Below, one piece after another: positions 1 to 64,000 of a DNA stretch of 64,000 nucleotides. Made by a program: the position numbers and the translations under genes. The stretch spans positions 248,001 through 312,000 of the forward strand of contig NZ_JAXIVS010000003.1 in the NCBI RefSeq assembly GCF_034259325.1, read 5' to 3'. Within the stretch, counting starts at the first letter, position 1, and each line of letters opens with the position of its first letter. Under the pieces are notes generated by a model. That model saw nothing but the letters and a program-made list of their open reading frames with translations, was not told where the DNA came from and did not search any database. This stretch comes from Hyalangium ruber (GTDB lineage: Bacteria > Myxococcota > Myxococcia > Myxococcales > Myxococcaceae).

Positions 1-1
1 A

Positions 2-2968
<2,967 letters not shown>

Positions 2969-3060
2969 GCTCCGGAGCGTGTTCGAAGGCCCTGCTTCTG
3001 GTCCGGACGCGCTTGCGTCCAACTCGGAAACGCCTCCCACGCGGGCATTGAGGAGAGCTG

Positions 3061-3153
3061 TGCGGCTCTCGCAGCACGAACTGCACATCCCGCAGTCCGG
3101 TCTGCGGGTCCCGCACTTCGCGATGCGGGTCCCGCACCGCATGCAGCAGCGCA
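3061..3153. repeat. Array of 13-bp palindromes phased at exactly 21 bp
   Basis: Four copies of a 13-bp inverted repeat of form TGCGGnnnCCGCA start at 3061, 3082, 3103 and 3124, so every step is exactly 21 bp. The last two copies are identical, TGCGGGTCCCGCA. The first (TGCGGCTCTCGCA) and second (TGCACATCCCGCA) are degenerate. An imperfect fifth unit, TGCAGCAGCGCA, sits at 3142-3153. Spacers are 8 bp and differ in sequence. The array lies in the 240-bp gap upstream of the subtilase gene. A related pair occurs at 22774-22807. It could be a stacked operator or a dispersed repeat family. Confidence 0.75.
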
Positions 3154-3187
3154 CGGCGAACGCATGAGGTGATGAGCCGTTGGAACA

Positions 3188-3203
3188 CCCCTTGCTCAAG
3201 GGG
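3188..3203 (+). promoter_or_regulatory. Small hairpin over the candidate ribosome-binding site of the subtilase gene
   Basis: CCCCTT (3188-3193) and AAGGGG (3198-3203) form a 6-bp perfect stem with a GCTC loop. It ends five bases before the ATG at 3209 and contains part of the purine-rich stretch that would serve as ribosome-binding site. Its effect on translation is inferred only. Confidence 0.35.
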
Positions 3204-3208
3204 AAGGC

Positions 3209-4963
3209 ATGCCGGCTCCGAGAGGAGCAGGCGCAACTCCAACCCCCATGAGCACGAGGCACGTCATGACGAAGCATGCGAAGGCGGTCCGCGGCGGTTC
3301 CCAGAAGTTCTCCAGCAACGGCTTCTCTAAGTTCGGTGGCGGCCTGCTCACCCTCACTCTGCTCTCGACGGGAGCGTGCGCGCCCGAGGCGGAGGACGCG
3401 CTTCTGGAGGAGCAGCAGGAGCTGCGCACCACGGGCCAGCTGCTGCGCTCGAAGAATCCGGTGCCGGAGCAGTACATCGTGGTGCTCAAGGACGCGGAGC
3501 CGGGGCTGGCGGCGGCGAGCGCGGAGCAGGCGACCCTGGCGCTGGAGTCCCGCCACGGCGTGAAGGCCGAGCGCACCTTCAAGCACGCGCTGCGCGGCTT
3601 CGTGGTGCGCGCCAGCGAGGCCCGGGCCCTGGAGCTGGCCGCGGACCCGAACGTGAAATACGTGGTGGAGGACAGCTTCGTGCAAACCACCGCGACGCAG
3701 ACGGGGGCCACCTGGGGGCTGGATCGCATCGACCAGCGCTACCGGCCCCTGAACTCCTCCTACACCTACAACGCCACGGGGAGCGGGGTTCACGCCTACG
3801 TCATCGACACGGGCATCCGCGCCACCCACTCGGAGTTCGGCGGGCGCGTCTCGCTGGACTTCACCTCCATCTCGGATGGCAACGGGGCCAGTGATTGCAA
3901 CGGCCACGGCACGCACGTGGCGGGCACCATCGGCGGCAGCACCTACGGCGTGGCCAAGGGCGTGAGCCTGCACGCGGTGCGAGTGCTGGGCTGCAACGGC
4001 TCGGGCACCACCTCGGGCGTCATCAGCGGCGTGGACTGGGTGACGGCCAACCACATCAAGCCGGCGGTGGCCAACATGAGCCTCGGCGGCGGCGCGAATG
4101 CCGCGCTGGATGCCGCGGTGGAGGCCTCCATCGCCGCGGGCGTCACCTACGCGGTGGCCGCGGGCAACAACAACGCGGATGCGTGCAGCTACTCGCCCGC
4201 GCGCACCCCCAACGCCCTCACGGTGGGCGCCACCACCAGCAGTGACGAGCGCGCCTCCTACTCCAACTACGGCACGTGCCTGGACCTCTTCGCCCCTGGC
4301 TCGGGCATCACCTCGGCGTACAAGGACAGTGACAGCGCCACCGCCTCGCTGAGCGGCACCTCCATGGCGAGTCCACACGTGGCCGGTGCGGCGGCCCTGC
4401 ACCTGCAGCTCAACCCCTCCGCGACGCCGAGCGCTGTCCGGACGGCGCTGATCAACTCCGCCTCCTCGGGCGGCGAGATCAGCAATGTGGGCACGGGCTC
4501 GCCGGGGCTGATGCTATTCACTGGCTGGACGGCGGCCTCGTCGAGCCTGATCTCCATCCGCACGGGGGCCGGCTACTACTTCATCGCCAACAGCGGGGGC
4601 GGGGGGGATGTGAACGCCTCCTTCACGGCCATCGGCACGCATGAGAAGTTCAACCTCATCGATGAGAACGGCGGCACGCTGGAGAGCGGTGACTACGTCA
4701 ACCTCCAGGCCTACCAGGGCCACTTCATGGTCGCTGAGGGCAACGGAGGCGCCGACGTGAACGCCAACCGCACCTCCGTCGGTCCCTGGGAGCGCTTCCG
4801 TATGTGGAAGGTTGGCGGCAGCGGCACCATCAACTCGGGTGATTCGTTCGCCCTGCAGTCCGGCAATGGCCACTACGTGGTGGCCGAGGGCAATGGTGGC
4901 GGCCAGGTGAACTGCAACCGCACCTCCATTGGTCCCTGGGAGACCCTCACCCTGGTGAAGTAG
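3209..4963 (+). CDS. Subtilisin-family (S8) secreted peptidase with fascin-like beta-trefoil C-terminus
   Basis: A 584-residue secreted protease. The N-terminal export signal ends in a possible lipobox (LLSTGAC, Cys57). An inhibitor I9 propeptide spans roughly residues 85-158. The S8 domain follows with catalytic Asp200 (YVIDTGI), His233 (NGHGTHVAG) and Ser385 ([11 protein letters not shown]), plus the oxyanion AAGN at 317-320; the arrangement is proteinase K/aqualysin-like. Residues about 455-584 hold a fascin-like beta-trefoil with three related lobes, two carrying VAEGNGG and NRTSxGPWE, likely a carbohydrate- or surface-binding module. The role is probably extracellular protein digestion. 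Starts at 3248 or 3266 are also possible and would give a shorter n-region. Confidence 0.9.
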
Positions 4964-4995
4964 CCCGATGAACGCACGGCCGTACTGAAGGCGAC

Positions 4996-5023
4996 AGCGG
5001 GTCAGGTTCATGCCTGGCCCGCT
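4996..5023 (+). terminator. Hairpin terminator after the subtilase gene
   Basis: AGCGGGTCAGG (4996-5006) pairs with CCTGGCCCGCT (5013-5023) over 11 positions with one G-U wobble and a six-base loop. It lies 32 bases after the stop codon and is followed by a moderately T-rich stretch. It fits an intrinsic terminator, although the T-tract is weak, as is usual in this GC-rich DNA. Confidence 0.6.
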
Positions 5024-5095
5024 TGTCCGTTTCGGTTGACCTCTCGGGGTGCTTCCCGGAGCATTGGCCTGGGCCGGTTCACTTGGGGGAAATCC

Positions 5096-5827
5096 ATGAA
5101 TCGTTCGTACCGTTTGCCGACCGCCGTCATCCTGCTCTCGCTGCTCGTGCAGGTGACCGCATGCCAGCCGGACTCAGCGCCCGAGCCGGTCGAGCCGTCC
5201 CCGGCTCAGCCCTCTCCGGCACAACCCTCCCCGACCCAGCCTACCGACACCCCGGAGGTCCAAACCTCCCCCTTCTCGCTCACGTCTCCGGAGCCAGACA
5301 CCAGCACGGATCCCAAACCCCCGGGGAACAACGTGTCGTGTGGAGTGCTCACCACCGGCTCCGCGCTTGGCAGCCTGGACTTCCGTTATGACGCCTACGT
5401 GGTCACGGCCCGGGAGTCCGGCTCGATGACCCTCTACTCCGACGTCATCGCGGTCAACCCGGCCGGCTATCGGTATGGCTACGGGTATCCGCTCAGCATG
5501 GCGGCCATCGAGGACGGCGTCACCCTCGCCGCCTACGGCGGCAACTACGTCCAGAACGCGCTCGAGACCGGGACAGCGATCATTCAGTACCCGGTGCTGG
5601 CGGGGCGGCAGTACATCCTGGTGTACAAGACGTTCGGCAGCTTCACGCCGCTCACGTACTGCCTCACGCTGCCCGAGGCGCTGACCCTCGAAGGTCGGAT
5701 CCATGCGCTGCCGCAGCCGGTGACTGTTCCCACGAACAGCGCGGGCCTCATCACGCTGGAGAACCCGCGTCCGGACGTGCTGAACCGCTTCGTTCCCTGG
5801 CTGAGCGAGCGGGTGAAGGGAAACTAG
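5096..5827 (+). CDS. Proline-rich lipoprotein of unknown function
   Basis: About 243 residues. The chosen ATG follows GGGGGA at a good distance and begins a clear lipoprotein signal, with hydrophobic residues 8-19 and VTAC making Cys23 the lipidation site. Next comes a low-complexity spacer with repeated PAQPSP units (about residues 29-45), which probably holds the protein away from the membrane. The folded part (about 75-243) contains aromatic- and Gly-rich beta-type sequence and resembles small secreted beta-sandwich domains. I do not recognise a family. It is monocistronic, between terminators at 4996 and 5879. An in-frame ATG 60 bases upstream would spoil the signal peptide. Confidence 0.7.
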   Translation: MNRSYRLPTAVILLSLLVQVTACQPDSAPEPVEPSPAQPSPAQPSPTQPTDTPEVQTSPFSLTSPEPDTSTDPKPPGNNVSCGVLTTGSALGSLDFRYDAYVVTARESGSMTLYSDVIAVNPAGYRYGYGYPLSMAAIEDGVTLAAYGGNYVQNALETGTAIIQYPVLAGRQYILVYKTFGSFTPLTYCLTLPEALTLEGRIHALPQPVTVPTNSAGLITLENPRPDVLNRFVPWLSERVKGN

Positions 5828-5878
5828 CAGGCCGCTGTTCCGGGAATTCTAACTCCCCGAGAGGGTCTGAAGTAAAGA

Positions 5879-5909
5879 GCGGGCCCGGGGTCACGAATCC
5901 TGGGCCCGC
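5879..5909. terminator. Bidirectional hairpin terminator
   Basis: GCGGGCCCGGG (5879-5889) and CCTGGGCCCGC (5899-5909) form an 11-bp stem with one wobble pair and a nine-base loop. It lies midway between two convergent genes ending at 5827 and 5932, the usual place for a shared terminator. Confidence 0.6.
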
Positions 5910-5931
5910 CTGCTGGCTGAACCGAAGCCTG

Positions 5932-6504
5932 CTAGACCTCCTCGAAGCGCGTACCGGTAGCGCCCATACGCTCCAAAGCGTCCTTGATCTCCTCCGAGAT
6001 CAGCAGCGTGCCCGACCACCCTTCAGGACGGAACACCTGGGCGTTCCCCACCTTCACCCTTTCGATGCGCATGTCCCGAACATCCCGATACTGGCCAACC
6101 CTGTCCGGTGATCCATCCTCATGGGTCCAGAGCAGGATCCTGGATGCCTTCTCATCAATGCATTGGATGAGGCGCGTGGCCACCAGGATGAGGTACTGAT
6201 CCGGTTGGCCTTCGATGTCCGCGGGGATGAGCTGCACATCGCCAGGGGCACGCTCCGACAGCATGGAAGCCACCTTGACGTGGACAACGGGGATCCTCAC
6301 TCCCGCCTCGCAGAAGTCCAGGGGTCTGCCCGCAATCTTGATGGGGATTCTCAACCGTCCCTCCAAGGACACGGGCGCCCCTCTCTTGAAGTCCCAGTCA
6401 TGCACCTTGCGGCCCTGGCTGTCGATGGGCGTAGCCAAGTACCAGCGCTGGGGGACATAGACGTCGTCCTTGAGCTTGAAGAAGCGCTGACCCATAGGGG
6501 ACAT
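5932..6504 (-). CDS. Imm11-type (DUF1629-like) immunity protein
   Basis: A 190-residue soluble protein without signal peptide. Its sequence matches my recollection of the Imm11/DUF1629 family abundant in myxobacteria: an N-terminal RFFKLKDDVY start, the LDFxxAGVxIPVVHV core, a GQPDQYLILV strand and a C-terminal SEEIKDALERMGATG helix. Family members neutralise cognate toxins of SitA/AHH-type polymorphic systems. Its ATG (6504-6502) directly abuts the TAG stop of the upstream toxin-like gene, so translation is probably coupled. Since that toxin gene is truncated, this immunity gene may be kept as protection against toxin-bearing neighbours. The family call is from memory of consensus features, not a search. 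Confidence 0.7.
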   Translation of the reverse strand: MSPMGQRFFKLKDDVYVPQRWYLATPIDSQGRKVHDWDFKRGAPVSLEGRLRIPIKIAGRPLDFCEAGVRIPVVHVKVASMLSERAPGDVQLIPADIEGQPDQYLILVATRLIQCIDEKASRILLWTHEDGSPDRVGQYRDVRDMRIERVKVGNAQVFRPEGWSGTLLISEEIKDALERMGATGTRFEEV

Positions 6505-7095
6505 CTAGCGTGGTTTCCCCAGGGTGACGAGTTGGTTCAACTCCGTTCCGGGCATGCTCACCATCTCGCCCAGCGCTTTCTCGAACTCCTCCAGCACGGG
6601 GCTCTTGCTCAGGGCCATCGCCCACATGTAGCGGCCTTGCAGGTCCAGGTATTTCCCGGCAACGAGCGCTCCCCCCAGGCAATCGCCCTCGATTTGATGG
6701 GCGCTCCGGCACCAAGCCTTGTACCGGTTCACCAGCTTCTGCTCCTCCTCCGTCAGTGCTCCCTCCAAGGGAGCGCCCGACTCCAGTGGGATGAGTTTCC
6801 CGTCTCTGGGCAGGTACAGGTAATTGCCAAAGTGAGCGTTGAGTCGAAGGATTCTCTCCGCTGTCTCACGAGGCGAGGCGGAGAGGCGCACCTCCCGCGC
6901 CAGCCTCTGAATGACCGCTGTCACCTCCTTCGGCTGAACCTCCACCAGCTCCCGGGTTGCGGTGCGGGGAACGTGGATGAGGGTTTCTCCCCGCTCTCCG
7001 GACCCTACCCGGACGATTCGCGGAGTCCCGCTGCATCCCACCATCAGAGCAAGGACCAAGGCATTGGTCCTCCATAGAATCCGCCACAGAATCAT
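6505..7095 (-). CDS. Truncated SitA-like polymorphic toxin lipoprotein (N-terminal region only)
   Basis: A 196-residue lipoprotein with hydrophobic residues 11-20 and lipobox LMVGC (Cys21). The sequence after it follows the conserved N-terminal region of myxobacterial polymorphic-toxin lipoproteins: VRVGSGERGETLIHVPRT, then an EVxPKEVTAVIQRLAREVR helix, a YLYLPRDGKLIPL strand and a CRSAHQIEGDCL Cys pair. Full-length members continue with hydrophobic segments and a C-terminal toxin. Here the protein stops shortly after ALGEMVSMPG, so no toxin domain is present. The gene is followed at zero distance by the Imm11-type gene. It is best read as a disarmed toxin or a carrier lipoprotein, and truncation at residue about 180 is the notable feature. 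Confidence 0.6.
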   Translation of the reverse strand: MILWRILWRTNALVLALMVGCSGTPRIVRVGSGERGETLIHVPRTATRELVEVQPKEVTAVIQRLAREVRLSASPRETAERILRLNAHFGNYLYLPRDGKLIPLESGAPLEGALTEEEQKLVNRYKAWCRSAHQIEGDCLGGALVAGKYLDLQGRYMWAMALSKSPVLEEFEKALGEMVSMPGTELNQLVTLGKPR

Positions 7096-7223
7096 GGGTC
7101 ACCCCTCCATGCTGAGGAGCAAAGCAAGGGCGCAAGCAGCCATACCACTTCGCTTCAACCATCGGCCGGAATGGGGGATGTTCCCGGAAAGACCTGGCAC
7201 ACGGTCAGGCAGGGAGCACGCGG

Positions 7224-7898
7224 ATGCGGTTCGAGGCAGTCCTTTTCGATTGTGACGGCGTCCTGGTGGACTCCGAGCCCATCACCATTGGCGTCCTGCG
7301 CGACATGTTCGAGGAGCTGGGCTGGAAGATGAGCGCCCAGGAGTGCATGGCGCTGTTCGTCGGCAAGACGGTGAAGGACGAGGCGGCCCTCATCGAGGCG
7401 CGCACCGGTGTGCCGGTAACGGATGCCTGGCTCGCTCAGTTCCGGGCGCGGCGCAACGAGGCGCTGGAGCGCAACCTGGTGGCGGTCCGCAACGTCCACG
7501 CGGCGGTGGCGTCCATCCACGCGCGGCAGCAGGGCCGCATCGCCTGCGCTTCGGGCGCGGACCGCCTCAAGGTCGAGCTGCAGCTGCGCAAGGTCGGCCT
7601 CATGAACTTCTTCGAAGGGCGGATCTTCAGCGGTCACGAGCTGGCGCGCTCCAAGCCCGCGCCCGATGTGTACCTGGCAGCGGCCGGCGCCCTGTCCGCG
7701 CACCCCGCGCGCTGCGCCGTCGTGGAAGACACCATCACCGGCGTGACAGCCGGCGTGGCGGCCGGTGCCACGGTGTTCGGCTACAGTCCCCCCGAGGCCG
7801 GCCATGATGCGCCCGAGGCCCTGCGCCGTGCTGGGGCGGCGCACATCTTCACCGACATGGCGCATCTGCCCGAGCTGCTCGACACCTGGCGCACCTGA
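7224..7898 (+). CDS. HAD-superfamily phosphatase (beta-phosphoglucomutase-like)
   Basis: A 224-residue HAD subfamily IA hydrolase. Motif I is FDCDGVLVDSEP (nucleophile Asp9 and general acid Asp11), followed by a helical C1-type cap. Motif II is the Ser/Thr in IACASGAD, motif III is the Lys in ARSKPAPDVY, and motif IV is the acidic pair in VVEDTITGV. This layout matches phosphoglycolate/phosphosugar phosphatases and beta-phosphoglucomutases; the substrate cannot be told from sequence. The ATG follows AGGGAG. It is a single gene, divergent from the toxin/immunity pair. Confidence 0.88.
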   Translation: MRFEAVLFDCDGVLVDSEPITIGVLRDMFEELGWKMSAQECMALFVGKTVKDEAALIEARTGVPVTDAWLAQFRARRNEALERNLVAVRNVHAAVASIHARQQGRIACASGADRLKVELQLRKVGLMNFFEGRIFSGHELARSKPAPDVYLAAAGALSAHPARCAVVEDTITGVTAGVAAGATVFGYSPPEAGHDAPEALRRAGAAHIFTDMAHLPELLDTWRT

Positions 7899-7910
7899 CA
7901 GAGCCCGTTT

Positions 7911-8023
7911 CTAGTTCTTCAGGCCCACTTCGAGCCCCAGGGCCTCGCTCGCGAAGCGAGCCATCCGCTCCAAGTCCGTGGGGAGCAGCCCGATCTGGTC
8001 CGCCGAACCCCCTCGGGCACGGG
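7911..8023 (-). pseudogene. Possible C-terminal gene remnant
   Basis: Directly downstream of the sigma factor stop codon, the minus strand has an open stretch ending in a TAG at 7911-7913. Its last part reads LLPTDLERMARFASEALGL followed by EVGLKN and looks like a coding amphipathic helix, not random GC-rich sequence. No start codon or upstream portion exists because the sigma factor gene ends there. I cannot name the family. It may be a leftover of a gene once located downstream. Confidence 0.25.
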
Positions 8024-9280
8024 CTAATCCAGAGTCTCGCTCAGCCGTGCCGCGTGCATCAGAAGATAGTTCCGCTCCGATGTGCTCGTCGTGCGCTCGG
8101 CGGCGCGTCGGTAGTGCGCGATCGCGCCCGAGGAGTCGCCTGCCCGCTCCAGGAGATGGGCACGGACCGCGTCGAGGCGATGATGCCCTTCGATGCGAGG
8201 GTCCTTGGCGATCGCATCCAGGCGCTCGAGCCCTGCGGCCGGGCCTTGAACCATCGCCGTCGCGATCGCGAGGTTGAGCGTCACCATCGGATTGTCGGAC
8301 ATGCGCTGCAAGAGGCCGTACAGCTCCAGGATCTGCGCCCAGTCCGTGTCCTCGGCGCGTGCGGCCTCGTCATGCACCGCCGCGATCGCCGCCTGCACCT
8401 GATACGGGCCGACCGAGCCCCGCGGCAACGTGGCGGCGATGAGCGCCAGCCCCTCGGAGATCGCGTCCCGGTCCCACAGGGCGCGGTCCTGCTGGTCGAG
8501 CGGGATGAGTTCACCCGACGGTCCGGTTCGTGCGGCGCGGCGCGCGTCAGTCAGGAGCATGAGCGCGAGGAGCCCCGCGACCTCGCAGTCGTCGGGGACG
8601 AGGCGATGGAGCATGCGCGTCAGCCGGAGCGCCTCCGCCGAGAGGTCGCTGCGATGGAGTTCTGGGCCGGAGCTCGCCGTGTAGCCCTCGTTGAAGATTA
8701 GATACAGCACGTGCATCACCGCACCGAGGCGCTCGGCGCGCTCCTCGGCCGTGGGCATCCGAAAGGGCACTCCGGAGGTTTTGATGCTCTGCTTGGCGCG
8801 GCTGATCCGCTGCGCCATGGTCGCCTCCGGCACCAGGAACGCCTTGGCGATCTCGAAGGTCGTCAACCCTCCGACAGCGCGGAGTGTGAGCGCGATAGCG
8901 GACGCGGACGAGAGCGCCGGGTGGCAACACATGAAGAGGAGATCCAGGGTGTCGTCCCGCTCCGTCGTGCCCTCATCGGCGGCGAGGGCGATCTGCTCCT
9001 CCACGGGCACCAGGCTGACCACGATCGCCTCTCGGTGGCGACGGGCGGCCTCGGCACGAACATGGTCCGTGATGCGTCGCGACGCGACCTGGATCAACCA
9101 GGCGCGCGGGTTCTCGGGCAGCCCCCCACTCGGCCACTGCATCGCCGCGGCGATGAGAGCTTCCTGAACCGCGTCCTCCGAAGCGGCGAAGTCGCGGTAC
9201 CGTCGAATGACGGCACCCAACACCTGGGGCGCAAGGTCACGCAACAGGTGCTGGGTACGGGTGTCCAGTGCAGGGGGCAT
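8024..9280 (-). CDS. ECF42-type RNA polymerase sigma factor with TPR-like C-terminal extension
   Basis: A 418-residue ECF sigma factor, about twice the usual length. Residues about 8-75 are region 2 (including the EDAVQEALIAAAMQWP segment), and region 4 lies at about 110-170 (LTTFEIAKAFLVPEATMAQRISRAK helix-turn-helix). The remaining 240 residues form the helical SnoaL-free extension characteristic of group ECF42 (DUF6596-like, with VLYLIFNEGYTAS and a LDQQDRALWDRDAI segment). ECF42 factors have no classical anti-sigma factor and are encoded beside DGPF/YCII proteins. Here the start codon overlaps the TGA of the YCII gene (TGATG), so the pair is one translationally coupled unit. Confidence 0.88.
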   Translation of the reverse strand: MPPALDTRTQHLLRDLAPQVLGAVIRRYRDFAASEDAVQEALIAAAMQWPSGGLPENPRAWLIQVASRRITDHVRAEAARRHREAIVVSLVPVEEQIALAADEGTTERDDTLDLLFMCCHPALSSASAIALTLRAVGGLTTFEIAKAFLVPEATMAQRISRAKQSIKTSGVPFRMPTAEERAERLGAVMHVLYLIFNEGYTASSGPELHRSDLSAEALRLTRMLHRLVPDDCEVAGLLALMLLTDARRAARTGPSGELIPLDQQDRALWDRDAISEGLALIAATLPRGSVGPYQVQAAIAAVHDEAARAEDTDWAQILELYGLLQRMSDNPMVTLNLAIATAMVQGPAAGLERLDAIAKDPRIEGHHRLDAVRAHLLERAGDSSGAIAHYRRAAERTTSTSERNYLLMHAARLSETLD

Positions 9281-9675
9281 CAGAGCAGGTCTTTGGGCGG
9301 CCCGCTCATCACCTGCCGCACCTCGATCGCCATGTTGAGAGGCGCACCCCCGGGCCCGGGGGCGGCGGAGGCCTGCGCGGCGATCTCATAGGCACGCTCG
9401 GGGCTCTCGACGTCGACGATCCAGTAGCCCGCGAGGAACTCCTTCGACTCGGGGAACACGCCGTCCGTGATCGGCTTGCCATCCTTGCCGGCGCGCACGC
9501 GCTTGGCCTGGTCAGGGCCGGCCAGGCCCTCGGCGGACACGAGCTCGCCCGACTCCCCGAGCTTCTTCGCGAAACTGATCATGAACCCGATGTGCGCCTG
9601 GAGGTCCTGCTTCGGCCACTGGGCGATCTGGTACGGGCCACCACTGGGGGTGTTCATCATCAGCATGTACTTCAT
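9280..9675 (-). CDS. DGPF/YCII-domain protein
   Basis: A 131-residue YCII-related protein beginning MKYMLMMNTP and carrying the family core (GYWIVDVESPERAYEIAAQ) near residues 85-103. YCII-like folds are small dimeric alpha/beta barrels, and the activity of DGPF proteins is unresolved. They are almost always co-encoded with ECF42 sigma factors and are thought to be their targets or signal partners. The ATG at 9675 is preceded by AGGAG at six-base spacing. That site is buried in a long hairpin (9679-9733). It is the first gene of a two-gene operon with the sigma factor. Confidence 0.85.
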   Translation of the reverse strand: MKYMLMMNTPSGGPYQIAQWPKQDLQAHIGFMISFAKKLGESGELVSAEGLAGPDQAKRVRAGKDGKPITDGVFPESKEFLAGYWIVDVESPERAYEIAAQASAAPGPGGAPLNMAIEVRQVMSGPPKDLL

Positions 9676-9678
9676 GGT

Positions 9679-9733
9679 CGACTCCTGGGTGTACGGGCGC
9701 CCCTCCCTGGAGCGCGCGTTCACCCAGGAGTCG
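9679..9733 (-). promoter_or_regulatory. 5' UTR hairpin sequestering the ribosome-binding site of the DGPF-ECF42 operon
   Basis: On the minus strand, CGACTCCTGGGTG (9733-9721) pairs perfectly over 13 bp with CACCCAGGAGTCG (9691-9679). Inside, GCGCTCC and GGGGCGC (9715-9709 and 9703-9697) form a second 7-bp stem with one wobble pair and a five-base loop. The two stems are separated by a symmetric 5x5 internal loop. The AGGAG of the ribosome-binding site lies within the 3' outer arm, three bases before the start codon region. The sequence therefore predicts masked translation initiation. It could also act as a DNA operator. Confidence 0.65.
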
Positions 9734-9838
9734 GAGCCGAACGGCGGTTCTCTACATCGGCGACGCATTTCTTCGACATTTTTCCGGGTCGCCGTAAGCA
9801 CCTGAAAAGACTGGGCTCGCAAGGAGCCGGGCGAGCCG

Positions 9839-12352
9839 TCAGCCCACGAACCGGAACTGGATTTCGCGGCCCGCGTCGAGCTCCCGCTGCACGGGGACGG
9901 TGATGTCCTCCTTGGTGATGAACGTCTTGCCCCGGGCCAGGTTCTTGTTCGCCGTGAACGCCTTGTCGGTGCTGCCGCCCTGCACGTAGCACTGGAAGTC
10001 TTCCGGTTTGCCAATGGCCGCGGGGCAGATGATGCACGCGTACACATCGCTCAGGGTCGCGAGCGGCTTCTGCTTGGTGTCGATCCAATAGCGGAAGTAC
10101 TTGTGGACGTAGTCGAGCTGAGCGACCTCGCTCAGCCCCTTGAGCACGTCCACCGTCGTCCCGAGCGTCTTCGCGGCGGTGGGGGTGAATTGGATCAACC
10201 CGTAGGCCGCATGCCCTGCCCGGTTCTTGGTGCTGGCACTGAACTCCCGCCCCGTCTCGAAGGCCATGCAGGCCATGAGGTGCTGGGCATTCACCTTGAG
10301 GTCCGCGCAGATGGAGAACACCTTCTGCCGGAACTCCCGCGGCACCAGCTTCCCGAAGATGAGCGCGCCCGCCACCGCGTTCGGTGAGTTTCCGAGCTCG
10401 ATGCTCACCGGGGGAACGTCCGTGTTCAGGACCTTGCCCTGGTTGTCCACCACGCAGGCTTCCAACCGGAACTTGCCCTTGCCCTTTCCGTTCAGCAGGG
10501 GTTCGAGCTCCTCGACGACGAGCGGGTCGGTGATGCGGGCCTGGAGCAAGCCCTGCGAGTCACACTGTCCCCCCTCTCCCTTCAGGAGGTCATACCGGAA
10601 CTTCACCCGTGGCATGGGGATGGGGTCTGGGAGATCCGAGGCGATCTCCTGGATGCGGAAGGCGAGCGTGGCACCGCTCTTCCCGGTGGGGATGTGGCGA
10701 GCCCTGGCCTGCACCTTGAGGTACGACGTCGCGTCGGTGAGCTTCACGGCCTTCACCGTCACGTCACTCAGGCGGGGTGTCCCCTCGTAGGCCAGGGTGC
10801 CTGGCGGCGGCGCGGCGACGCTCTCTCCCCACAGCTTCGCGTTGGGATTGCTCACCTTTGCCTGGAGCTTCACCTTCTGGCCGTGGATGCGCTTGTCATC
10901 CAGCGGGACGAGCGCCTCATACAGCCGGGGATTCTCCGCCGTGGGTTTGGCGTCGAGCTTCATCACCTCGCTCTTGCCCGTCGCGTCCTGGACGGAGAAG
11001 ACGGGCGAGGCATCCTTCCAGTAGACGGGCTCGCCGACGACCTTGAAGCTCACCAGCAGGTTCTTCTCGCGCGTGCCCGCCGTGATGGCGCCAAAGTGCG
11101 GCAGCCGCTGCGGCCGGAGCTTCAGCTCCGAGGAGGCCACGGCGGTCGCCAGCTCCTTGGGCGTCTTGAGCTGCTTGCTCTGCCCGGGGCCACCCTTCTT
11201 CTTCTGCGGCTCGAGCCACAGCTCGTCATCGTCGAAGGGCAGGAACTGCGCCGCGTCGAACTTCATCACGGTGCTGATGGGCACGTAGTTCTCGGTCCCG
11301 GACAGGCTCCTGGGGATCCGCAGCATGCCGAAGAAGTGGCTCTCGCCCGTCAGCACATCGTAGTCGGCCAGATCGAAGAAGAACTCCATGCTGGAGCTGA
11401 GCGCCTCGGCCGGCCGGGTGACCGGATTCATGACGTGCAGTTGCTCGAGGATGGGATCCTGCAGCCAGGCATCATGCCGCCAGAGGCTCAGTTCGAGCGG
11501 CAGCTTGTAGCCCGGGTCGATGTTGTCGAGCTCCGCGGTCATCCGGCCGAACTCCACGCTGAAGCTCTTGAGGACCGGCTTGGGGAACCTCAGAGCGGAG
11601 GGCCTGTCCCACAGGAGGTAGCGCACCTCCTGGCCACTCTGCTCATCGAAGGCCTCGAGCACGAAGTCGTACGCGTACTGATCCGCGTTCGTCTCCAGGT
11701 AGGTGAGCAGCTTGGCGCCATCGCTCTCGGCACAGCCGGTGCGCCAGGTGCGCGTCTCGCCTTCTTGCTGGGTCCACTCGAAGACGGAGTACGGCGTGGC
11801 GCGCCGGGCCTTGGGAGACGGCGTGTGGAACACGGACAGGCGCAGCTTCACCGTCTTGAAGAACGGGGCAATGCGCGGCTCGAACTTGACGAGCTTGCCC
11901 AGGTGGACCTTCTGCCCCGCATCGGCGCCCAGGATGTCCAGCGGGTTGTCGAAGGAGATCACCCCGGAGAGCTTGCAGGCCTCGGCGAAGGGAAAGTCCG
12001 GCACGACGCTCAGCTCCGCCGTGCCCTTGCCGATGAAGCCGGCCTCCAGCGCATCGACCACCGCGGCGATGCCGCAGCTCTCGCCCTGGATGTTCATGGC
12101 GGCCCCGACCTCGCAGGTGCGCTCGATGCCCTGGGACTTCGCCTTGATCAGCACCCGGCACTGGGGGGCCTCGCCACCTCCGGGGGGGCTCAGGTTCTTC
12201 TGCTTGCCCTTGATCAGGAGGGTGTACTTGCGCCCATCCTGGATGCAGCGGTCCAGCGAGAGTTCGAGCGTGATGGGAGGCACGGCGACGAGGCGGATGA
12301 CGCCCTCGAAGCCCGGTTCGATCTTCAGCTCCACCTTCTTGCTGGCTGTCAT
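9839..12352 (-). CDS. Large protein with C-terminal lytic-transglycosylase-like domain
   Basis: An 837-residue protein starting MTASKKVELKIEPG with no signal peptide. Residues 1-670 are beta-rich sequence without a family I recognise, probably several Ig-like modules. The last 150 residues look like a lysozyme-fold transglycosylase: MACMAFETGREFSAS supplies a candidate catalytic Glu, AYGLIQFTPTAAKTLG matches the GLxQF/Px motif, and a helical tail with Cys-containing VYACIICPAAIGKP follows. Lytic transglycosylases cut peptidoglycan. It overlaps the giant upstream gene by four bases (ATGA), so the two are made together. Lack of a signal peptide suggests export by a dedicated machine such as T6SS, but no such genes are in the window. 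Confidence 0.65.
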   Translation of the reverse strand: MTASKKVELKIEPGFEGVIRLVAVPPITLELSLDRCIQDGRKYTLLIKGKQKNLSPPGGGEAPQCRVLIKAKSQGIERTCEVGAAMNIQGESCGIAAVVDALEAGFIGKGTAELSVVPDFPFAEACKLSGVISFDNPLDILGADAGQKVHLGKLVKFEPRIAPFFKTVKLRLSVFHTPSPKARRATPYSVFEWTQQEGETRTWRTGCAESDGAKLLTYLETNADQYAYDFVLEAFDEQSGQEVRYLLWDRPSALRFPKPVLKSFSVEFGRMTAELDNIDPGYKLPLELSLWRHDAWLQDPILEQLHVMNPVTRPAEALSSSMEFFFDLADYDVLTGESHFFGMLRIPRSLSGTENYVPISTVMKFDAAQFLPFDDDELWLEPQKKKGGPGQSKQLKTPKELATAVASSELKLRPQRLPHFGAITAGTREKNLLVSFKVVGEPVYWKDASPVFSVQDATGKSEVMKLDAKPTAENPRLYEALVPLDDKRIHGQKVKLQAKVSNPNAKLWGESVAAPPPGTLAYEGTPRLSDVTVKAVKLTDATSYLKVQARARHIPTGKSGATLAFRIQEIASDLPDPIPMPRVKFRYDLLKGEGGQCDSQGLLQARITDPLVVEELEPLLNGKGKGKFRLEACVVDNQGKVLNTDVPPVSIELGNSPNAVAGALIFGKLVPREFRQKVFSICADLKVNAQHLMACMAFETGREFSASTKNRAGHAAYGLIQFTPTAAKTLGTTVDVLKGLSEVAQLDYVHKYFRYWIDTKQKPLATLSDVYACIICPAAIGKPEDFQCYVQGGSTDKAFTANKNLARGKTFITKEDITVPVQRELDAGREIQFRFVG

Positions 12353-15300
12353 GTGTGGCCCGCCGTGTCGGTGGACGACTCGAGAGGAGGATTGCTGAGC
12401 CGGGTGCCGACGCTCTCGTCACGGGGCGGCTCCTGCTTGGGCTCGGTGGGCAACAGCTCCTCGGGGATGTCGAGCGCCTGTTCCTTGCCGCAAGCGCCCT
12501 TGAGCGCTGAATCCGTGGGGACGACGCGCACCTTGCACTTCTTGCCACCGGCCCGCCGGAGCGCATCCGCCACGTCGCGCAGCTCCACCTCCGCGCGCAG
12601 GACGCCATCCTGCTCGATGGCCCCGACGAGGCCCTTGCGCGGCTGCTTGTAGCGGAGGCTGGTGGGCGCGAGCTTCAGCACCTCGGAGCCGGGCTTCTTC
12701 GGGTTGACGGGCGCTTCGGGGTTGAAGAACTCCAGCTTGAACGTCTGGGCGAGGGTGACGGCCTGCGTGGTGAGCTCGATCAGCCGGGTGTACTCCTCGC
12801 CCGCCTTCGGCTTGATCTCCAGGCTCGCGGAGGGCCGCACGTCGTAGGCGATGGTCTCCGAGTTGGCGACGTCGATCTTCTCGAGTTCGAAGGGCACCGC
12901 CTTCTTCCGAGCCTCGGCCATGATGGCGAGCGTCGCGCCCTTCACCTGGGAGAACTCCACGTCTCGTACGGCACGCAGCGGCTCGCCTTTGGCGGCGACG
13001 ATCTTACAAGGGTTGTTCTTGATCGAATCGAGCGAGCCCTTGCCGACGTTGAGGACCGGTGTCGCGGCGTTCCAGAAGCTCCAATCCGCGCCGACGAGCT
13101 CCACGCTGAGCTTGATGCCCGTGGTGGTGAGCCGCCAGGTGGGCTTGCCGAAGCCGGGCTTGTGCAGCACCTCCGCGCCCGCGGTGGACCACTGCTCCAG
13201 ATACCCGGCCTGGGCCAGGCTCTTCAGCTCCGCCAGCTTCACCTGGGTGGGCTTCGAGCCCACGGTGTCAGCCGGCAACAACCGCTTGTCCAACGCGCCG
13301 CCACCGTTGGGGAAGAAGCAGCCGAGCTGCACGGCGAGCTGCTGCCCCGGCGCCAGGTTCTTGCGGAGCTCCGAGAAGGCGGCGCTCGGATTGAACTCGA
13401 TCACCACCTCCCCGGCGTTCTTGCTCTGCTCGGGCGGTGCCACCTTGATCCGAATCGCCCCCTTGGCCTCCTCCTCCGTGGAGTCGATCCAACCGGTCCC
13501 CATCACCTTGTCCACAGCGGTCTTGAGCCTGGCCGCATCGGTCCCCTTGAGCAGCAGGGAGAGGCCGTTCTCGGAGAGCGCGGACAGCGTCAGGCGCTGG
13601 CGCGACGAGTACTCGTCCTGGACACGCTCCACGGCCTCGACGAGTTCCCAGGCCAGCTTCGGAACGGAGCCCGCGGCGGCAGGCGGGGCGTTCGGCCCCG
13701 GCTTCTTCACCGCGTCCAGGAACGCTTTGTACGTGAAGTGCTGCGTGATGTAGGTGCTCACATCCTTGACGGTGCCCTGCTGGACGAACCCGTCGATGAT
13801 GGCGAAGCCGGCCTGCTCGTTGAACGCGGTGTCCTCGCGCGCCTCGATGGGAATGGCCATCTCGAGCGTGTACTGGCTCGTCTCCTTGGGAATCTCCGCC
13901 TTGGCGTCGCCCTGCCATCCCCGGAGGGTGATCCACCCTCGGAGGAACCTGGGGCAGTTGCGCCGGAAGGCGACGCGCCACGTGCGCTTGCCGTCCGGGA
14001 GCTTGACCGGCCCCAGGGGATCCTCGGCGGACTGCGTATCGCTCTCGGTCTGGTCGCTCGGGGCCTTGAGGAGCGTGGGACGCAGGCCCTCCACCGCCAG
14101 CGAGCCCAGCGCGTCCCCGCCGGGTTTGTCGAGCACCCACTTGCCCCAGGCCGGGAACTCCACGGGCTGGACGAACAGGCCCTCGACGAACTTCCCGTCT
14201 CCCAGCGTGAGCGGCACCGCGCCGCTCATCTTGAGGGCCACGGGCTCACCGCCATTGCCTCGCTGAACGGCACAGGCGGTGATGTGCTCGCCCATCCGCA
14301 GCGGCGCATGCTTCGCGCGCGCGGGCAGCCAGCCACAGGCGGCCACCTTCTTCATGTCCTCCGAGCGCCACACCGGCTTGTCCGTGAAGCGGATGAAGGA
14401 GTGGCGCCCCAGCAGCATCAGCACCCAGGCGACGGTGACCGGGTTGGCATGGTCGAGGAAGGTATCGTCGGGCAGTTGCTCGTCATTCGAGGGGGAACCG
14501 GCGAAGAGCGGCTCGCCCTGCTCCTCGGGACCCAGCACCGCCTTCTCGCTCGAGTGTCCCCACCAGGCGACGGACTTCGCGAGCTCCTGGATGTCCTGCT
14601 CCGTCTTCTTCGGGTCCGCGTTGTCGAGCAACCGGTCGCCGATCTGCAGCTTGCCGCGCATCGCGAGGTGCGCCTTGAGCTGCTCGGCGATGCCCTTCTC
14701 GCTCCAGTCGTTGACGTGCCGGAGGATGACATTGCGCCAGCGCACGGAGGCCAGGTTCCGGAAGTGCTTCACGTCCTTCGTGAGCGCATCGGGATCCGAG
14801 CCGCCGCCCGGCTGGATGAAGAAGCCCTCGGGCTCCACGCAGATCTTCTTGGCCTTCGCGGGCACCCGGATGCGGACACTGGCCTGCTTCCCGTCATAGG
14901 GGACGACCTGCTCCGCTCCTCCGGGCTCGAAGGTGAACTTGAGCTTGTAGCTGCCCGGGGGCATGCAGTTCTTGAAGTTCTCGAGGGAGACCTCGGCCGG
15001 GTAGTCGGGCTCGGTCGAACTCGGCTCCTCCTCCTCGGCGAAGGCCAGGCCCTTGGGCGAGGACAACAGGCGCTGGAGCACTCTGGCGTCGTAGGACGTC
15101 TGGAAGCTCTTGAGGGCCTGACGCTCCTGCTCTCCCAGGTGCTTCGAGGCGGGGGCCAGCTTCAACAGCTCATCCAGCTCGCCTTCCTTCCCGGAGACCG
15201 CGGGCGGGTCGAAGACGTTGTTGGGCTTGTCGGTCTCCTCGTAGAACTTGAAGAAGCCCCGGCCCAGCTTCAGCTTGTCCTCGGCGAACTCGAGGAACTC

Positions 15301-17196
15301 CTTGAGCTGGCCCGTGGAGCTGGGGGCAAAGACCTCCCAGTGGAGGAAGCCCTCACCGTCGCGGCTCTTCGAGTCGATGTAGCCGAGCAGCTCGCCCGCC
15401 CGCACCTTCAGGTAGGGATGGGGGATGGTGACGATCTCTCCGTTGCGAAGGGCGTCGTGGAGTTCCTTCAGGTCCTGGTCTGGCTTCTTCCAGACCGCCC
15501 GAATGAGGTCCTCCTTCGGCGCACCGAGATCGAGGCTCTGCGGCAGCCCGAGTCCCGCGCCCATGGTGTTCAGCTTGCCGCCCCGGAGCTGCGCCAGCTC
15601 ACCCGGTCCGTTCTGTCCCTCGGGAGCGCCCTGGAGCCACTTCACCTGCTGATAGGAGGGGTGCTGGGGATCGACCACGGCGACGCAGCCATCGCGCCGC
15701 GCGAGCGTCTTGAGCCACGCGACGTCCTGGTACGTCGTCACATCGTTCCAGTCCGGCGGCACCAGATGCATGTAGAGGCTGTAGAAGCAGAAGCGCTCCG
15801 GCTCGGAGCCGCCCGCCCCCCCCGCCTTCTTCGGGATGAACTCCTCGACGTCGTGCCGCACGAGGATGAAGGAGTTGTGATTGCCGGCGAGCTCCTGGGC
15901 CAGGGTGTTCGACTGGACGCCCGGGTTCTCCTCGTCCTTCTTGGCGTCCTTGTCCCCGGGCGGCGTGGGGAGCGCCTTCACCATGCGGACGGCCACGACG
16001 TAGCCCGGCGCGAAGCATCGCACGGCCTTGCCCGCTGGCGCGAACCGGGAGCTCTCCAGATGGATGCCGGAGTGGAGGTTGCGCTGGCTGCCGATGGGGA
16101 AGAGTCCCGCGCCGGCGCTCTCCGTGTGGATGTAGACGTTGGACGGGCGGAAGCGCTCCTTCTTGTCATCGAAGGGGAAGGCCACCGAGCGCATGACGTT
16201 GGTGTAGAGCAGCTCGGGAGGGACCGGCGTCCAGCGGTGCGAGTAGAGGAAGGTGCCGCCCTTCCGGTCGCTCTCGCAGTAGTCCATGTACAGGTCGCCA
16301 CGCACGGTGCTGAGGCGGTTGTCCTCGAAGAGCTTCCGGGCCCGGATCATCACCAGCGAGCCCTTGGCGTTGTCCCAGGCCCCGGGAATCACCCGGATCA
16401 GATCATGAGTACCACTGAGGGACTTGAGCCCCGCCAGGTCCGTGGGCTCCTTGGGCAGGGGCGGGGTGAGCATGCCCGAGCTGATCTTGTTGGCCTGGGT
16501 GGCCGGATCGGCGACGACGAGCCAGAGGTGCCGGCCCGTGTCATCGGTCACATAGGCATAGCCCACGATGAGGATGAGGTGGACCGGCGCGCCGAGGGTG
16601 AGCGAGAAGCCCGAGTAGAGGATGACCGGATTGTTGGAGGTGAGCGCCTGGAGGATGGTCTCCAGCCTCGAGGCGATGTGCTGGGGACTGCTCGCGATCT
16701 CCGCCGCCCGTGCCTGCCGGTTGGGCTCGTCGTAGGGAAGGAGGACTCCGGGGCGGAACCCCAGCACCTCGCCGGTATGGAGTGCGCCCTTTTCGACCGC
16801 GGCGTCGAAGTCCGCCGGTGGCTGGGCCACGAAGCCGTCTCCCCCGTCCTTGGTGGTGCCATAGACGGAGTAGCCCGAGACGTTGCTGGTGGCCGAACCT
16901 TTCACGGGAACGGTGTGAAAAGCCCGCTGCCCTCCCGGGTAGCGCAGATCGACGAAGTTCCCCGGGGTGCCGCCATTCCAGTGGGTGATGAACTTCGACT
17001 CCGCCCCGCCCTGCACGAGCTGGTAGTAGTTGAACGCCATCGACGAGGAGGTGCGTCCACACCAGTCCTGCGGTCCTCCGGGGTAGTGCTGCCCCAGGAG
17101 GGGGACCTTGAGGATGTGATACTCGTCCAGCGAAGCCAGCAGCTCGTCGGGGAGCTCGTACTTCCAGTCGGGCCAGTACCGGGTTGTCTTCTCCAT
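12349..17196 (-). CDS. Giant multidomain protein with C39-like and M23-like peptidase modules
   Basis: A 1615-residue protein without signal peptide. Residues about 25-290 resemble a papain-fold C39-like peptidase: Cys46 in QDWCGRTS, His206 in APVHLILIVGYAYV and Asp230 in VVADPAT form a plausible triad. Residues about 370-625 follow an M23/LytM endopeptidase layout: LHSGIHLES (His375), SLYMHL (His477) and FLHWEVF (His619). However, the metal-binding Asp of HxxxD is His379 and the first His of HxH is Phe, so this part may be degenerate or structural. Residues 640-1615 are unassigned, mostly beta-rich. It sits in an operon with SH3- and transglycosylase-like proteins. Peptidoglycan or peptide cross-link processing outside the cell is inferred. 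Confidence 0.65.
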   Translation of the reverse strand: MEKTTRYWPDWKYELPDELLASLDEYHILKVPLLGQHYPGGPQDWCGRTSSSMAFNYYQLVQGGAESKFITHWNGGTPGNFVDLRYPGGQRAFHTVPVKGSATSNVSGYSVYGTTKDGGDGFVAQPPADFDAAVEKGALHTGEVLGFRPGVLLPYDEPNRQARAAEIASSPQHIASRLETILQALTSNNPVILYSGFSLTLGAPVHLILIVGYAYVTDDTGRHLWLVVADPATQANKISSGMLTPPLPKEPTDLAGLKSLSGTHDLIRVIPGAWDNAKGSLVMIRARKLFEDNRLSTVRGDLYMDYCESDRKGGTFLYSHRWTPVPPELLYTNVMRSVAFPFDDKKERFRPSNVYIHTESAGAGLFPIGSQRNLHSGIHLESSRFAPAGKAVRCFAPGYVVAVRMVKALPTPPGDKDAKKDEENPGVQSNTLAQELAGNHNSFILVRHDVEEFIPKKAGGAGGSEPERFCFYSLYMHLVPPDWNDVTTYQDVAWLKTLARRDGCVAVVDPQHPSYQQVKWLQGAPEGQNGPGELAQLRGGKLNTMGAGLGLPQSLDLGAPKEDLIRAVWKKPDQDLKELHDALRNGEIVTIPHPYLKVRAGELLGYIDSKSRDGEGFLHWEVFAPSSTGQLKEFLEFAEDKLKLGRGFFKFYEETDKPNNVFDPPAVSGKEGELDELLKLAPASKHLGEQERQALKSFQTSYDARVLQRLLSSPKGLAFAEEEEPSSTEPDYPAEVSLENFKNCMPPGSYKLKFTFEPGGAEQVVPYDGKQASVRIRVPAKAKKICVEPEGFFIQPGGGSDPDALTKDVKHFRNLASVRWRNVILRHVNDWSEKGIAEQLKAHLAMRGKLQIGDRLLDNADPKKTEQDIQELAKSVAWWGHSSEKAVLGPEEQGEPLFAGSPSNDEQLPDDTFLDHANPVTVAWVLMLLGRHSFIRFTDKPVWRSEDMKKVAACGWLPARAKHAPLRMGEHITACAVQRGNGGEPVALKMSGAVPLTLGDGKFVEGLFVQPVEFPAWGKWVLDKPGGDALGSLAVEGLRPTLLKAPSDQTESDTQSAEDPLGPVKLPDGKRTWRVAFRRNCPRFLRGWITLRGWQGDAKAEIPKETSQYTLEMAIPIEAREDTAFNEQAGFAIIDGFVQQGTVKDVSTYITQHFTYKAFLDAVKKPGPNAPPAAAGSVPKLAWELVEAVERVQDEYSSRQRLTLSALSENGLSLLLKGTDAARLKTAVDKVMGTGWIDSTEEEAKGAIRIKVAPPEQSKNAGEVVIEFNPSAAFSELRKNLAPGQQLAVQLGCFFPNGGGALDKRLLPADTVGSKPTQVKLAELKSLAQAGYLEQWSTAGAEVLHKPGFGKPTWRLTTTGIKLSVELVGADWSFWNAATPVLNVGKGSLDSIKNNPCKIVAAKGEPLRAVRDVEFSQVKGATLAIMAEARKKAVPFELEKIDVANSETIAYDVRPSASLEIKPKAGEEYTRLIELTTQAVTLAQTFKLEFFNPEAPVNPKKPGSEVLKLAPTSLRYKQPRKGLVGAIEQDGVLRAEVELRDVADALRRAGGKKCKVRVVPTDSALKGACGKEQALDIPEELLPTEPKQEPPRDESVGTRLSNPPLESSTDTAGHT

Positions 17197-17214
17197 GGTG
17201 CGTGTCCAGCCGCT

Positions 17215-18342
17215 CTAGGGTCCGCCCTCGACACAAGGCTTGTGCTGCTCCGGATACCTCTGGATATCGTACGAGTAGAGCGTCTCTCCCGAGGAAGCCT
17301 GGTCGCTCTCCGGCGCGGGGAGCTTGAAGACCTCGACCTTGCCGTCATCGAGCGTCAGCTCGAGCGCGTTGTCCCGCTTGGAGACCGAAGAGATCTGCCG
17401 CACGAGCCCGCCATCCGACTGGGTGCTCTCGATCCGGAAGAGCCAGCGCCCGTGCATGTCGGGAACGAACCGCACCTGGAACGGTCTCTTCGAGCAGTCG
17501 CTCCAGTGCATGTAGGTGAGGCCACCCGCTCCCTTGATCAGCTCGCCCCACACCTTGGGGGTCTCTTGCAGGAGGGTCTGAGAACTCTCGTCGAGGACGT
17601 ACTGCCCCAACGTCGGGAGGCGATCGTCGTCCGCTGTCGGGGTGATGCCCGCGAAGAGCGCCTTCTCCATCACGGGAGTCGTGGCGAAGCGGGTCCGCTC
17701 GAACACCTCGCCCGTCAGGGTCTCGCTCTTCTTGTTGTAGCGATAGTTGCCCCGGTAGACGGCCACGTTCTCGCCGCTGCCGATGGCGGTGACGAAGAGG
17801 TTCTTCCGGGCCTCGACCCGAACCTTGACGTTGCGCAGCTCCCGGGCGCTACAAGCCTTGACGCAAGCGAGCGCATCTCCCTTGCTGCAGTAACACGTGA
17901 ACTCGCGCTTCATCGCGGGCTTCTGGGTCGCCGCGGTGAGCTGGAGGTTTCGCTCGAAGAAGAGCGTCCCCAACTGCTTCTGTAGCGCGGCGTCCTCCGG
18001 CGCGAGGCTCGCGGCCCGGAGCGCACTGTCCAGGCGCTGCTCGAGCTTCAGCTTGGGGTTCTTCGCCTCGGCCTTGAGCTTCTCGAGGGACGGCTTCTGG
18101 GGTCCCAGCAGGGAGGCCGAGGCGTAGCCCTCCTTCTCCCCGCAGCGCACCTTCAGCCACTCCGCCGGGAGCTTCTCGGAGACGAGGCACTCGGTCCCAA
18201 TCGGCAGCTTCTCCAGCGCCTCCGCATCCTTGGTGGGCTCCTTGCGCAGGTTGATGGAAGAGCCCTGCACGTAGACCCGTTGCTCCACGGGGGCGCCGCT
18301 CGCGACCGCCGTGAGCAGGAGGGAGATCAGCAGTGTTTGCAT
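17215..18342 (-). CDS. Secreted protein with N-terminal bacterial SH3-like domain
   Basis: A 375-residue protein with a short Sec signal peptide (about residues 1-17). A bacterial SH3-like domain (about 20-85) shows the typical SSINLRKEPTKDAEAL start, GTECLVSE middle and LKVRCGEKEGYASASLL end, a fold that often binds peptidoglycan peptides. A helical region follows, then a beta-rich C-terminal half of unknown family with a Cys-rich insertion (FTCYCSKGDALACVKAC). It ends 18 bases before the giant peptidase-like gene, so they are co-transcribed. It may be a periplasmic partner or an immunity protein for that gene product; the latter is only a guess from its signal peptide and position. Confidence 0.65.
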   Translation of the reverse strand: MQTLLISLLLTAVASGAPVEQRVYVQGSSINLRKEPTKDAEALEKLPIGTECLVSEKLPAEWLKVRCGEKEGYASASLLGPQKPSLEKLKAEAKNPKLKLEQRLDSALRAASLAPEDAALQKQLGTLFFERNLQLTAATQKPAMKREFTCYCSKGDALACVKACSARELRNVKVRVEARKNLFVTAIGSGENVAVYRGNYRYNKKSETLTGEVFERTRFATTPVMEKALFAGITPTADDDRLPTLGQYVLDESSQTLLQETPKVWGELIKGAGGLTYMHWSDCSKRPFQVRFVPDMHGRWLFRIESTQSDGGLVRQISSVSKRDNALELTLDDGKVEVFKLPAPESDQASSGETLYSYDIQRYPEQHKPCVEGGP

Positions 18343-18511
18343 CAGCAGGCCATGACTCAGCGAAAGTTGAACTCGTTCCAGCGGCTACACCCCCCTCCGA
18401 CGACCCTCCCCGCAGGCTCATTCACACCGGAGCGAGTGTCCTACTGTGCCACACGGGGCTCACTGCTCCCAAGCGAGGTGGAGCCGTGCCGCGGCAGCGG
18501 CCCTGATGAAG

Positions 18512-19498
18512 CTATGCCGAGAACCGGAAGACCGGCGGCGCGGGCACCTTGGCCACGCGCAGCACCTGGCGCGGCCCCGAGGCCGCCAGGCTCAGCTCCA
18601 TCGGACGGGCGATGTAGAGGATGCCGGGGTTGTCGTGGCGGGTGAGCACGAACTTGCCGCTGGCATCCGTCTCCCTGCAGCCCACGTCGAGGAAGAGGCG
18701 CTTCTGGATCTCCTTGGGAGCGGTCGTCCCCCAGTTGAACTGGGTGAGCTCGTTCACCGAGAGGCCGTTGGCCTCCGCGACGCTCTCCAGCGTCTCGCCG
18801 TCGGAGACCTTGTACTTCACGAGCCGCGCCAGGAAGCGCCCCGAGGCTTTCTTGCGGCCCTCCTGTGGCAGTGACGTACCGGCACCGGACTTCACGAACG
18901 CCAGCGTCTCATCCAGCGTCGCCCCGTCGATCACCGACTTCACCTCGATGAGCCCGGGAGAGACATTCGAGGCACGAACGGTGCCCGAGCCATCCGAGGA
19001 GGCCTGCTGCGTGCCACCGCCCGGCAGCTTGAGCTTCAGCTTGATGCCGGAGATGGGCTCGTCGGTGACATCGTCGACGATCTGCAGAGTGAAGGAGAAC
19101 TTCTCCTCTACCGGGGGAGGAAAGAACGTCTCCTCCTTCTTGGTGGAGCCCAGGACGCGGCCCAACGACACCACCGGAACCTCCGCCAGCCGCAAGCGGC
19201 CTTCCACCAACTGCGTGGCGACCCGCCGCACGAGCTCGTCCACGGAGGCCGTGCCGAAGGCCATCGACGAGGCATCGCCGTAGTTCAGCTCGCGCAGCAC
19301 CTGCAGGTTGGAGTGGTCCTGCGACAGGTGGCGCAACCACCCCTGCACCCGGGACAGGTCCGTGTGTACGACGGGCTTGTGCCGCTCGGGGATCGGCTCG
19401 TGGAACTTCAGCAGCACGTAGTCGCGAAACCCGTCGCGCAGGCGATAGCTGAAGGAGTGGGAGGCCGCTGCCTTGACCTTGCGTGCTTCGGACACCAT
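18512..19498 (-). CDS. LysM-like domain protein, first gene of the cell-wall-module locus
   Basis: About 328 residues from the ATG at 19498. The N-terminal 130 residues are an unrecognised alpha/beta region (SYRLRDGFRDYVLLKFHEP). A beta domain (about 135-215) resembles an Ig-like/prealbumin-like sandwich (DEPISGIKLKLKLPGGG). A LysM-type motif follows at about 245-290 (YKVSDGETLESVAEANGLSV), then a short beta tail. LysM binds glycan backbones. No signal peptide is visible. The gene lies 169 bases upstream of the SH3 gene on the same strand and is divergent from lysoplasmalogenase; the gap could hold a second promoter. I infer a common function with the three following genes. Confidence 0.6.
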   Translation of the reverse strand: MVSEARKVKAAASHSFSYRLRDGFRDYVLLKFHEPIPERHKPVVHTDLSRVQGWLRHLSQDHSNLQVLRELNYGDASSMAFGTASVDELVRRVATQLVEGRLRLAEVPVVSLGRVLGSTKKEETFFPPPVEEKFSFTLQIVDDVTDEPISGIKLKLKLPGGGTQQASSDGSGTVRASNVSPGLIEVKSVIDGATLDETLAFVKSGAGTSLPQEGRKKASGRFLARLVKYKVSDGETLESVAEANGLSVNELTQFNWGTTAPKEIQKRLFLDVGCRETDASGKFVLTRHDNPGILYIARPMELSLAASGPRQVLRVAKVPAPPVFRFSA

Positions 19499-19599
19499 CG
19501 CGCATGACCTGAACACAGGCTCAGCGAGAGCGTCAATCCGGGCTCTCCTCAGGGCGCAACCCTGGGGAGGTGTAACCAAACCTCCCCTCCCTGGATAAG

Positions 19600-20307
19600 A
19601 TGCACCCCATGCGCGGTGAGCTTGCATTGGGGACGAAGATCCTCGCGGCAGTGGGGGCAGCCAGTGCGGTGGCCTTCCTCCTCGCGCTGGATCTGGAGCG
19701 CTATGAGTTCCGCTTGGTCGCCAAGGCGCTGCCCATGCTCTGCCTGATCCTGTGGATGTGGCCGCCCCGGGAGCGCTACTCGCGGTGGATCTTCGCCGGG
19801 CTGGTGCTCTCGCTGCTCGGTGACGTCCTGTTGGAGGTGGGGCCGGAGCTGTTCCTCCCGGGCCTGGGTGCCTTCCTCCTGGCCCATGTGAGCTATGCCG
19901 CCGCGTACCTCACCGTGACGCGAAGCCCCAGCGTGACGAGGGCGCTTCCCTTCGTGCTCCTGGGCGTGAGCGCCAGCGTGTTCCTGTGGCCGGGCCTTGG
20001 GAGCATGGCGCTACCCGTGACGGCATACATCGCCGTCATCTGCACGATGACGTGGCGCTCGGCCGCCATGGTGGGCAGCCAGGGGCTGGCGCGGCGTGAG
20101 CAGTGGATCGCGCTCGTGGGCGCACTGCTGTTCGCCGCCAGTGATGGGTTGCTCTCCATCAAGCTCTTCGTGCGTCCCCTCCCCGGCGCGGGCTACGCCA
20201 TCATGCTGCTGTACTGGGCCGCACAGCTCTGCATCGCCCTCTCGGCTCGCGGGCCTCGGCATGAGGCTCCGGGCAGGCCAGCGCCAGCACAGCCAGGCGT
20301 TGCATAG
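19600..20307 (+). CDS. Lysoplasmalogenase (YhhN family)
   Basis: A 235-residue integral membrane protein with about seven to eight hydrophobic helices. The two family signatures are present: the Asp-containing LLGDVLLEV near residue 70 and AASDGLLSIKLF near residue 185, which contribute the acidic catalytic residues of YhhN/TMEM86 proteins. These enzymes hydrolyse the vinyl-ether bond of lysoplasmalogens. Myxobacteria make ether lipids, so the substrate fits the host. Starts at 19600 or 19609 are equally possible. It is divergent from the LysM gene with about 100 bases between them. Confidence 0.82.
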   Translation: MHPMRGELALGTKILAAVGAASAVAFLLALDLERYEFRLVAKALPMLCLILWMWPPRERYSRWIFAGLVLSLLGDVLLEVGPELFLPGLGAFLLAHVSYAAAYLTVTRSPSVTRALPFVLLGVSASVFLWPGLGSMALPVTAYIAVICTMTWRSAAMVGSQGLARREQWIALVGALLFAASDGLLSIKLFVRPLPGAGYAIMLLYWAAQLCIALSARGPRHEAPGRPAPAQPGVA

Positions 20308-20332
20308 GCGGACTCGGTAGAGTGGCCACACC

Positions 20333-21430
20333 ATGGCTCTCTCCCTTCCCTCGAAGCCCCGCACCCTCCTGTGTTGGCGTTTGGGTGCATGGGCGCTGCT
20401 CACGGTCCTGTGTCCCCTCCCCGCGTCGGCGCAAGGCACTGCTCCCGGTGCGTTCTCGATCGAAGCCCCAAAACATGTCATCCGTGTCGAGAGCTCGGCC
20501 AGCTCCGTTCCCCTCGACACGTCCGCCCACCATCGGATCTTCGAGCCTTCGCCGCCTCCGGGGGCGGCCCCCCTGTTCTACTGGTCGGGGGACTCTTTCG
20601 AGGGCCCCGACAGCGGAGTGGGAACACTGTCGGCCACCCCCACCATGCTGCTGGCCAAGTCGGTCAGGTTCTTCACTCTGGAGCCCCCTCCGCCCGGCAC
20701 TCCACCTCGCGTGGTGGTCGTCGAGAACACTCACACCGAGAAGCGCACCGAGTTCAAGGTGCCCCGAACGGCCGTGGCGTCGCTCAAGGAGGCCTTCACG
20801 GTCAGCAAGCTCGACGCGGCGACGACCTATCAACTGTCCCTGTCCTCCGAGGGCCGCTATGCCTGGATGCGGCAGGAGAACCGGATGGCCGACGAGATCA
20901 AGACGATCGTCTGCGTCAAGCGCCTCCCTTCGAAGAAGGCCTCCGCGGTCCAAGCCGCCGAACCCCGCTACGTCCTGCTCCGGGAAGGAACGCCCCAGTC
21001 CCTCTCGGGCATCTCCGCCCTGGCGTGCGGATTCGTTGATGACTCTCCGAAGGACAACGTCGGGAGCCTGGTGCTCCGGGTGATTCCTTCGGGCCAGGAT
21101 CCGTCCTCATTCACGACCCCTCCCAGCCCGGACGATGCCCCGCCCAAGAGCGCTTTCCAGGAGTCGCCCGCGGAGATGTACCACCAGGGCAAGCTGCTCA
21201 CCGCCGCCAAGCAGTTCGACGAGGCGCTCCAGATCGGACAGCAATGCGTCCAACAAGCTCCACGCTTCGCCGAATGCCATCTGCTCCTGGGGGCCAGCTA
21301 CATCCGACTGGGTCATCCCGAGGAAGGAGCCAGCGCCTACCGGAAGTTCCTGGAGCTTGCTCCTGATCACTCCATCGCGCCCAAGATCCGGCAGACGTTG
21401 GAGGACTTCGACAAGTCAAAGGCTCCCTAG
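20333..21430 (+). CDS. Secreted protein with C-terminal TPR repeats
   Basis: A 365-residue protein with a Sec signal peptide (cleavage near the ASAQG at residues 30-34). The central 200 residues are a beta-rich region without a recognised family. The last 80 residues hold about two tetratricopeptide repeats (PAEMYHQGKLLTAAKQFDEA and FAECHLLLGASYIRLGHPEE), which usually mediate protein contacts. The N-terminal part contains a Pro-rich loop. It may act as a periplasmic assembly or scaffolding factor, but nothing in the neighbourhood specifies a partner. It follows lysoplasmalogenase by 25 bases and could be co-transcribed. Confidence 0.65.
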   Translation: MALSLPSKPRTLLCWRLGAWALLTVLCPLPASAQGTAPGAFSIEAPKHVIRVESSASSVPLDTSAHHRIFEPSPPPGAAPLFYWSGDSFEGPDSGVGTLSATPTMLLAKSVRFFTLEPPPPGTPPRVVVVENTHTEKRTEFKVPRTAVASLKEAFTVSKLDAATTYQLSLSSEGRYAWMRQENRMADEIKTIVCVKRLPSKKASAVQAAEPRYVLLREGTPQSLSGISALACGFVDDSPKDNVGSLVLRVIPSGQDPSSFTTPPSPDDAPPKSAFQESPAEMYHQGKLLTAAKQFDEALQIGQQCVQQAPRFAECHLLLGASYIRLGHPEEGASAYRKFLELAPDHSIAPKIRQTLEDFDKSKAP

Positions 21431-21768
21431 GCGCCCGGACATAGATATTGTCCACCCCCAGCATGGGACGGTCATGCGGCTCACTGGCTTGGCCTCTGGC
21501 GTCCTGGACTCTCTCTGACGTGCCGTCGCAGGGACCGAACTCGCCGGCCGCCTGTTCGGAAATGTCGGGGGTTTTGGACGCAAAAGTCCCGACATTTCCG
21601 AACAGTCACGCGGGTAGGGCAGCCGCGTAGCCCTACCTCGTCTGCTGCCGCCGGAAGGTAGCTCGGCTTCTCTGCAGCGGACTCGGCACAGGATGCAGGG
21701 GCAAGACGCCTGCCTCCCTGCTCCTGCTCAACACCCTCTCAGGCTGGGCGGGCCGCGCTGCTATCCAT
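21431..21768. other. 338-bp intergenic region between convergent genes
   Basis: This gap separates the TPR protein gene from the minus-strand membrane protein gene. It contains the long hairpin described at 21552-21605 and no supported coding sequence. The remainder shows no clear promoter or repeat. Confidence 0.5.
21552..21605. repeat. 54-nt long hairpin with 18-bp perfect arms
   Basis: CTGTTCGGAAATGTCGGG (21552-21569) is followed by its exact reverse complement (21588-21605). The 18-base interior contains a nested 5-bp stem, TTTTG (21572-21576) and CAAAA (21581-21585), with a GACG tetraloop and a 2x2 mismatch between the stems. It lies between convergent genes. The AT-containing arms are unlike the neighbouring GC-rich sequence. 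It could be a bidirectional terminator or a small non-autonomous palindromic element. Confidence 0.7.
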
Positions 21769-22356
21769 CTATGGCTTGTCCGAAGAGGGCTGCCGAGGTG
21801 AATCGTAGGAGGGGTAGTAGCAACGACTTTCCCATTTGTACTCGTCCTTCTCGCACGGTGGAGCCACAGGGATCCAACATCCCCCTTTGATGGCAACCTC
21901 TCGTGGGTGCCGACATTTGCCGGAGTCGTCTGGACGCCTCTGGCCGGGGAAAGGACGTTTCGGGATATCCAAGGTGATGCCATAGCTTCCCTGCGGCAGA
22001 GCGATCGTTCTGGCAGGCGCGGTGAGGATCTCCGACCCCAGGCCCACGATGCCGCCATCCTTCGAGCCCGCATCTGCGGCGTGAGTCTGAGCGACAACGA
22101 GCCATTCCCCCACAGGACCGTGCGCCGTCCGCCGGGTGCTCAGCACCATGAGGAGGCACATGGCGACCAAGGCAAGCAGCAGGCGGCAGCTTAGGGACTT
22201 CATGCGAGGTGCTTCCCCTTCCGTGAGCGACCTGGCGCGGGCCGGCTCAGACTCCCACTGCGCTGAATCGGCTCTCTCTTCTTCCGTTTCTCGCTTCGCG
22301 GCCGCTTGAACCGTGCCCACGGGGAGAGAAGAGGGATGTGCCTCGGTGCTATCCAT
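21769..22356 (-). CDS. Single-pass membrane protein resembling the C-terminal tail of a myxobacterial Ser/Thr kinase
   Basis: 195 residues. The N-terminal 50 residues are charged and poorly conserved in character, a transmembrane helix lies at about 57-75 (LLLALVAMCLLMVLS), and the C-terminal extracytoplasmic part has the motif KPFPGQRRPDDSGKC, then GGCWIPVAPPC and a Tyr/Trp-rich end. From memory, this motif set occurs as the extracellular tail of myxobacterial Ser/Thr kinases and as stand-alone proteins. No kinase domain precedes it here. A ribosome-binding site (ACGAGG) supports the ATG at 22356; an internal ATG at 22203, preceded by GGGGAAG, would make a 144-residue version starting just before the helix. 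It is possibly a remnant of a kinase gene. Confidence 0.55.
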   Translation of the reverse strand: MDSTEAHPSSLPVGTVQAAAKRETEEERADSAQWESEPARARSLTEGEAPRMKSLSCRLLLALVAMCLLMVLSTRRTAHGPVGEWLVVAQTHAADAGSKDGGIVGLGSEILTAPARTIALPQGSYGITLDIPKRPFPGQRRPDDSGKCRHPREVAIKGGCWIPVAPPCEKDEYKWESRCYYPSYDSPRQPSSDKP

Positions 22357-22438
22357 CGGATGCCTCGTGGGAGGGAAAGAGGAGTTCCTTCAAGCCGCCC
22401 CAAATCCTACCCGATGAGTAGACAGGATCCTCTTCGCG

Positions 22439-22750
22439 ATGAGCGAGGTGGAGCAGCCCATTTTCATCATCGCGCAGCACACCCGCTTCCTCCCGGAGGC
22501 GGAGCGCTCCGCCGACGTCATCGCCCGCGCCAGCAAGCGCTTCAAGGCCGTGGCCGCGGTGCTCGAGGAGCGCCTGAAGGGCCGCGACTTCATCGTCGGC
22601 AACACGTTCTCCGCGGCCGATGTGGTGCTGGGGGGCGTGCTCTTCTTCGCCACCAGGATGGGGCAGCTCGGCGACGACACGCCCTCCCTGAAGACCTACC
22701 ACGACCGCTTGATGGCGCGTCCGGCCGCGAAGAAGGGCTACGCCGCATAG
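22439..22750 (+). pseudogene. Glutathione S-transferase fragment (C-terminal domain only)
   Basis: A 103-residue frame matching only the helical C-terminal half of a GST. The sequence starts in the middle of the usual fold (VEQPIFIIAQHTRFLP), then shows VLEERLKGRDFIVGNTFSAA, where the Asp of the N-capping box in helix 6 is preserved, and closes with LKTYHDRLMARPAAKKGYAA. The thioredoxin-like glutathione-binding N-domain (about 80 residues) is missing, and the upstream DNA belongs to an unrelated minus-strand gene. Activity is therefore unlikely. It is a truncation product, probably from the same rearrangement that left the kinase-tail gene upstream. Confidence 0.65.
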
Positions 22751-22773
22751 GCTGCTCCTTCCCTGGAGTGACG

Positions 22774-22828
22774 TGCGGAATCCGCAGCCCGTGCTGCGGA
22801 TTTCGCCGTTTCCCCTGGAGGCCCTTCC
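22774..22828. repeat. Second site of the 21-bp-phased palindrome family
   Basis: TGCGGAATCCGCA (22774-22786) is a perfect 13-bp palindrome about a central A. TGCGGATTTCGCC (22795-22807) follows 21 bp later, and a decayed inverted repeat TGGAGGCCCTTCC (22816-22828) follows another 21 bp later. Unit length, arm sequence TGCGG and phase match the array at 3061-3153, although the central bases differ. It lies in the gap between the GST fragment and the sensor kinase. Confidence 0.6.
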
Positions 22829-23041
22829 CTCCTCGCGCGTGCAACCCCCGGAGAACGTGAGCCCTGGCTGTCGGAACGATCCTTGCTCATGACAGGGCCG
22901 TACCGGCTCCGGCCCGAGCCACCTCCCTCGGTTGGGGGACACGACATGCAGACGCGCGCCCCCTCTCCCCTTCGCGGTCCACCGCCGCTCCTCCGCTCGC
23001 TCTCGGAGCAGGGACAGGGTGCGCGCTCCGAGCGTGATACG

Positions 23042-24409
23042 ATGGCTCACATGCGCGCCGGAGATCCCGTCCGCCTCATGCGATGGTCTCGGTGGGGCAT
23101 CCTGACCACCGCCGTCCTCATGGGCAGCGGGATGATGGTCTCCGCGTGGACGAGCCACTCGCGCCTCCAGGGCATCTCCGAGACCCTCACCTACGGCCAA
23201 GGGCAGATCCTCCTCGCGGCGGTGCATCAGTCCTTGAACTCCCTCGGCCGCCGCCCCGAGCCCGAGGACCTCGACCGCACCCTCGCGTCCTTTCAGTCCC
23301 AGGGGATGCGGTATCTGGCCCTGCCCTTTCATTTCCAGCACGAGGCAGGCACCGCCATGGGAGGCGCTCCCGTGGTGGAACCTGTCCTCCCAGGCGCGCC
23401 GCCCCAACTGCTCATCAAGGAGCTGGGCGAGCGCATCCGGCTGATCTGGCGAGCCCCGGCTCCCCGGCTCGCCCCTCCTCGTGGCATGGGGCCCGGAGCC
23501 GGCCCCCCTCCTCCTGGAGCACCGCCGCGCCCTCCTGGAGGCCCGCAGCGTCCCGGCGATGAGCCCCCTATGGGAGCGGGAGCGCGCCAGCCGCGCGATG
23601 CCCCGATGGTCATCGAGTTCGAGCCCGTGGCCGCCCGAGAGCTCGTGGCCAGCTCTCGCCGCTCGCTGCTCATCAGCGGCGTGGTCTCCCTGACACTGCT
23701 CCTGGCGGCTCTCGCCATGTTCCGCTGGCTGAAGGGACGCGAGGCGCTCCAGCATCAGTTGGAGCGCGAGCGGCATCTGGCGACGCTGGGAGAGATGTCG
23801 GCGGTGCTCGCGCACGAGCTGCGCAACCCCCTGGCCTCGCTCAAGGGCCACGCGCAGCTGCTCGCCGAGGCCCTGCCCGAAGGCCGCTCTCGCACCAAGG
23901 CCGAACGCGTGGTGAAGGAGGCGCTCCGGATGGAGGACCTCACCACCAGCCTGCTCGCCTTCGTGCGCACGGGTAGCATCCAGCGACAGGAGACGGACCC
24001 GGCGGCCATCGTCCGCGCCGCGGCCGAGGAGGTGGATCCACGGCGCATCGAGCTGGATGCTGGCGGCGCGCCGGGCTCCTGGTCCCTGGACGCCGCGCGC
24101 ATGCAGCAGGTGCTCAGCAACCTGCTGCGCAACGCGGTGCAGGCCTCCCCCGAGGGCGCCGCCGTGTTCGCGCGCGTGGCCACCGAGTCCGGGGCCCTGC
24201 TCTATGAGGTGCGGGACGTGGGCACGGGCATCCCCCCCGGCCTGGAGAACGTCATCTTCGAGCCCTTCCACACCCAGCGCCCCCTGGGCAACGGGCTGGG
24301 GCTGGCCGTGGCCCGGCGGGTGGTGGAGCTGCACGGCGGCAGCATCCAGGCGAGCAATCACCCCGAGGGCGGGGCCCTGTTCCGAGTACGCATTCCCGTG
24401 GCGGCCTGA
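23042..24409 (+). CDS. Membrane sensor histidine kinase
   Basis: About 455 residues from ATG 23042. A first transmembrane helix ([17 protein letters not shown]) and a second ([19 protein letters not shown]) enclose a periplasmic sensor of about 170 residues with a Gly/Pro-rich, flexible stretch. The cytoplasmic HisKA domain has the phospho-acceptor His in [16 protein letters not shown]. The ATPase domain shows N-box [17 protein letters not shown] and [16 protein letters not shown]. The layout is similar to ZraS-type kinases. A regulator gene follows 30 bases later, so this is a two-component pair. In-frame starts at 22883 and 22946 (the latter after GGGGGA) would add an atypical N-terminal extension. 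Confidence 0.88.
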
Positions 24410-24439
24410 GCCCCTGGCGCCGGGAGAGGAGATTCACCC

Positions 24440-25771
24440 GTGGGACGCATCCTGGTCGTGGACGATGAAGAGGGCGTTCGCTCCTTCCTTGCCGAGAGCC
24501 TGGAGATCGACGGCCACCATGTGGAGGAGGCGGCCAGCGGCCAGGAGGCCTTGGAGCGGCTGCGCTCGCGAGGCTTCGAGCTGGTGCTCACGGACCTGCG
24601 CATGCCAGGCATGGATGGGCTGGAGCTCCTCCAGAAGGTGCAGGCCGAGCAGCCCGAGGTGGAGTTCATCGTCCTCACGGCGCACGGCAATGTGGAGATC
24701 GCCGTGCAGGCGATGAAGCTGGGGGCGTTCGACTTCATCCAGAAGCCGGTGAGCGGCCCCACGGAGCTGCGGCTGCTGGCCAACCGCGCCCTGGAGCGGC
24801 GCCGGCTGCGCGACCACGAGGAGATGACACGCGCGTCGGCGAGCACTCCGGTGCTGAGCTACGGCGACCCGGTCATGGCGCCGGTGGTGGAAGCACTGAA
24901 GAAGGTGGCGCGCACCAACGCCACGGTGCTGCTCCTGGGCGAGAGCGGCACGGGCAAGGAGGTGGCGGCGCACGCCATCCACCGCATGAGCGAGCGCGCC
25001 CAAGGGCCCTTCGTCGCCATCAACTGCGCCACGCTGTCCGAGAGCCTCCTGGAGAGTGAGCTGTTCGGCCACGAGAAGGGAGCCTTCACCGGGGCCACGG
25101 ACCGCAAGCGCGGGCGCATCGAGCTGGCCCACGGGGGCACGTTCTTCCTGGACGAGGTGGGCGAGCTCAAGCCGAGCCTCCAGGCTCGGCTGCTGCGCGT
25201 GCTCCAGGAGCGCGCCTTCGAGCGGGTGGGAGGCACCCGAACGCTCGAGGTGGATGTGCGGTGGATCGCCGCCACCCACCAGGACCTCCGCGCGCGGATC
25301 TCCTCGGGCGAGTTCCGCGAGGACCTGTACCACCGCCTCTCGGTGTTTCCGGTGCGGCTGCCTCCGCTGCGCGAGCGGACCGGCGACATCCCTGCCCTGG
25401 CCGACGTGCTGTTGCAGCGCGCCTGCCACGAGCTGAAGCGGCCGATGCTGAAGCTGTCCGAGGCGGCGCGGAAGGCGCTCCTCGGCGGCCGGTGGACGGG
25501 CAACATCCGCGAGCTGGCCAACGTGCTCGAGCGCGCCGCCATCCTCGCCGAGGGCGACACCCTCGAGCCGCACCACCTTTTAATGGAGCAGCCCGCCAAG
25601 GCTCCCGCGCCCGCGTTCGTCCAGGACGCGATGACGCTCGAGGACCTGGAGAAGCGCGCCATCGAGCGCGCCTTGGACGAGGTGCGGGGCAACCGCCGCG
25701 AGGCCGCCGAGCGGCTGGGCATCGGCGTGCGCACGCTCTACGAGAAGCTCAAGCGCTACAACCTCGGCTGA
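24440..25771 (+). CDS. Sigma-54-dependent NtrC-family response regulator
   Basis: 443 residues starting with GTG after GAGAGGAG. The receiver domain (1-120) has acidic pocket DDE, phospho-acceptor Asp52 in LTDLRMPG and the conserved Lys in FIQKP. The AAA+ domain (about 145-375) shows Walker A GESGTGKE, the sigma-54-contacting GAFTGA loop and Walker [13 protein letters not shown]. The C-terminal Fis-type helix-turn-helix is [20 protein letters not shown]. Cognate of the kinase upstream. Target promoters need a sigma-54 -24/-12 element; I did not find an unambiguous one close by. Confidence 0.92.
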
Positions 25772-25782
25772 GCCCCCGCGCC

Positions 25783-27954
25783 TTACGCCTCCAGCAGCGA
25801 GGCCAGCACCTTGCGCACCTCGGCGGGGCCTGACACCTGGTACGTGGCGCGAGAAAGCCTGTCGCCCGCGTGGACGGAGAGGGCTCCCTCGGGCAGCGCG
25901 GCGAACAGGTCCTCATCGGTGCGGTCATCCCCGAAGGCCGCCACCAGCGTGCCCGGCGCCGCCCCCGCCAGCGCCTTCTCCACCACGCGGCCCTTGTGTA
26001 CGCCGCGTGGGCGGACCTCCACCACCTTGTCCCCGGGCAGCACTTCCATATGCCCATGAGCGAAGACCTCGGCCAGCTTCAGGCGCAGCTCGCGCGCCTG
26101 CTCCGCGCCATAGCCAGGGTCCACCTGCCGGTAGTGCCAGGCGAAGGAGGCCGTCTTCTCCTCCACGAAGGAGCCCGGCACCCGCGCGGCGAACGCCTCC
26201 ATGAGCGGACGCGCTTGCTCCTTCCACTCGGGCAACACTCCCTCCAGCATCCGCCAGGGCGCGCCCTGCCCGGAGCGGGACCAGAGCCCGTGCTCGGCGT
26301 GCAGACCCACCGGCAGCGCTCCCAGCCACTGCTCCAACGTCTCTTTCAGCCGCCCGCTGACGACATGCACGGCGGTGTCCGGCAGGGCCGCCAGCCGCCT
26401 CAGCAGCATGATCAACTCCGGCTCCGGCACGGCCAGCTCCGGCCGGGAGGTGACGTCCCTCAGCGTCCCGTCGTAGTCGAGCAGCAGCACCCGGGGGCGC
26501 TTCTCCTTGAGGCTCGCCACCACCTCCGCCACCCCCACGGAGCCCTTCCGAATGCTGGGGGTGGGCATGCCCTGGAGCGTGTCCAGGAAGCTTCCCACCC
26601 ACCAATGCACGTCCCGCGACTTCACCTGCGCCCGCAGCGTCCGCATGCGGCGGCGGCGCGTGTCGACCGGCATCCGCAGCGCCTCCTCGATGGCGTCCGC
26701 CATGGCCTCCACGTCGTAGGGGTTGACGATGAGGGCGTCGCGCAGCTCGCTGGCCGCTCCGGCGAACTCGCTGAGGATGAGCACCCCATCCTCGTCCGGC
26801 CGGCACGCGCAGAACTCCTTGGCCACCAGGTTCATCCCGTCCCGGACGGGCGTGACGAGCATCACGTCCGCCGCGCGGTAGAGCCCCGCGAGCTGCTTCT
26901 CGTTGAAGGAGCGGTAGAGGTAGTGGATGGGCACGTTGTGGACGGTGCCGTACATGCCGTTGATGCGGCCCACCAGCTCGTCCACCTTGTCGCGGTAGGC
27001 CGCGTAGTCCTCCACCTGGGTGCGGCTCGGCACCGCCACCTGGATGAGGCGCAGGCGCCCGCGCAACGCGGGCTGGCGCTCCAGCACACGCTGCAAGGCC
27101 AACATCCTCCGGGGAATGCCCTTGGTGTAGTCCAGCCGGTCGATGCCCACCAGCAGCCGCTGGCCGGCGCTGCGCTCCTTCAGCACGCGCAGTTCCTCCA
27201 GCACGCCCGGCTCCTGGGACACCTTCTCGAAGGCCTCCGCGTCGATGCCCATGGGGAAGCCCCCCACCCGCACCGTGCGTCCCTCATAGGTGACGTTGTC
27301 CAGGTCCGTCTCCAGGCCGAGCAGCCGCAGCAGCGAGCTGGAGAAGTGGTGCGCGTAGCTCGGCGTGTGGAAGCCCACCAGGTCCGCGCCCAGCAGCCCG
27401 CGCAGCAAGTCCTCGCGGTGGGGCAGCGTGCGGAAGATCTCGCTCGAGGGAAACGGGATGTGGTGGAAGTAGCCGATGCGCGCCTCGGGCAGCCGCTTGC
27501 GCAGCAGCCCTGGCACCAGCATGAGCTGGTAGTCGTGGACCCAGATGGTGTCACCGGGCTGGTAGTGACTCGCGGCCAGCTCCGCGAAGCGCTCGTTGAC
27601 CTTGGCGTACGCCTCCCAGTCGCGGTCCTGCCGAGGGATGCGGTCCAGCAGGTAGTGGCACAGCGGCCAGAGGACACGGTTGGAGTAGCCCTCGTAGAAG
27701 CGGCTGACCTCGCTGGCGCTCAGGTACAGCGGCACGCAGCGCAGCGCCGAGAGCTGGGACTCCACCTGGGTGCGTTGGGCAGCCGACAGCCGGGACACAT
27801 CCCCGGGCCAGCCGATCCACACTCCGCCGGAGCGTTCGTGCGGGCGGCTCAGGCCCGTGGCGAGCCCTCCGGGGCTGCGCACCACGGAGACATGGTCCTT
27901 CTCGGCCTTGACGGTGACAGGGAGGCGATTGGAGACGAGTAGGAGTCGCGGCAT
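25783..27954 (-). CDS. Bifunctional trehalose-6-phosphate synthase/phosphatase fusion
   Basis: A 723-residue fusion. Residues 1-470 are a GT20 trehalose-6-phosphate synthase with SNRLPVTV at the N-terminus, the glucose-6-phosphate/UDP-glucose loops ([34 protein letters not shown]), [12 protein letters not shown] and [15 protein letters not shown]. Residues about 490-715 are a HAD-type trehalose-phosphatase with DYDGTL (nucleophile Asp), VVSGR, HAEHG and [13 protein letters not shown]-glucose and glucose-6-phosphate are joined and dephosphorylated to trehalose, an osmo- and desiccation protectant relevant to myxospores. Bacteria usually encode the two enzymes separately; fusion is the notable trait. 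Convergent with the regulator gene. Confidence 0.95.
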
Positions 27955-27967
27955 AGCGACCCAGGAG

Positions 27968-29113
27968 TTAGTCCGTGGGACGCGCCATGGCTACCGAAGA
28001 AGCGGAAATCGTGCCCGGTGTCGAACCTTCCCGCGCCGGAGGTGCCCACCCCAGCCGGCTCAGCAGGGCCGAATCCCGGCTCGGCTTCCAGATGAAGGCG
28101 TCCAGCAGGTAGTGCGTGGCCTGGGGCAGCGCCAGCAGCGGCACCACCAGCGCCAGCAGGTCCGGGGCCAGGGTGAAGCCGCTCGCGCCGAAGAGGACGG
28201 CGCGGTCGTGCCAGACGAGCCGGTCCCACAGGAACTCCTCGGCCAGGGCGAGGGCCACCAGGAACAGGAGGAAGCCCGGCAGCCCCGTGCGCACCAGCGG
28301 GGCGAGGGGCCCATAGCCCCCTTCCGCGAACCGCCCGCGCGTGTAGCGCAGCAGGAGCGCGAAGTACGGCACGCCATGGAGCACGATGTTCATCACCGTG
28401 AAGGTGAAGTCATCCTGCGCGAGGACGATGCCGCCGAACCACGTCACCCAGGTGGCGAGCACGAGCAGCACCTTGCCCACCTGGAGCCCCTCGCCTCGCA
28501 GCACCCGCGCGCCCTGGAAGAGGACCCAGGCCCCGAGCACCAGCCCGTGGGCCACGAGCGCCAGCGTGCCCACCCAGGCGGGCAGCCCGGCGAGGAAGTC
28601 GTTCTCCACGAACCACCAGAAGGCGCGCGGCAGGTTCGCGTGCCACCAGAGGACGGGGCCCAGGGTGGCGGCGTAGATGGCGGCCGCGTCCAGGCGCCGC
28701 TCGAAATCCGAGACGCGGGCGCGGCGCGCGTAGAGGGCCACCCAGCCGTACTGCTGGCGCACGAAGTGGAGCAGCGCCACGTAGGCGAAGAGTCGCCAGA
28801 AGGTCCCCGCGGAGACGAGGTGGGCCAGGACGCCGAGCACGTAGGCGGCCAGCGGGGCGAGGATGTAGAGCGCGGGCCGCCGGCGCAGCTCCTCTCCATC
28901 GAGGTAGGTGCGGAACACCGTGGACCAGACGTGCGCCACGTCCACGCAGACGACGAGCAGCACCCAGGCCCACAGGGGCGTGTCCCCCACGGCGCCGAGC
29001 CACGGCGCGGCGAGGACCAGGGCCACGGACACGAGCGCGGCCCCCGCGAAGACGGTGAGGTCCACCCCGCGACCGAACAGCCAGCTCTGGGATGGAGCGA
29101 GAAGGCGAGGCAT
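27968..29113 (-). CDS. Polytopic membrane protein of unknown function
   Basis: A 381-residue integral membrane protein with about nine to ten hydrophobic helices. Polar residues placed in or near helices are the most telling: VDVAHVWST, LHFVRQQYGW, VLHGVPYFALL and ATHYLLDAFIWK contain conserved-looking His, Arg and Asp residues that could bind metal or a cofactor. The arrangement faintly recalls Brp/Blh-type membrane dioxygenases, but I cannot assign it. The C-terminal 30 residues are Pro/Ser-rich. It is upstream of and co-directional with the trehalose gene, with a 13-base gap, so co-transcription is likely. Confidence 0.55.
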   Translation of the reverse strand: MPRLLAPSQSWLFGRGVDLTVFAGAALVSVALVLAAPWLGAVGDTPLWAWVLLVVCVDVAHVWSTVFRTYLDGEELRRRPALYILAPLAAYVLGVLAHLVSAGTFWRLFAYVALLHFVRQQYGWVALYARRARVSDFERRLDAAAIYAATLGPVLWWHANLPRAFWWFVENDFLAGLPAWVGTLALVAHGLVLGAWVLFQGARVLRGEGLQVGKVLLVLATWVTWFGGIVLAQDDFTFTVMNIVLHGVPYFALLLRYTRGRFAEGGYGPLAPLVRTGLPGFLLFLVALALAEEFLWDRLVWHDRAVLFGASGFTLAPDLLALVVPLLALPQATHYLLDAFIWKPSRDSALLSRLGWAPPAREGSTPGTISASSVAMARPTD

Positions 29114-29250
29114 CCACGCCGGAACCTATCAGGCTCGGGCCAGGACGCACCCGGGCGCTAGGAGGCCCACCTGTCGCGGCCCTCCCGAAGCGGGGATAAT
29201 GCCCCTGGCGCGCCTGCATGGCCGCCTGCCCCCCTCTCGAGGAGACATGG

Positions 29251-29682
29251 ATGAAGGCAGCACGCGGCACCCTTCTGGTACTGGCTTCGGCCCTGCTGCT
29301 CTCGGCGTGTGAGTCGGAGAACCCGCTGCCGTACGCGGGGCTCTGGGAGTACAGCTCGGGCACGGTGACGGAGCTGTGCGGCAATGACCGGAACACCGTC
29401 GAGGTACGGGGCCAGGCCTTCATCGAGGCCACCGACTACGAGCTCACCCTCCAGTTCAACGGCTGCTCGGTGGTGTACGACTCGCCCGGGGTCGGCAACG
29501 TCTTCTCCACCGAAGAGCACTTCTTCTGCGAGAGCATGGGCATCGACATCGACCACAGCGAGCTGTCGCTCCAGGGCGACCACATCGACCAGCGGGAGCA
29601 GGGCCACTTCTTCGATGGCACCCGGTGTACCTACGACCTCGAAGCCACGCTCGTCCGCGTTCCCGCGACGGGCGGGCCCTGA
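29251..29682 (+). CDS. Small lipoprotein of unknown function
   Basis: 143 residues. The signal peptide ends in LLSAC, giving lipidated Cys20, and the start ATG follows GAGGAGAC. The mature domain is about 120 residues of beta-type sequence with Cys residues (GLWEYSSGTVTELCG, LQFNGCSVVY, FCESMG, TRCTYDLEATLVRV) that could form two disulfides. It resembles small lipocalin-like lipoproteins in pattern only. It lies just upstream of a sensor kinase (59 bases), so it might be an accessory envelope sensor; that is speculation. Confidence 0.65.
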   Translation: MKAARGTLLVLASALLLSACESENPLPYAGLWEYSSGTVTELCGNDRNTVEVRGQAFIEATDYELTLQFNGCSVVYDSPGVGNVFSTEEHFFCESMGIDIDHSELSLQGDHIDQREQGHFFDGTRCTYDLEATLVRVPATGGP

Positions 29683-29741
29683 GGGTACTGCCCGTTTCCC
29701 TGCCAGCACCTGCCGCCTGAATCGGTAGGCTGGGCCTCCGG

Positions 29742-30944
29742 ATGGCCCACGCCCCTGCTCTTCCATCACCTCCCGCTCGCTTCCGCCGCCGGCTGCTCGC
29801 CGTGATGTTGGTGGTGGGGCTCGTACCGCTCGTGCTCATGGGGCTCCTGGCCCAGAGCGCGCTGGAGCGGCTGCTCTCCGTGTCCGTGGCGCCCGTGGAG
29901 CATGTGCTCGACGACGTGTCCGCGGACCTGGAGCGCCAGGGCATCTCCCAGGCTCGGCTCGATGAGGCCCGCCTCAACCTCGCTCAGGCGGAGCTGGCCC
30001 GCCGCGCGCTCGTGCGCCGGGTGCCTCTGTTCATCGCCGCCCTAGTGCTCGTCTCGGCTGCCGTGCTCGCCATCGCCGCAGTGTTGCTCGGCCGAGCGCT
30101 GTCCCGTCCCGTCACCACCCTCACCCAGGGCATGGGCGCTTATGCCCGGGGGGACCTCTCCGTGCGCCTCCCCGCCCCCGAGCAGCCGCGCGACGAGTTC
30201 CAGTTCCTCTTCGCCGGCTTCAACCGCATGGGCCAGGAGCTGCTCGCCCAGCGCGAGCGCCTCAAGTCCGCCGAGCAGATCGCCGCCTGGCAGGACATCG
30301 CCCGCGCCCTGGCCCACGAGCTGAAGAACCCGCTCACCGCCATGAAGCTCTCCCTGGCGCGGCTCTCCCGCGCGGAGGGGCCCGCTCCCGATGCCACGCG
30401 CATTTCCGAGGCCGTGGGCCTTCTCCAGGAGGAGGTAGATCTGCTCATGCGGATGACCCAGAGCTTCTCCGCCTTCGCCCGCCTGCCCTCGCCGCGCTTC
30501 CAGCCCGTCGCCCTGCGCCCGCTGCTCGCCGAGGTATGCGCCCTCTACCAAGGCACTTCCCCCGTCCCCGTGGAGCTGGCCCCCGGGGAAGACGTCACCC
30601 TGCAGGCGGACCCGGATGGGCTGCGGCGCCTCTTCGGCAACCTCCTCAAGAACGCCACCGAGGCCTCCCAGACGGGCGCCGCTCCCGTCCACATCGCGCT
30701 GCAACCCCAGGTGTCCTCCGTGCGTGTCGCCCTCCGCGATGGAGGCGCGGGCATCCCCGCCGTGCTGGAAGGCGCCGCCCTCACCCGGGGCCTCTTCAGC
30801 ACCAAGCCGGGCGGCAGCGGGCTCGGTCTGCCCATCGCTCAGAAGATCGCCCATGAACATGGCGGCACCCTGCGCCTCGAACCCGCGCCCGGTGGCGGTA
30901 CGCTGGCGACCGTGGACCTTCCCCTCGCCCCTCCCGCGCCATGA
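29742..30944 (+). CDS. HAMP-domain sensor histidine kinase (NtrY-like)
   Basis: 400 residues with two transmembrane helices (about 18-36 and 94-116), a short periplasmic loop with Leu/Asp repeats, and a HAMP domain (about 117-170, GRALSRPVTTLTQGMGAYA). HisKA has AHELKNPLTAMKLSLARL with the phospho-His. The ATPase part has LLKNATEA, DGGAGIP and GSGLGLPIAQKIAHEHGG. The arrangement is NtrY-like, although without the long N-terminus. The stop overlaps the start of the next regulator gene by four bases (ATGA). Confidence 0.9.
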   Translation: MAHAPALPSPPARFRRRLLAVMLVVGLVPLVLMGLLAQSALERLLSVSVAPVEHVLDDVSADLERQGISQARLDEARLNLAQAELARRALVRRVPLFIAALVLVSAAVLAIAAVLLGRALSRPVTTLTQGMGAYARGDLSVRLPAPEQPRDEFQFLFAGFNRMGQELLAQRERLKSAEQIAAWQDIARALAHELKNPLTAMKLSLARLSRAEGPAPDATRISEAVGLLQEEVDLLMRMTQSFSAFARLPSPRFQPVALRPLLAEVCALYQGTSPVPVELAPGEDVTLQADPDGLRRLFGNLLKNATEASQTGAAPVHIALQPQVSSVRVALRDGGAGIPAVLEGAALTRGLFSTKPGGSGLGLPIAQKIAHEHGGTLRLEPAPGGGTLATVDLPLAPPAP

Positions 30945-32299
30945 AGCCCGGCCCTCGAATCCTCCTCGTTGATGATGACCCGGGCGTCCTCAAGGGCCTG
31001 CGCGGGCTGCTCTCGGACGAGGGCTTCCTGCCCGTGGAGGCCCGCTCCGCCGCCGAGGCCTCGCGCCTCCTCGATGCGCCCGAGGGCCCTCCGGACCTGG
31101 TGCTGCTGGACCTGCGGATGCCGGGCGAGACGGGCCTGGAGCTGCTCGCGCGCCTGCCGCGCCCCCTGCCCGCTCCCGTGGTGGTGCTCTCCGGCGAGGC
31201 CTCCCCCGCCGAGGCCGTGCAGGCGCTGAAGCTGGGCGCCACGGACTTCGTGGAGAAGCCGCCCTCCCCCGAGCGCCTGCTGACCGCCCTGCGCAACGCG
31301 CTCACCCTGGGAGCCCTGCGCGAGGAGCGCCAGCGCCTGCTCGAGGAGCTGTCCCGCCCGGGCCACCTCGTGGGCGAGAGCCCCGCCATGGAGGCCCTGC
31401 GCCGCCTCATCGCCCGCGTGGGGCCCAGCGACGCAGCCGTGCTCATCACTGGCGAGACAGGCACAGGCAAGGAGCGCGTGGCCCGCGCTCTCCACCTGGC
31501 CTCGGGACGCAAGGGGCGCTTCGTGGCCATCAACTGCGCGGCCATCCCCGCAACCCTCCTGGAGAGCGAGCTGTTCGGCCACGAGCGCGGCGCCTTCTCG
31601 GGAGCCACCGCGCGCCGCCCCGGCCGCTTCGAGCAGGCCCACGGGGGCACGCTCTTCCTCGACGAGATTGGCGACATGCCGCTGGAGCTGCAGGCCAAGC
31701 TGCTCCGCGCCCTGGAGACCAAGGAGGTGGAGCGGCTGGGAGGCACGGCGCCCCTCTCCGTGGACGTGCGCATCCTCGCGGCCACGCACCAGGAGCTCGC
31801 CCGCGCCGTGAAGGAGGGTCGCTTCCGGCAGGACCTCTTCTTCCGTCTCAACGTCATGCCGCTGGCCCTGCCGCCCCTGCGCGAGCGCCCCGAAGACATC
31901 CTGCCCCTGGCCCGCGCCTTCGCCGCCGAGATCGCCGGCCCTCAGGTGCCGCTGGTGCTCGCTCCCGGCGCGGAGGTGTCCCTGCGCGCGTACCGCTGGC
32001 CCGGCAACATCCGCGAGCTGCGCAACTTCATCGAACGCCTCAACCTCCTGCGAGGGGACGGTCCGTTCACCCTCACGGCGCCCGAGTCCGCCGAGGCAGC
32101 CGCGCTCTCTCCACCTCCCACGGCCCGCCTCTCCTTTGGGGAGAAGGGCTACCGGGAGCACGTGGAGGACTTCGAGCGCGAGCTCATCCGCGTAGCACTG
32201 GAGGAGGGCGGCAGCATCGCCGGAGCCGCGCGCCTGCTGCGCATGGACCGGGGCAACCTCTATCGCCGCATCAAGGCGCTCGGCCTGCCCGTGTCATGA
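30941..32299 (+). CDS. Sigma-54-dependent NtrX/NtrC-family response regulator
   Basis: 452 residues. Receiver domain with DDD acidic pocket and Asp57 (LLDLRMPG), AAA+ domain with Walker A GETGTGKE and Walker [13 protein letters not shown], and a Fis-type HTH ([20 protein letters not shown]). The sigma-54 contact loop reads GAFSGA instead of GAFTGA, a conservative change. With the kinase it forms a coupled NtrY/NtrX-like pair. An Omp85-like gene follows, suggesting control of envelope biogenesis (inference from order only). Confidence 0.9.
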
Positions 32300-32350
32300 G
32301 CGCGATGTCACCCTCACATCGCGCGGTGACATCGGGATGTGGAAATGACA
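32300..32350 (+). promoter_or_regulatory. Leader with overlapping inverted repeats before the Omp85-like gene
   Basis: GCGCGATGT (32300-32308) pairs with ACATCGCGC (32316-32324) with a 7-nt loop. GATGTCACC (32304-32312) also pairs perfectly with GGTGACATC (32325-32333). Since they share GATGT, only one stem can form at a time. TGTCA occurs twice (32292, 32306) and its reverse complement TGACA twice (32327, 32346). These fit either an attenuator-like RNA switch or a dimer-binding operator. A GG-N10-GC motif at 32406-32419 lies too close to the ATG to be a normal promoter. Confidence 0.45.
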
Positions 32351-32433
32351 TCCGCCTCCCGAAGGAACCCTCGTTCTTCCGCGTACTTACGACGCCGTGC
32401 AGGTTGGAACGGCGCGTGCTCTCCCAGCCGGCC

Positions 32434-34851
32434 ATGAACCGTCTCTCACTGCTCCTCGCGTGTCTCCTCCCGCTCCTGGCGAACGCCCAGGGAGAAGTCC
32501 CAGACGCAGGCCCCACCAAGGCCGCTCCGCCGGCGGCTCCCGCCCCTGTTCCCGACGCCGGCTCCCCGCCCGATGCCGGCTTGCCTCCGGATGCGGGCTC
32601 CGCGCCGGAAGCTCGACTCGCGCCTTCCGCGGCGGTTCCCATCTGCCCTGAACTCGACGAAGCGTCGGAAGAGCCGCCCGAGGGCCTCGGCACGCTCCAG
32701 ATTCGCGTCGATGGACAGGCGCAGACCCTGGCGGCCATTGAGTGGAAGGGCCTCCAGCGCCTGAACGCGGATCAGGTGCGCACCCTGACCGGACTGCCCG
32801 CGGAGGGGCCCCTCACGGTGGAGCAGGCCACCCGCGGCCTGCGCCGGCTCGCGCGCACGCAGCTCTTCGCCCGCATCACCCCCACACTGCGGCTCATCGA
32901 GGGCACGGCTCCGGCGCTGGAAGTCACCGCCGAGGAGCACCCGTTCGTCACGTCCGTTTCCTTCCAGGGACTCCAGGACGCCGAGCCCCGCGAACTGCTC
33001 GAGGACCTGCTCCTCCGAGCGGGCCGGGACAGGGACTGGGAGTCCAGCTCCTGGGATGACGACGATGAAGAGGTGGTGGCCACGCTGCGCCTCACCGAGC
33101 GAAACGTGAGCGTGAGCGTGAGCAGCGCTCCGGCTTGCCCACCCTCGCGTCCTCCCAAGGAGTGGGTCGCCCACGTCGATGCGCGGGGGAACTTCCAGCC
33201 TGGCATCTTCGCTGGGGGCCTCGTGCCTGGACTGGAGCACGTGCTCGAGGAGCTCCGCGACAACGGCTACCTCCTGGCCAGCATCGCCGCCACCCTGCAC
33301 CCGGACGGACGGCTGGAGGTGGGGGTGGATGAAGGCCACATCGAGGCCGTGGAGGTGGAAGGGGTGGACGCGGACATGGCGCCGCGGGTCCGCGAGGCGC
33401 TGGGCATCATGCCCGGCGACATCTTCCTGCGCAGTGACATGCACCGGGCCGTGCGGCGCCTGGAGACGGCGCTGCCCCACCTCGAGGTCGAGGGCGTGGA
33501 GCGCCACCGGGGTGTGGCGCGGCTGAACGAGGAGCGCGGAGAGGACGGCACACGGCGCTACCACACCGTCCAGGAAGCACCGGAGGAGAAGTCCCAGCGC
33601 TCTCGCCGGCGCATGCACGTGGAGCTGCCCTGGGACAATCTGGTGGGCGAGTGGTGGCACGACTGGGATGAGCATGACGCCCCCGCGGGCCTCTCCACCC
33701 GAGGCCGGCGCGTGGTGGTGAATGTGCGGACGCGCCGGCCGGACTTCGACCTGGACCTGCTGCCGGTACACACGCAGGTGACGGGGCTGGCGCCCGGGCT
33801 CGAAGGCCGGCTCCAGGTGTGGGATCCGAGGAACCGGGCCCACGCCACGCTCGACGCGGCGTTCTTCATCCCCTTCCGGCTGGGAGGCCAGCGCATCCCG
33901 GACGATCCCGAGCAGACCCGCCGCCAGCGCCGGCTCAACTGGCTGATGGGAGCCAAGGTGCGGGTGCCCTCGCTGGGGCTCGCGGAGCTGGGCGGACAGG
34001 TCCATGACTTCACCGACACGCTGGACCGGTGGCGGATGGGCGCGATCGACTCCTACCTCTACTCCGCCCTGCTCAACCGCCCGGACACGGACTACTTCCG
34101 CCGCAAGGGCGCCGCGGCCTTCGCGACGTGGCGGCTTGGCAACGACTGGCTCCTGGGGGCGGAGTACCGCCGCGACACCTACGCCACGCTGCTCAGCCTG
34201 TCGCCGCCGCTGACCGTGTTCCGGCGCGACTCTCCTGCCTATCCCAACGCGCCGGTGACCGAGGGCCGCTTCGGCTCGCTCATCGGCCGGCTCGAGTACG
34301 CCAGCGACGGGACGCCGCGGCGGGAGACGGGCAACCTCTTCCGGAGCCCGGAGCTGTCGCTGATCTCCCATGAGGACCACTGGCCGAACCGCCCGGCCCT
34401 GCGCAGCTTCCTCACGCTGGAGGTGGGCCGTCCGGCCTTTGGTGGCGATGCGGAGATTCGCTTCTGGAAGCTGGTGAGCGACAGCGCCTTCTACCTGCCC
34501 ACGGGGGGCGATGACTCGCTGCGCCTGCGCCTGCGCGCCGCGGGAGGCGAGGACCTGCCCCTGCAGAAGCGCGAGGGCCTGGGCGGCTGGAGCGCGCTGC
34601 GCGGCTACGGCTTCAAGGAGTTCCGCGGGGATGCCTCGGTGCTCTTCAGCGCCGAGTACCGGTGGTCTTCGCTGGGTGCCTTCGTGGACGTGGGTACGGT
34701 GCGGCAGGACGAGGGCTGGGCGGACGCACGGATGGGCCTGGGCGCGAGCCTGCACCTCGGAGACGAGGTGGCGCTGACGGCGGCCTGGCGCGCGGATGAG
34801 CGGGCGACGTGGACACCCGAGCTCCGCCTGCTCTTCACACGGCCCTTCTGA
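32434..34851 (+). CDS. Omp85/BamA-superfamily outer-membrane protein
   Basis: About 805 residues from the ATG at 32434, which begins a clean signal peptide (LSLLLACLLPLLANAQ). A Pro/Asp-rich linker follows. POTRA-type domains cover about residues 80-370 (IEWKGLQRLNADQV; VEVEGVDADMAPRVREALGI). The remaining 430 residues form the 16-stranded barrel, with the lid-lock-like signature GLGGWSALRGYGFKEFRGDA near the end and an aromatic last strand (LRLLFTRPF). Omp85 proteins insert or translocate beta-barrels or passengers. Length and domain number fit a lineage-specific BamA/TamA-like protein and not the canonical BamA. A start at 32296 overlapping the regulator would destroy the signal peptide. 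TGATG overlap links it to the next gene. Confidence 0.8.
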   Translation: MNRLSLLLACLLPLLANAQGEVPDAGPTKAAPPAAPAPVPDAGSPPDAGLPPDAGSAPEARLAPSAAVPICPELDEASEEPPEGLGTLQIRVDGQAQTLAAIEWKGLQRLNADQVRTLTGLPAEGPLTVEQATRGLRRLARTQLFARITPTLRLIEGTAPALEVTAEEHPFVTSVSFQGLQDAEPRELLEDLLLRAGRDRDWESSSWDDDDEEVVATLRLTERNVSVSVSSAPACPPSRPPKEWVAHVDARGNFQPGIFAGGLVPGLEHVLEELRDNGYLLASIAATLHPDGRLEVGVDEGHIEAVEVEGVDADMAPRVREALGIMPGDIFLRSDMHRAVRRLETALPHLEVEGVERHRGVARLNEERGEDGTRRYHTVQEAPEEKSQRSRRRMHVELPWDNLVGEWWHDWDEHDAPAGLSTRGRRVVVNVRTRRPDFDLDLLPVHTQVTGLAPGLEGRLQVWDPRNRAHATLDAAFFIPFRLGGQRIPDDPEQTRRQRRLNWLMGAKVRVPSLGLAELGGQVHDFTDTLDRWRMGAIDSYLYSALLNRPDTDYFRRKGAAAFATWRLGNDWLLGAEYRRDTYATLLSLSPPLTVFRRDSPAYPNAPVTEGRFGSLIGRLEYASDGTPRRETGNLFRSPELSLISHEDHWPNRPALRSFLTLEVGRPAFGGDAEIRFWKLVSDSAFYLPTGGDDSLRLRLRAAGGEDLPLQKREGLGGWSALRGYGFKEFRGDASVLFSAEYRWSSLGAFVDVGTVRQDEGWADARMGLGASLHLGDEVALTAAWRADERATWTPELRLLFTRPF

Positions 34852-35471
34852 TGCGCATGGGACGGCAAGGGACTCAGGCGCGAGGGCTTGGCGTGGCGCT
34901 GTTGGCCACGGTGGGGCTCCTTGCGCCCAAGGCCCACGCGGATGAGCCTCGCACGGTATGCACCGCCACCCTGTCCGGGAGGCGCGTGGTGGTGCGGCCC
35001 GAGGCGCACGCCTTCCTGACGCAGGAGCTGGACCGGCTGCTGCGGCTGGGAATGGCGGGAAGGCTGGAGGTGGAGCTGACGCTGCTGCGCCGCCGCAGGC
35101 TGTGGTTCAACGCGCGGGTGGACGGCACCCAGCTGACCCAGGTGCTCTCCTTCACGAAGGGCGGCTACCTGCTGGACGGGAGGCCCCTGCCCACGGGGGC
35201 CGCGACGCTGGAGTTGGAGCGCGCCGCGTGGACGATGGAGGAGCCACCCGAGCCAGGTGACGCCTTCATGATCCAGGTGGACGTGCGCCTGCAGGTGGTG
35301 ACGGCCGCGAGCCTCGGGAAGGTGGCCTCGTGGCTGACTCAGGATGAGTCCACCGGTACCGAGGGCTCCTCCGTCACGCGCAACGTGCTTCGCACAGTGG
35401 CCGAGGATCTCACCCGGCGCGCCACGGGCCGGTGTGAGGTCAGTGCTGCTAGCGAGCCAGCTGCGCGATGA
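34851..35471 (+). CDS. DUF4390-family periplasmic protein
   Basis: 206 residues. The ATG shares bases with the TGA of the Omp85-like gene (TGATG), a start that also gives a proper signal peptide (residues about 8-28, ending AKAHAD). The mature part is a beta-rich domain with LEVELTLLRRRRLWF and SFTKGGYLLDGRPLP, consistent with DUF4390, a family commonly placed next to NtrY/NtrX-type pairs. The function is unknown; a role in envelope assembly is inferred. The last 23 bases overlap the convergent Spo0M gene. Confidence 0.65.
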   Translation: MRMGRQGTQARGLGVALLATVGLLAPKAHADEPRTVCTATLSGRRVVVRPEAHAFLTQELDRLLRLGMAGRLEVELTLLRRRRLWFNARVDGTQLTQVLSFTKGGYLLDGRPLPTGAATLELERAAWTMEEPPEPGDAFMIQVDVRLQVVTAASLGKVASWLTQDESTGTEGSSVTRNVLRTVAEDLTRRATGRCEVSAASEPAAR

Positions 35472-36225
35472 CGGCGGTGAGCTGCTTGCCGATGTACTCC
35501 CGCCCGCGCTCCAGCTCCTCCTGGGAGAAGCGGATGAAGTTCTTGCGCTCGTCCATGTCGAAGGCCCGCGCCAGCAGCCCTCCCACTCCGCTCCCCTTGC
35601 GGTCCACCTCGACCAGCACCTCCACCCTGTGCGGCTCGAGGAAGAAGATGAGCTCCAGCTCTCGAACGCTCACCCCGAAGCTCTCGGGGGGATAGAACTC
35701 GATCTCCTGCACGAACGGCTCGAGCCGGCTCTTGCTAGTGCTGTACTCGCACGTCGAGGTCTTCAGGCGGAAGCCCAGGTGCTTCACCGCGTTCAGGACG
35801 GCCTGCATGTGGGGATGGGGGAGGACCTCGAGCTGATCGGTGTCCTTGGGATCGATCGCGTTGTCGATGTCGAGACCCGTCTTCAACCAGACCGGGACCT
35901 TGCCCAGGGTGACGGGCGTGGTCAGCGGCACCTCCAGGGTGAACGGTATATCCACCTGCTCCCCAGGGCCGATGGTGAGCGGCTGGGAGATCTCCCACTT
36001 CTCGATGACGTGGTTGATGCGCTGGGTGTTGTCGCCCTGCTGCTTGAGGTACTGGGTCATCAGGTGCAGGTAGATGCGATCGATGTGCTGCTCGGCGCTG
36101 CCGCCCTGGATGTTGATCTCTCCCTCGAGCGAGCCCCCCACCCGCACCGTGCCGTTGTTGAGCCGGGCATCCACCTTGGCGCTTCCGATGCCCACGCTGG
36201 CCAACATCTTGTTGAAGACGGACAT
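35449..36225 (-). CDS. Spo0M-family sporulation-control protein
   Basis: 258 residues. The arrestin-like two-domain Spo0M fold is recognisable: VGIGSAKVDARL start, VRVGGSLEGEINIQGG, a Pro-rich strand LEVPLTTPVTLGKVPVWLKTGLD (shortened here to its first part in pattern), and LDIDNAIDPKDTDQL. In Bacillus, Spo0M affects sporulation and cell morphology; in myxobacteria it may relate to fruiting-body development. The chosen ATG at 36225 is preceded by AGGAG. It overlaps the DUF4390 gene tail to tail by 23 bases, so antisense interference is possible. Confidence 0.85.
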   Translation of the reverse strand: MSVFNKMLASVGIGSAKVDARLNNGTVRVGGSLEGEINIQGGSAEQHIDRIYLHLMTQYLKQQGDNTQRINHVIEKWEISQPLTIGPGEQVDIPFTLEVPLTTPVTLGKVPVWLKTGLDIDNAIDPKDTDQLEVLPHPHMQAVLNAVKHLGFRLKTSTCEYSTSKSRLEPFVQEIEFYPPESFGVSVRELELIFFLEPHRVEVLVEVDRKGSGVGGLLARAFDMDERKNFIRFSQEELERGREYIGKQLTAVIAQLAR

Positions 36226-36333
36226 GATCGGCTCCTGGAGTTGCCGGTGACTTTGAACAACTTCCCTCGGAGTGTCCACGAGTGACGGTGGCAGTAGACC
36301 GCAGGGCTTCCTACCCAGTAGGTTGCCCATGCC

Positions 36334-36894
36334 ATGACACCGCCACGCAAGCCGACCCGGGAGGAGCTGAACGCCGCCATCGGGAGCACCATGCCGGACC
36401 TGATCGCGCCAGGGCTGCGGGTCCTCTTCTGTGGCATCAACCCGAGCCTGTACTCGGCGGTGGTGGGCTATCACTTCGCGAGGCCGGGTAACCGGTTCTG
36501 GCCCACGCTGCACGCGGCGGGCTTCACTCAGCGCCGGCTGGCACCCTCGGAGCAGGAGGAGCTGCTCACGTTGGGGTACGGCATCACCAACGTGGTGGAC
36601 CGGGCCACGGCCACTGCGGCGGAGTTGGTGGCTACGGAGCTGGCGGCGGGTGGGCGCAAGTTGGCGGCGAAGGTCCGGCGCTACCGTCCCCGGTTCATCG
36701 CGATGCTGGGAGTGAGCGCCTACCGCGTCGCCTTCGCGCGGCCGGACGCCACGCTGGGGCTTCAGCCCGAGACGATGGGAGAAACACGGCTCTGGGTGTT
36801 GCCCAACCCGAGCGGACTCAACGCGCACTATCAGCTGAAGGACCTCGCACGCCTGTTCCGCGAGCTGAGGCGAGTGGCTACAGCCAGCTCGTGA
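36334..36894 (+). CDS. mug: G/T-mismatch-specific uracil/thymine DNA glycosylase
   Basis: 186 residues of the Mug/TDG family. The catalytic loop FCGINPSLYS supplies the Asn that activates water, and YHFARPGNRFWPTLHAAGFT is the following conserved segment. The second motif NPSGLNAHYQ supplies the DNA-intercalating loop. The enzyme removes uracil or thymine mispaired with guanine and ethenocytosine, the start of base-excision repair. It is divergent from Spo0M and ends inside the convergent FAD gene by 17 bases. Confidence 0.9.
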   Translation: MTPPRKPTREELNAAIGSTMPDLIAPGLRVLFCGINPSLYSAVVGYHFARPGNRFWPTLHAAGFTQRRLAPSEQEELLTLGYGITNVVDRATATAAELVATELAAGGRKLAAKVRRYRPRFIAMLGVSAYRVAFARPDATLGLQPETMGETRLWVLPNPSGLNAHYQLKDLARLFRELRRVATASS

Positions 36895-38521
36895 CGGACT
36901 GCCCCAGCTCCTTCAGCACCCGCTCGGCGGCCTTCACTCCGAACCAGTTGGCCTCCTCGAACAGCGCCATGCCGCCCAGGTCCGTGTGCGCGAAGTGCAG
37001 CGTGCGCCCCAGGCTCTCCTGTGCCGCGAAGCGCGCCGGGCCCCACATGAAGCCCGGTGTGGGCCGGATCATCGCGTGCCCCCAGCGCATCACCTCCAGC
37101 CGCAGCGCCTGCTCGGCGATGCCCGGGTGCGCCATCATCAGATCCGCCATCACCATCCCCTCCCACTCCGCATACCCCGCCGACAGCACCTTCTCGCGCT
37201 CGGCCTTCACGTCCAGCCCCACCATCGGCAGGTACCACGTGAGCACCGTCGGCCCGCCCTCGTACTGCCGCAGCGCCTGGTGCGTGGCCAGCACGTAGCC
37301 CAGGCTCCGGCTCTCGTAGAAGACGTTGTCCCAGGCCAACGGGAAGCCTCGCGACCTCGGAGGCCCCGACAGCGTCAGGTTCGCCACCACCCACGGCCCG
37401 TACGTGAAGGCCCCCAGCCACTCCGGCCGCTGCTGTCGCCACGGCGCCACCACGTGCGCCGCCACGAAGTGCGGCCCCGCGAACACCACCTGCCGCGCCT
37501 GGAACGCCCGGGGCTTTCCCTCCTTCGCGTCCAGCGCCTCCACCCGGCAGCCGTCCGCGCCCGGCTCCACCGTATGCACCAACACGTGGCGCTCCACCTG
37601 CTTCGGCCCCAGCGAGGACATCAGCTGCCGCACCAGCCGGCCGTTGCCCTCGGGCCAGCTCAGGAAGCCCTCGCTGCGCTCGCCCTTCCCGTCCTGCCGT
37701 GCGGCGAAGTACCAGATGGCCGCCCACGCCGACACGCCCTCGCTCGTGGCGCCGTAGTCGTCCCGGCACGCGTAGTCCACGAACCACTTCAGGCGCGGTG
37801 AGCGGAAGCCCTCGGCCTCCATCCACTGCGCCATGCTCACCTTGTCGAGCGCCGTCCACTCCGCGTCATCGCTCGAGAGCGCCGTCGGCACCGTGAACGC
37901 CTTGCGCCCCTTCCCATCCCTCGCCGCGGCGAAGGCGTTCATCCGCGCCTCGAAGCGCTTCAGCTCCGCCAGGTCCGCCGGGCTCGCTCCCGCGTACAGG
38001 TACAGCCCCTCGTACCAGTCGCCCTGGTAGAAGAGTCGCTCGTCCGGCTCGCGGATCAGCAGCTCCTCCTCGAAGGTCGGGTAGCCCTCCACGTCCGTCC
38101 CCTTCACCGCCCCCATCTCCCGCAGCATCCGCATCACCGGCCCTTGCTGCGTCAGCGGCGCGGGCAGGTAGTGCGCTCCCCACGGGAAGGCCGAGACCGA
38201 GTTCTTCCCCGAGCGCGAGGTGCCTCCCACCGCGTCATCCAGCTCCACCACCCGCACGTCCTTCAGCCCCGCGCCCGCCAGCCGCCACGCCGCCGACAGC
38301 CCCGCGATGCCCGCGCCGATGATGAGCACCTCCACCTGTTCGGCCACCTCCGCGCGCGGCAGCGGCCCGCCCCGCAGCCGGTGCCCCGTGTCCACCGCGC
38401 GGTCGATGATTTCGCCCGGTACCGGCGCACGCGAGCGAGAGCGCCGGCACGCGCTGGCCGCCACCGCCGAACCGAGGAACGCGGCGATGAGCTCCCGCCG
38501 CGTCAGTTCCACCGCCGCCAC
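36878..38521 (-). CDS. FAD-dependent amine-oxidase-like oxidoreductase with twin-arginine-like lipoprotein signal
   Basis: 547 residues starting with GTG. The N-terminus (ELTRRELIAAFLGSAVAASAC) carries an RR pair, a hydrophobic stretch and a possible lipobox with Cys25, so it is probably exported folded. The FAD-binding Rossmann motif is LIIGAGIAGLSAAWRLAGAG, followed by ELDDAVGGTSRSG, and the C-terminal part has the substrate/FAD-capping segment typical of flavin amine oxidases. Its gene overlaps the spermidine-synthase-like gene by 19 bases at the end of the polyamine operon, making oxidation of a polyamine or related compound plausible. The exact substrate is unknown. Confidence 0.75.
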   Translation of the reverse strand: MAAVELTRRELIAAFLGSAVAASACRRSRSRAPVPGEIIDRAVDTGHRLRGGPLPRAEVAEQVEVLIIGAGIAGLSAAWRLAGAGLKDVRVVELDDAVGGTSRSGKNSVSAFPWGAHYLPAPLTQQGPVMRMLREMGAVKGTDVEGYPTFEEELLIREPDERLFYQGDWYEGLYLYAGASPADLAELKRFEARMNAFAAARDGKGRKAFTVPTALSSDDAEWTALDKVSMAQWMEAEGFRSPRLKWFVDYACRDDYGATSEGVSAWAAIWYFAARQDGKGERSEGFLSWPEGNGRLVRQLMSSLGPKQVERHVLVHTVEPGADGCRVEALDAKEGKPRAFQARQVVFAGPHFVAAHVVAPWRQQRPEWLGAFTYGPWVVANLTLSGPPRSRGFPLAWDNVFYESRSLGYVLATHQALRQYEGGPTVLTWYLPMVGLDVKAEREKVLSAGYAEWEGMVMADLMMAHPGIAEQALRLEVMRWGHAMIRPTPGFMWGPARFAAQESLGRTLHFAHTDLGGMALFEEANWFGVKAAERVLKELGQSVTSWL

Positions 38522-39999
38522 TCCTCCTCGTAGTAGTGAACCAGCACCTGGTTGTTCAGCCGGTTCACCTCCGTCGGCAGCGGCCCCATGTCCGGCGGGA
38601 AATGGGGGAGCCGCTCCAGGGTGGCCTCATCCAGGAAGGACAGCCCCTCGGGAAGGGGCCGCCGCTGTGCCGCGGCCTCATGGGCCACCAGCACGTAACC
38701 CCACTCGCCGAACGAGGGCACCAGCGCGTGGTACGGCTCCGTCCAGAAGCCCGAGGCCTTCAGCGTCGTATTCACACACCAGAAGGAGCGCCGGGCGAAC
38801 AGCGGACTGGTGCTCTGGATGACCGCCACCCCGTCCGGCGCCATCCTCCGCTTGAGCAGCCTGTAGAAGCCCGTGGTGTAGAGCTTGCCGAGCGAGAAGT
38901 TGTTCGGATCCGGGAAGTCGATGATCACCACGTCGAAGAGGGCGTCCCCCTCCTCCAGGAACTTCATCGCGTCCGTGTTGATGACCCGCATCTTCGGATG
39001 CGAGAGCGCGTGCTGGTTGAGCTTCGCCAGCTCCTCGTACTTCGTCGCCAGCCCGGTGATGGCCGGATCCAGATCCACCAGCGTGACGGACTGCACCTCC
39101 GGGTAGCGCAGCACCTCGCGCGCCGCCAGCCCATCCCCACCGCCGAGGATGAGCACCCGCCCCACCGCGCCCGCGCGCACCATCGCCGGGTGTACCAGCG
39201 ACTCGTGGTAGCGGTACTCGTCCACGCTGGCGAACTGCAGGTTGCCGTTGAGGAACAGCGAGAAGCCCCGCTTGCCCCGCGTCACGATGATGCGCTGGTA
39301 CGGAGAGCTGGAGGCATGCACCACGTCCTCCGTGTAGACCTGGTCCTCGTAGAACGTCGTCAGCCGATCGCCCAGCGCCAGCCCCACCACCAGGAACAGC
39401 GACAACCCCACCGCCTTCACCCGGAGCCGCGTCGGGTGGGCCAGCACCGGCGCCAGCAGCCACGTGCTCCACAGCCCCACCAGCGCGTTGAGCAAACCGA
39501 ACAGCAGCGAGGTGCGCACCAGCCCCAGCTTCGGCACGAAGAGCAGCGGGAAGCTCACGCTCGCCGCCAGCGCCCCCAGGTAGTCGAACGTCAGCACCTG
39601 GCTGACCAGGTCCTTGAACTTCACCTGGTCCTGGAGGATTCGCAGCAGCAGGGGAATCTCCAGCCCCACCAGCGTGCCGATGACGAGCACGCTGCCATAG
39701 AGCGCCACCCGGAACAGATCCGTCAGGGTGAAGGTGAGGAACAACAGCGGGGCGCACAGCCCACCAATGAGCGCTACCCCCAGCTCCACCTCGACGAAGC
39801 GCTGCGCCAGCCCCTTCTCGATGAAGCGCGAGAGGTAGCTGCCAATCCCCATCGCGAAGAGGTAGCCGCCGATGACGGTGGAGAACTGGGTGATGGAGTC
39901 CCCCAGCAGGTAGCTGGCGAGCGCCCCCACGATGAGCTCGTAGATGAGCCCACACGTGGCGATGACGAGGACGGTGACGAACAGCAGCGTCTTGTTCAA
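38503..39999 (-). CDS. Membrane-embedded spermidine-synthase-like aminopropyltransferase
   Basis: 498 residues starting with TTG. The first 220 residues hold about six to seven transmembrane helices (TLLFVTVLVIATCGLIYELI onward). The C-terminal half is a Rossmann methyltransferase fold of the spermidine synthase family: ILGGGDGLAAREVLRYP for decarboxylated-SAM binding, LVDLDPAI, and DVVIIDFPDPNNFSLGKLYT as the catalytic Asp-containing loop (typical DxxDP is IDFPDP). Soluble SpeE lacks the membrane part, so the product or acceptor may be membrane-associated. It is in an operon with SpeD, which provides the aminopropyl donor. Confidence 0.85.
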   Translation of the reverse strand: MNKTLLFVTVLVIATCGLIYELIVGALASYLLGDSITQFSTVIGGYLFAMGIGSYLSRFIEKGLAQRFVEVELGVALIGGLCAPLLFLTFTLTDLFRVALYGSVLVIGTLVGLEIPLLLRILQDQVKFKDLVSQVLTFDYLGALAASVSFPLLFVPKLGLVRTSLLFGLLNALVGLWSTWLLAPVLAHPTRLRVKAVGLSLFLVVGLALGDRLTTFYEDQVYTEDVVHASSSPYQRIIVTRGKRGFSLFLNGNLQFASVDEYRYHESLVHPAMVRAGAVGRVLILGGGDGLAAREVLRYPEVQSVTLVDLDPAITGLATKYEELAKLNQHALSHPKMRVINTDAMKFLEEGDALFDVVIIDFPDPNNFSLGKLYTTGFYRLLKRRMAPDGVAVIQSTSPLFARRSFWCVNTTLKASGFWTEPYHALVPSFGEWGYVLVAHEAAAQRRPLPEGLSFLDEATLERLPHFPPDMGPLPTEVNRLNNQVLVHYYEEEWRRWN

Positions 40000-40040
40000 G
40001 TCTTCACTTCACTTCGAAGTCACGGCCATAAGGCGCGCGG

Positions 40041-40271
40041 CTATCCGGAGATCGCCGCCGCCACGATGATGGCCAGGCCAAGGATGAAGGAGCCGATGAC
40101 GATGCCCAGCGCCGTGTTCTGGTCCGCCTCGATCTCCTTGTTCACGTCGAACGGGAGGATGAGCTTGATGACGTAGAAGCCGGCGACGAAGACCGCCAGC
40201 CCGATGAGCGAGTAGATGACGCTCGCCAGAAGGCCCTGCACGCTCACTACCGCACCCAGTAGCAACATCAC
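40041..40271 (-). CDS. DUF350 membrane protein
   Basis: A 76-residue protein with two or three transmembrane helices (VSVQGLLASVIYSLIGLAVF; NTALGIVIGSFILGLAII). It matches DUF350 (YjfL-like), a small family found next to polyamine/ATP-grasp and DUF4178-type genes. The function is not known; a channel-like or scaffold role has been proposed. A GTG at 40271, or ATG at 40268, starts the frame and overlaps the preceding small gene by four bases. Confidence 0.75.
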   Translation of the reverse strand: MMLLLGAVVSVQGLLASVIYSLIGLAVFVAGFYVIKLILPFDVNKEIEADQNTALGIVIGSFILGLAIIVAAAISG

Positions 40272-40429
40272 TTCCCTCCGTGGAATCCGCCGGTCCAGAT
40301 GAACACGCCGTTGGGCCCGCGGCGCACGTCGCCCGGCACCTTGCCGCGCTCTTCGTTGGTAAAGGGCTCCCAGCCCGAGAAGGCCACCGCCGCGTACAGC
40401 AGCACCACGAGCCCGCCGAAGTATTTCAT
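40268..40429 (-). CDS. 53-residue single-pass membrane peptide
   Basis: A short but well-supported gene: 53 residues, start ATG with GAGCGAGG upstream, four-base overlap with the DUF350 gene. The N-terminus is a helix (YFGGLVVLLYAAVAFSG), followed by a charged stretch and a C-terminal aromatic/Gly tail ending FIWTGGFHGGK. No family is named. The conserved-looking Gly/His-rich terminus inside a polyamine operon is a plausible attachment or binding site, but this is only an idea. Its size means it would be easily missed. Confidence 0.6.
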   Translation of the reverse strand: MKYFGGLVVLLYAAVAFSGWEPFTNEERGKVPGDVRRGPNGVFIWTGGFHGGK

Positions 40430-40448
40430 TGCCTCGCTCCCCTCCTCA

Positions 40449-42347
40449 TCAGCCCACCAGGTTGCTCTCCGCCCACCGACTCGACTCGAAGCTCGACGAG
40501 CGGATGTAGCCAATCGCCGGGCCAATCAGCAGCAGCACCAGCGCGCAGCAGAACCACGTGCCGCGCGGCGTGTCACTGGTGAGCTTCACCTGGAACGAGC
40601 GCCCTCCCATGGGCTGCGGCCCCGCCGCGGAGAAGCCCGCCGTGGTGCGCAGCACGTACGTGCCCGGCGCTACCGACGACAAGTACTCCGTGCCGCTGGT
40701 GCCACCCTCGGACCAGGAGCCCTCCGAGTCCGTCCCGGAGTAGTAGCTGATCTCCTGGTAGAAGCTCGATATCTCGCCCGTCTCCTGGTTCACCAGATCG
40801 CCCTGCACGCCGATCCAGTCATTGCTCACCGGGGCGGTGACATCCGCGCGCACGTTGCCGCGCGAGGTGATTTGGAACGGCTCGCTGAAGTGCATGGCCG
40901 TGGGCTGGCCGGAGACCGCGTCCGGCTCCAGCCGCACCGTCATGTCCAGCACCGTCACGTTGGCCGACATGAGGTTGACCACCAGGTAGAGCGCCAACAG
41001 CGCCGTGCCCCACACGCCCGCCCACTTCCACGCCGTGGCGGAGGAGTTCGGGTTGGGCTGGCTGGGGGCGATGCCATGGCGCGCCGGCAGCGCCTCCTTC
41101 AGGTTGAAGGCCTCGGCGATGACGCTCGGCTCCAGGTACTCGCCGTGGGTGAACGTCACCTCGGAGTCCGTGGCATCCTCGTTCACCGAGTAGGGCGCCG
41201 ACACGTACTCGATGGCCTGCGCCATCTCGCCCGCGCGCACCTCCCAGTAGAACTCGCCCAGCACCGTCTCCGTGACGGCCGTCACCGACTGGAAGGCCTT
41301 GTAGCGCCGGCCCTCGTAGTAGGCGCCCACGCCCGGGGCCAGGGACACGTCACCCGCGTCGATCGGCTTGAGGTGGACCCAGTGGCCATTGGACTGCATC
41401 AGCCACTGGAAGCCCTCGTTCTTGTTGAAGAGGAGGTACTCCTCCCACGGGTAGCGCGTGCCCTCCACCGTACAGGAGCGCACCACGAAGCCGATGCAGA
41501 TCCACTCCACCCCGCCCAGCTTGCCCTTGGTGCCCAGGGGGATGAGGGGCGGGTGCTCCGGCTTCTCCAACATCTGGAGGAAGGCGAGCTTGCCCTTGCT
41601 GGCATCCAGCAGCGCGCCGCAGAAGGGGCACGCCACGCGCCGGGTGCTATCCGGGGCGCGCAGCTCCAACGCGCCGTTGCACTGGGTGCAGCGCGCCTGC
41701 TGCAGCGACACCTTGCGCGTCCGAGGGCGCACCTGGTCCATCGGAATGCCGAGCTGCTCCAGCTTGAGCCGCTGGCCCAGGTACACCTCGGGGTCGCGCA
41801 AGCGCGTGCCGAAGTCCAGGGTCGCGAACACGCCCTTGGAGCCCGTCGCATCCACGTAATAGCTGTCGGCCGTGGGGTCCACGTCGCCAGGCAGCTCGCC
41901 CGCGGCGGCCACCACCCGGCCGTGCCCGCGCTCCTCCACCACGAAGGCGCGGTTGCGCAGGTGCAGGCGTTCGCCGGGGTGCAGCTCGTGCAGCTCGATG
42001 CCCTCCTCCACCCCCGCCTCGAACATCATGTGGAAGGTGCCCTCGGACTCGCTGAGCCAGCCCGCGCGCCCGTCATCGAACTGCACGTACCACTCGTCCC
42101 AGGGGCCCGCGCCGTGGTCCTTCTGGATGTGGCCCACCAGCTTGTAGCCCGTCTTCGCGTAGCGGCCCTCCAGGCCCAGCCGCAGCGGCGAGTCGGTGTC
42201 CACGATGGCGCCAATGCGCCCGTGCGCCTCGAGGTTGGCCCCCTTCTTGGCCACCACCGTCTGGCAATAGCCGCACACCAGCACCTGCGCCGAGCCCGCG
42301 GTGAACTCGACCGGGGCCCCACACGAGGGACATTGCCCTTGCGTCAC
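40449..42347 (-). CDS. DUF4178 protein with zinc-ribbon motifs and membrane helices
   Basis: 632 residues starting with GTG. The N-terminus has a zinc ribbon (CPSCG ... CGYC), followed by a DUF4178 module (about 40-190, YKLVGHIQKDHGAGPWDEWY). A second CTQCNG/CPFC ribbon follows, and a second DUF4178-like copy (about 245-400, WEEYLLFNKNEGFQWL). The last 210 residues hold a transmembrane helix (TALLALYLVVNLMSANV), an extracytoplasmic domain and a final helix near 600. Function unknown. It overlaps SpeD by four bases, which ties it to polyamine chemistry. Confidence 0.78.
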   Translation of the reverse strand: MTQGQCPSCGAPVEFTAGSAQVLVCGYCQTVVAKKGANLEAHGRIGAIVDTDSPLRLGLEGRYAKTGYKLVGHIQKDHGAGPWDEWYVQFDDGRAGWLSESEGTFHMMFEAGVEEGIELHELHPGERLHLRNRAFVVEERGHGRVVAAAGELPGDVDPTADSYYVDATGSKGVFATLDFGTRLRDPEVYLGQRLKLEQLGIPMDQVRPRTRKVSLQQARCTQCNGALELRAPDSTRRVACPFCGALLDASKGKLAFLQMLEKPEHPPLIPLGTKGKLGGVEWICIGFVVRSCTVEGTRYPWEEYLLFNKNEGFQWLMQSNGHWVHLKPIDAGDVSLAPGVGAYYEGRRYKAFQSVTAVTETVLGEFYWEVRAGEMAQAIEYVSAPYSVNEDATDSEVTFTHGEYLEPSVIAEAFNLKEALPARHGIAPSQPNPNSSATAWKWAGVWGTALLALYLVVNLMSANVTVLDMTVRLEPDAVSGQPTAMHFSEPFQITSRGNVRADVTAPVSNDWIGVQGDLVNQETGEISSFYQEISYYSGTDSEGSWSEGGTSGTEYLSSVAPGTYVLRTTAGFSAAGPQPMGGRSFQVKLTSDTPRGTWFCCALVLLLIGPAIGYIRSSSFESSRWAESNLVG

Positions 42348-42730
42348 GCCTTCACCCCCCGCGCCAGCTCACGGACATGGCAGCCCTGGGCGCCCAGGTG
42401 CCGCGCCACCAGCGCCTCGAAGTCCGGGCGCGCGCGGGTGCGGCAGCAGTACACATTGAGCGCGGCGAAGCCGTGCTCCGGGAAGGTGTGGATGCACAGG
42501 TGGCTCTCGGCCAGCAGCGTCAGCCCGGTGATGCCTCCGGGCTCCGGGAACACGTGCCACTGGGGCTGGCCCACCACCTTGAGCTCCAGCAGGACGATGA
42601 GCTCCTCGAAGAGCGCCGAGAGCGCCACCTGATCCTTCAGGCGCTCCGGCGCGCAGCCGCTCACGTCCACCAGCCATTCCTGTCCCGTGGTCAGCTTGAA
42701 GTCCTCCCCAGACAGGTGACTTTCTAGCAC
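42344..42730 (-). CDS. speD: S-adenosylmethionine decarboxylase proenzyme (prokaryotic class)
   Basis: 128 residues starting with GTG. The autocatalytic cleavage site is the Ser in LLAESHLCIHTFPEHG, which becomes the pyruvoyl cofactor; the His and Cys/Phe residues after it match the class 1 pattern. The enzyme makes decarboxylated SAM, the aminopropyl donor for spermidine synthase. First gene of the operon, followed by a four-base overlap (GTGA) with the DUF4178 gene. Confidence 0.92.
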   Translation of the reverse strand: MLESHLSGEDFKLTTGQEWLVDVSGCAPERLKDQVALSALFEELIVLLELKVVGQPQWHVFPEPGGITGLTLLAESHLCIHTFPEHGFAALNVYCCRTRARPDFEALVARHLGAQGCHVRELARGVKA

Positions 42731-42808
42731 GAGCCCTGCCCCCCTGGGCGAGCGCTTCCGGGGTGGGGGGTTGCCGGATGTGGGGCCCTGCCCGGTACGC
42801 TGCGGGCC

Positions 42809-43807
42809 ATGTCTCCGCCGGAGCCCCGTTCCCCGCTGGTGCCCTCCTCCCTCCCCTCTCCCGAGCCCACCGCCTCGGCCGCGAGCGCCAGCGCCGTTGC
42901 CCGGCTGGTGCGCGGCCTGCGGGGTCTGCCGCCGGCCGAGCAATGGTGGGGCGAAGGCTGCGCGGGCATGGCGGGGTGGTTTCGCGCGGAGTCGGCGCCC
43001 ACCACGGACGCGACCGCGCGCTACCGAGAGCTGTACGCGGAGGTGCGAAAGGGCAGGCCCGTGCTGCCCATGGAGGCGCGGCGCCACGTGTACCTGCTGG
43101 TGAAGGGGCTGCTGGGGGAGGAGCTGTTCGGCTACCTGGAGGGCAACCAGCAGCGGCTGGAGCGGCGAGGGCTGGAGACGCGCGAGGTGCAGGTGGATAC
43201 GGAGGCCTCTCTGGCCGCCAACATCGAGGTGGTGCGCAACGCGCTGGAGGACGCGGCCTTCTTCGGGCGCTCGGTGGTGCTGGTGGGCCACAGCAAGGGC
43301 GCGGTGGAGTCCCTGGCGGCGTTGAGCATGTACCCCCAGCTGCGCCGCGTGGTGCGCGCGGTGGTCTCCATCCAGGCGCCGTATGGCGGCTCGCCCATTG
43401 CCCATGACGTGATGGCCTCGCCGGAGCTGCGGCGGGTGATGGACATCGCCGTGCCGCTGCTCTTCTACGGGGTGTCGAAGTCGATCGATGACTTGAGCTA
43501 CCCCCAGCGCATGGAGTTCGTGCGGCGCTACCCCTACCCGGTGGAGATCCCCACCGTGTCGCTGGCCACCTGGCGCGACTCGAAGCGCTCCATGTTGTGG
43601 CCGGTGGCGCGCTACATGCGCGAGCGCTACGGGCTGGCCAATGACGGGCTGGTGGCGGCGGTGGACGCGGAGATCCCGGGCTCGCGGGTGGTGCGCCTGG
43701 ACGACATGGACCACGCGGAGGCGGCCATGGCGGGGCTGCCGGGCCTGGCCAACTATCGCCCGGGAGACATTACCGAGGCCGCGGTGGCGCTGGCCCTGGA
43801 GTCCTGA
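42809..43807 (+). CDS. Alpha/beta-hydrolase (lipase-like)
   Basis: A 332-residue alpha/beta-fold hydrolase without signal peptide. The nucleophile elbow is VVLVGHSKGAVESL. A late Asp (ANDGLVAAVDAEIPG) and His (DDMDHAEAAM) complete the triad. The YGLANDGLV and APYGGSPIA segments resemble triacylglycerol lipases or PGAP1-like esterases. The first 60 residues are Pro/Ala-rich and probably non-globular. It is divergent from SpeD, with 78 bases between. Confidence 0.8.
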   Translation: MSPPEPRSPLVPSSLPSPEPTASAASASAVARLVRGLRGLPPAEQWWGEGCAGMAGWFRAESAPTTDATARYRELYAEVRKGRPVLPMEARRHVYLLVKGLLGEELFGYLEGNQQRLERRGLETREVQVDTEASLAANIEVVRNALEDAAFFGRSVVLVGHSKGAVESLAALSMYPQLRRVVRAVVSIQAPYGGSPIAHDVMASPELRRVMDIAVPLLFYGVSKSIDDLSYPQRMEFVRRYPYPVEIPTVSLATWRDSKRSMLWPVARYMRERYGLANDGLVAAVDAEIPGSRVVRLDDMDHAEAAMAGLPGLANYRPGDITEAAVALALES

Positions 43808-43880
43808 GCGGGTGGGCTGAGTAGGACGTTGTGCCTAGACCTGGGTTGACGCAGGGGGTTGAAAGAAGGAGCCTCCTCCC

Positions 43881-44498
43881 ATGGCCCGGGATTGGTCTTC
43901 CCTGATTCATGAAGCGCTGGCGGGGGTCGCGGATGATCCCTATGTGCGCCTGCTCAAGGAACGACTGCGCTCGGGCAGCCAGGTGGTCCGCATCAGCTTG
44001 GTGAATTCGGGTTCAGAGCCAGAGTACGTCGTCATCCTCTCGCTTCAGCGGCAGTTGTCCGAGATGCGCCTCCCTCATTCGGATGCCTTCACGAGCTGGT
44101 CTCTCGATGCGGGAGCGAGGCTGACCGACGAAGCTCAAGAGATGGAGCGATTCGCGCTGCTCTTGGATGAGCGCTTCGCTCCGCTCCGCGAGGAACTGGA
44201 AGCAAGCTCCTTCGATTTCCTGCTGGTTCAACATGTTGTGCGCGAACTTGGCCCTCCACGCTCCGCAGCCGCCGCACAGCCGTTGAGGCTTCTCCCATTC
44301 GTGCCGCCCCAGGAGAGCCGGACGAGGCTTCGGGCCATTCAGCGGATCGAGGACGTCCTGGTGAATCTCGCCCGCGCGCTCGGGCGCTCCCTTCGTTACG
44401 ACGAGGCGGCGACGAGCCGAATCCTGGATGGCGCTCTCCTGCAGTGGATGAACCAACATCTCCACATGGGAACGCAGGAGGAAGCCTTCCCAGAGTAG
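43881..44498 (+). CDS. Hypothetical soluble protein
   Basis: A 205-residue soluble protein with alpha/beta character, no signal peptide and no recognised motifs. The N-terminus (LLKERLRSGSQVVRISLVNS) and central Glu-rich helix (DEAQEMERFALLLDERF) are unremarkable; the C-terminus is Arg/Gln-rich. It starts after AAGAAGGAGCC, a strong ribosome-binding site, and its base composition is slightly less GC-rich than its neighbours. It converges on the two-gene TOPRIM/ATPase unit with a four-base gap, so a link to that unit is possible. Confidence 0.55.
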   Translation: MARDWSSLIHEALAGVADDPYVRLLKERLRSGSQVVRISLVNSGSEPEYVVILSLQRQLSEMRLPHSDAFTSWSLDAGARLTDEAQEMERFALLLDERFAPLREELEASSFDFLLVQHVVRELGPPRSAAAAQPLRLLPFVPPQESRTRLRAIQRIEDVLVNLARALGRSLRYDEAATSRILDGALLQWMNQHLHMGTQEEAFPE

Positions 44499-44502
44499 GA
44501 GT

Positions 44503-45102
44503 TCACCACGCGCGCACCTGACTCACGAAGTGCTGGAAGCTGGGCCGAGCAGAGAGCAGTTGGAGCGCCTGCGGCTGCTGGATGGCTTCGAGCGCGAGGC
44601 GCTGCATCTCACCGCTCGAAGGCAGGGGCTTTCCGAAGAAGTCCTGCTTCAGCACGCGGCGGTGGTAGCGCTGCTCGGGGGAGGGCTCCTTGAACGGATG
44701 CCCCTTGATGACCAGGAGCCAGGTCTCCAGCGTCTGGAAAGGGACGACCACACAGGAGCGATAGCCAGAGTCCCGCCAGCTCGGAGGAATCGTGTCGAGC
44801 AACCAGCAAACGCGGCACCCGTCCGGGTCCGCGAGCTGCTGGGCCATGTCATGGTCCGCCTGGTGTGGAGAACCGCTGCGGCTTCCCCCGTCATTGTCGA
44901 TGGCGATGAGCGCATGCCGGACGCCCTGCTGCGCGGCCTTTTCGAGGTAGAGCCCCGCCTGCTTGCGGACATGCCTGCACCCGTTGAACTCGATCTCGCT
45001 CTTCCACGCCTGCACCGAGGTGCCGAGGGTCCGCTCGAGCAGATAGCGGTAGATCTCGCCGTCGTAGGCCTGGAACTCGCTGGCGATCGCAACTGTGAGC
45101 AC
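44503..45102 (-). CDS. TOPRIM-like/DUF4276-like protein partner of AAA ATPase
   Basis: 199 residues from GTG 45102, which follows AGGGA nine bases after the ATPase stop. The N-terminus LTVAIASEFQAYDGEIYRYL has the acidic residue position of TOPRIM/DUF4276-type proteins, and ALIAIDNDGG gives the DxD-like pair. The rest (CVVVPFQTLETWLLVIKG, LPSSGEMQRLALEAIQ) matches the general architecture of nuclease partners of OLD- and AriA-type ATPases. I infer a metal-dependent nuclease. The call is by motif only and needs structural confirmation. Confidence 0.55.
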   Translation of the reverse strand: MLTVAIASEFQAYDGEIYRYLLERTLGTSVQAWKSEIEFNGCRHVRKQAGLYLEKAAQQGVRHALIAIDNDGGSRSGSPHQADHDMAQQLADPDGCRVCWLLDTIPPSWRDSGYRSCVVVPFQTLETWLLVIKGHPFKEPSPEQRYHRRVLKQDFFGKPLPSSGEMQRLALEAIQQPQALQLLSARPSFQHFVSQVRAW

Positions 45103-45110
45103 TGTGGTCC

Positions 45111-46226
45111 CTAAAACGCGGTGCTGAACGCACCTGTTTCGAGCAAGTCGCCCGGTGGCGTTTTCTGAAGCATGTCCAAGAGTTCTGGAACATCGGACAG
45201 ACGCTTGACCCGGGTCCCTGTCTCCGAGCGACGGAAGAGGAGGATGGCCTCGGGCTCGTCGCGGAAGGCGTTGAGGAGGACCGTCGAGTGAGTGGCGATG
45301 ACGAACTGGCACCCACGCTCCCGGACGATGTCCTTGAGCAGGTCCACGAGTTCCCGAAGGCGCTTGGGATGAATGGACTGCTCGGGCTCCTCAATGAAGA
45401 AGAGCTGCCCCTCCTGGGCATTGATCGCGTGCATGGCGAGCGCGGTGAAGGCGAGCACGCCATCAGAGATGTGCTCCGCGTCGAACTGCTCGCCATTCTT
45501 CTGTTGGAACCACAGTCGCTGGTGGCCAGGAGCCGGAGCCGGCCGCACGAAGATGTGCTCGACCTCTGGAAGGCACCGGGTCACGAACCGCTCCAAGGCT
45601 TCCATGTTCTTTGGCAGGGCACCGCGCCAAAGCCCTAAAACAGCGGCAAGTCCGCGACCGTCAGGACCAAGAGTCGGTAGGGGAATCACCTCGGAGTCCG
45701 CCCGGAGCGCCGACAAGGAGAGCTTGATGTTTCCGGCGGATTCCAAGCTGTTCCAGACCCTCCATGCTGGAAGCACAACCTCATCAGGACCTACGAGCTC
45801 TGGCGCCACAAACACCTGAGTATCTCTGGCAGACTGATCCTGCCAGTCATCCTCGCCGCTCAGGGTCACCTTCGCCCCGCGTCGCTCAAAACCCGCCCTG
45901 GAAGCAACGAGCCTGAAGTCTTCCCAAGCGATATGTCCCCCTGGGCTCAAATTCGCAGCGTAACGACCATCCGGTGTACTCCATCCAATCGTGCAAGACC
46001 CGTCTCGAACTGATGACGGACGGTAGAAAAGAAATCGGTTCCCCCCTTCCTGGCGAATCGCTTCTTTCACGTTGGTGATGACGCTGTTGGCGATGAACCG
46101 GCCCACGCTCATGAAGTTCGACTTGCCGGAGTTGTTCGGCCCCACGAGCACGGTGATGGGCTCGAGCGGGATGGTCTGCTCCTCCCCGAAGCTCTTGAAG
46201 TTCCGAAGCGTGATCGTCTGAATCAT
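45111..46226 (-). CDS. AAA (ABC/OLD-like) ATPase
   Basis: 371 residues starting MIQTITLRNFKSFGEEQTI, the classic RecF/SMC-like N-terminus. Walker A is GPNNSGKSN. The central insert has no recognised domain. Near the C-terminus are the signature/Q region (ISDGVLAFTAL), Walker B LFFIEEPEQSIHP and the switch His in VIATHSTVLLN. Such ATPases act with a TOPRIM-type nuclease in DNA surveillance or anti-phage systems (OLD, PARIS, retron-linked). The next gene, nine bases on, encodes such a partner. Confidence 0.85.
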   Translation of the reverse strand: MIQTITLRNFKSFGEEQTIPLEPITVLVGPNNSGKSNFMSVGRFIANSVITNVKEAIRQEGGNRFLFYRPSSVRDGSCTIGWSTPDGRYAANLSPGGHIAWEDFRLVASRAGFERRGAKVTLSGEDDWQDQSARDTQVFVAPELVGPDEVVLPAWRVWNSLESAGNIKLSLSALRADSEVIPLPTLGPDGRGLAAVLGLWRGALPKNMEALERFVTRCLPEVEHIFVRPAPAPGHQRLWFQQKNGEQFDAEHISDGVLAFTALAMHAINAQEGQLFFIEEPEQSIHPKRLRELVDLLKDIVRERGCQFVIATHSTVLLNAFRDEPEAILLFRRSETGTRVKRLSDVPELLDMLQKTPPGDLLETGAFSTAF

Positions 46227-46388
46227 GGGCGACCCAGCGTAGTCGGGGGCCCTAGGCCCAGCCACATTCGAGCCAAGGCCCCCGGGTGACACGGGCCGGC
46301 CGCGAGGTGGATGTAGGAGCATGAAGCAAACACTCCCCATGCACGAAGCCATCCCATCCCGCTGGCGGGGCGTTAGTATGCGCGCCCC

Positions 46389-47135
<747 letters not shown>

Positions 47136-47143
47136 AGCGGGCC

Positions 47144-47878
47144 ATGCGACGCGTCTCCACGCGCCTCGGCGAGCTGGACTGCCAGCTCGTCGATGCCCTG
47201 CCGGAAGGGGCGAGCCCCACGCTCGCCATCGTGCTGTGCCATGGCTTCGGAGCGCCGGCCACGGATCTGGTGCCGCTGGCCTCGGAGCTGATGGCGCTGA
47301 AGCCCCAGCTGGCGGGGCAGGCGCGCTTCGTCTTCCCCGCGGCTCCGCTGTCGCTGGCGGAGCTGGGGATGCCTTCCGGCCGTGCCTGGTTCCACCTGCC
47401 CATGGAGGTGCTCATGGGCAAGCAGCGCGATTGGACGCAGTACTCGCGCGAGGTGCCCGAGGGGCTGCCCGCCGCACGCCGGGCGGTGATGAGCGTGGTG
47501 TCGGCGCTGTCGGCCGCGACGAAGCTGCCCTACGGGCGCATCATCCTGGGAGGCTTCAGCCAGGGCGGCATGGTGACGACGGACGTGGCGCTGCGGTTGG
47601 AGGAGCGCCCCGCGGGCCTGTGCATCCTGTCCGGCACGCTCATCGCGCAGGAGGAGTGGAAGGCGCGCGCGGCGGGCCGCAAGGAGCTGCCGGTGTTCCA
47701 GGGCCACGGGGAGTATGACGACATCCTCCCCTTCCACGCCGCCGAGCGGCTGTACAAGCTGCTGAAGGAGGCGGGGCTGTCGGTTGACTTCTTCCCGTTC
47801 GATGGGCCTCACACCATCGCGCCCGAGGAGCTGCGCGCGCTGGCGGACTTCCTGGAGGCGCGGCTGGAAGGCCGCTGA
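47144..47878 (+). CDS. Alpha/beta-hydrolase, phospholipase/carboxylesterase family
   Basis: 244 residues of the EstB/acyl-protein thioesterase type. The oxyanion segment is LCHGFGAPATDL, the nucleophile is in GGFSQGGMVT, the acid is in GEYDDILPF, and the His is in DGPHTIAPEELRA. Cytoplasmic, no signal. Substrates of this family are short acyl esters, lysophospholipids or acyl-proteins. It is 11 bases upstream of the YjbQ gene. Confidence 0.87.
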   Translation: MRRVSTRLGELDCQLVDALPEGASPTLAIVLCHGFGAPATDLVPLASELMALKPQLAGQARFVFPAAPLSLAELGMPSGRAWFHLPMEVLMGKQRDWTQYSREVPEGLPAARRAVMSVVSALSAATKLPYGRIILGGFSQGGMVTTDVALRLEERPAGLCILSGTLIAQEEWKARAAGRKELPVFQGHGEYDDILPFHAAERLYKLLKEAGLSVDFFPFDGPHTIAPEELRALADFLEARLEGR

Positions 47879-47889
47879 GGAGGCGCGGC

Positions 47890-48303
47890 GTGTACCACGC
47901 ACGGGAGCTGACGGTGTCCACGCGTGGGCGTGGCTTCCACGACATCACCTCCGAGGTGCGGCAGGCGGTGGCGGAGAGCGGCGCCCGTCAGGGCCTGTGT
48001 ACGGTGTTCCTGCACCACACCAGCGCGTCGCTGATTCTGTGTGAGAACGCGGACCCGGACGTGCGCAAGGATCTGGAGACGTTCTTCTCGCGGCTGGTGA
48101 AGGACGGGGACGCGATGTTCCAGCACGACGCCGAGGGCCCGGATGACATGCCGGCGCACGTGCGCACCGTGCTGACGCAGAACTCGCTGTCGGTCCCTAT
48201 AAAGGATGGAAAGGCGGACCTGGGGACGTGGCAGGGCATCTATGTGTGGGAACACCGCACTTCCCCGCACCGCCGCCGCGTCACCGTGTCCGTGCTGGGC
48301 TGA
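47890..48303 (+). CDS. YjbQ/UPF0047 family protein
   Basis: 137 residues starting with GTG. The family signature TVFLHHTSASLILCENADPD with conserved His and Glu, and the closing GKADLGTWQGIYVWEHR, are present. Members bind metal and show weak thiamine-phosphate synthase activity in vitro; the biological role is uncertain. Immediately after its stop codon the intergenic repeat array starts. Confidence 0.88.
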   Translation: MYHARELTVSTRGRGFHDITSEVRQAVAESGARQGLCTVFLHHTSASLILCENADPDVRKDLETFFSRLVKDGDAMFQHDAEGPDDMPAHVRTVLTQNSLSVPIKDGKADLGTWQGIYVWEHRTSPHRRRVTVSVLG

Positions 48304-48305
48304 GG

Positions 48306-48660
48306 GCCTCCAACCAGTTGGAGGCAGGGGGTACCCCCGTCCCAACCAGTTGGAAGCCGGGGGTGCCGCCTCCAACCAGTTGGAGGCAGGGGGTACCGTT
48401 CCAACCGGGAGGGTTGGTCGGAATAGCGGCTTCAATCTGGCCGGAAGGTGGGCGGCAGGCGCCTGGTACCAACCGGTTGGGAGTGAGCGCCTGGTACCAA
48501 CCAGTTGGGAGTGAGCGCCGGAGGCACTGCATTTGGCCAAGTGCCCGACTTTACAAGCGCTGTTATGGCTCGGGTCTATTCTGACCAGCCCTGCCGGCTG
48601 GAAGCCTTTGGGGGGGCCGCCTCCAACCAGTTGGAGGCCTGGGGGGTGCCCGTCCCAACC
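48306..48660. repeat. Array of CCAACC(N)GTTGG inverted repeats
   Basis: At least seven palindromic units occur in the convergent gap: CCAACCAGTTGG or a close variant at 48310, 48342, 48372, 48401 (variant with 6-bp arms around GGGAG), 48469 (perfect CCAACCGGTTGG), 48497 and 48623, and a half unit at 48655. Three are part of an identical 20-mer GCCTCCAACCAGTTGGAGGC (48306-48325, 48368-48387, 48619-48638). Units 5 and 6 sit in a 28-bp direct repeat. GGGGGTACCCCC (48327-48338) is another perfect palindrome. Such features fit REP-like elements. Confidence 0.85.
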
Positions 48661-48662
48661 CG

Positions 48663-49385
48663 TCAATCTGCTGGCCAGGGCTGCAACGGCCGCAGCAGCC
48701 CGGCCCGGTTCAGCAACTCTTGGACGCGAGCGGCCAGCGCAACGTGCTCAGGGTTGGACGTGGTGAACCGCTCCGGGGTGAGGATGACGAGGGTTCCTTT
48801 GTCCTCCACGGGATCCATGCGCACGGGGGCAGGCAGGGGGGGCACTGTGCCGCGCAGCCGCGAGAAGTACATCACCCAGCCCACGAAGGTGCCCGCGTGC
48901 GCGAACCCCTGCACCACCGTGTCCCGGTGTTCATGCGAGGTCGCCACTGCCCACTCCGGGTCCCAGGCCAGGGCCATGGCGCGCAACGCCTCAGTCATCA
49001 CCGGAGCGCTCAGCAACCGCTCCCTGATAGGTCCCTCATCACAGGGACGGAGCACGCAGTTGGATGAACCCCGGAGCGAGGACGAGCCACAGTCCCCATC
49101 AACCAGGGACGATTCCTCCTGGGTATCGCCCGTCCATAAGTGGAACGAGTAACGGCCCCCGAAATGATTCTCCTCTCGTGCGAATAGCTGCATGAAGCTC
49201 GACGCCTCGGTGCGGAACTGGAGTCTGAGCGCTTCCTCGAAGGAGTCTGCCTTCTCATACCAGCGGGCCCATATTGGGTCGCAGCGCCCCAGTAGATAGA
49301 AGAACCGCTCCGCGCGGTGGGCGCACACCTCAGCGGATTCAGGCCGGGCGAGCCAGTAGGAGCCAGCGTAGTAGGTCTCCATCAT
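48663..49385 (-). CDS. Orphan Imm52-type immunity protein
   Basis: A 240-residue soluble protein. It matches my memory of the Imm52 family: YYAGSYWLARPESAEVCAHR start, FFYLLGRCDPIWARWYE, DPEWAVATSHEHRD, GTFVGWVMYFSRLRG and LVILTPERFTTSNPEH. Imm52 proteins protect against polymorphic toxins, often with Tox-REase-like domains. No toxin gene is next to it: upstream is a Ser/Thr kinase and downstream the repeat array. It is thus an orphan that may confer resistance to siblings' toxins. The family call is from memory. Confidence 0.75.
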   Translation of the reverse strand: MMETYYAGSYWLARPESAEVCAHRAERFFYLLGRCDPIWARWYEKADSFEEALRLQFRTEASSFMQLFAREENHFGGRYSFHLWTGDTQEESSLVDGDCGSSSLRGSSNCVLRPCDEGPIRERLLSAPVMTEALRAMALAWDPEWAVATSHEHRDTVVQGFAHAGTFVGWVMYFSRLRGTVPPLPAPVRMDPVEDKGTLVILTPERFTTSNPEHVALAARVQELLNRAGLLRPLQPWPAD

Positions 49386-49440
49386 CGAACAGCGACTCCT
49401 TCCTCGGCCGGCCTAGCCTGCGTCCAGCAACCCGTTGGAA

Positions 49441-50538
49441 TCATGAGTGCCGCTGGAGACGCCTTCCCCCAAGCGCGGCGGGAATGGGCGCTCGACTCGT
49501 TTGCGCTTCGCCGTGGTGGCGGCCAGAAGTGACAATCAGTTCGCGCAGTTCCTCGCGCAGGTTCCACGCGTCGAATGGCTGCGGCAAGCTCGCCAGGTAT
49601 GCGCGCAGCTCCATCCGCATGAGCGAGGCATGAGCGTAGCGTTCAGCCGGATTCACCCGTAGGGCTCGGTGAAGCACGGCGCGTAACGCGGGCTCCACAC
49701 CTGCGGTCTCACGCTCCACGTCTTCCGGGCGGATGCACGCCGCGCGAGCGGCCAGCTCCGCCGGGTCCGCCCAGCCCTGCTCCTCGGCTCGGAGCTTGCC
49801 CACCAGTCGCTTGAAGAGCCGCGTGAGCGGAGGCGCCGCGGGCGCATGGGGCAGGTCCAGCAGGTGCTTGCTGGTGAGCATCTCGAACAGCACCAGCCCC
49901 AGGGAGAAGAGGTCAGCACGAGCGTCTGGCTTCTCTCCTCGCAGCACCTCCGGCGCTGAATACGCCACATCCCCCTTCAAGCACAGAGCGGGCGTCGCGG
50001 GGTGGCCTGGCCGCGGAGTGAAGGCCGCGCCGAAGTCGCTGAGCTTCACTTCCCCCTCGCTGCTCAGGTGGATGTTGCGAGGGCTGACGTCCCGATGAAC
50101 GAGCTGAAGCGCCTGACCGTGCGGATCCGTCAGGTGGTGGATGTAGTGGAGCGCATCAGCGACCTGGGCCGCGACGGAGGCGGCGAACGGCGCGGACACC
50201 GGCTGGTGGCGGCGAGCCGCCCGATTCAACACCCGCTCCAACGACAAGCCCTCCACGTACTCCATGACCACCAGCGGGCGGTGCTCACGCGTGTCCACTG
50301 CCAGCACCCGCGTCAGGGCATGGTGGTCCATGTTGCGAACGAGCCGGGCCTCCTCCACCAACCGGAGGCGCTCGAGCGGATACTCCGCGGCGCGCATGCG
50401 CTTGATGACGACGAGCCCGGCCCGCCCCGGCTGGGCATGGCTCTGCGCAAGCACCAACTCACCGCTGCCGCGCTCGTCCAGCTTGCGAACACAGGAGTAG
50501 GTGGTGCCACCAACGGTGAAGGTGATTGGGCGGAACAT
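49441..50538 (-). CDS. Serine/threonine protein kinase
   Basis: 365 residues from ATG 50538, which follows TGGAG. Kinase domain at about 10-275 with the Lys in LVVIKRM, HRDVSPRNIHL (catalytic Asp), SDFGAAFTPR (DFG) and the APE-like SAPEVLRG. The Gly-rich loop is short (KLDERGSGELVLA). The C-terminal 80 residues are Arg-rich without membrane helix, so it acts in the cytosol. A second kinase lies upstream on the same strand. Confidence 0.88.
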   Translation of the reverse strand: MFRPITFTVGGTTYSCVRKLDERGSGELVLAQSHAQPGRAGLVVIKRMRAAEYPLERLRLVEEARLVRNMDHHALTRVLAVDTREHRPLVVMEYVEGLSLERVLNRAARRHQPVSAPFAASVAAQVADALHYIHHLTDPHGQALQLVHRDVSPRNIHLSSEGEVKLSDFGAAFTPRPGHPATPALCLKGDVAYSAPEVLRGEKPDARADLFSLGLVLFEMLTSKHLLDLPHAPAAPPLTRLFKRLVGKLRAEEQGWADPAELAARAACIRPEDVERETAGVEPALRAVLHRALRVNPAERYAHASLMRMELRAYLASLPQPFDAWNLREELRELIVTSGRHHGEAQTSRAPIPAALGGRRLQRHS

Positions 50539-50681
50539 GCGCGCACTCCAGCAGTGGGCACGGCGGTGGGCCGTGGAGGGAACCACGCGCGAAGGCAACG
50601 CCATGGGTGGGACGTAGGCTTCGCACCCATAGGGTAACATGGGAGCGTGGATGGAGGAAACCAGCCTCCTGAACAGCGCGA

Positions 50682-52643
50682 TTACTCCGAGAACTGAAAA
50701 ACGAATCTCGCGTCGCCGCCGTTGATAGCCGTGAAGACCTCATTCGTCGAGCCTGGGCCCTTCCCAATGCCGAGCCCGCCTTCGTGTCTCACGATCGCGC
50801 AGATCGGAACACGCGCGGCCCCTGGAAGTTGGAGCTCCCTGTAGCGGATGAAGAAGCGGTCACCGCCGCCAGCCAGGACGCGACCGAACAGCAGGGTCCC
50901 TTTAGGGAGATGAGACGACCTGGGAGAGAACACCACACCCACGATGGGACCTGGACGAAAGGTGTGCAGTCCTGGGTCGACCCCCAATGGCCTGGGCCCG
51001 CTGGCATCCAGCTGCGTCCCCGCCACATCGCCAGGATCGAGGCCCAACCTGACCATCGATTCGATGGCCGCCTGAGGGCACTCCGCGGGCTCCGGGCGCA
51101 CGGGCACGCTGGAGCAGGCCGTCACCATACCGGCCGCCGTGCACAATGCGCCCAGGCGCGCGGTCTTGGACGAGGGCTGGCCTATGGCAATGGAAGCGGG
51201 GGGGGCGGGGCGCTGGCGCTGGGTTGTCGTCACGGGGCTGTCTTCCTCACGGGCTGCGGCGGCGGTATCCGCCAGGGTGGGTGAAGGGACTGAGGCTGCC
51301 ACGGACCCCGCAGGGGGCGGGAAGGCATACGCGGGCAGCCAGAGCAGTGGCGCTCCCTGCTCCGGAGGAGGCGAGGGTTGGAGGACCGTGACAGTTGGCT
51401 TGGAGCGGAGCCTTCCCGCGAGCCAGGGCTCCGCCAGCCACCCGCCCGTGGTCATGGCCCCCAGCAGCAACACAGCGGCGACCGCTCGGCGAGCCGCTGG
51501 AGACCACACCTGTGGCTGAGCCACGAGCAGCGCATCCCTCCTTCGCCGTGCCGCCTCGAGCCTCCGCTCCTCATGCCCATTGGCTGCCTTGAAGAGATGG
51601 GTCTCTTGCACCTGTGGATCCTGCGCCACCAGGCCATCACCCGTAGTGGGAGCCTGGGTGGTGGCATCGTGCATGGAACCCGGAGGGCGCGACTCATACA
51701 CCGGCACCTCCCATGCGCCCGGCTGCTTCAGCGCCCGCTCCAGTGCCGCGCACAGGGCGTGCCCATGGCGGTATCGGAAGACGGGCTCCTTGGACAGGAG
51801 TCTCATCACCACCCGGCTCAGCGCCCGGGGCACCTGGGGGTTGAGTGCGTGTACAGGCACCGGCCGCCGCCGGGCCACCCAGTGCGCGAGCGGTTCGCCC
51901 GCCAGCATGTCCGGGAAGGGCAGCACCTCGGTCAGCACCTGGTACAACAGCACTCCCATCGCGTACCAATCGTCCGTCGAACGGAAGCGGTAGGGTGCGC
52001 CGCCGGCGTGCTGAGCAAACGCCAGCGCTTCCGGACTGAGGAAGGCAGGAGTGCCCGGCGGAAGTCCCGCCTGGGTGAGCGGGGAGGTGAACTCCGCGGC
52101 TGCCGCACCGAAATCCGATAGGAATGGCTCTCCATCCTCCTCGCGCACCAGCACATTGTCCGGCTTGATGTCCCGGTGCATCACGCCCACCTCGTGCGCC
52201 GACTGCACCGCTCGCACCAGTTTCTGGCCTAGACGCACCACCTCGCGCAGCGAGGGATTGGTGCGGCGTACCCACTCCAGCAGCGTGGCGCCCTCCACCC
52301 AGGCCAGCACCAGGTAGCGCAAGCCTCCTTCCGGGTCCTTCCACCGCCCGTGGCCCACCACGCGCACCACGTTGGGACAGGCCGCCTGCATCAGCAGTTG
52401 CACCTCGCGCGCGGCGCGTGCGTCCGCCTGGGCCGGGGCCCCCGGAGGGTACAGGCTGAACTTCAACGCGTAGGGATGGCCAGGGCGCTGCACGCTCTCG
52501 ACCTGCCATACGCAGCCCCATCCTCCGGTGGCCACGTGGCGCACCAGCCGGAAGCCGTTCACCTCCAGCCCCGGGGGCAAGTCTCGCGGGTGGACGTCCG
52601 TACCTGGGTAGAGGCGGTGCGGCTGAGTCGTCTCTTGCTCCAA
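50682..52643 (-). CDS. Membrane-anchored serine/threonine protein kinase
   Basis: 653 residues. Kinase domain at about 25-300: glycine loop ATGGWGCVW, Lys in YALKFSLY, MHRDIKPDNVLV and SDFGAAAAEF. A cytoplasmic Pro-rich linker follows, then a transmembrane helix (AVAAVLLLGAMTTGGWLAEPW, about residues 387-407). The extracytoplasmic C-terminus has GALCTAAGMVTACSSV and a beta-type end domain with several Cys, FRPGPIVGVVFSPRS and GTLLFGRVL. This is a typical myxobacterial receptor-like kinase. It lies next to a DUF2381 protein. Confidence 0.9.
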   Translation of the reverse strand: MEQETTQPHRLYPGTDVHPRDLPPGLEVNGFRLVRHVATGGWGCVWQVESVQRPGHPYALKFSLYPPGAPAQADARAAREVQLLMQAACPNVVRVVGHGRWKDPEGGLRYLVLAWVEGATLLEWVRRTNPSLREVVRLGQKLVRAVQSAHEVGVMHRDIKPDNVLVREEDGEPFLSDFGAAAAEFTSPLTQAGLPPGTPAFLSPEALAFAQHAGGAPYRFRSTDDWYAMGVLLYQVLTEVLPFPDMLAGEPLAHWVARRRPVPVHALNPQVPRALSRVVMRLLSKEPVFRYRHGHALCAALERALKQPGAWEVPVYESRPPGSMHDATTQAPTTGDGLVAQDPQVQETHLFKAANGHEERRLEAARRRRDALLVAQPQVWSPAARRAVAAVLLLGAMTTGGWLAEPWLAGRLRSKPTVTVLQPSPPPEQGAPLLWLPAYAFPPPAGSVAASVPSPTLADTAAAAREEDSPVTTTQRQRPAPPASIAIGQPSSKTARLGALCTAAGMVTACSSVPVRPEPAECPQAAIESMVRLGLDPGDVAGTQLDASGPRPLGVDPGLHTFRPGPIVGVVFSPRSSHLPKGTLLFGRVLAGGGDRFFIRYRELQLPGAARVPICAIVRHEGGLGIGKGPGSTNEVFTAINGGDARFVFQFSE

Positions 52644-52659
52644 GATGGTTTCCCCCTCT

Positions 52660-53601
52660 TCAGCGCTTCAGGGTCCCTGGGGGCGAGGGCTTCAGCTTAT
52701 AATTATAAAGCCACAACTCCCGGTCGCCGTTCCGCTCGGTCACCTTCAGGTTGAACTCTCGCGCTGACTCACCCGTGGGAAGGGGAAACTCCACCACGAG
52801 GCGGGCATTGCTCCCGGGGACCAGTTCCGTCCCTCCCACCAGTCGCAGCACCTGCGCGGGCGTCCGTGCTTCACTCACCGCTACTTCCAAGGCCGCCGCC
52901 TCCGGAACCCAGGGCCGCTCTCCCGCCGCCAGAGTGAGTTCCGCCTCCAGCGCGATCTGCCCGCTGGCCACATAGAGGAAGGTGGCCCCGCGTCCCATGC
53001 CCTCGGGCAGTTTCCAGGTGGCGTGTGCCAAGGAAATAACCCGAAGCCCCTCGCGCCCGAGCACGCCCGAGGCCACCAACGTCCCCAGGCTGCCCACGCT
53101 CTCGCCCAGCGCCACGAGCTCCGCGTCCCTGGCGGCGCACCGCGCCTGCTCCACCGCCAGCGCTTCCTCCAAATCGGCGACGGTGCGCAGGTGGCGGGAC
53201 ACCAGCACATGGCCCTCCCCTTCCGTGGAGTGAACGCTGAACACCAGCGGCACTCCCGCCGCGGGCTGCCCATCCGCGAAGTGGACGATCAGCCGCAGCC
53301 GTTCTCCCTCCTTCCACCCAGACGCCGGCAAGAGCGTGAGGGTGTCTTCCGCCACCGCCACGCGTTGGAAGCCCAGCTCGCGCGCCGCGCGCTCCACCAC
53401 CTCCCGCGCCAACACCCCATCGAAGAGCAGCGTGATGGGCTGCCCAGGGGCTACTCGCACCTCGGCCTCCCCTTGAGAAGTGGGCACCTCCACACGACGC
53501 ACAGGTGGCCGGGCTTGCGGAAGAGCCGGCTGCGCCAGCGCGGGAGGTTCCAGCAGCAGCCATAGCGGTACAACCCAGACAGGTGGCAAGGACAGGGGCA
53601 A
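52660..53601 (-). CDS. DUF2381 (TIGR02268-like) secreted protein
   Basis: 313 residues with a Sec signal peptide (about 1-23). The beta-rich mature part follows the DUF2381 pattern: PGQPITLLFDGVLAREVVE, GWKEGERLRLIVHFADG, PAAGVPLVFSVHS, a helix with AVEQARCAARDAELVAL, and LYNYKLKPSPPG at the end. This paralogous family is confined to myxobacteria as far as I know and typically lies beside Ser/Thr kinase genes. It ends 16 bases upstream of the kinase gene, so it is probably co-transcribed and may form its extracytoplasmic partner. Confidence 0.85.
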   Translation of the reverse strand: MPLSLPPVWVVPLWLLLEPPALAQPALPQARPPVRRVEVPTSQGEAEVRVAPGQPITLLFDGVLAREVVERAARELGFQRVAVAEDTLTLLPASGWKEGERLRLIVHFADGQPAAGVPLVFSVHSTEGEGHVLVSRHLRTVADLEEALAVEQARCAARDAELVALGESVGSLGTLVASGVLGREGLRVISLAHATWKLPEGMGRGATFLYVASGQIALEAELTLAAGERPWVPEAAALEVAVSEARTPAQVLRLVGGTELVPGSNARLVVEFPLPTGESAREFNLKVTERNGDRELWLYNYKLKPSPPGTLKR

Positions 53602-53732
53602 CCTCCTGAGTCAGCACCCTACCAGATGGACCGGGTGGCCTCCTCCTCGATACGGAGGGGACCCGCTGGTGACCTGACGAGTAGGAGCGACTCTGGATTG
53701 CCGTGCAACGACCTGGCGCCCCGTCTTCTTCG

Positions 53733-54341
53733 TCACCCCTTGGGGCGGGAGAGGTACTTCGCGGGCAGCGGCTGGTCTGGCGTCTCCGGAGTCCAGGCGA
53801 CCGTCAGCAGCCACCAGCGCTGCCCATCGTGCATGAGCTGGATGCTGTTGATGCCGCGCATGAAGGGCTTCGCTTCTCCCTCGCGCAGGGCCTCGTAGGT
53901 GGTGAAGACGTGGACGAGAGGGCCGAAGCGCTCCACCACTCGCGATATCTCGCGTTCGCGGAAGCCCTCCTCGACCAGCTTCTTCTCGGAGCGCGCGATG
54001 TACTCCTCGGGCGTGAGCATGTGGTAGCTGACGACGCCATCGGGCCGCTTGCCGGAAGGAATCATCCTCGCGCCCGGAGCGAAGAGGGAGCGGAAGCGGT
54101 TCCAGTCCCGCGCCTGCCCCTTCGGTCCGGAGATGACGTCATAAAGCGCGGCCACGACGGCCTCCGGCGTGGCCACATCCTCCGCTCGCGCGTGTGGGGC
54201 GGAAGCGGCGGGCTTGGAGGCAGCCGGCGCAGGGGTGGCCGGCTCAGCCGCGGGCGCGGGCTTCGGCTGAGCACCGAGGGCTGGCACCGCCACGAAGGTC
54301 AGCAACGTCGGGACAAGCGATCGTGCGAGGCTGCGGCGCAT
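53733..54341 (-). CDS. Secreted NTF2-like domain protein
   Basis: 202 residues from ATG 54341, preceded by AGGAGACCC. Signal peptide is at about 1-24, then an Ala/Pro-rich linker. The domain (about 55-200) matches SnoaL/NTF2-like proteins: ALYDVISGPKGQARDWNRF, LFAPGARMIPSG, INSIQLMHDGQRWWLLTVAW. Function unclear; enzyme or ligand-binding possible. It sits 60 bases downstream of the sigma-54 regulator gene on the same strand. Confidence 0.75.
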   Translation of the reverse strand: MRRSLARSLVPTLLTFVAVPALGAQPKPAPAAEPATPAPAASKPAASAPHARAEDVATPEAVVAALYDVISGPKGQARDWNRFRSLFAPGARMIPSGKRPDGVVSYHMLTPEEYIARSEKKLVEEGFREREISRVVERFGPLVHVFTTYEALREGEAKPFMRGINSIQLMHDGQRWWLLTVAWTPETPDQPLPAKYLSRPKG

Positions 54342-54400
54342 GGGTCTCCTGGAGGGAAGGCGCCGCGCATCATGGACCACGCGCGCTCCGAGCGCATGCG

Positions 54401-55805
<1,405 letters not shown>

Positions 55806-55813
<8 letters not shown>

Positions 55814-57167
55814 GCGCTACCTCCCGCGCGGACCCTAGGGTGCCCGCCGGCAACTCTCGGGGCAGCAGCAACTCCGCCACGCATCCGCCGTGCGGCCCGC
55901 CCTCCAGCGTCACCTCGCCTCCGTGCTGCCGGGCCAGGGCGCGCGCCACCGTCAGCCCCAACCCGGAGCCGCGCGCCTTGGTGGTGACGCCCGCCTCGAA
56001 GACGCGCCCGGCCACCTCCGACGCGAGCCCGGAGCCCTCGTCGCGAACGGAGACTCGCGCATCTCCCGCCGCCGTGGACTCCACCGTCACCACCACCCGG
56101 CCTCCGGGAGGGCTCGCCTCGATGGCGTTGTGGAGCAGGTTCATCAACACCTGCTTCACCTTGCGCGAGTCACACGCCACGCTCACGCGGCCGGAGCCCG
56201 CTCGCTCCAGCTTCACGCCGCGCTCACCGGCCAGGCCCTCGTGTAGCACCAGCGCCTCTTCGCACAGCGCCGACAAGTCCACCGCGCTCACCGTCAACGG
56301 CACCAACGGGCGGGAGAAGTTGAGGAACTCCTCCAGGATGCCCTGCATGCGCGTCACCTCGCTCGTCAGCACCTTCAGGCGCTCGGCGGACTGGGGCTGC
56401 CCGGGCTCGCGCGCCATGAGCTGGGTGAGCCCCTTCACCGTGGCCAGCGGGTTCTTCAGCTCGTGGGCAATCTCTCCCGACAGGGCCTCGAGCTCCCGCG
56501 CGTGGGCCCGGTGGGTGGAGAGCAGCTCGTCCCGGTGGGACAGCGCCTCGGAGAGCATGTTGTCGAAGGTGCGGCGCATCGCCCCGCCCACGGCGGTACT
56601 CGCCACGCACAACAGCCCCATGACTCCCGCGCAGGCCAAGAGCATGTTCGGCGGAGCCGAGCCCAGGTAGGGCAGCGCCAGGCCGGGCAACCATCCGGAG
56701 AGCTGGGCCACGGACATGGCCGTCAGCGAACCCAGCTCCGCCAAGAGCAGCCACACGCGCTGCCGGGGACTGGAGGCCAGACTGGCCACGAAAGCGATCG
56801 GCAGCACCGTGGGCAACAGGGGACTGGTGATGCCCCCCGTACCGAGCACGAAGCCCTGCTGGAAAAGCAGGTGCAGCCAGAGGTTGATCGGGACACGCCG
56901 CGCGGTGAACCCCTCGCGGGCGAAGCGCCGGGTCTCGAGGAGCAAGGCCGTCCCGGCGCTGACCAGCATCACCCCCAGCCACGCCACCCTCCAGGGCACC
57001 GGATCCAGCAGAGTCGCCGTGAGCGCCAGCAGCGCGAGGGCCAGTCCGCCGCGCAGGCGCACCCGCACCATGCGCCCGAAGATCCGCCCCAGGTGCTTGA
57101 CCTGGATGTCGTCGAAGTTGCGCAGCGTCTGCGTGTACACGGCTGCCTCCGCTCCCAGCAGGTTCAT
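55806..57167 (-). CDS. Membrane sensor histidine kinase
   Basis: 453 residues. The N-terminal 200 residues contain about six transmembrane helices (from GGLALALLALTATLL to LACAGVMGLLCVASTAV), suggesting that the membrane domain is the sensor. HisKA has SGEIAHELKNPLATVKGLTQ, and the ATPase domain shows LLHNAIEA, DEGSGLA and GSGLGLTVARALARQHGG. Cognate of the NtrC-type regulator it overlaps. Confidence 0.9.
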
Positions 57168-57640
57168 GGCACGCCAGTGCGGCCTTCTTCAATCAGCCTG
57201 GGCGACGCACTCCCTTCCTGTCGACGCTTGCGCCGTGCCGGAGCGCCCGCCCGGGAGCGCGGCGTCACGACTCCGGGCACGTCGGGAGGACGAGGGACGA
57301 CCCGAAGTCTCGGCCGACGGCCTGGGCCCGAAGGCCCTCTCCGGGAAGTACGAAGCGAAGGCAGGACGAACAGGAGCAGGCTGAACATGGACTCTCGGCC
57401 TCGAGGTGGGCACGGCATGTGCCTGAGCGTCCCTGGAGCAATGGAGGTGCCACCGCCCGCTCCTCGGGAGAACAGGAGCCACCCGCCGGCTTCCTGGACA
57501 GGGTGTCGGATTTCCGGCGGGCCTTCCGCGCGGCCTTCCGGCGCCCGCATGCGTACCTTCTTCCCAAGCGCTCCCGGCACAGGCCTTGCTGTCCTTCCGG
57601 ATGAGCCGCCACGCCTCCCGCGTCGGCCAGAGGAGGGGCC
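57168..57640. other. 473-bp intergenic region with sigma-54-like promoter
   Basis: The gap separates the divergent sensor kinase and the exporter operon. No real gene is visible. It holds the sigma-54-like site at 57408-57423 and the strong ribosome-binding site AGAGGAGGGGCC just before 57641. Other parts show no repeats I can support. Confidence 0.5.
57408..57423 (+). promoter_or_regulatory. Candidate sigma-54 (-24/-12) promoter for the exporter operon
   Basis: GGGCACGGCATGTGCC matches the consensus TGGCAC-N5-TTGC with GG at 57409-57410 and GC at 57421-57422 separated by exactly ten bases. It lies about 218 bases upstream of the HlyD start and next to a divergent sigma-54 activator gene. 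Matches of this quality occur by chance in GC-rich DNA, so support is moderate. Confidence 0.4.
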
Positions 57641-58702
57641 ATGCGCCGCGCCGTCCTGTTGTTCCTCGCGCTGATGGTTGTCCTGAGCACCTTGCTGGGC
57701 CTCCGGCTCGTGCGCGAGCGTCGTGCCGCAGAGGGCCCTCCGGGGGGTTCGGGCGTGGTGGAAGGAACCACCGTGGACGTGCGCTCTCGCCTCAATGCCC
57801 GCGTGCTCCAGCTCCACGTAGAGGAGGGCGCCCGGGTGGAGAAGGGCACCCTCCTCGCCTCCCTCGACTGCACCGAGCCCGAGGCCCTGCTGGCCGAGGC
57901 GGAGGCCCGGCTCGCCATGGCCCGCGCCCAGGCCCAGGCCGCGGAGGCCACCGCCCTCGCCTCCTTGCGCGCCAGCGAGGCATCCAGCGCTCAGGCCGCG
58001 GGCACCGAGGCCCAGCGCGAAGCGCTCGCCGCCCAGCAGGGGCTCGCCACCCGCCAGGCCGAGCGCATGGAGCAGATGGGAGAGGCCACCACGGTGGCGG
58101 CGAGGGATCAGGCCCGGGCCCAGGCGGATGCGCTGAATCAGCAGCTCGCCGCCTCCAAGCACACGAGCGCCGCCGCGGGCCGCCAGGCGCGCGCCGCCGC
58201 CCAGCAGGAGCGTGCCAGCCGTGAGCAGGCCTCCGCCGCCGCCCAAGGCACGCAGGCAGCCGAGGCCTCCCTGCGCCGCGCCCGCTTGTCCGTGGCGGAG
58301 TGCGAGCTGCGCGCGCCCCAAGCCGGCACCGTGGAGACGCTCGTATTGGAGGAGGGCGAGCTGGCCCTGCCCGGCACCGTGCTCGCGCGGCTGGTGGACA
58401 CGCGCCGCCCCCGCGCCACCTTCTATCTGCCCAACGCGGAGCTGGCCGCCGCGCGCCCCGAGCAGCGGGCAACGGTGCGCGCGGACGCATACCCGGAGCA
58501 CACCTTCTCCGCCCGTGTCATCACCGTGGCGCACCAGGCCGAGTTCACCCCGCGCAACGTGCAGACGCGCAGTGACCGGGACCGGCTCGTCTACCCGGTG
58601 GAGGTCCGCATCGAGGATCCAGAAGGGCTGCTGAGGCCGGGCATGCCGGTGGACATCACCCTCGATCCCGGGCGCGAGGCGGTGGCGGAGCGACGGCGAT
58701 GA
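57641..58702 (+). CDS. HlyD/membrane fusion protein of ABC exporter
   Basis: 353 residues. A signal anchor (LLFLALMVVLSTLLGLRLV) is followed by a lipoyl half-motif (VVEGTTVDVRSRLNARVLQL), a long helical hairpin (about 75-225, Ala/Arg/Gln-rich coiled coil) and the second lipoyl half (LRAPQAGTVETLVLEEGELA). A beta-barrel domain follows. It links the inner-membrane transporter to an outer-membrane channel. First gene of the operon; overlaps the next gene by four bases. Layout resembles YbhG of E. coli. Confidence 0.9.
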   Translation: MRRAVLLFLALMVVLSTLLGLRLVRERRAAEGPPGGSGVVEGTTVDVRSRLNARVLQLHVEEGARVEKGTLLASLDCTEPEALLAEAEARLAMARAQAQAAEATALASLRASEASSAQAAGTEAQREALAAQQGLATRQAERMEQMGEATTVAARDQARAQADALNQQLAASKHTSAAAGRQARAAAQQERASREQASAAAQGTQAAEASLRRARLSVAECELRAPQAGTVETLVLEEGELALPGTVLARLVDTRRPRATFYLPNAELAAARPEQRATVRADAYPEHTFSARVITVAHQAEFTPRNVQTRSDRDRLVYPVEVRIEDPEGLLRPGMPVDITLDPGREAVAERRR

Positions 58703-59439
58703 GCGCACCCGAGGTGGAGCTGTCCGGCGTACGCAGGAGCTTCGGCGCCACCCAAGCCCTGCGCGGCGTGTCGCTGGCGGTGCGCCGAGGGGAGGTCTAC
58801 GGGCTGGTGGGGCCCGACGGCGCGGGAAAGACGACGGCCATCCGCATGCTGGCGGGCCTGCTGCGCCCGGACGAGGGGCACGCGCGGGTGCTGGGAGAGG
58901 ACCCCTCTCACCCCAGCAGCCCCGTGCGCGAGCAGCTCGGCCTGGTGCCTCAGCGAAACAGCCTCTACGGCGACCTGAGCGTGGACGAGAACCTGCGCTT
59001 CTTCGCGCGCCTGTTCGGCCTGTCCCGGGCCGACTTCGCGACCCGACGTGAGCGCCTGCTGTCCATCACCCGGCTGGAGCGTTTCACGGAGCGGCGGGCG
59101 GATGCGCTCTCGGGAGGCATGTACAAGAAGCTGGCGCTGGCGTGCGCGCTGCTGCACCGGCCGCGCGTGCTGCTCTTGGACGAGCCCACCAACGGCGTGG
59201 ACCCGGTGAGCCGCCGCGAGCTGTGGGAGCTGCTCTACGGGCTGGTGCATGAGGGCATGACGCTGGTGGTGTCCACGCCCTACATGGACGAGGCGGCGCG
59301 CTGCCACCGCGTGGGCCTGCTGTACGCGGGGGAAGTCATCGCCGAGGGCGCGCCCCGCGAGCTGGCGCGGGCACACGGCGTGGCCCCCGGCAACTTCGAG
59401 GCGGTGTTCCTGGAGCTCATCCGTGGGAGGGCCGCATGA
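58699..59439 (+). CDS. ABC transporter ATP-binding protein (first of two)
   Basis: 246 residues with Walker A GPDGAGKTT, Q-loop LVPQRNSLYGDLSVDENL, signature LSGGMYKKLALACALLHRP, Walker B VLLLDEPTNGVDP and the switch position. The usual switch His appears as Thr-Pro (VVSTPYMDEAARC), a common variation in this subfamily. It powers multidrug-type export. Overlap with the second ATPase gene is four bases. In E. coli YbhF the two ATPases are fused; here they are split. Confidence 0.92.
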   Translation: MSAPEVELSGVRRSFGATQALRGVSLAVRRGEVYGLVGPDGAGKTTAIRMLAGLLRPDEGHARVLGEDPSHPSSPVREQLGLVPQRNSLYGDLSVDENLRFFARLFGLSRADFATRRERLLSITRLERFTERRADALSGGMYKKLALACALLHRPRVLLLDEPTNGVDPVSRRELWELLYGLVHEGMTLVVSTPYMDEAARCHRVGLLYAGEVIAEGAPRELARAHGVAPGNFEAVFLELIRGRAA

Positions 59440-60368
59440 ACGCCATCGAGGTGGAGCACCTGACGCGCCGCTTCGGCGGCTTCACGGCGGTGAACGACGT
59501 GAGCTTCTCGGTGAGCGCCGGAGAGATCTTCGGCTACCTGGGAGCCAACGGCGCCGGCAAGTCCACCACCATCCGCATGCTGTGCGGGCTGTTGAAGCCC
59601 TCGGGAGGACAGGCGCGGGTGGCGGGCTTCGACGTGGCGCACGAGCCCGAGCGGGTCAAGGGTGGCATCGGCTACATGTCCCAACGCTTCTCGCTCTATC
59701 TGGACCTGAGCGTGCGCGCCAACCTGGAGTTCTTCGCCTCTGCCTACGGGGCGCACGGCGCCACCCTGCGCGCGCGCATCGACGAGATGTTGGAGCGCAT
59801 GCAGCTGGGCGCGGTGCAGGACGAGGTGACGGGGGCGCTGCCCGGCGGCATCCAGCAGCGCGTGGCACTGGCGAGCGCGGTGCTGCACCGGCCCCGCATC
59901 GTCTTCCTGGACGAGCCCACCGCGGGAGTGGACCCGTTGCAGCGGCGCGGCTTCTGGCAGCTCATCCGCGAGCTGTCCGCGCAGGGCACCACCGTCTTCG
60001 TCACCACACATTATATGGATGAGGCCGAGTACTGCGGGCGCATCGGCATCATGGTGGACGGCAAGCTGGTGGCCCTCGACACGCCCCAAGGGCTCAAGCG
60101 GACGCACGCGCCGGGGCGGGTGCTGGAGGTGCGAGGCCCGGGCCTGGCTCGAGCCCTCCAGGGTCTCAGGGAAGAACCAGGCGTCCTGGACGTGAGCCCC
60201 TTCGGAGCTGGAGCCACCGTGCGCGTGGACCCGGCGCGGCTCCCTCCGGAGTCGCTGGCGGGGCTGCTGCGGTCGCGGGGAATGGACCCGCTGGAGATGG
60301 ACGAAGCCGAGCCCACGCTGGACGACGTCTTCCTGGCCCTCACCTCGGCCGCGGGTCGGACGGAGTGA
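59436..60368 (+). CDS. ABC transporter ATP-binding protein (second of two)
   Basis: 310 residues with Walker A GANGAGKSTT, LSVRANLEFFAS Q-loop region, signature-like PGGIQQRVALASAVLHRP, Walker B IVFLDEPTAGVDP and TTHYMDEAEYC. The C-terminal 80 residues form the DUF4162-like tail with LEVRGPGLARALQGL. Pairs with the first ATPase to make a heterodimer (inference from gene order). The gap to the permease is six bases. Confidence 0.92.
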   Translation: MNAIEVEHLTRRFGGFTAVNDVSFSVSAGEIFGYLGANGAGKSTTIRMLCGLLKPSGGQARVAGFDVAHEPERVKGGIGYMSQRFSLYLDLSVRANLEFFASAYGAHGATLRARIDEMLERMQLGAVQDEVTGALPGGIQQRVALASAVLHRPRIVFLDEPTAGVDPLQRRGFWQLIRELSAQGTTVFVTTHYMDEAEYCGRIGIMVDGKLVALDTPQGLKRTHAPGRVLEVRGPGLARALQGLREEPGVLDVSPFGAGATVRVDPARLPPESLAGLLRSRGMDPLEMDEAEPTLDDVFLALTSAAGRTE

Positions 60369-60374
60369 CGCGCC

Positions 60375-61514
60375 ATGGCCTCCGCCTCCTCTCTTCGCCG
60401 CACCCTGGGTCGTACGCTCGCGATGGCGGGCAAGGAGGTGCAGCACATCCGCCGGGACGTGCGCACGCTGTACCTGGCCCTGGCCATGCCGGTGCTGCTG
60501 CTGGTGCTCTTCGGCTTTGGCATCAGCTTCGACGTGGACCACCTGGAGCTGGCGGTGGTGGACCAGGACCGGAGCACGGCCTCGCGCGAGCTGGTGCGCC
60601 ACCTCACCGCGGGAGGTGAGTTCACCGTCGTCCAGGAAGGCACCTCCTCCGAGGAGGCCCTGCGAGCCCTGCGACGGGGACAGGCGGTGGCTGCGCTGGT
60701 GGTGCCCCACGGCTTCTCCCAAGAGGTGAGCCGGGGCGGCGCCCGGGTGCAGTTGCTGGTAGACGGCGCGGACGGAAACACCGCCAATCAAGCGCTCGCC
60801 AAGGCCCAGGCGTTGGTGGACGTCGCCTCGCGCAGGCTGGCTCCGGCGGGTGCGCCCCTGCCCTCCCCCCCGGTGGAGGTGCGACTGCGCACGCTGTTCA
60901 ATCCGACGGGCCGCTCGGCGCTGTTCCTGGTGCCGGGCCTGGCCGCCTACCTGCTGGCCATCGTCGCGGTGCTCATCACCGCGCTCACCGTGGCGCGGGA
61001 GTGGGAGCGCGGCTCCATGGAGCAGCTCTTCGCCACGCCGGTGGGGCGCATGGAGATCGTCGTGGGCAAGCTGCTGCCCTACCTGGGCATCGGCCTGCTG
61101 CAGGTGCTGCTGGTGCTCACGGTGGGCGCGTGGGTCTTCGATGTGCCGGTGCGCGGCAGCCTCGGGGTGCTGGGGCTGGGCGCGCTGCTGTTCCTCATCG
61201 GAATGCTGGGCCAGGGGCTGTTCATCTCCGTGGTGACACGCAACCAGGTGGTGGCCACGCAGATGGCGACCATGACGTCGGTGCTCCCCTCCATGCTGCT
61301 ATCGGGCTTCATCTTCCCCATCGAGAACCTGCCGCTGCCGCTGCGGCTGCTGAGCAACCTGGTGCCGGCGCGCTACTTCGTGGGCACGCTGCGGGGGGTG
61401 CTGCTGCGCGGCAACGGCCTGAGCGAGCTGTGGCCCCAGCTCGTGGCGCTCACCCTCTTCGCGGCGCTGATGCTGGTGGCCGCCATGGCGCGCTTCAAGC
61501 GCCGGCTGGACTGA
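60375..61514 (+). CDS. ABC-2-type permease (first)
   Basis: 379 residues of the ABC-2 membrane family. The N-terminal helix (residues about 30-50) is followed by an extracytoplasmic domain of about 140 residues, then five helices at about 180-375, including YLLAIVAVLITALTVAREWERGSMEQL with the coupling-helix-like motif. The final segments with FIFPIENLP fit YhhJ/YbhS-type proteins. It forms a heterodimer with the next permease. Confidence 0.9.
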   Translation: MASASSLRRTLGRTLAMAGKEVQHIRRDVRTLYLALAMPVLLLVLFGFGISFDVDHLELAVVDQDRSTASRELVRHLTAGGEFTVVQEGTSSEEALRALRRGQAVAALVVPHGFSQEVSRGGARVQLLVDGADGNTANQALAKAQALVDVASRRLAPAGAPLPSPPVEVRLRTLFNPTGRSALFLVPGLAAYLLAIVAVLITALTVAREWERGSMEQLFATPVGRMEIVVGKLLPYLGIGLLQVLLVLTVGAWVFDVPVRGSLGVLGLGALLFLIGMLGQGLFISVVTRNQVVATQMATMTSVLPSMLLSGFIFPIENLPLPLRLLSNLVPARYFVGTLRGVLLRGNGLSELWPQLVALTLFAALMLVAAMARFKRRLD

Positions 61515-61529
61515 GAGGAGTCCTGTCCC

Positions 61530-62666
61530 ATGCATCCACTCCTGGTGCAGTACCGCGCGGTGGTGGTGAAGGAGGTACGGCAGACGATGCGCGACAAGCG
61601 CGTGCTGGCCCTGCTCACCGCCGCGCCCCTGGTGCAGCTCTTCGTGCTGGGCTTCGCCGTCAACTTCGACGTGCGCCACGTCCCCACCGCCGTGGTGGAC
61701 CGGGACCGCTCCGAGGAGAGCCGGGCCCATGCCCAGAGCCTGCTCGCGGGGGACACCCTGGATCTGAAGATGGAGGCCCGGGACGAGCGCGCCGCCGAGC
61801 AACTCCTGGAGCAGGGAGACGCCTCGGTCGCGCTGGTGTTCCCTCCCGACTTCCAGAAGAACCTGCTGCGCGGCGAGAGCGCCAGGGTGCAGGCCCTGGT
61901 GGATGGCTCGGATCCGGTGCGCTCGGCGACGGCCGCAGACGCCGTGGCCCGGCACGCGGCGGCGCGGGCGGTGGAGCACCTGAGCGCCCAGGCCCAGGCC
62001 CGAGGAGAGGCGCTCCCCAGGCCAGCGGTGGAGCTGGCCCCGCGCGTCCTCTACAACCCGACGCTGTCCACGGCGGTGTATGTGGTGCCCGGCATCATGG
62101 CCATGCTGCTGCTCATCGTCACCACGGTGACCATGGCGATGGGCCTGGCGCGCGAGCGCGAGAGCGGCACGCTGGAGCAGCTCCAGGTCACCCCGCTGCG
62201 CCCGGGTGTGCTCATGGTGGGCAAGGTGACGCCGTTCATCCTCGTGGGGCTGGCGGACGTGGGGCTGGCGCTCGCGGTGGGCACCTGGGTGTTCGGGGTG
62301 CCTCTGCGCGGCAGCCTGTGGCTGGTGGCGGGGGTGACGCTGCTCTACGTCATGTCCACCCTGGGCGTAGGCCTGCTCATCGCCACGCTGAGCCGCACCC
62401 AGCAGCAAGCCTTCGTGGGGGGCTTCCTCTTCCTGCTCCCCGCGGTGTTGCTGTCCGGAGTGCTCACGCCGCTGCGCGGCATGCCGGGCTGGTTGGTATG
62501 GCTCACCTGGCTCAACCCGGTGCGCTACTACGTGGAGGTGCTCCGCGGTGTGCTGCTCAAGGGCGCGGGCCTGGGGGACCTCTGGCTCCAGGTGCTGCTG
62601 CTGGCCACCTTCGGGGCGACCGTGCTGGCGGTGGCGGCGCGGCGCTTCCACAAGACCGCGGGGTGA
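61530..62666 (+). CDS. ABC-2-type permease (second)
   Basis: 378 residues with the same layout as the previous permease: helix near residue 20-45, extracytoplasmic domain to about 175, then five helices (MAMLLLIVTTVTMAMGLARE, with ERESGTLEQLQVTPL coupling motif; VLLSGVLTPLRGMP). The pair with the HlyD protein and two ATPases matches the E. coli YbhGFSR plan with a split YbhF. Probable substrates are lipophilic drugs or lipids; not provable from sequence. Confidence 0.9.
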   Translation: MHPLLVQYRAVVVKEVRQTMRDKRVLALLTAAPLVQLFVLGFAVNFDVRHVPTAVVDRDRSEESRAHAQSLLAGDTLDLKMEARDERAAEQLLEQGDASVALVFPPDFQKNLLRGESARVQALVDGSDPVRSATAADAVARHAAARAVEHLSAQAQARGEALPRPAVELAPRVLYNPTLSTAVYVVPGIMAMLLLIVTTVTMAMGLARERESGTLEQLQVTPLRPGVLMVGKVTPFILVGLADVGLALAVGTWVFGVPLRGSLWLVAGVTLLYVMSTLGVGLLIATLSRTQQQAFVGGFLFLLPAVLLSGVLTPLRGMPGWLVWLTWLNPVRYYVEVLRGVLLKGAGLGDLWLQVLLLATFGATVLAVAARRFHKTAG

Positions 62667-62701
62667 GGCCCTGGCGCGAGGCGTGCAAGGCGTCCCAGCC
62701 C

Positions 62702-62986
62702 ATGCGCTATCTCATCCTTGCTTCCGTCGTGTTCCTCTCGGGTTGCTGCGTCGCTCGCGAGGAGCTCTCCCAAGAGAAAGAGGACGCCCAAGCCTGCGAG
62801 CCGGGGGACACCTGCGTCCTCGCCGGCTCGTCCCAATGCACGTGTGCCAGCCCCGTCAACGCCTCCAAGGCCAAGGAAATCGACTCCATGGCCGACAACG
62901 TCTGCTGTTACGGCAGTGCCGTGGACTGCGTGGCCTATACCAACCCGCGCTGCGAGAACGGGCGCTGCGTGGCCGACACTTTCTGA
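62702..62986 (+). CDS. Small Cys-rich lipoprotein
   Basis: 94 residues with a signal ending FLSGCC, so Cys15 or Cys16 is the lipid site. The mature part has nine further Cys residues (32, 38, 46, 48, 68, 69, 76, 84, 89), with CTCAS, NVCCYGSAVDC and NPRCENGRC motifs. Several disulfides are expected. Unknown family; it resembles small secreted disulfide-rich domains. It follows the exporter operon by about 35 bases, so it could be co-transcribed. Confidence 0.65.
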   Translation: MRYLILASVVFLSGCCVAREELSQEKEDAQACEPGDTCVLAGSSQCTCASPVNASKAKEIDSMADNVCCYGSAVDCVAYTNPRCENGRCVADTF

Positions 62987-63031
62987 GCGGCCCCTGCCGC
63001 CCGAGTCACATGGCCTCGAAAATCCGAGGGC

Positions 63032-63925
63032 TCAGTAGGTCCAGGGGAAGCGCTTGAAGTTGCGCTTGCGCTTCTGGACGAAGGCGTCGCGGCCTTCCTG
63101 GGCCTCCTCGGTGCCGTAGGCCAGGCGCGTGGCCTCGCCCGCGAAGAGCTGCTGGCCCACGAGCCCATCGTCCGGCAGGTTGAAGCCGTACTTGAGCATC
63201 TTGATGGCCGTGGGGCTCTTGGTGTTGATCTCCGCCGCCCAGTCGAGCGCGAAGTCCTCGAGCTGGGCGTGCGGGACGACGGCGTTGACCATGCCCATCT
63301 GGAAGGCCTCTTCGGCCGAGTAGTTGCGACCGACGAAGAAGATCTCCCGGGCGCGCTTCTGGCCGATCTGCCGCGCCAGCAGCGCCGAGCCATAGCCGCT
63401 GTCGAAGCTGGCCACGTCCGGGTCGGTCTGCTTGAAGACCGCGTGCTCCTTGCTGGCGATCGTCATGTCGCACACCACGTGCAGGCTGTGGCCGCCGCCC
63501 ACCGCCCAGCCTGGCACCACGGCGATGACCACCTTGGGCAGGAAGCGGATTTGCCGCTGCACCTCGAGGATGTGCAGGCGGCCCAGGCGCGCCGGGTCCA
63601 CCTTGCCCTCGTCCCCCTCGTACTTGTAGCCATCCTTGCCGCGGATGCGCTGGTCTCCGCCGGAGCAGAAGGCCCAGCCACCATCCTTGGGCGAGGGCCC
63701 GTTGCCGGTAATGAGCACACAGCCCACGTCCGTCATGAAGCGCGTGGCCTCCAGCGCCGTGGACAGCTCGTCCACCGTGCGAGGCCGGAAGGCGTTGCGC
63801 ACCTCGGGACGGTGGAAGGCGATGCGCACCGTGCCCTGATCCACCGCGCGGTGGAAGGTGATGTCCTTGAACTTGAAGCCTTCGACGGCTTGCCAACGGG
63901 CGGGGTTGAAGATGCTCGACACCAT
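63032..63925 (-). CDS. menB: 1,4-dihydroxy-2-naphthoyl-CoA synthase
   Basis: 297 residues of the crotonase superfamily. Features that mark MenB are the start ITFHRAVDQGTVRIAFHRPE, WAFCSGGDQRIRGKDGY, the oxyanion GWAVGGGHSLHVVCDMTIAS, QTDPDVASFDSGYGSALLA with the catalytic Asp, and the C-terminal NFKRFPWTY. It cyclises o-succinylbenzoyl-CoA to 1,4-dihydroxy-2-naphthoyl-CoA in menaquinone synthesis. No other men genes are in the window. It is convergent with the Cys-rich lipoprotein gene. Confidence 0.95.
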   Translation of the reverse strand: MVSSIFNPARWQAVEGFKFKDITFHRAVDQGTVRIAFHRPEVRNAFRPRTVDELSTALEATRFMTDVGCVLITGNGPSPKDGGWAFCSGGDQRIRGKDGYKYEGDEGKVDPARLGRLHILEVQRQIRFLPKVVIAVVPGWAVGGGHSLHVVCDMTIASKEHAVFKQTDPDVASFDSGYGSALLARQIGQKRAREIFFVGRNYSAEEAFQMGMVNAVVPHAQLEDFALDWAAEINTKSPTAIKMLKYGFNLPDDGLVGQQLFAGEATRLAYGTEEAQEGRDAFVQKRKRNFKRFPWTY

Positions 63926-64000
63926 GGAGTCGCTCCCTGAGAACGAGGGGGAAATCAGCCAGCGACCCTACCAGCCCACGCCTAGTTGTTCACGGCTTCA

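Follow-up and report, generated by a model that had tools for sequence, protein, structure and literature searches.

Known wall-targeting effectors of the type VI secretion system (T6SS) are mostly single proteins. T6SS effectors recruited by LysM proteins have been described in Ketobacter (Kalk_10455/LysM-GI5) and Burkholderia (BRPE_05220), and LysM in recruited T6SS loci is linked mainly to Lyz-like, NlpD (M23), and NlpC/P60 toxins (PMC10673891). WHIX double-blade effectors (Awe1) combine a polymorphic carrier with M23, M15, and lysozyme-like blades and have adjacent secreted immunity proteins (PMC12135965). For myxobacteria, an account of kin discrimination (PMC10433427) describes scattered effector-immunity loci, among them T6SS tsxEI and SitAI, that are patchy among strains; the SitA proteins, lipoproteins transferred through outer-membrane exchange, have toxins that are characterized or predicted as nucleases.

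We analyzed a locus of four genes, here called LysM, SH3, BIG, and LT, in a window of 64,000 nucleotides (the whole stretch of DNA under study). It resembles the LysM-recruited T6SS effectors in that a stand-alone or fused LysM protein is linked to a putative effector with an adjacent candidate immunity gene. However, those loci have vgrG by the LysM gene and the cassette described here does not, and it differs further by a beta domain before LysM, a distinct N terminus, and two large cargo proteins. It shares with the WHIX effectors a polymorphic carrier, similar blades, and adjacent secreted proteins, but the two WHIX blades lie in one protein, whereas here the blades are on two operon proteins. 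With the kin-discrimination loci it shares a scattered and patchy occurrence in the same genera; the parts of that account considered here describe no two-hydrolase cassette, and our literature search found no description of this one.

Our favored reading, of moderate confidence, is that the locus is an effector cassette of T6SS type that encodes two wall hydrolases, with LysM as their loader and SH3 as a periplasmic immunity protein. It draws directly on the gene content, the conserved linkage, the identity of the modules, their swapping, and the co-occurrence with T6SS within the family; export, toxicity, immunity, and loading are its predicted part. If this reading is true, the platform, in which a loader and a periplasmic protector serve two proteins that each have swappable blades, would be a new architecture in bacterial warfare. 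It would also provide candidate T6SS effectors for predatory myxobacteria, about whose wall-targeting weapons and routes of export little is known. The cassette is also a source of wall-cutting domains missed by current family models, and tractable Myxococcus strains allow a direct experimental test of it.

Organization of the locus

Four consecutive open reading frames, all with ATG starts, occupy positions 9839-19498 of the minus strand in the order LysM, SH3, BIG, and LT, reading from 19498 to 9839 (Table 1). A gap of 169 bases separates LysM from SH3 and one of 18 bases separates SH3 from BIG, and BIG and LT overlap by 4 bases, in agreement with the earlier note on the four minus-strand genes, the 18-base gap, and the overlap of four bases. 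Its reading of the 1615- and 837-residue proteins as lacking signal peptides and of the 375-residue protein as having one also agrees with the open reading frames. The GC3 of the four frames was 0.87 to 0.92 compared with a GC2 of 0.42 to 0.47, indicating that these are real, coding genes. The window spans positions 248001-312000 of contig C3 of the host genome (G000; 10.8 Mb), which belongs to a predatory soil bacterium and is of the Myxococcaceae type, with Archangium, Myxococcus, and Pyxidicoccus as its named relatives.

Table 1. Coordinates of the genes, domains, and other features of the cassette
Feature	Position	Strand	Remarks
LysM gene	18512..19498	-	328 aa, no signal peptide; proposed effector recruiter/loader
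CarboxypepD_reg-like beta domain of LysM gene	about 18938-19084	-	weaker match, ahead of LysM
LysM domain	about 18707-18814	-	Pfam, 22.0 bits vs cutoff of 20.9
SH3 gene	17215..18342	-	375 aa, Sec-type signal; proposed periplasmic immunity protein
Bacterial SH3 domain of SH3 gene	about 18106-18261	-	SH3_3, Pfam
BIG gene	12349..17196	-	1615 aa, no signal peptide; proposed peptide-cutting effector
C39-like peptidase module of BIG	16477..17127	-	Pfam C39_2 in relatives; alignment of 34 members
M23-like (LytM/lysostaphin) domain of BIG	15307..16119	-	profile vs lysostaphin; alignment; Pfam M23 in L017
LT gene	9839..12352	-	837 aa, no signal peptide; proposed glycan-cutting effector
Lytic transglycosylase domain of LT	about 9866-10366	-	catalytic Glu in MAFETG
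Possible rho-independent terminator just 3' of LT	9814..9828	-	consensus scan; count of such sites across the region not above that in shuffled sequence

Hydrolase modules of BIG and LT

BIG consists of a C39-like peptidase, an M23-like domain, and about 950 aa of further, mainly unidentified sequence, and its orthologues share 47 to 51% identity over the full length. The Pfam C39_2 match to residues 24 to 240 was below threshold (18.8 bits versus a cutoff of 24), and two relatives exceeded the cutoff (24.3 and 29.1 bits). The residues Q35-C45-H205-D229 (Gln-Cys-His-Asp) were invariant in locus types T1 and T2 (defined below) in an alignment of 34 members; this is the catalytic set of C39_2 peptidases, which is intact in BIG. 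The second module gave no Pfam M23 match in the BIG protein of the window itself. However, a 10-member family profile of residues 360 to 630 matched lysostaphin (E value of 5e-4), and the distant relative L017, of type T4, reached the Pfam M23 cutoff at 28.8 bits. H374, H378, H476, and H618 are conserved in this domain, with H378 in place of the usual Asp ligand in types T1 to T3, and the first His of the HxH motif is lost (F, Y, L, or T) in every member aligned. The HxxxD...HxH zinc/catalytic set of active M23 endopeptidases was therefore not found in the BIG alignment. The change of Asp to His together with the lost catalytic His makes M23-like activity doubtful, and the domain is, judging by these residues, degenerate, so that "M23" in BIG names a fold and not a demonstrated activity. 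A structure model of BIG residues 1 to 684 had a mean pLDDT of 33 and was not used.

LT consists of a scaffold of about 660 aa, which looks beta-rich in a low-confidence model, and a C-terminal lytic transglycosylase (last ~200 residues). A profile of this domain matched PDB 9udh, a solved phage lytic transglycosylase, with an E value of 5e-48; the domain is about 41% identical to many phage enzymes, and the Glu in MAFETG was invariant in five LT orthologues. Foldseek also matched the LT model to 9udh (TMt 0.71), although the model is of low confidence (mean pLDDT of 58.6), and of its matches we used only this one because the sequence agrees. The many receptor-like Foldseek matches were taken as generic beta-sandwich matches. 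Sequence, fold, and catalytic Glu all identify the domain as a phage-type lytic transglycosylase. Unlike the phage virion enzymes, however, the LT domain is joined to a long beta-rich scaffold and is coupled to BIG.

The similarity of LT to phage enzymes (~41% identity) raises the idea of a captured phage lysis or tail module without a present antibacterial role, but this is very improbable, as BIG found no match in the phage collection and its N-terminal 684 residues none in plasmids, the neighborhood of the locus showed no evident phage structural genes, and different genera have kept the reading frames and the catalytic residues.

The earlier note had assigned wall-related modules to all four proteins. 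This holds for the C39-like, transglycosylase, LysM, and SH3 modules but not fully for the M23-like domain, which is degenerate and has lost one catalytic His; rather than scoring as unrelated folds, the C39-like, M23-like, transglycosylase, LysM, and SH3 modules are supported by profiles or alignments. The M23-like degeneracy is absent from that note, as is the resemblance of the LysM protein to a T6SS recruitment factor (see below).

Conservation and swapping of modules

The SH3-BIG-LT trio is conserved in the genera Archangium, Myxococcus, and Pyxidicoccus and is syntenic in Archangium violaceum, A. lansinium, Myxococcus xanthus AM003, Myxococcus sp. CA023, and genome G028. BIG was found in 25 of 96 genomes of the family, with a patchy distribution, several copies in some genomes and none in close relatives. 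Homologues of the LysM protein lay within 10 kb of a BIG-type gene in 20 of 25 cases, against a chance expectation of 0.09 (~0.1), and the LysM gene is therefore part of the cassette, although its position varies among loci (upstream, downstream, or divergent). The linkage extends to the distant family f27 (L144). In the distant genome G188, which is of another family, BIG, scaffold, and LysM occur together. The earlier note would have given up a shared system if the four genes failed to co-occur in relatives; their co-occurrence was instead far above chance. L019/G061, L021/G093, L022/G034, and L023/G102 are apparently the same genomes in two collections, and each was counted once.

The loci fall into types that differ in their enzymes. 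Type T1, that of the window, has a C39- and M23-like BIG, a transglycosylase partner, and SH3. Type T2 (L015 and L021) has the same modules in BIG, SH3, and a partner whose C-terminal domain is probably SleB-like; the SleB-like reading is weak (Hydrolase_2 E value of 6e-3, no PDB match). In type T3 (L016, with relatives L063, L067, and L068), BIG has M15_4 and M23-like modules and is accompanied by a GH24 partner and other secreted proteins. Type T4 (L017, L109, and L146-L148) is C39-like and M23-like, with the catalytic Cys changed to Ser in L017. An amidase type (L143; L110/L113/L115) carries Amidase_2 and M23-like modules, and L142 has a pesticin-like N terminus. The C39 module at the N terminus of BIG can thus be replaced by M15_4 (E value of 3e-12), Amidase_2 (5e-22), or a pesticin-like domain (7e-4), and the C terminus of the partner can be a transglycosylase, GH24 (5e-4), SleB-like (6e-3), or none, the partner being a scaffold without a hydrolase domain in some copies (L111, L112, and L144). 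Around conserved cores, the wall-cutting modules are exchanged for unrelated ones, which is the pattern of polymorphic effectors. The cassette copy of G028 adjoins Tox-REase-5/Imm52 and TsiV (type VI immunity) genes. The M. xanthus-type loci lie beside a putative amidase gene on the opposite strand and a putative Lon-type protease gene, both judged by eye.

Proposed function

Under the favored reading, the locus would be an orphan T6SS-type (contractile-injection) antibacterial cassette that works, by analogy, like known T6SS wall-targeting effector-immunity loci. BIG and LT, made in the cytoplasm without signal peptides, would be injected into the periplasm of a neighbor, where the C39-like module of BIG may cut peptide stems or cross-links and the LT module glycan strands, so that both kinds of wall bond would be cut. 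The LysM protein would link the VgrG spike with the cargo, a function established for LysM proteins of other bacteria, and the SH3 protein, exported to the periplasm via Sec, would shield the producer and its kin. A broader idea is possible, though we would not call it probable: an undescribed myxobacterial platform with one LysM loader and two scaffolds with interchangeable blades, by which peptide and glycan are cut together, common to T6SS and other contractile injection systems.

Association with T6SS and other contractile systems

The earlier note had found no T6SS genes in the window and called the exporter unknown. Sheath and VgrG genes are indeed absent from the window, but both are encoded on other contigs of the host genome (G000), which has two complete TssC/VipB matches and one split one; the question of the exporter is thus partly resolved, delivery by this T6SS being a prediction. 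Every one of the 25 Myxococcaceae-type genomes with BIG encodes a T6SS sheath protein, and BIG occurs in none of the 31 sheath-negative ones. Phylogeny and genome size confound the association (hypergeometric P value of 9e-6 uncorrected for phylogeny and 0.002 by genus). Outside the family, G188 has a T6SS and no phage-type sheath match. In another family, f7, the T6SS sheath is missing from nine genomes that carry divergent relatives, several of these genomes being incomplete.

No VgrG, PAAR, Hcp, or known adaptor gene lies beside the cassette in the window or in the T1 to T3 loci examined, and the VgrG loci examined contained no BIG, LT, or LysM homologue by BLAST. The adaptors and signatures considered, none of which adjoins the cassette, were DUF4123, DUF2169, DUF1795, MIX, WHIX, and RIX. 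A Pfam search of the cassette gave no adaptor or MIX-like match, and DUF2169 was seen only beside a distant amidase-type relative. In G140, a short motif in the 187-aa product of a gene next to the relative suggested a PAAR-like protein, but only half of such a motif is present and Pfam gave no support, and this reading was dropped. The WHIX motif (WHxxxH) was absent from T1 to T3 BIG and from the three partner proteins scanned, and membership in that class was rejected; an anti-phage defense reading was rejected in the absence of a PADLOC match. The genome encodes a T6SS, and BIG and LT have wall-degrading domains without signal peptides, as expected of T6SS effectors. Because no adjacent spike gene or known export signature is present, we do not claim that they are members of this class. 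In M. xanthus, the T6SS effector-immunity loci are reported to be dispersed, at a distance from the one cluster that encodes the apparatus (PMC10433427), and the lack of VgrG beside the cassette fits this arrangement. Since scattered loci are known, the missing VgrG or adaptor link only lowers the case for membership. The points that count against the T6SS reading are thus the lack of an adjacent spike or signature, the sheathless f7 relatives, the degenerate M23-like domain, the confounding with phylogeny and genome size, and the orphan SH3 proteins described below.

The same effector logic could also operate with another carrier, BIG and LT being exported by an extracellular or other contractile injection system or by Tad-like (Kil)/T3SS* predation machinery. 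A phage-type contractile sheath gene was present in five of six T6SS-negative relatives tested, and in G041, which lacks a T6SS, a contractile cluster is found about 7.6 kb from T4-type relatives. Within the Myxococcus genus group, G092, G098, and G100 each have an 890-aa Amidase_2 and M23-like relative. Both loci read (G092 and G098) have a DUF2169-type gene near it, confirmed by Pfam in G098, and in G092 the genes that follow it form a complete contractile cluster with sheath, tube, CIS_tube, spike, and baseplate. The effectors of Kil/T3SS* are not known. However, this cluster-linked relative has only the M23-like stretch in common, and only the distant G092/G098 relatives are inside such clusters; the window and the T1 to T3 loci are outside them. 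Moreover, BIG follows T6SS exactly within the family, G188 has a T6SS and lacks a phage-type sheath match, and the loci examined showed no evident Kil or T3SS* gene. We therefore consider another carrier unlikely.

The SH3 protein and immunity

SH3 is the only one of the four proteins with a recognizable Sec signal, MQTLLISLLLTAVASGA (by eye), at about residues 1 to 16. Its SH3_3 match was below threshold in the window protein (E value of 6e-4) and stronger in the G028 orthologue (2e-5). SH3 adjoins BIG in the T1 and T2 loci examined, and the periplasmic partner follows the enzyme type, with SH3 accompanying C39 types and other secreted proteins accompanying M15 types. In G022, a deletion has joined BIG out of frame to the LysM gene and removed LT, leaving SH3 intact. 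The T2 copy of G102 has an internal stop at a contig end, which may be an assembly effect, and was not counted as another instance of effector loss. In Pyxidicoccus fallax, BIG is accompanied by two adjacent SH3 paralogues. These patterns fit an immunity role, in which SH3 would protect the producer. Orphan SH3 proteins, often with lipoprotein-like N termini, occur in several BIG-less genomes; they too would fit immunity but could instead represent a housekeeping envelope family.

Such orphans would also suit a wall-processing machine acting on the producer itself (in development, sporulation, or envelope remodeling) with SH3 as a wall anchor or regulator, an alternative raised in the earlier note. 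Wall enzymes that act on their own cell often contain SH3 and LysM domains, and the amidase-like and Lon-type protease genes beside the M. xanthus-type loci would be in keeping with such a role. However, BIG, LT, and LysM lack signal peptides, the patchy and sometimes multicopy distribution (25 of 96 family genomes, none in close relatives) does not suit it, and swaps of unrelated hydrolases are unexpected for a housekeeping role. We judge this alternative improbable, and less likely than the other proposal of that note, an effector locus that acts by contact and includes a periplasmic partner or immunity protein. The latter is the best supported, by module swapping, patchiness, retention of the partner after effector deletion, and complete T6SS co-occurrence in the family, though the support is partial overall.

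The LysM protein

In the T6SS-type cassette that we favor, loading would fall to the LysM protein. It comprises an N-terminal domain of about 115 aa, a CarboxypepD_reg-like beta domain, LysM, and a short conserved tail. By comparison with the described systems, it most resembles a T6SS effector recruitment factor and not a wall binder only, suggesting a role as loader. The beta-plus-LysM stretch is also found in Het-C proteins, several of which adjoin small lipoprotein-like genes. A gene whose product has a LysM-like N terminus lies directly downstream in some of the VgrG loci in these myxobacteria.

Toxin, immunity, and contractile genes around cassette relatives

In G028, which carries orthologues of the window's cassette, a Tox-REase-5/Imm52 pair directly adjoins that genome's T1-type cassette, as does a TsiV gene (type VI immunity for VRR-NUC). 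The window itself contains two immunity-type genes elsewhere, and the Imm11-family gene is adjoined by a lipoprotein-like gene of 196 aa, which, judged by eye, may be a SitA-type toxin remnant.

Coordinates of the genes and loci described (window or locus positions)
Feature	Location	Positions	E value
Toxin/immunity genes beside cassette	L012 (G028)	6186-9760	
Imm11-family gene	Window	5932-7095	3e-10
Imm52 gene	Window	48663-49385	3e-98
Amidase_2+M23-like protein, DUF2169 gene, contractile cluster	L113 (G092)	10-15518	
Amidase_2+M23-like protein, DUF2169 gene	L115 (G098)	9741-16385	
T4-type pair, Amidase_2 gene	L150 (G041)	9780-20000	

In two Myxococcus-group genomes (G092 and G098), the Amidase_2+M23-like protein is followed by a DUF2169 gene, the identity of which was confirmed in G098. 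In G092, this protein also precedes an entire contractile injection cluster, comprising sheath, tube, CIS_tube, spike, and baseplate genes. G041, a genome without T6SS, encodes two large proteins of the C39-like and M23-like type T4 (1,504 and 1,342 aa) in a row with an Amidase_2 gene; a contractile injection cluster precedes them by approximately 7.6 kb.

LysM-like starts were also found in proteins of 669 to 733 aa encoded downstream of VgrG genes (L182, L183, and L184); the L182 protein has an Amidohydro_2 match, with DUF2169 downstream. A LysM module is fused to or located inside Het-C proteins at L103, L104, L106, L107, and L108, the last being Zn_dep_PLPC-like. Several of these genes are adjoined by a small lipoprotein-like gene, which could encode immunity. 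Orphan SH3-family proteins (L207 to L213) are encoded far from any gene for the large C39-like and M23-like protein (BIG), and some are from genomes without any BIG.
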